Assembly (NCBI GenBank): GCA_003563255.1
Contig: PWSL01000191.1
Span: forward strand, 1 to 21,503
Length of the DNA: 21,503 bases
Direction: 5' to 3'
Source of the DNA: Desulfonatronospira sp.
Lineage (GTDB): Bacteria; Desulfobacterota; Desulfovibrionia; Desulfovibrionales; Desulfonatronovibrionaceae
Positions 1-21,503 of the stretch are shown in pieces (the stretch's first letter is position 1; each line of letters opens with the position of its first letter). Made by a program: the position numbers and the translations under genes. A model generated the notes under the pieces. The model searched no databases. It was not told the DNA's origin and was given only the letters and a program-made list of their open reading frames with translations.

Positions 1-1
1 A

Positions 2-445
2 GAATGTCTGAAAAGAGAAATCCGGGAAGAACTGGCTCTAGAGATTGACATTGCGGGTGAATTGTCCCCAGCTACTCATCACTACCCGGACTTCATTGTT
101 ACCCTTTATCCTTTCATCTGCAAGGCAACGACCTCCGGATTCAAGCTTGCAGAACATGCAGAAGCTGCCTGGTTTCCACCGGGCGAGCTTACCGGCCTGG
201 ACTGGGCCGAGGCTGATCTGCCGGTCCTTGATGCATACCTTGCTACGCTCGATCTCCGACATCTGGTTAAAGACCCCTTCCCCATGTTCTGTGGAATAAA
301 AATACCTTTTGAGTATGTTAAAAAAACGGGCTTGATCATTATTGAATTTTCTGTTCAAATCTCTCCAAGTAAGAATAATTACATCTGTTGCGTAGTGAAT
401 GCTGTTTTGTATGGTATTAATAATGAAATTCTCAGATTCCCTTAA
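2..445 (+). CDS. Nudix hydrolase (MutT-like), N-terminus cut off by the window edge
   Basis: The reading frame is open from base 2 to the TAA at 443-445 (147 residues visible). Its first visible residues, ECLKREIREELAL, are the second half of a Nudix box (pattern E-x7-R-E-x2-E-E), where the REIREE residues bind the metal in nucleoside diphosphate-X hydrolases. The next segment (HHYPDF, LYPFICK, then EHAEAAWFPPGEL and DWAEADLPVL) matches the second half of small MutT/8-oxo-dGTP or CTP pyrophosphohydrolases, which clean damaged or unusual nucleotides from the cytosolic pool. MutT proteins usually end soon after the DLPVL helix. Here about 60 further residues follow, encoded by DNA that becomes very AT-rich from about base 285, so the tail is probably not native. 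The gene is most likely a flanking chromosomal gene and not part of the defence operon. Family call is firm; the exact substrate is not known. Confidence 0.8.
   Translation, partial: ECLKREIREELALEIDIAGELSPATHHYPDFIVTLYPFICKATTSGFKLAEHAEAAWFPPGELTGLDWAEADLPVLDAYLATLDLRHLVKDPFPMFCGIKIPFEYVKKTGLIIIEFSVQISPSKNNYICCVVNAVLYGINNEILRFP
332..360 (+). promoter_or_regulatory. weak candidate promoter for the phosphorothioation operon
   Basis: In the AT-rich stretch before the first operon gene, TTGATC (332-337) and TCAAAT (355-360) are 17 bases apart and each matches four of six consensus positions of a sigma-70 promoter. A second weak pair, TTGCGT (388-393) and TATGGT (410-415), has a 16-base spacer. 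Either would give a leader of roughly 30 to 90 bases before the ATG at 454. Both matches are poor and AT-rich DNA produces such pairs by chance. The region is the only non-coding-like stretch upstream of the operon, so the promoter is likely to be somewhere here. Confidence 0.25.
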
Positions 446-453
446 GTAATATT

Positions 454-1341
454 ATGTCTAGAAGGAAAAATAGATTTTCCGGGCACCAAACTTTTGCCTT
501 TCGCTATGGTTGGCTTGAAAAAGGTTATCGCTTTTTAAGTGAAAATAAATGGTTTACTGACGAAGATGCCATCGTGGAGCTAGGCGTTGGCAAGAATATG
601 GTTGATAGCATCAAATATTGGTGCGAAATGACTGACATTGTTGCCGACGGCAAGTTGACCGACTTTGCGCACAATTTGCTTTCCAACGATGGCTGGGATC
701 CTTTCTTGGAAAATGACGCCTCATTATGGCTGTTGCACTGGAAATTGTGTACCAACCGTGAATTTCTCAGTGCCGGCGGCACCATGTTTTCGTATTTGCA
801 TAAGCCGGAATTTAGCAAAAGAGAGGTTGCTGAGCTTCTAGTTCGCATCATTGAGCAGGGTTCTAAAAAACCGCCTTCTGATAGCGTTTTATTGCGAGAT
901 ATAGATTGCTATATTCGAGTTTATGCAGGTTCCAGGCGTTTTGAGAAAAAGAAAGCCGTAGAAGAATCTTTTGATTGCCCTCTGCAAGAACTGGGGCTGA
1001 TCCATCACATGTCCGATGCTGAAATGTACCGTTTTGCCATTGGCCCCAAATCATCGTTGCCGCCGGAAATTATCGGCTATGCGGTGTGTGATTATTTCAG
1101 TCATGGCAAACGAGATTCTGCCAGGGTTCAGGAAGTTCTGTACCATGAGTTCAGTCCCGGCCAAGTGTTCATGCTTGACGAAAATTCGTTGGTAGAAGCG
1201 ATCAACATTCTGAATAATGACCCAAACTGGGGAAAATACTTTAAGTTTACCGAATCAGCCGGTATCGCAAGGGTTGAGTGCTCCCTTGACGACGGCAATG
1301 AGTTGCTGAGATTTTTCTACACGCGGGAGAAGGGCGAATGA
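454..1341 (+). CDS. sspB: DUF4007 family protein, SspB-like putative DNA nickase
   Basis: The 295-residue protein opens with FSGHQTFAFRYGWLEKG (residues 8-24), the hallmark of DUF4007. It continues with AIVELGVGKNMVDSIKYW, then LTDFAHNLL and DASLWLLHWKLCTN, all in family order and at full family length. In the SspABCD phosphorothioation system the DUF4007 member SspB acts as a sequence-specific DNA nickase that prepares one strand for sulfur insertion (family knowledge). The middle segment looks like a winged-helix DNA-binding part and no signal peptide or membrane segment is seen, so it should work in the cytosol on DNA. It is the first gene of the operon, 8 bases after the Nudix stop, with only a weak ribosome site. 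Its TGA overlaps the ATG of the next gene (ATGA), which indicates translational coupling to the SspC-like ATPase. A second, diverged DUF4007 gene lies at 16193. Confidence 0.82.
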   Translation: MSRRKNRFSGHQTFAFRYGWLEKGYRFLSENKWFTDEDAIVELGVGKNMVDSIKYWCEMTDIVADGKLTDFAHNLLSNDGWDPFLENDASLWLLHWKLCTNREFLSAGGTMFSYLHKPEFSKREVAELLVRIIEQGSKKPPSDSVLLRDIDCYIRVYAGSRRFEKKKAVEESFDCPLQELGLIHHMSDAEMYRFAIGPKSSLPPEIIGYAVCDYFSHGKRDSARVQEVLYHEFSPGQVFMLDENSLVEAINILNNDPNWGKYFKFTESAGIARVECSLDDGNELLRFFYTREKGE

Positions 1342-4300
1342 ACAAAGTAACGCAAATTAAAGACTTTGTTGATGTAGCCCCTCGCTTCTTACGTTCGGTT
1401 AACCTTGCCAGTGATTGGCATCGCTCTGAAAGCTTTGCCGGTTACATAATCACCCCCAACGTGCTGGAATCTCTTGAACGTATCCGAGATGGCCTGCAAC
1501 AAAGCAATGGGCAGCGGGCATTTACCTTGATCGGTCCTTACGGTTCGGGAAAGTCAGCCTTTGCTGTTTACCTGTGCCAACTTCTTGCCAAAGGGGCGGC
1601 AACCGCCGCCAGCGCACATAAGCAACTGGCAGACAAAGATCAAAACTTAGCCGCTAAATTTGACCAGATAAGTGGAGAAGAAAAGGCCAATGGCGGCTTT
1701 CTGCCGATTGCGATTACCGCCCGCCGTCGTCCTATTGCTCAACTGATTTTGGAAGGCTTGAGCCAATCGTTGGAAGGGTTAAAAAAAACGCAGCCCGTAC
1801 TTAACCTAATTACCCGTATTCAGGAAGCAAAAGAGCGGGATTTCTGGCAAGATACAGCCACCATCCTAACTTTTCTTGAGGAAATCGCTTCAGTAGCCAA
1901 GGTCCAGGGGTACAGCGGTATATTGTTGCTGATAGATGAAGCCGGCAAAACCCTGGAGTATGCCCTGCAGGATCGAGAAGGCGGCGACGTGTACGTTTTT
2001 CAAGAGATTGCCGAAAACGCCAATCGTCAGTCATCTATTCCGCTGCTGTTCCTGATCACCTTACACCAAATGTTTGACGATTATGTCGAGCTGGCGGAAC
2101 GAACCATCCGGGCCGAGTGGACCAAGGTACAAGAGCGTTTTCACGCCATCCAATTTGCTGAAACCGCAGCAACCACCATGCAATTGGTTGCCGATGCCCT
2201 CCATCACCCGCGGCCTTTGCCGAAAAAGGTAGCACAGGCCATAGATGATGTGTTGTCAGATTTGGAAAAATGCTCCGTGCCGTTGCCCATCGGCATGAAC
2301 ATGAACTCTTTCCGACAACTGGCCCAACGAAGCTGGCCGCTACATCCCACGGTTTTACTTGCCATCCCTCACCTGTTTCGCAGACTGGCTCAAAATGAAC
2401 GCTCAATTTTTTCATATTTAACCAGCCACGAACCGTATGGTTTCCAGGAGCACATTCGTAAGAGCGTTGACAAGGATGTAGGATTTGTGCGCTTGCACGA
2501 CCTTTATACTTACCTGTTAGCCAATTTTGAAGCTGGTTTGGCTCGCCTGCCCCACGCCAAGCGTTTGCTCGAAGCCAATGATGTCATTAATAGCCGACGC
2601 GGCCTATCGGAGTTGTCTGTCGAATTAATCCGTACGATTGCGATGTTGAACGTACTAGGGGAAATTTGTCCTTTGCGCGCTAGGGCCAAGTTTTTGGCCT
2701 GTGCCTTCCGGGTCAATGACATAGAGGCAGAGCTCTCGTCATTAAAGCAACAGTCCATCATTACCTTTCGACAACTTGACGGCAGCTACAGGGTTTGGGA
2801 AGGCAGCGACGTTGATATCGAAGCCAGGATGAAAGAAGCTCGCCGCCACCTTCACCTGGAAGGCCATTCATTACTGGCAACACTCCGTCGGCACCTGCCT
2901 CCGCGCACCCTGATAGCACGTCGTCACAATTTGCTTACTGGGGCGTATCGTTTTTTTAACATTACATATACCGAGAAGCTGGAAAAACCGGATAAATATG
3001 CCTCGCTGAAGTTCTCGGACGAAGCCTGCGGGAAGGTGGTGGTGGTAATTCCCAATGCGGACTGGGCCGCATTACGCAAGGGCGCCGAACAGGCCACCCG
3101 TGTTCAGCCAAAGTTGATTGTTGCCTTACCGAAACAAATTGAAACCCTGCGAAGCATGGTGGAAGAAGTAGCCTGTCTGCGGTGGGTAGCGGAACATACC
3201 GAAGAGCTACGTGATGATCGAGTCGCCCGCCGAGAGCTAAGCCTGCGCCTAGTGGAAAGCGAACAAAGAATTTCCCAACTTTTGCAAACGCTGATCGATC
3301 CCAGGCCAGCACCTTACGGCAACTCGTGTCGCTGGTTCTGGCAGGGACAGGACCAGAAGGTAAAATCTTTGGCCGAAGTAACCAGGCTGGTTTCAACGGC
3401 TTGTGATACAATCTTTCCCCAAAGCCCCTGCTTGCGTAATGAACTTATAGCCAGGCGATCGATTTCGTCGGCTGCCGCCGCTGCAAGGCGTAACTTATTG
3501 GAAAAAATGCTGATCCAACATGATCAGGAGCGCCTTGGTATTAATGGCTTTCCTCCTGAAAGGAGCATGTACGAATCGGTACTGCGTGCTTCCGGTCTCC
3601 ACACCCTTGATTCGGCAACCGGGCGATGGCAATTCCAGCCCCCCCCGAAAGACAACAACGTGAACTTAAGGCCCTGCTGGGATCTATTGGAAAGTAAAAT
3701 CTTCACCTCTGAGGTCAATCAGGTCTCACTGAAAGAGATTTTCAATGAGATGGCCAAAGAGCCAATCGGCTTGGCAGGCGGCGTTCACCCGGTTATCTTC
3801 ACCAGTTTTTATCTTTGCCACCAAGATGTGCTGTTTCTCTATCGGGAAGGCAGTTTTTTGCCCGATCCTCAGATCGCCCATTTCGAATTGTTACAAAGAA
3901 GGCCGGATTTGTTTACGGTTTCCGGCGCGCGTCTTGATGGCATACGTTACAGAGTAATAAAGCGTTTGGCCAAAGGGCTTGGTACCTCAGCCAACACCGC
4001 ATCGGTAATCCGGGCTTTATTCCGGGTGCTCAATGCCTTACCATCGGTTACCAAAAAGACTTCCCGGCTATACCCTGAATTTGTTGTTGAAATGCGCGAC
4101 AAATTTATGAATGCCCGCTCGCCGGAAAAATTGCTTTTTTCTGAGTTGCCGGAATGCTTCGGTCTAAAACCCTTTCTGGCCAATGAGCAGCGTGACGAAG
4201 ACATCGAAAACTTCTTCGCTAAACTCAACGCTGCGCTTCAGACTTTAGTGGGTTATGCCGCTGCTCTGCGTGACACAATGCGGAACAACCTGTTACGCAA

Positions 4301-4754
4301 ATGTCAACTGCCTGAAAATGATGAAGGCTGGGAGGAACTTTGCCGACGGGCAGCTTGGCTTAGCCCACGCATAAACCATGAAATTTTAACCCCTTTTTGC
4401 AATAGTGTGCTCAACGGGGTCACTGATAATCACAATCCGGCTCCGGCGCTTTCATATATAGTCGGCCGTGCTTTCGAACAGTGGACCGATCATGACGTTG
4501 ACCGCTTCCCTGGCCTAGCGGATGGGATAGCGGACCTGTTTCGGCAGTACTGGGGGAACTTTGGCAATTCCGGTCCCGAGTTGACCGTGGCTGAAGTACG
4601 ACAAAAAGATAAATTGCGCGCTTTGTTCAAACAGCAACTGCCCAAACTGGCAGGCAGAACAACATCTTACCGTGTTATGCGCGCCGCTATGCAAGAAGCA
4701 CTGCAAGAGTTGGAAAACGCGACGCAAACAAACGAAAATGGCAGGAGGAGCTGA
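1338..4754 (+). CDS. sspC: SspC-like large P-loop ATPase
   Basis: A 1138-residue cytosolic ATPase. Walker A is GPYGSGKS (residues 66-73) and Walker B is ILLLIDEAGK (195-204). A sensor-like strand LLFLITLHQMFDDY (236-249) is followed by EWTKVQERF, a pattern also found in BREX BrxC/PglY-type ATPases. Residues near 560-680 hold a second alpha/beta stretch (KVVVVIPNADW, KLIVALP) followed by helices, again as in those large ATPases. In Ssp systems SspC is the ATPase needed for phosphorothioation and is encoded next to SspB; the position here fits. Its role is probably to remodel DNA or license the modification complex, but how is not known. It starts inside the sspB stop codon and ends one base before sspD, so the three are co-translated. 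DNA is about 50% GC through most of the gene, higher than in sspD. Confidence 0.72.
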   Translation: MNKVTQIKDFVDVAPRFLRSVNLASDWHRSESFAGYIITPNVLESLERIRDGLQQSNGQRAFTLIGPYGSGKSAFAVYLCQLLAKGAATAASAHKQLADKDQNLAAKFDQISGEEKANGGFLPIAITARRRPIAQLILEGLSQSLEGLKKTQPVLNLITRIQEAKERDFWQDTATILTFLEEIASVAKVQGYSGILLLIDEAGKTLEYALQDREGGDVYVFQEIAENANRQSSIPLLFLITLHQMFDDYVELAERTIRAEWTKVQERFHAIQFAETAATTMQLVADALHHPRPLPKKVAQAIDDVLSDLEKCSVPLPIGMNMNSFRQLAQRSWPLHPTVLLAIPHLFRRLAQNERSIFSYLTSHEPYGFQEHIRKSVDKDVGFVRLHDLYTYLLANFEAGLARLPHAKRLLEANDVINSRRGLSELSVELIRTIAMLNVLGEICPLRARAKFLACAFRVNDIEAELSSLKQQSIITFRQLDGSYRVWEGSDVDIEARMKEARRHLHLEGHSLLATLRRHLPPRTLIARRHNLLTGAYRFFNITYTEKLEKPDKYASLKFSDEACGKVVVVIPNADWAALRKGAEQATRVQPKLIVALPKQIETLRSMVEEVACLRWVAEHTEELRDDRVARRELSLRLVESEQRISQLLQTLIDPRPAPYGNSCRWFWQGQDQKVKSLAEVTRLVSTACDTIFPQSPCLRNELIARRSISSAAAAARRNLLEKMLIQHDQERLGINGFPPERSMYESVLRASGLHTLDSATGRWQFQPPPKDNNVNLRPCWDLLESKIFTSEVNQVSLKEIFNEMAKEPIGLAGGVHPVIFTSFYLCHQDVLFLYREGSFLPDPQIAHFELLQRRPDLFTVSGARLDGIRYRVIKRLAKGLGTSANTASVIRALFRVLNALPSVTKKTSRLYPEFVVEMRDKFMNARSPEKLLFSELPECFGLKPFLANEQRDEDIENFFAKLNAALQTLVGYAAALRDTMRNNLLRKCQLPENDEGWEELCRRAAWLSPRINHEILTPFCNSVLNGVTDNHNPAPALSYIVGRAFEQWTDHDVDRFPGLADGIADLFRQYWGNFGNSGPELTVAEVRQKDKLRALFKQQLPKLAGRTTSYRVMRAAMQEALQELENATQTNENGRRS
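4743..4750 (+). promoter_or_regulatory. strong ribosome binding site that fixes the sspD start
   Basis: AGGAGGAG lies five bases before the ATG at 4756, inside the end of the sspC coding region. This favours 4756 over the longer in-frame start at 4672, which would run deep into sspC and add 28 residues with no family match. Confidence 0.7.
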
Positions 4755-4755
4755 A

Positions 4756-5601
4756 ATGGTTCTTGAAACACAGAAAGCAAACCTTGATGGCAAAAAAGTT
4801 CGCCATATTCTGGCCCTTTCCGGTGGCAAAGACAGTTCAGCGCTGGCTGTTTACATGCTCGATAAGGTTCCGGAAATGGAATATGTGTTTTGTGATACTG
4901 GCGAAGAGCTTGGTGAAACATACGAGTACATAGAGAAATTAAAAAATTTTCTTTGTAAAGATGTTGCCTGGTTGAAGTCAGACAAAGATTTTAAGTTCTA
5001 TCTTGATATGTACAATGGTGTTCTTCCAGATGCAAACACTAGGTGGTGCACTAGGATGCTTAAAATAAAGCCGTATGAAGAATACATAGGGGATGATCAT
5101 GTGGTTAGCTATGTTGGGATTCGCGCTGATGAGCCTCACAGAAAAGGATATATATCAACCAAGAAAAACATTACTACTGTATACCCCTTTATTGAAAACA
5201 ACATTAGACGAGAAGATGTAATAAGAATCTTGCATGATGCAGGGTTAGGGCTTCCCGATTATTACAAGTGGAGATCGCGTTCTGGTTGCTATTTCTGTTT
5301 TTTTCAGCAAAAAATTGAGTGGATTGGACTTTTAGAAAATCATCCTGAACTTTTCAAAAAAGCAATGAAATATGAAAAGGATGGTTCTGAGTCCAGTGAC
5401 GTTGGTTTCACTTGGTGCCAAAGTGAAAGTCTGAGAAAAATGACTATGCCAATCAGGATAGATCAGATAAAAAAGGAACATAAACTTCGTCAATCAAGGC
5501 TAAATAATGGTTTTATGGCAGAACAAAGATTGGCAGATGTTTGGCTCGATGACTTTACCGATTCGTCAACCAGTACGGCGTGCAATATTTGCCACTTATA
5601 G
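4756..5601 (+). CDS. sspD: PAPS-reductase-fold PP-loop ATP pyrophosphatase, SspD/DndC-like
   Basis: The 281-residue protein has the PP-loop SGGKDS (residues 22-27) of ATP pyrophosphatases. RWCTRMLKIKP follows (Cys98), a motif shared with PAPS reductases and DndC, then SGCYFCFFQQ (Cys178, Cys181). The very C-terminus carries a further CxxC (Cys276, Cys279). These cysteines could hold an iron-sulfur cluster, as known for DndC, or a zinc. The expected role is to activate the DNA backbone with ATP and pass in sulfur received from the cysteine desulfurase encoded next door. DndC proteins are usually near 500 residues, so this compact form fits SspD better. The gene is AT-rich (some lines near 30% GC) compared with sspC. 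It begins one base after the sspC stop and ends 8 bases before sspA. Confidence 0.82.
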   Translation: MVLETQKANLDGKKVRHILALSGGKDSSALAVYMLDKVPEMEYVFCDTGEELGETYEYIEKLKNFLCKDVAWLKSDKDFKFYLDMYNGVLPDANTRWCTRMLKIKPYEEYIGDDHVVSYVGIRADEPHRKGYISTKKNITTVYPFIENNIRREDVIRILHDAGLGLPDYYKWRSRSGCYFCFFQQKIEWIGLLENHPELFKKAMKYEKDGSESSDVGFTWCQSESLRKMTMPIRIDQIKKEHKLRQSRLNNGFMAEQRLADVWLDDFTDSSTSTACNICHL

Positions 5602-5609
5602 GAAATTCT

Positions 5610-6743
5610 ATGCCGATATACTGGGACCATAACGCTACTACTCCATGTGCCGATGAAGTAATTAAGGCCATGCAGCCTTTTTACTCAGAGAAATACGGTA
5701 ATCCGTCAAGCCCACACGTAGCTGGCAAAACAGCAAAAATTGCAATTGAAGAAGCTCGTCAAAAAGTTGCTGTGCTTGCTAATTGTCTTCCCGAGGATAT
5801 CTTTTTTACATCGGGAGCTACAGAAAGTAATAACATTATTTTTTTAAGCATGTTGCTTGTCGAGTGTAGCAAAAGAAAACAAATAGTTACATCACATCTT
5901 GAACACAAATCTGTTTCTGAGCCGATAATGATATTGGCTGAAAAGGGCTTTGAGGTTTTATATTTACCAACTAAAAATGGAGTTGTTGATATTGATGAAG
6001 CCGCAAATATCATAACGCCAAAAACAGCACTTGTTTCTGTGCAGGCCGCTAACAATGAGATCGGCACACTACAGCCGATTAAAGAATTGTCTGAAATATC
6101 ACATAAGGTTGGCGCATATTTTCACACTGATGCCGCACAGGCATTAGGGAAAATTGATGTTGATCTTGATTGGTGGGGGTGTGATCTTGCGTCATTTAGT
6201 TCTCACAAATTATATGGTCCTAAAGGCGCGGGCGCTCTTTTTGTAAAGAGGGGGCGTTCTGGGTTTCCCTGGCCTTGCGTATTACGAGGTGGTGACCAAG
6301 AGCAGGGTTTAAGGCCTGGGACAGTCAATGTTCCAGCGGTGGTAGGTTTCGGAGAAGCGTGTGCGTTAGCTACAAGATATCTTTTTGACGATATCGCCAA
6401 GTTATCTTCATTGCGAGATTGGCTGGAAAAAACACTTTTGGATTGGTTTCCATGGTGCATCATTCACGCCCAGGATGCACCAAGACTTCCTGGCACCACA
6501 AGCTTAGCGATTCCAGGCTTACCGGCAGACTTGCTGATTTCTAATTGTAGGGATTTCTGTATATCTTCTGGGGCTGCCTGCTCTCATGGTACTGTTGGTT
6601 CGTCGTTTACCTTACAGCAAATCACTTCGGATACCAAGATACTTGATGCCACGATAAGGATTTCACTTGGCAGGTCTTCCACAAAAGAAGACGTAACCAA
6701 GTTTGTTCATAGTATTAGTAAAATACTGAAGAGGTTGTCTTGA
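5610..6743 (+). CDS. sspA: cysteine desulfurase, IscS/DndA/SspA type
   Basis: A 377-residue, full-length class V aminotransferase-fold enzyme that releases sulfur from L-cysteine as a persulfide using pyridoxal phosphate. Visible family motifs are DHNATTP at the N-terminus, TSGATESNN (residues 67-75), EHKSV (98-102), HTDAAQALGK (172-181), the PLP-binding Lys200 in SSHKLYGPKG, and the catalytic Cys324 in SSGAACSHG. In this operon it should feed sulfur to the SspD-like protein. The ATG at 5610 is chosen because the protein then starts MPIYWDHNATTP as in relatives; an in-frame GTG at 5580 inside sspD would add ten residues that do not fit. A housekeeping IscS is unlikely, since no iscU, iscA or hscA gene is nearby and both neighbours belong to phosphorothioation. 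The symbol follows the Ssp system and is unrelated to stringent starvation protein A. Confidence 0.88.
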   Translation: MPIYWDHNATTPCADEVIKAMQPFYSEKYGNPSSPHVAGKTAKIAIEEARQKVAVLANCLPEDIFFTSGATESNNIIFLSMLLVECSKRKQIVTSHLEHKSVSEPIMILAEKGFEVLYLPTKNGVVDIDEAANIITPKTALVSVQAANNEIGTLQPIKELSEISHKVGAYFHTDAAQALGKIDVDLDWWGCDLASFSSHKLYGPKGAGALFVKRGRSGFPWPCVLRGGDQEQGLRPGTVNVPAVVGFGEACALATRYLFDDIAKLSSLRDWLEKTLLDWFPWCIIHAQDAPRLPGTTSLAIPGLPADLLISNCRDFCISSGAACSHGTVGSSFTLQQITSDTKILDATIRISLGRSSTKEDVTKFVHSISKILKRLS

Positions 6744-6744
6744 T

Positions 6745-9054
6745 ATGGATACTGTCTTGGAATCATTGCGGAGAATTAGTTTTGGGAAACGACACGACAA
6801 GGTCAGCCCGCACAAGTTTGCGTTGCTGTTAGCTTTAGCTCAGTTGTATGAAAATAATCCAGATCGTGAAAATAAGTTTACTATTCAAACAGATAATCTT
6901 GAACAATTGTTTAAGAGTAACTTTCAACGTTTAGACTCGGAATACAACCATAATTTAGCTACCATAGATCACCCGTTTTTTTATTTGAAAAATGACGGTT
7001 TTTGGTTTCTTGTTGTCAAGCCAGGATGCAAAGATAGATACAGTGTAATTGAAAGCTCAAAAGATATGAGATTTACAAAAAAGAGGCTACTGGAGCTAGT
7101 TGATTATGCTTATTTTTCTGCTAAGTTTGATCAATGCTTGCGTACACGGAAATGCAGAAACGATTTTTGTAGAGAAATTATTAAATTGTTTGGTGATCAC
7201 CGCAATGAAATTAAGCTAAAATTTAGCAATTTACACGATTATACCAATTGCGATGGAATAAGTGAGCCAAAGCTTAGACATGAAAAAGAAACACCTTTCA
7301 ACAAATTTGTTACTTATTTAAATTCCTTGCAAAGAACAAACGCCAAAAACGAAAATTCCCTTGCCGAGTCACAGGCTTGTAACCCTTTATTTGCGGAAAT
7401 CCACGTTCCTCAGCCTATCGCAAAGCACATTGTACACGATCTTTCAAGCCAGAAAGGCAGGCATGTCATCCTGACAGGCCATGCCGGCGACGGTAAATCT
7501 ACGGTGGCCCTTGAGGTTTTCAAACAACTAATGGGAATTCCTGCAAAGGAAGCGCTTTCAGGTTACCTGTCTGAGCGCGTTGATATCCCCGACCGACCAA
7601 TAACGCTTGTTAAAGACCTTAGCGAACGTCATCGCGATCAGGATAATGAATTGCTACAAGAGCTGCTGGCACAAGATCGACGCTTTCTCTTGGTCTCCAA
7701 CACCGGGACTTTGCTTGATTTCTTTAAAAGCCAGGCTTCAAGTCTGAAAGTCGATGAAGTGAGTTTGGAAAGCCAAGTTCTGACAGCAATCAGCCAGCCC
7801 AGCGGTGAAGGGAGTCTCGTCCTTGGCGAGGTGTCGTTTCATGTCTTTAATATGGCCCTGATGGACAACTTGCCTGTTGCGCGGCAAATTTTCGAAAAAA
7901 TTGTCACCTCCAACCTGTGGGATGACTGCACACATAGAAAATGTCGGCCTCAATGCCCGATATGCCTGAATATCGATTTGCTCAAGCACCACCAGGGAAG
8001 GGTGTTGGAGCGGATTTTTTTAGCATATCGCCGAATGTATGAATATGGCACCAGGCTTACCATTCGCCAGTTGACGGAACATATCGCTTACATGGTTACA
8101 TCCGGCCTGGAGGAAGCCGATATCAGGACAATGCACGAAAGGCAGGATAATATCGGCTCGGAGTATATGTTCTTCAACCGTTTTTTTGGCGATAACGGGC
8201 GTGCAGACGATCCTGCGGCGCAGCAAATGCATACTGTCCGGGAGATCAAAAGACAAGAGTTCGGGGGGCGGCTACTTCCTGCCTGGGAAAGAAAACTGTG
8301 GCTACGGTCCCATGGTTCCAAAATTCCCATAGGAGTTGCCGGTTACAGTCAGCAATTTGACAGATTGCGCGAATTGGGCAGCAGGGGGGGTGTGCATGCC
8401 AGGGAACAGGTGCGTCGCATTCTCTACTTCCTTTACGATTTTTCAACGGATGACCATTCATATCTCGCAAACTACCTTAATTCTCCAGCTATTTTGCGGT
8501 GGTCTGGTTGGCAAACTGCCGGTGCCAAACTTCAAGAATCCGAAAGGGTAAAGCTACGCCAACAAGTGTTCCATGTCTTGCAGGAACATCTCACCGGGGT
8601 ACGACTTCCTGAAATTTCCAGTCACCACCGTGATGACCAACGACTTTATGTAACGTTGAGTCGTCGACGCAACGAGGTCAGGCAGAGCGCACAGGTAGTA
8701 TTAGCGTACGTTGACTGGAACACGGCCACGAATCTTTCCCTTGATATTAGGCCCAATGTGACCGGTAATTATCGGGCCGAGTTAGTGCTCAAGGGACAAG
8801 CCCCGATCGAAGGGGTTGATTTGCCACTAACCCTGCCGTTTTTAGATTATGTGCTCATGCGCCACTTCGGTGAACTGGGCGAAGTGCTTCAGGCGGCATA
8901 CGTCGAGCGCCTGGAGAGATACAAGGCGCAGATACAAGAAGGAGCTGGCTCTGCAGGGGAAAGTGTGATGTTGGTTCGCCTGAAAACAGATCACACTTTT
9001 CGTCGCCAACATTATACTCTGCATAACAATCGGCTGGAGGTGAGTGATGTCTGA
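6745..9054 (+). CDS. dptF: DptF/SspF-type ATPase with N-terminal SBD-like phosphorothioate-binding domain
   Basis: The 769-residue protein has two parts. Residues 1 to about 125 resemble the sulfur-binding domain (SBD) of McrA-type HNH nucleases such as ScoMcrA. SPHKFALLLALAQLYE (21-36) matches the PHKPLLLL helix, and HPFFYLKNDGFWFL (76-89) matches the PFxxLxxDGxW hairpin that builds the pocket for the phosphorothioate sulfur. Residues from about 210 form the DptF-like ATPase, with Walker A GHAGDGKS (245-252, Lys251) and a putative zinc knuckle Cys395-x4-Cys400-x3-Cys404-x2-Cys407. LTIRQLTEHIAYMV follows. DptF is a subunit of the PT-dependent restriction complex DptFGH (DndFGH; SspFGH in Ssp systems) and is usually near 500 residues, so the SBD-like part is extra. 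The first 200 codons are about 31% GC in counted lines against about 52% later, which suggests the domain was acquired separately. It starts one base after sspA and overlaps dptG by 8 bases. Confidence 0.78.
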   Translation: MDTVLESLRRISFGKRHDKVSPHKFALLLALAQLYENNPDRENKFTIQTDNLEQLFKSNFQRLDSEYNHNLATIDHPFFYLKNDGFWFLVVKPGCKDRYSVIESSKDMRFTKKRLLELVDYAYFSAKFDQCLRTRKCRNDFCREIIKLFGDHRNEIKLKFSNLHDYTNCDGISEPKLRHEKETPFNKFVTYLNSLQRTNAKNENSLAESQACNPLFAEIHVPQPIAKHIVHDLSSQKGRHVILTGHAGDGKSTVALEVFKQLMGIPAKEALSGYLSERVDIPDRPITLVKDLSERHRDQDNELLQELLAQDRRFLLVSNTGTLLDFFKSQASSLKVDEVSLESQVLTAISQPSGEGSLVLGEVSFHVFNMALMDNLPVARQIFEKIVTSNLWDDCTHRKCRPQCPICLNIDLLKHHQGRVLERIFLAYRRMYEYGTRLTIRQLTEHIAYMVTSGLEEADIRTMHERQDNIGSEYMFFNRFFGDNGRADDPAAQQMHTVREIKRQEFGGRLLPAWERKLWLRSHGSKIPIGVAGYSQQFDRLRELGSRGGVHAREQVRRILYFLYDFSTDDHSYLANYLNSPAILRWSGWQTAGAKLQESERVKLRQQVFHVLQEHLTGVRLPEISSHHRDDQRLYVTLSRRRNEVRQSAQVVLAYVDWNTATNLSLDIRPNVTGNYRAELVLKGQAPIEGVDLPLTLPFLDYVLMRHFGELGEVLQAAYVERLERYKAQIQEGAGSAGESVMLVRLKTDHTFRRQHYTLHNNRLEVSDV
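9036..9040 (+). promoter_or_regulatory. ribosome binding site that decides the dptG start
   Basis: GGAGG ends six bases before the ATG at 9047 but only three bases before an in-frame GTG at 9044, so ATG 9047 is the better start. The site lies within the end of dptF. Confidence 0.6.
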
Positions 9055-10678
9055 AACTTTTCCATACCAAGCCAACGGCGAAAGAGCATACAGAAACAAC
9101 CCAGCCATTCAATTATTTGGAAACAGGCTTTTTACCGACCAGACCCCGGTTGAGTTTTTGGTCGAGTTTCTGTTGTTGACTACATCACCAAAAAGAATTG
9201 AAGGCAATGGCAGCTTTGATGATCCGCTGCCTTCTGAGGATATATTGCAGGATTGGTCAAACAGCAAACTTGAATACGCACCAAAATCACGTCTTAATTT
9301 GAAATTATTTTCATTTTTGGGGTCTTCTCGACTTGAATCACGCCATAAGACTCATCGTGAACACCGTTTTGATTTGTTGAATATTCTTAAGTCTAAAACT
9401 GCTTTAACAGGCATTGGGAATAAAGATGATGTTGTTCGCACTCTTGAAAATCTTTTTCTTGGGTTTCAAGGTGCAGGTAGTGGCAGGACATGGTGTGCAC
9501 AAAATTTTTTGCCAGTTTGTGAAGGTTTTCTTGCCGGAGAGCGTATTTGGAAAGAGACAAGGGCGAGGACTACTCAGCCAAAAGAATGGGAAGATTTGTT
9601 GAATAACCCCTCATATTTTTTTGAAACTGGGCAGCGTGTAATTCTGGCCCGAGGCGGGGAAGTACTGTACCTGCAAATATGTAACGCCCTCAGGCAAGAC
9701 AAGGAAATCATACGACAATGGGCGGAAGAAAGCGGTGTGATGCTGGACTCTACCAACAATAATGATGAACAAGATCCGGCATGGCTACACGCGGAACTTA
9801 TGCGGGAATTGGGCAGCCTCATGCACAAATGCCCGAAGGCCATCACCGAGTTGGCCGAATTTATCGATAGTGGCATAGAACCTGAAACCGCTGAAAAAAC
9901 CGATTTTCGTAGTGATTCCCCCCGCTATGTAAGCGCTGGCTGGTGTCCAGTGGAAAGTTGGCAGGAGGGTTACCTTTTTGCGGTTGAGCTGCTGCGGCTG
10001 TGCAAGTCAAACCTTGATGTTATCGACCGCATTTATTTGCTGGAAACTGCTTGTGCGATGCAGGTTTTACGTAGTTTGGCTTTTCAAAGTGCCCGCTATA
10101 CCCCCACCAACCACTTTGCCGCTTGGCCCGGTTACCGCCTGGCTGTCTCCGCGCCGGAAGAAAACCGACCAATAGTGAAAAGAGTTTCACAGCAAACGGT
10201 AAAGATGATCGAGAAGCAAATATTCCAGGCAATCCGCAACGAAGACCGTGGAATCGCTTTGCCTGATAACGAAAAGGAGCGCAACAAGGTTCTCAAGGAG
10301 GCAGATAATCGTTACGCCGGAAAACTTTTTATCAAATTGGCCAAACGGCTCGGGCTGGTTATCCCTCGGCGCGGTGCAGGCGCCCGGTTTGTCTTGAACG
10401 AACAACTGTTGCGCCTTTTGGTTCTAACCGTGGTTCCCAAGGGGGGGCGGATCACATATGGTCGTTTCAAGGAAATTGTTGAGCGCCGTTTCGGCCTGGT
10501 GTTCGACGCCGACGGTATAGGACAGGCCGGTGAGTGGCTTGCGGATGGCAATCGGGTCTATTTACCCAATGATACCGACAACTGGCTACAAGAGATGTTG
10601 GAAGCTGCCGGATTCCTGCTCCGCTTGTCTGATTCCTGCGCCATGGTTGTGGAAGATCCGGCCGCAGCTTGTCCTTGA
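9047..10678 (+). CDS. dptG: DptG/SspG-like subunit of the phosphorothioation-dependent restriction complex
   Basis: A 543-residue protein between dptF and dptH, the fixed place of DptG (DndG, SspG) in this restriction module. It shows no ATPase motif, signal peptide or membrane segment. The C-terminal 100 residues contain RLLVLTVVPKGGRITYGRF, then a helix pair ending GEWLADGNRV, which looks like a winged-helix DNA-binding region. The call rests on gene order, length and general resemblance and not on a catalytic motif. DptG is needed together with DptF and DptH for restriction, but its own activity is not known. The 5' third (about 9180-9600) is AT-rich, near 37% GC in counted lines, while the 3' end reaches about 60%; this is another sign of a mosaic operon. 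The start overlaps dptF by 8 bases and the stop is 11 bases before dptH. Confidence 0.7.
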   Translation: MSETFPYQANGERAYRNNPAIQLFGNRLFTDQTPVEFLVEFLLLTTSPKRIEGNGSFDDPLPSEDILQDWSNSKLEYAPKSRLNLKLFSFLGSSRLESRHKTHREHRFDLLNILKSKTALTGIGNKDDVVRTLENLFLGFQGAGSGRTWCAQNFLPVCEGFLAGERIWKETRARTTQPKEWEDLLNNPSYFFETGQRVILARGGEVLYLQICNALRQDKEIIRQWAEESGVMLDSTNNNDEQDPAWLHAELMRELGSLMHKCPKAITELAEFIDSGIEPETAEKTDFRSDSPRYVSAGWCPVESWQEGYLFAVELLRLCKSNLDVIDRIYLLETACAMQVLRSLAFQSARYTPTNHFAAWPGYRLAVSAPEENRPIVKRVSQQTVKMIEKQIFQAIRNEDRGIALPDNEKERNKVLKEADNRYAGKLFIKLAKRLGLVIPRRGAGARFVLNEQLLRLLVLTVVPKGGRITYGRFKEIVERRFGLVFDADGIGQAGEWLADGNRVYLPNDTDNWLQEMLEAAGFLLRLSDSCAMVVEDPAAACP

Positions 10679-10689
10679 GAGAGGTGAAC

Positions 10690-13600
10690 ATGAGATTCTT
10701 TACCAATGCCGTCTTAAGCCATATCACCGAAAAAGTCGCTAAGTATCAGGGTGTTGCAGCCGGGCAACGGATGATCATGATGATTCCGGAAATGCCGGCC
10801 CCAAACCTATTGGCCATTACCGATGCCTTGGCCAGTTATTGCATGGCAAGGCCCGATATCGAACTTACCCTGAAAATTGCCAAGATATTGACCGACAAAT
10901 GGGAGGATGCAGAAAAGCAAAAGGCCAAAGAGCAACGGTGGCTGGATGATCGCGGCAATCTTACCTATTACCGCAATATTGTCCCGACAGATGGCAAATT
11001 ATCATTGGTGGTATTGTGCGGGGCAGATCGGGTAACCGATTCGGCCAGCTTGGCGGATTTTCATTCTTGCACCCCGGATATCATTTGGCGGCATGATATG
11101 TCGCAAAGCTTCAGCGGCTGGATGGAGCAGAAAATGTGGGAATTCGGCATTAGTGCCGACCAGGCTGCCGACCTGCAATCGTTTGATCGCATCCTGAAAC
11201 CCTTGATCGACTACGGCCGTGGCGATCTTCTGCGGATCAGCAATTGGCTGGAAAAAGTTGATTTGAGCCATGCCGGGGATGTCTTTGATGTCCAGAAAAT
11301 CATCTTATCTCAACTGCAAGAGTTCGGCTTGCCCTCCTTCGCGCTGTTTCCTTTGCAGCAAAAAAACAAGTCTTTTGGCCCCTATCTTAATAGAGCTGGG
11401 TCGTTTTTTGCCTATACCCTTTTCCTTGAAGCACGGGAGCGGGACAAAGCCATCAAAGCCATTGCCAATCTGCTTGAAACGCTTGTTGATGGGGAAGACC
11501 CTGGATTTTCGCTGGAAGACGAAGATGTCCTTGGTCCTTACAATTCCGGCGAAGAATTGTTGAATGGCCTGCGGTGTTACATAGAGGAAGATAACCAGGT
11601 AGAGCGTGCCAAATTGTTGCAATGCGATTTTGTCACCATCCTCGACAAGGTGCTCAAGTATCGCCCCAAGAGTTCTGAAAAAGAAAAAACCACCATTCGT
11701 AAAATATCCGGCAGTCCCACGGAAATGATTCTCACCGCCATCTGGCGGAGTTTGGCAGATTTTTCTCGTGATCGTAATATTGACCCTGATGCTCAGATTA
11801 CCGAAATAACCATCCGAAGCGATGTTTTTAAGCACGACATGGATGAGGGTGAGGAGTCGGAAGACGACGATTTAGCCGGTGGCAACGACTACATCGATAA
11901 AAACGAAAGAGCTGCGGCCTACTTGGCATGTTTGGTCGGCGGCCTTGCCGATTTTCTACCCGAACGTATTGATTTGACAAACCAAAGTGGTGATGAAGTT
12001 GCCGTATCCTGTTCCCTGGTGCATGACGAAATTAAGTACCAATACACCAAAACCGCCGAGCCTTTGTTGGCTTTTTCCGTTGAGATCAACACCGACACCG
12101 AGCCGAAACCTCTTCGCCGAAAATTTGCCTGGCGACTTCCAGAACATCACCCCTACCGATTGTCACAATCGCTGATCTTGAAAGCCAAAACGGCTCTGGA
12201 TGCTCATCGGGCAACCAACAAGCTGCCGGTTTTTCATTTGCCCTATTACGACGAACTTCTTCGGACGTTTTCCGATGAAGAGACCAGGCGGGTTCTGCTG
12301 CATTGTATACGTGATGAAAGAGGTGATGACAGTTTTCTCACCAATCTTTTGAGTGATGACTGGCTGGATGTTGACGATACAGCGTTTGGCCAGCTCAAAA
12401 CACTGGCCGCCGGTTATCACCGTTTTGTCAGGGCGGCCCACGAGCGCGGTGTGCTTGCCGCTTTGCTCACCGAACAGGGAAGAACCGAGGAATGGACCAC
12501 ACTCACCAAGGCCTATAAAGACGCTTGCCAGGCAGCAACCAAGGATGAAGATGCGATCGCTTCGCCCTCGGCCGGCATGTTGTTCCGGGCCTTTTTGATT
12601 ATTTCTGAACGTGATGGTGGCACCACGGAATGGTATGCCGACCAGTATGAGCAATCAGGAATTGTCACCGTCCTGCATCCAGTTTTGCTGGAAATGCTGG
12701 AGGCTCAGATTATCTACTTGTTCCAGTGCTTTAATTATGCAGCGAGAAATGAAATCTTACGCGATGACCGCCGCAACTCTTTCAAGGACCACATTTGGCG
12801 TTCTTATGTGGACCTGGCCACTATACAGGCCCCGCTGGCCGGCCTTTTGGCTAATGAGGACAAAAACCTCGACACCAATATTCGCGGGCAAGAACTGATT
12901 CACCTGCTTGGTAAATCTCAGCATGAGGAGGGCACCCTATCCACCCGGCTGTTGTCCAATTACGACATTGTCAGCGACGACGATGATGTTTCCGATACTG
13001 AAATGTTTCGGATGACCAGCGAATCACAACTTTTGCTACGCTTATTGCGCGATTATTTACATTTGCACCCCCACGCTCGTGACGGCTTGAGCCTGGCCGT
13101 CTTTATGAACCGGGACATTCAGCCGGTGATTGCCGCCGTCCATCAATTTTTGCATTGTCTTGCCGACCACAAACAACCAAAGACATATATCCTCCATCGC
13201 AAGCGCAAACGGCCCTATGCGATCAGTGTTACCTTTTTTACCGAGTCCAGTGATGATTCCGATGTTGCAAGATGGATCGAACAGTGGCGGGAGCGGTGGG
13301 AGGCTGCCGAGTCGGAAAAGAAGTATGCTCCTTATAAATTCTGTCGTTTTACCGTGGCCCATCGCTTGGTGGAAAAAGGTGAACAAGGCTCCTTTCAGCG
13401 CTTGCTCAAAGAGAACTATGAGGCCGATATTGCGGTTTTCTACGATTTCATTGGGGCCGGCGAGAGCAGTAATCGTTTTGAGCGGGTACGGCCGTTTCAC
13501 ATTACGGATATCGACCTTAAATTTCCCATTCTGGAAAAAGCCTGCTGCACCATCGATACCCCCGCCGACAAATATCGACGCTCTCGGATCACCAGTAATC

Positions 13601-16200
13601 GGCAGTTTACTTTGGGGGCGGACCACACCAACCTGATGCACTGCTTGGCCAAGGAATCGCCCCAGACCGACACCATTGTGGTCGGCAGCGGAGATTTCAA
13701 GCCGTGGCAGACCGTAATCGACGAACTACACGACAAAACCGAATGGGTGGTTTGCGTTGACCCCAATATCGATGAACGGCTTATTGGGCAACCGCTACAG
13801 CAGTCAGCTCAAGACCGGCAAGAACGAGAGATTATCGGCTTTGGTTCCGGTGTGGGCAATCATGGTGAAAATAATTACACCGTTTCCACGGAACAGTTCA
13901 CTTTGGCTGATGTTCATGCCCGTCTCCACGCGGCCCTTGCTTCTCATTTTGCCGATACCGGATGGACAGCGGATGAGTGTCAAAAGATAACCAGAGGGAT
14001 TCTGCAGGAGGCCCGCAAGTTGTCCGGGTTGTCGCTGGTGCGCGCTACCGGGGTTGACGATAATCATCTTCGTGATTTCATGGCTTATGCCCTGGTCAGA
14101 AGAATGTTGCGGGAAGAGAAAGACTCCACCCTTTGCGATGATTTCATTTCTCTAGACGCCTACCGTCACTGGTTTGATTTGGCGGATAAAATGGACAGAC
14201 CTGACCTGCTGTGGCTCAAGGCAAAAATAGGTGATGATCAACGCCTGCATCTGGAAATGCAGCTTATTGAATGCAAGGTCGCCAAAGAATCCCATGAGCA
14301 TTTGCACAAAGCTCGTCAGCAGATTGATAATGGTCTTAGTGTGCTCAAAAAGTCCGCCTTTGTTCCCATTCACTCCTGTTCGGAGGAAGATCGGCGACCT
14401 GACCAAAGATATTGGTGGATGCAGCTTCATCGTCTGATTGCCAGCAAAGCGGAAACCAAGCGTGGCCGGCAAGCGGTGGTAACAACCGCCCTGGAACGCC
14501 TGGCAGAAGGCGACTTTGAGATTGAATGGAAGGCGGTGGTTTTTGCCTTTTGGATCGACAAGAATGATGATCGACTACAGCGTATTGGCGCCTGGGAAAG
14601 TCCCGCAGGGGTTCGGGCCGACATTTTTACAACCGGCAGCACCTTCATCAAGAATTTGGCGACGGCTCAGCAGGGTTTCTCCTTTTCATGGGAAGAACTG
14701 CAACAAAAGGCCGTTGCGGCCCCCGGCAATGTCTGCGAATTTATGGAGGATGAAGAATTCCCTGAAAGCCCGGAGGATAATGATTCGGCGATTTGGGATG
14801 GAGATGATTCTGACGATTCTATTGATGATGATTACCCTGGCGATGTTGCCGAGGAAGTCTTGCCGGACGATACCGTAGCAGTAGACCTGGCGAGTGCTGA
14901 CAACATCGTGGTGTCGGCAGACGACCCCTTGCAAAAAACAAAACAAAAGGTCGTCTCCGGGCAAACAACCGGGACAGAAAAAGATTCGCAACAGCAATAT
15001 ATTCAAACCGTTCCCGACTCCGGTGTTGCTGCCGAAATACCCGGGCCAGCCGGCTCGCAAGTGCCAGACCGCATTCTACTGGGTACCACCATCCCCAAAG
15101 GGCAGCCGGTCTACTGGGAATTTGGCCACCCCGGCCTGGAAAACCGGCACGTACTCATTTTTGGCAAGTCGGGAATGGGTAAAACCTATGCCATTCAATG
15201 CCTGCTCAATGAAATGGGCCGCAGTCGGCAGCATAGTTTGATTATTGACTACACTGACGGTTTTTTGCCCAATCAGCTTGAGGCCGTTACCAATGATGTG
15301 TTGCGGCCGGTACAGCACGTGATTCGGCAAAACCCCTTGCCGATCAATCCGTTTATACCCAAGTCTTCAGATCATGGCGGTATTGCGATTAAAGAAAACG
15401 CCAATGCGGTAGCCAAGAGAATAGCCAGCATTTTCGAGGCGGTTTATGGCATAGGCGATCAGCAGTTCAGTGTGTTGCATGAAGTCATAATGGATGGCGT
15501 TGAACAGTATGGGATTCAGATGAGTCTTGAGCGCATGATGGCGTTGATCGAGGAACGAATGCAGGAACGGCAGCAGAAAAGTGCGGCTCAAACATTATTC
15601 AGCAAAATTCGCCCTTTCGTTTTGGATCGACCCTTTGGTAACGGTGAGGGTAAATTGGAGTGGAGTGATGTGTTGCTCGATGCGGAAACTTTCTGCCATA
15701 TTTTTCAGCTTTACGGTCTAGATATGCATTCGCGTAAACTAGTAACCGAATTTGTCATGTGGGATTTATACGGCTACTTGCAGACCAAGGGAGACAAAAA
15801 CAAACCTAAAGTTTTGGTGCTGGATGAGGTGCAAAACCTTGATTTAAGGGAGGGAAGCCCGCTTTCAAAGTGTCTGCGGGAAGGGCGCAAGTTTGGTTTG
15901 TCGCTAATCATGGCAACCCAGATCATGAGCAGCATGAGAAAAGATGAACGGGACAAAATGTTTAATGCCGCCCAAAAGCTGTTCTTTCGACCGGCAGACA
16001 CCGAATTAAAATCATTTGCCGATATTGCAGCCATGTCAACCCGCCGTAAGTCTGATGAATGGGTGCAAATGCTTGCCTCCCTTGGTAAAGGGGAGTGCTA
16101 TGCCATCGGTCCAGCCTGGAACCCTACCACCGACAAGCTTTTTCCCCAGGCTCAAAAGATCAAGATTACCTCGCTGGAGGAGCGTGGTTTCAATGTCTAA
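10690..16200 (+). CDS. dptH: DptH/SspH-like HerA/FtsK-type ATPase with candidate nuclease domain
   Basis: The largest protein of the locus (1836 residues). The C-terminal domain is a HerA/FtsK-like motor. It has Walker A GKSGMGKT (residues 1492-1499), then LIIDYTDGFLPNQLE, Walker B VLVLDEVQNLD (Asp1712, Glu1713) and the sensor ATQ near 1744. The NRHVLIFGKSGMGKTY plus IDYTDGF pattern is typical of DptH. Residues about 1120-1210 contain RPDLLWL (Asp1172) followed 22 residues later by IECK (Glu1194, Lys1196), a plausible PD-(D/E)XK nuclease core, unproven. Acidic linkers lie at about 385-405 and 1352-1393, and the stretch to about 1457 is low-complexity. The N-terminal 1100 residues have no domain recognised here. 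It should be the motor and possibly the cutter of the restriction complex. The ATG at 10690, after GAGAGGTG, is preferred over an in-frame TTG at 10669. The 3' end overlaps the next gene by 8 bases. Confidence 0.8.
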   Translation: MRFFTNAVLSHITEKVAKYQGVAAGQRMIMMIPEMPAPNLLAITDALASYCMARPDIELTLKIAKILTDKWEDAEKQKAKEQRWLDDRGNLTYYRNIVPTDGKLSLVVLCGADRVTDSASLADFHSCTPDIIWRHDMSQSFSGWMEQKMWEFGISADQAADLQSFDRILKPLIDYGRGDLLRISNWLEKVDLSHAGDVFDVQKIILSQLQEFGLPSFALFPLQQKNKSFGPYLNRAGSFFAYTLFLEARERDKAIKAIANLLETLVDGEDPGFSLEDEDVLGPYNSGEELLNGLRCYIEEDNQVERAKLLQCDFVTILDKVLKYRPKSSEKEKTTIRKISGSPTEMILTAIWRSLADFSRDRNIDPDAQITEITIRSDVFKHDMDEGEESEDDDLAGGNDYIDKNERAAAYLACLVGGLADFLPERIDLTNQSGDEVAVSCSLVHDEIKYQYTKTAEPLLAFSVEINTDTEPKPLRRKFAWRLPEHHPYRLSQSLILKAKTALDAHRATNKLPVFHLPYYDELLRTFSDEETRRVLLHCIRDERGDDSFLTNLLSDDWLDVDDTAFGQLKTLAAGYHRFVRAAHERGVLAALLTEQGRTEEWTTLTKAYKDACQAATKDEDAIASPSAGMLFRAFLIISERDGGTTEWYADQYEQSGIVTVLHPVLLEMLEAQIIYLFQCFNYAARNEILRDDRRNSFKDHIWRSYVDLATIQAPLAGLLANEDKNLDTNIRGQELIHLLGKSQHEEGTLSTRLLSNYDIVSDDDDVSDTEMFRMTSESQLLLRLLRDYLHLHPHARDGLSLAVFMNRDIQPVIAAVHQFLHCLADHKQPKTYILHRKRKRPYAISVTFFTESSDDSDVARWIEQWRERWEAAESEKKYAPYKFCRFTVAHRLVEKGEQGSFQRLLKENYEADIAVFYDFIGAGESSNRFERVRPFHITDIDLKFPILEKACCTIDTPADKYRRSRITSNRQFTLGADHTNLMHCLAKESPQTDTIVVGSGDFKPWQTVIDELHDKTEWVVCVDPNIDERLIGQPLQQSAQDRQEREIIGFGSGVGNHGENNYTVSTEQFTLADVHARLHAALASHFADTGWTADECQKITRGILQEARKLSGLSLVRATGVDDNHLRDFMAYALVRRMLREEKDSTLCDDFISLDAYRHWFDLADKMDRPDLLWLKAKIGDDQRLHLEMQLIECKVAKESHEHLHKARQQIDNGLSVLKKSAFVPIHSCSEEDRRPDQRYWWMQLHRLIASKAETKRGRQAVVTTALERLAEGDFEIEWKAVVFAFWIDKNDDRLQRIGAWESPAGVRADIFTTGSTFIKNLATAQQGFSFSWEELQQKAVAAPGNVCEFMEDEEFPESPEDNDSAIWDGDDSDDSIDDDYPGDVAEEVLPDDTVAVDLASADNIVVSADDPLQKTKQKVVSGQTTGTEKDSQQQYIQTVPDSGVAAEIPGPAGSQVPDRILLGTTIPKGQPVYWEFGHPGLENRHVLIFGKSGMGKTYAIQCLLNEMGRSRQHSLIIDYTDGFLPNQLEAVTNDVLRPVQHVIRQNPLPINPFIPKSSDHGGIAIKENANAVAKRIASIFEAVYGIGDQQFSVLHEVIMDGVEQYGIQMSLERMMALIEERMQERQQKSAAQTLFSKIRPFVLDRPFGNGEGKLEWSDVLLDAETFCHIFQLYGLDMHSRKLVTEFVMWDLYGYLQTKGDKNKPKVLVLDEVQNLDLREGSPLSKCLREGRKFGLSLIMATQIMSSMRKDERDKMFNAAQKLFFRPADTELKSFADIAAMSTRRKSDEWVQMLASLGKGECYAIGPAWNPTTDKLFPQAQKIKITSLEERGFNV
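14203..14277 (+). other. candidate PD-(D/E)XK catalytic motif inside dptH
   Basis: This part of the dptH frame encodes Asp1172 in RPDLLWL and, after a variable turn, Glu1194 and Lys1196 in the strand MQLIECKVA. The spacing and the hydrophobic strands fit the PD-(D/E)XK nuclease fold, and helical residues precede it (ALVRRMLREE). No structure or alignment was available, so this is a motif-level call. Confidence 0.5.
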
Positions 16201-17035
16201 AAAAACGGCGTTTAAGCGGCTTCCAAGGAATTTTCATAAAACATTCAAGCCGGAAAGACACTATATCAGCGCCATGCTAAGATTTGCCGCCGCTAGGCAG
16301 ACTGGCAGCTTTTGGGATATTTCGAAAAAAACCGGTATTCCCATGGGCAAGTCCAGCGGAAAGGTGCCGGCCATCTTGGATTATTGCCGGGGAATGGGGT
16401 TGATAGAACTGCCCAACACAGCACTAAAAAAGCCAAAGCTTACCGAGTTCGGGCGGATAGTATTTCTTGAAGACCCTTTCCTAAAGACTGAAATAAGTCA
16501 ATGGTTGGCTCATTTTCATCTTTGCAGCCCTTTGCATGGCTCTGATGTTTGGTATCATTCTTTCTTTGCGGGTGCGCAAGCACTTGGTAATCGTTTCAGT
16601 AGAGGGAATTTGGAAGCTTACCTGAAGGTCGTCTATGGCGTCAGCAAGGGCAGATTGGTTGGTCCCTTACTTAACACTTATAACGACGAGGCGGCATTGA
16701 AAGTATGCGGAGCTTTGGCTATCGGCAACGATGAATTGATTCAACGCAGACCGGCCCCAATAAACAGCAAGTTAATTTTGGGATATGGTGCTTGGATGCT
16801 GCAATTAATCGACAACCATTTTCCTGGCGAGCAACAAGTCTCTGAAGCCGAGCTTGACCTTAAGGCTGGTTGGCGAACCATCCCGGGCTGGAATAACAGT
16901 CCATGGCAGATTGTTTTAGGCAGAATCGAACAAAAAGGCTTACTGAGTGTAGACAGGCATATGCAACCTTGGCTGCTGTCTCCCCGAAAAGGCGCACGAG
17001 AAGCGTGGAGAGCCATTTTCGATGACATGATTTGA
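16193..17035 (+). CDS. second, diverged DUF4007-like protein (SspB paralogue)
   Basis: A 280-residue protein that follows the DUF4007 layout of the first gene although identity is low. NFHKTFKPERHYI (residues 13-25) stands where FSGHQTFAFRY is in the first. DISKKTGIPMGKSSGKVPAIL (42-62) stands where AIVELGVGKNMVDSI is. KLTEFGRIVFLEDPFL, then QWLAHFHLCSP (103-113) and WYHSFF, match LTDFAHNLL and WLLHWKLCTN. The GHQTF part of the hallmark is lost, so nickase activity is uncertain; it may have another specificity or act only in DNA binding through the helix-turn-helix near residue 42. The ATG at 16193 is chosen over upstream in-frame starts because it follows GGAGG (16176-16180) and gives the family N-terminus. 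It overlaps dptH by 8 bases and is followed 18 bases later by a second SspC-type ATPase, so the pair repeats sspB-sspC. Confidence 0.62.
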   Translation: MSKKTAFKRLPRNFHKTFKPERHYISAMLRFAAARQTGSFWDISKKTGIPMGKSSGKVPAILDYCRGMGLIELPNTALKKPKLTEFGRIVFLEDPFLKTEISQWLAHFHLCSPLHGSDVWYHSFFAGAQALGNRFSRGNLEAYLKVVYGVSKGRLVGPLLNTYNDEAALKVCGALAIGNDELIQRRPAPINSKLILGYGAWMLQLIDNHFPGEQQVSEAELDLKAGWRTIPGWNNSPWQIVLGRIEQKGLLSVDRHMQPWLLSPRKGAREAWRAIFDDMI

Positions 17036-17042
17036 GCTGTAT

Positions 17043-17048
17043 AAGGAG
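17043..17048 (+). promoter_or_regulatory. ribosome binding site of the last operon gene
   Basis: AAGGAG is five bases before the ATG at 17054, in the 18-base gap after the second DUF4007 gene. It is one of the clearest ribosome sites in the operon, which suggests this ATPase is translated on its own initiation and not only by coupling. Confidence 0.6.
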
Positions 17049-17053
17049 TAGTT

Positions 17054-20000
17054 ATGGCCGAGAAACTTTGCGAAATAGTCCGCTTCCGCGAAGATCGTTT
17101 GTTCTATGGAGCCGTCAGTATCAACTGGTTTAGTACGGACAGAGACAAGACGGACGCAGCAGCCAATGCCTTTATTTTTCATGGTCCCCAGTACCACGGT
17201 GTCCAGCAGGACGACGTTGGTGTTAGCCACGAACATAACTTGATTGATTCGGCCAATTTTACCCGAAGTGTAATTCGCCGGTGTTATGGTATTGAAGACC
17301 AACCATTCACATTGGCAATTGCCGGCTATGGTAGCGGCAAATCTCATCTCGGCCTTACGTTGGCCAAAATGCTTAGCGATCCTCAAGACCGAACAGCCCA
17401 AAACATCTTGGATGCCATTACATCTGCAGACCATGCCATTGGCGAAGATGTCAAAACGATTCTGAACCAATCAACCCAACCATGCCTTGTTGTTGCGTTG
17501 AATGGTATGCAATCTTTTGATTTCACTGCAGAGTTCACTAAGCAGATTGTAAGCCGTTTAAGACATGACGGCCTGGACTCCAAACCTTTTGATGAGTTGC
17601 GGCCAAGATTTGGTCAAGCCGTCAGATTGATTCGCATGGCCAGTGAAACAGTGACTACAAAGCTTGTGAAAGCTCTTGATTCTCCTTCCATTGAGCAAAT
17701 TATTGCTGAACTGGAGCAGCAAGATGAGCATGTTTATTCAAAGGTTCATGATTTTTTCGCTGCAGAAGGAATGACCATTCGCGCCCTGGCTGGGGAGTCT
17801 GTGAAAGACGTAATTGATATCGCTGCGAAAGAATATTGTGGTGAGGGGAAGCCATATCGTAGCCTACTGGTGCTATTTGATGAATTCGGAAAGTATACCG
17901 AATTTGCCACCATGCGTAGCCAAATTGCTGGCAGCGGTGTTTTGCAGGATCTTTTTGAAGGTATACAGGCAAACGCTGGTACAACCTGTTTTGTGGGTTT
18001 TATCCAGTTTGATTTGAACTCCTACATAGATCGGGTGGCCCCTGAGTATAAAAATGAGATTTTACGGTATGTAACGCGATACCAATTGTCGGACAAACTA
18101 TTTCTTTCCACCAACCTGGAAACACTGATTGCCAATTTGCTGGAAAAAGAACAAGTCGCGTTTTTGAATAAGCAATTCGATTGTGAAAAAATGCGAACCA
18201 TTTCGGCGGATGCCATGAACAGCATTGGGAAATGGTTCCCGGCAGCTCGCAGATATAGACTCTGGAGCAATCACGAACAGTTCCACAATGTGGTGGCCAA
18301 AGGTTGCTGGCCGCTATCTCCCTATACAACATGGCTTCTATTTTACCTTACTTCCGCCGGCAAGTATTTGCAGGAGCGTTCGGCCCTAGCTTTGATGGTT
18401 GAGGCCTTTCGCAGATTTAGCGACAAAACAATAGAGGCTGGTGAAAACTGGACCATTTCTCCGGCTAATTTATGGTCCGAAATGTTGCTTCAAGATTTTA
18501 TTGGCGCCGAAGAAATGGGGCAGCAAGGGGCTATAGCTCATGCTTATGCGACTGTCGACGCAAAATACGGTTCACGGTTGTCCCATGAACTGATTTTGTT
18601 GCTCAGAGCTGTAGTGTTAGCTAGTAAACTTGGATTAAAAGTCGCCGACAAGGAGGAAGCCGTTCGGGCCTTGGCCTGCCTGGCGGGGGTTGATTTTGAC
18701 AACGCCGGCCAAGGGGTTAATTTACTGCAAGACGAATACAATGTGCTGGAGTGGGACGAAGCCTTCAAATCCTTTGATATCCTTGGTGATGCAGTTCCAC
18801 GTACTCAGTTTCTTGCCCATCTTCGCCAGAAAGCGCGCTCTTACAGTGAGGAATCCAGGGCGCAGCTTTTTGCCGGCAAAGCACTTGAATGGTGTGAGTT
18901 GCTGGTCGATGTTGAATGCGATTTCGCCGAAGTCAACAACATCACCACCCGTGAATGGCGATACCAAGCCGTGGCAGCCAATCTTACCAACTTGCCCGCT
19001 CAGGTCATACTTGCCAGCCAGCAGTGGCAAGATGCTATCCAGGTAGATACCCCTAGAGGGACGGTGATTTATCTGTATGTAGATGCCAACCGCGATCCAG
19101 ATACGGTTAGCTCTACGGCAAGGCAACTTTTGCGGGAAACAGCCAAAGAACTGCACCAGGCAACATTGCCGATTCTGCTGGTCCTCCTTTATGACGAAGA
19201 GGGTACTTTTGGTCAATATTTGGCTGAATATTCGGTTTTACAGGAAATGAGCGATGCTGAGAGGGCTCAATTCGGAAATCTTGTTGGGGCGCAACAGGAA
19301 AAATTGCGCAAAGTGATCTACGACACCGTGGAGCAGATGATCAAAGAGCGGCGTTATGTGACCGGAATGAAAGAGAAGCCGGTCGCTCGGCGCTTAGCAC
19401 AAGTGGGGTCGGGATTGTTTTCGGAAATTTACAACTCCCCCATTCCCTTTCCATTTGATGGTTTCAGTACGTCCCGGGGCAATGCCGCTGAGACCTGTCA
19501 TGAATTAACTCGCGAACTGCTCACCGGCAAGTTGGATTTTGAGGGGGTGCTTGCCAAGCCACAAAAGTCTAGACACCGTGCCACGAGGGTATTGAAGGAA
19601 AAATGGGGGGTGTTCAACCCAAAGCTGGGAACGGTAACAAGAAGGCCAACTTTGCCTGTTATTCGTGACCTTACCGAAAAATGGGACGACGCACTTGTAG
19701 CCGAACAGCGTCTATCCGTAGGCGATATCATCAAGGATATTTGCTTGCCGCCGTATGGGGCCAATATAGCATCGGCCGGTTTACTTTTGGCCGTTTATAT
19801 CGCCCCAAGGGCAAACGAGTTGGCAATAGTTAAAGGCAAAGAACAAATCGCCATCTCCCAATGGATTCAAGAAGGGGTTTTCAAGAGTAAATTCGTCAGC
19901 TTGCCGTTGATTTCAGACGTGGAGTTGATGCAGCTTGGCGATGGTCCTTCCGAATGGGAAACAATTCTTGATGAATGGGAGCAGTGTCCAGACCATGTTG

Positions 20001-21331
20001 GAAAAGTTAGTATGGTTGAGCGGGTTATGGAGTTGAAAAAAAGGGTTCCGGTGCCACCTATGTTGGCCTATCGATATCAGGCTCTACTTGAGCAGACTCG
20101 TGCCAGTAAAGAACATATTGAAAAGATGGAACAAAAACAAAATGAAGTTCTGTCAAAGCTCCAGAATGGATATCAACGTCAGGACGTCGCTACGCTTGTT
20201 TGGGGCGCCATTGACTTGAAGAAAATTCACAACCGAATGGTGGCGGAACATCCAGCCTGGCCGGAATCACAGATAGCTACCATACAGTCCGGACTGGAAC
20301 AATCTATCTTGGCAATCCAAGATCTTTTTCCAAAATGGCTTTTCCAACAAACTCCTAGCGCTGACACCCCTGTCGCAGTTGGAGATTTTAAGCATAAAAT
20401 GTTGCGCATTGTTACGCCCAGTCTGAAGAAGCTAGGTCTTGAAACAGAGTCCGATGAACTCGAGAAGCATACGCTAAAGGTCATAAGAAATGCCGAAACC
20501 ATTGCCGAAGCCAAGCAGAAATTGCGGGATGTGAAAAATTGGATGACTTCTAATGCTGAAGTTGTTCGAACTGGGCGAATTTTGGAGTTGCGTACCACGA
20601 AAAAAGTCGGCCAAAATTACCTCGAGGAGCTTAAAAAAATAGCTGGGGCAGTACCACTTGCAGATATTTCAGAAACAACAAATGCATTGAATAAATTTAT
20701 AGAAAAATTCCAGATGGCTGAAAATGCTATTTCTAAAAAAGCTGATAAAGTCTGGGGGGCTGAAATAAACAGCGTTAACGATGTAGAAAGACTAATCAAT
20801 GAAATAAATCAGTTAATAAATCTATACGAAGGACTACCGGACGATCTAGAAGATTTTATAATCATAAACAAAGTTCTAAGGTCAATTAAGGACTCATTTG
20901 ATGTATTATCTGATCGTAATCTTACATGGGATATGCTATCTTCATCTTTTCAAATGATCATTGATGATTTGGAAAATTTAATTACAGAAGATGACGAGAT
21001 ACCATGGGAGCCAAAAGTTGTTATCAAATCTTTATACGATGGAATTAAAAAAGATAGAAAAACAAAAAGCACTGAATGGACAAAAATGATTATTAAAAGG
21101 GCTGATAATATTAACAACATGACAGTAGCTGAAGCGAATCAGTTTTTGTCAGAAGCAGAAATTGTTCCACCGTATGTTACGCAAGCTGACAAAGAAAAAT
21201 TGCAGGAAATCATTCAAAAGGTTACCAGCCATCTTGAAAAATTAATAATTGAATGGCTTGTCGAAAAATTCAAGGAATTGTCCGAAGAAAGCAGGCAGGA
21301 ATTTTTAGATATGGTGAGAGAAATTACTTGA
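17054..21331 (+). CDS. second large P-loop ATPase, SspC/BrxC-like, with helical C-terminus
   Basis: A 1425-residue cytosolic protein. Walker A is AGYGSGKS (residues 90-97, Lys96) and Walker B is LLVLFDEFGKY (271-281). The strand FVGFIQFDLNSY with NEILRYVTRYQL lies in the place of LLFLITLHQMFDDY and EWTKVQERF of the first ATPase. A later alpha/beta segment (TLPILLVLLYDEEG, then a helix with GAQQEKLRKVI) resembles the second half of SspC and of BREX BrxC/PglY proteins. From about residue 1010 the protein is mostly helical and probably coiled-coil (KEHIEKMEQKQNEVLSKL). Its family name is not certain. Next to a DUF4007 gene it looks like the partner ATPase of that protein, as sspC is of sspB. The last 240 codons (from about 20600) fall to about 31% GC, against 52-65% in counted lines before, so the C-terminal part may have a different origin. 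No terminator hairpin is seen after the stop. Confidence 0.6.
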   Translation: MAEKLCEIVRFREDRLFYGAVSINWFSTDRDKTDAAANAFIFHGPQYHGVQQDDVGVSHEHNLIDSANFTRSVIRRCYGIEDQPFTLAIAGYGSGKSHLGLTLAKMLSDPQDRTAQNILDAITSADHAIGEDVKTILNQSTQPCLVVALNGMQSFDFTAEFTKQIVSRLRHDGLDSKPFDELRPRFGQAVRLIRMASETVTTKLVKALDSPSIEQIIAELEQQDEHVYSKVHDFFAAEGMTIRALAGESVKDVIDIAAKEYCGEGKPYRSLLVLFDEFGKYTEFATMRSQIAGSGVLQDLFEGIQANAGTTCFVGFIQFDLNSYIDRVAPEYKNEILRYVTRYQLSDKLFLSTNLETLIANLLEKEQVAFLNKQFDCEKMRTISADAMNSIGKWFPAARRYRLWSNHEQFHNVVAKGCWPLSPYTTWLLFYLTSAGKYLQERSALALMVEAFRRFSDKTIEAGENWTISPANLWSEMLLQDFIGAEEMGQQGAIAHAYATVDAKYGSRLSHELILLLRAVVLASKLGLKVADKEEAVRALACLAGVDFDNAGQGVNLLQDEYNVLEWDEAFKSFDILGDAVPRTQFLAHLRQKARSYSEESRAQLFAGKALEWCELLVDVECDFAEVNNITTREWRYQAVAANLTNLPAQVILASQQWQDAIQVDTPRGTVIYLYVDANRDPDTVSSTARQLLRETAKELHQATLPILLVLLYDEEGTFGQYLAEYSVLQEMSDAERAQFGNLVGAQQEKLRKVIYDTVEQMIKERRYVTGMKEKPVARRLAQVGSGLFSEIYNSPIPFPFDGFSTSRGNAAETCHELTRELLTGKLDFEGVLAKPQKSRHRATRVLKEKWGVFNPKLGTVTRRPTLPVIRDLTEKWDDALVAEQRLSVGDIIKDICLPPYGANIASAGLLLAVYIAPRANELAIVKGKEQIAISQWIQEGVFKSKFVSLPLISDVELMQLGDGPSEWETILDEWEQCPDHVGKVSMVERVMELKKRVPVPPMLAYRYQALLEQTRASKEHIEKMEQKQNEVLSKLQNGYQRQDVATLVWGAIDLKKIHNRMVAEHPAWPESQIATIQSGLEQSILAIQDLFPKWLFQQTPSADTPVAVGDFKHKMLRIVTPSLKKLGLETESDELEKHTLKVIRNAETIAEAKQKLRDVKNWMTSNAEVVRTGRILELRTTKKVGQNYLEELKKIAGAVPLADISETTNALNKFIEKFQMAENAISKKADKVWGAEINSVNDVERLINEINQLINLYEGLPDDLEDFIIINKVLRSIKDSFDVLSDRNLTWDMLSSSFQMIIDDLENLITEDDEIPWEPKVVIKSLYDGIKKDRKTKSTEWTKMIIKRADNINNMTVAEANQFLSEAEIVPPYVTQADKEKLQEIIQKVTSHLEKLIIEWLVEKFKELSEESRQEFLDMVREIT

Positions 21332-21464
21332 TTTCCCGATGAGACCTACCATTTTAGAAAAAAAACCATGAATCAGTGAATACCGTAAGGAAAGAAAGTC
21401 CGGGATACGAATGGCTGACCATCTTTTTTATATGCTCACGGATAAAGCAGGGGGGAGGGGCTTC
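21332..21464. other. short spacer after the operon with no clear feature
   Basis: The 133 bases between the operon stop and the next candidate start contain an A-rich run near 21357 but no stem followed by a T-run, no tRNA and no repeat shared with the left boundary. Transcription termination of the operon could not be located. Confidence 0.4.
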
Positions 21465-21503
21465 ATGTTTGTGGAAATCCTGGCCCTGGCAGTAATCATG
21501 TAC
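21465..21503 (+). CDS. possible start of a small membrane protein, cut by the window edge
   Basis: An ATG at 21465 follows GGAGGGG (21454-21460) and opens the frame MFVEILALAVIMY, which is hydrophobic like the beginning of a transmembrane helix. An in-frame ATG at 21411 would add 18 residues but has a poorer ribosome site. Only 13 codons are visible, so the product cannot be identified and the gene itself is not certain. It lies outside the defence operon. Confidence 0.35.
   Translation, partial: MFVEILALAVIMY

Follow-up and report, generated by a model that had tools for sequence, protein, structure and literature searches.

The described SspABCD-SspFGH system joins the marking genes sspBCD(A) to an F-G-H cassette, and adding F, G and H to the marking genes is enough for defence in E. 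coli (PMC8092258, as far as its available text goes). Its marks are single-strand phosphorothioates at CCA, and its phage defence depends on F, G and H. In the available portions of the respective reports, SspB is described as a DNA nickase (PMC7188994) and SspC is predicted to encircle DNA and travel along it with SspB (PMC10853773). Type-4 BREX, as described in the accessible text of PMC12839542, contains one DUF4007 protein (SspB), one SspC-like BrxC and a PAPS reductase, and the accessible text of the 2026 BREX survey says nothing on duplicates or paralogues of the type 4 DUF4007 or BrxC proteins. The parts listed for BREX-related HerA/FtsK capture (BRC) are PglZ, DUF6079, a STAND NTPase, DUF4007, HerA/FtsK, GNAT and TGT, with phosphorothioation genes unlisted in the accessible text (PMC12839542). 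In type I BREX, BrxA binds the ATPase BrxC and lowers its DNA binding, and it has been proposed that BrxC directs marking as well as restriction (PMC13326643, available text); how a single BrxC/SspC-type ATPase can serve the protection of self DNA as well as the attack on foreign DNA is an open question of the BREX field (PMC13326643). This double role itself varies, because a BrxC ATPase mutant of the E. fergusonii BREX, one of two systems described, lost methylation and kept restriction (PMC13326643). A natural system with two diverged DUF4007-ATPase pairs would allow either job to be removed separately.

The window analysed here, a 21,503-nt contig (C166) of a 3.52-Mb Desulfonatronospira genome in 532 contigs, carries nine genes on the same (+) strand. 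As in the SspABCD-SspFGH system, sspB, sspC and sspD are contiguous. The DUF4007 gene sspB (454..1341) matched Pfam PF13182 (E 2.3e-76), PADLOC SspB (4.2e-81) and the SspB structure PDB 6JUF (9.5e-35), and the AAA+ ATPase gene sspC (1338..4754) matched PADLOC SspC (5e-298) and, also strongly, one BrxC/PglY profile (PADLOC BrxC, 6.1e-227). This pair 1 stands on the marking side with the PAPS-reductase-like sspD (4756..5601; PADLOC SspD 6.5e-111, Pfam PF01507) and the cysteine desulfurase gene sspA (5610..6743; PADLOC SspA 1.9e-119, DndA 4.1e-119); the starts of sspD and sspA were set by eye, with 4744 and 5604 used in the searches. An F-G-H cassette adjoins the marking genes, again as in the described system, and consists of an sspF-like NTPase gene with an N-terminal sulfur-binding (PT-reader) domain (6745..9054; PADLOC SspF 1.4e-25, PDB 8H0L, NF045808), an sspG-like gene (9044..10678; PADLOC SspG 6.5e-21) and an sspH-like gene (10669..16200; SspH profile 1.4e-18, Pfam DUF87). 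Profiles place an SspH-like body at residues 1010-1290 of the last product and a HerA/FtsK motor, nearest to DndH, at residues 1432-1807; this DndH-like motor distinguishes the window from the SspABCD-SspFGH system.

Downstream of sspH lies a second pair, B2 (gene 8, 16193..17035, 280 aa), DUF4007/SspB-like, and C2 (gene 9, 17054..21331, 1425 aa), an SspC-like ATPase. B2 overlaps the end of sspH by 8 nt and is separated from C2 by 18 nt. The initial annotation held that known Ssp systems have one such pair, which is true of the SspABCD-SspFGH system as described in the available text of PMC8092258. DUF4007, the SspC-like ATPase and the PAPS reductase are shared with type-4 BREX, but neither PglZ nor BrxL was matched among the nine window genes by Pfam and PADLOC profiles, which separates the window from that type. 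With BRC the window shares DUF4007, a BrxC-like ATPase and a HerA/FtsK motor (PMC12839542), and with BrxA-BrxC a winged-helix protein and its large AAA+ ATPase partner, except that one ATPase is proposed to handle marking and restriction in type I BREX (PMC13326643, both in their accessible text) and two pairs are present here. None of the open-access papers searched described an Ssp system with two pairs; the parts are of known kinds, but the arrangement in two pairs, the conservation of this arrangement and its tie to restriction were not found in those papers. Rfam and tRNA searches of the window gave no matches, and promoter and terminator scans of positions 1-20000 gave signals at shuffle level.

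The last two genes had been read initially as a repeat of the sspB-sspC layout, a DUF4007-like protein followed by a large ATPase with motifs in matching places, and profile-profile comparison bore this out, relating B2 to SspB (E 1.8e-17) and C2 to SspC (E 2.8e-29). B2 also scored above the curated cut-off of Pfam PF13182 (29.2 versus 27 bits), and its predicted model fits solved SspB far better than other folds, consistent with an SspB fold. C2 contains Walker A at residues 92-97, Walker B at D276-E277 and a PPYG motif at 899-902; both Walker motifs occupy places matching those of SspC, with homology across the body, which marks C2 as an SspC/BrxC-like ATPase in the broad sense, and both are kept in all 12 FGH-type C2 proteins taken into the alignment. 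Among PADLOC profiles C2 had no full-length SspC match, only local ones (best 7e-14), and a fold search with its poor predicted model (pLDDT 58) returned nothing below E 0.1. Genes 8 and 9 are diverged homologues of SspB and SspC. The opposite possibility, that they are unrelated to DUF4007 and SspC, is ruled out by the profile-profile matches and the B2 fold.

The initial annotation had proposed a gene-neighbourhood survey. Scanning by pattern, with each species represented by one genome, gave 10 loci, and the C2 profile matched in 5/395, 1/297, 6/301, 7/288 and 16/289 genomes of five phylum samples, some of them genomes already found by the scan; loci in other species thus rule out an oddity of one assembly. 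Three plasmid records also contain the pair. Eight of the 16 genomes in the 289-genome sample were excluded because their weak hits (E 8e-11 to 7e-22, frames of 1,200-1,245 aa) were taken to be SspC, and the two of them that were read (G1373 and G1343) are both one-pair loci; the weak hits of G914 and G778 (frames of 1,688-1,729 aa) were retained because a second DUF4007 gene and PglZ-BrxL adjoin them. Merging by genome and counting two near-identical Halanaerobiales loci once left 34 places.

Of these 34, 21 have the pair directly behind sspH; all three of F, G and H were read in 17 of them, and the contig end cuts the other four (L001, L002, G1530 and G1360). In seven places, which resemble type-4 BREX, PglZ-BrxL follows the pair (T. 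roseum, Pseudanabaena, Annamia, G850, G916, G914 and G778; PglZ confirmed by profile); in five of the seven, and also in G909, a small gene can be made out between B2 and C2. One further pair 2 sits behind a weakly DndB-like gene (below the Pfam cut-off) and a ResIII helicase gene, and the opposite strand there carries a set of sspB, sspC, PAPS-reductase and desulfurase genes together with a GmrSD-type gene that looks SspE-like by eye. The remaining five were undecidable, being contigs below 4 kb (L007, G1129 and G909), a C-terminal C2 remnant (G1083) or a C-terminal C2 part at a contig start (G1501). A restriction or effector-like module therefore adjoins pair 2 in 29/29 places with readable surroundings; C2 is visibly broken in three listed places (G1006, G1263 and Annamia). 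Within the 395-genome sample, C2 accompanied 5/5 window-type SspG loci and window-type SspG 5/5 C2 genomes, with an SspG profile that is weak for the window type. L058-L061, four loci in which the SspG hits were weak, proved to be other F-G-H-like operons, in which blastp found no B2 or C2. Plasmids gave no match to SspG and seven records matching H over its motor end only (16-20% of the query); phage records gave no match to C2, and 216 pattern stretches from viral contigs included no gene for it.

The initial annotation would have been refuted had pair 2 occurred mostly without phosphorothioation genes, which was not the case: the genome or record that holds pair 2 also contains an SspD- or BrxP-type PAPS reductase in 27/34 places, on another contig in four of the 27 (G778, G909, G1360 and G1530). 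Whole-genome searches for SspD gave no strong match in L001, L002, L007, G1129, G1083 and G1501, the first four having pair 2 on a contig below 13 kb; the seventh place is Annamia (L014), a plasmid searched alone. In G1422, a natural rearrangement, the marking set downstream is BrxP-type, and F-G-H-B2-C2 are still together. Genome G296 has two Ssp loci, a classic sspBCD-FGH-A locus on contig 11 without pair 2 (SspF 1e-145, SspG 5e-136, SspH 0) and BCD-F-G-H-B2-C2 on contig 18. Given this classic locus and the published SspFGH defence, both without pair 2, the pair belongs to a subtype.

Which half of the system pair 2 serves was approached through gene order, trees and distances. B2 begins between -17 and +38 nt from the end of H in 19/19 loci measured, with the 8-nt stop-start overlap of the window in nine of them. 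From 27 extracted systems, ten FGH-type and four PglZ-type systems with all needed genes were compared, loci with missing, cut or broken genes being excluded from the distance and partial-correlation comparisons. SspC mean identity was 0.298 both between types and within the FGH type, against 0.40 within the FGH type and 0.17 between types for C2. Nearest neighbours crossed type for B1 in 3/14, C1 in 4/14 and D in 3/14 cases, and for B2 and C2 in 0/14 each. The family trees, which had likewise been proposed at the outset, agree with these counts: an FGH-type clade (13 rows) against the PglZ type (5 rows) was rejected in the SspC tree of 22 rows (p-AU 4e-5), and the 12 FGH-type rows formed one clade (SH-aLRT 100) in the C2 tree of 19 rows, made by a quick method; the programs flagged both the C2 tree and the B tree for long branches.

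Among the ten FGH-type loci, distances of B2 and C2 correlated at 0.97, and those of G at 0.79 with B2 and 0.74 with C2, versus 0.28 with C1 and 0.22 with D. Correlations of C2 with the marking side (C1 0.56, B1 0.59, D 0.44) count against a purely restriction-side assignment. C2 correlated with G at 0.73 given C1, and on the opposing side with C1 at 0.54 given G, as did B2 with D at 0.41 given G. These numbers, from 10-12 related loci and uncorrected for the host tree, favour the restriction side for pair 2, which is suggestive and not proof. By profiles and trees the PglZ-side pairs take several diverged forms and do not make one tight group, with the C2 of T. roseum and Pseudanabaena matching no PADLOC profile and that of G778 scoring as SspC-like (PADLOC SspC 2.9e-49); these pairs may be separate recruitments. 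Because of this divergence, the restriction-side assignment is firmest for the FGH type.

Taking the homology of the two pairs together with the genetic joining of pair 2 to the restriction genes, we consider that the restriction module probably uses B2-C2 as an ATP-driven platform for scanning DNA; that classic SspFGH functions without pair 2 (PMC8092258, available text) counts against this predicted function. In the proposed scheme, SspB, SspC, SspD and SspA would insert sulfur into host DNA, and C2 would assemble on DNA in an ATP-driven manner under the guidance of the winged-helix protein B2, and would work with the HerA/FtsK motor protein SspH, with SspG and with SspF. The SspB/SspC scanner-motor, which is BrxA/BrxC-like, would have been duplicated and divided, pair 1 going to sulfur marking and pair 2 to restriction, so that, by analogy, the two jobs of the single BrxC of type I BREX would be held here by two specialised copies. 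Pair 2 seems to work for the half of the system that attacks DNA, so that a separate motor may drive each of marking and attack. Extended to the whole family, a strict division is a tentative proposal to which we give slightly less than an even chance: pair 1 would only mark and pair 2 only restrict, pair 2 combining with exchangeable effectors (SspFGH, PglZ-BrxL or DndB-helicase) while marking modules are swapped. Such an arrangement suggests modular phosphorothioate defences in which marking module, second pair and effector are each exchangeable.

It had first been suggested that the two diverged pairs could mark both strands, recognise a second sequence or include an extra anti-phage arm; the two pairs themselves stand, and the proposed uses fared less well. 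If B2-C2 guided the same SspD and SspA to another sequence or strand, with SspFGH reading both marks, its homology and shared motifs with SspB-SspC and its residual correlation with C1 and D would be accounted for. The residues of B2, compared in an alignment of 23 SspB and 22 B2 rows, bear on this in two ways. H11, F14, D82, W92, H95 and Y157 of SspB are retained in 20-22 of the 22 B2 rows, D82 and H95 in all; R17 and K23, invariant in SspB (23/23), and E86 (22/23) are replaced in FGH-type B2, R17 by E in 15/15, K23 by A in 14/15 and E86 by K, G or S in 15/15, which sets FGH-type B2 apart from the SspB subgroup at these positions. With the first set of residues retained and these three positions replaced, the alignment suggests the scaffold of SspB with a different binding surface. 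Such altered residues would suit a new target, and yet the loss of SspB-invariant residues, together with the tracking of restriction genes by B2-C2 in order and trees, lends a second mark less support; only one strong SspD per genome was found in the five FGH-type genomes searched whole (G397-G400 and G402, loci fully read). On balance a second marking specificity is unlikely.

Somewhat more doubtful still is a safety catch, in which B2-C2 would sense how complete the marking is and hold SspFGH inactive, or free it on infection. Unrestrained SspFGH harms unmarked host DNA (PMC8092258), BrxC is regulated by BrxA and BrxB in BREX (PMC13326643, both in their accessible text), and B2 correlates with both halves, the correlation of G with C1 falling to -0.11 once B2 is taken out (n=12). 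A passive lock would not need the Walker motifs retained in 12/12 FGH-type C2, however, and pair 2 is missing from the classic SspFGH locus of G296. DUF4007-like proteins, ORC/Cdc6-type ATPases and HerA/FtsK motors do recur together in other defence operons (PMC10853773 and PMC12839542, accessible text), as would be expected of a separate anti-phage arm merely lying beside the Ssp operon, but with a restriction or effector-like module at all 29 readable places and the tight H-B2 spacing at all 19 loci measured, a free-standing arm is very improbable.

For the restriction platform favoured here, discrimination would fall to SspF, whose N-terminal sulfur-binding domain would recognise sulfur-marked DNA and spare it, leaving DNA without the mark to be damaged. 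The N-terminal domain of window SspF (about residues 6-110) matched the solved sulfur-binding domain PDB 8H0L over about residues 11-109 (E 4e-11) and also NF045808 (1.6e-6); by contrast, the classic SspF of G296 had no NCBIfam match. F was read in 17 FGH-type loci, and of the 15 SspF proteins scanned (all but those of G210 and G1422) 13 matched NF045808 at E 3.3e-4 or better, those of L004 and L104 giving no match to it. Four of the 13 (L023, L025, L111 and L114) also contain NERD and kinase domains. In the PglZ-type locus of G850, a stand-alone sulfur-binding-type protein is encoded directly before B2.

Domain profile scans placed a sulfur-binding reader domain in most SspF proteins of the window-type subtype, in which the second pair follows the SspF-SspG-SspH restriction genes, and in the window this domain forms the SspF N-terminus (6745-7080). 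In four related loci, NERD and kinase domains are added to SspF (L023:12814-17322, L025:7489-12114, L111:5176-9681 and L114:5867-10393), reminiscent of PglW and Mad6, which also contain both domains, while a fifth locus encodes an SspF with the kinase only (L004:28-3114). The window H protein (10669-16200) is a mosaic of an SspH-like body and a HerA/FtsK motor, the closest match of the motor in a profile search being DndH (2.8e-58). By eye, an ORF upstream of sspB (62-445) resembled the closing part of a Nudix hydrolase gene, but it had no Pfam match.

In several loci where the second pair precedes PglZ-BrxL, B2 is separated from C2 by a small gene of 142-166 aa (L013:15304-15801, L012:18821-19246 and L098:10690-11154), two copies of which lacked a Pfam match and one a PADLOC match. 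The Halanaerobiales locus (L009, L050) carries its two DUF4007-ATPase pairs on opposite strands and contains a weakly DndB-like gene, a helicase, a GIY-YIG gene, a GmrSD-type gene and two PAPS reductases, possibly representing a third effector type.

Transposase genes interrupt two related operons. In genome G210, sspC is broken by a transposase gene with an rve integrase core (profile match) and a small partner ORF (L021:2996-4191), while tblastn returned a single unbroken match each for F, G, H and B2, and likewise for C2 in L022. In genome G1006 (L105:8160-11180, L106:9724-10980), C2 contains two ORFs with a common start, one of them a DDE transposase by profile match, and B2 is spread over two frames. 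An ORF between sspB and sspC of G1006 also appeared transposase-like by eye.
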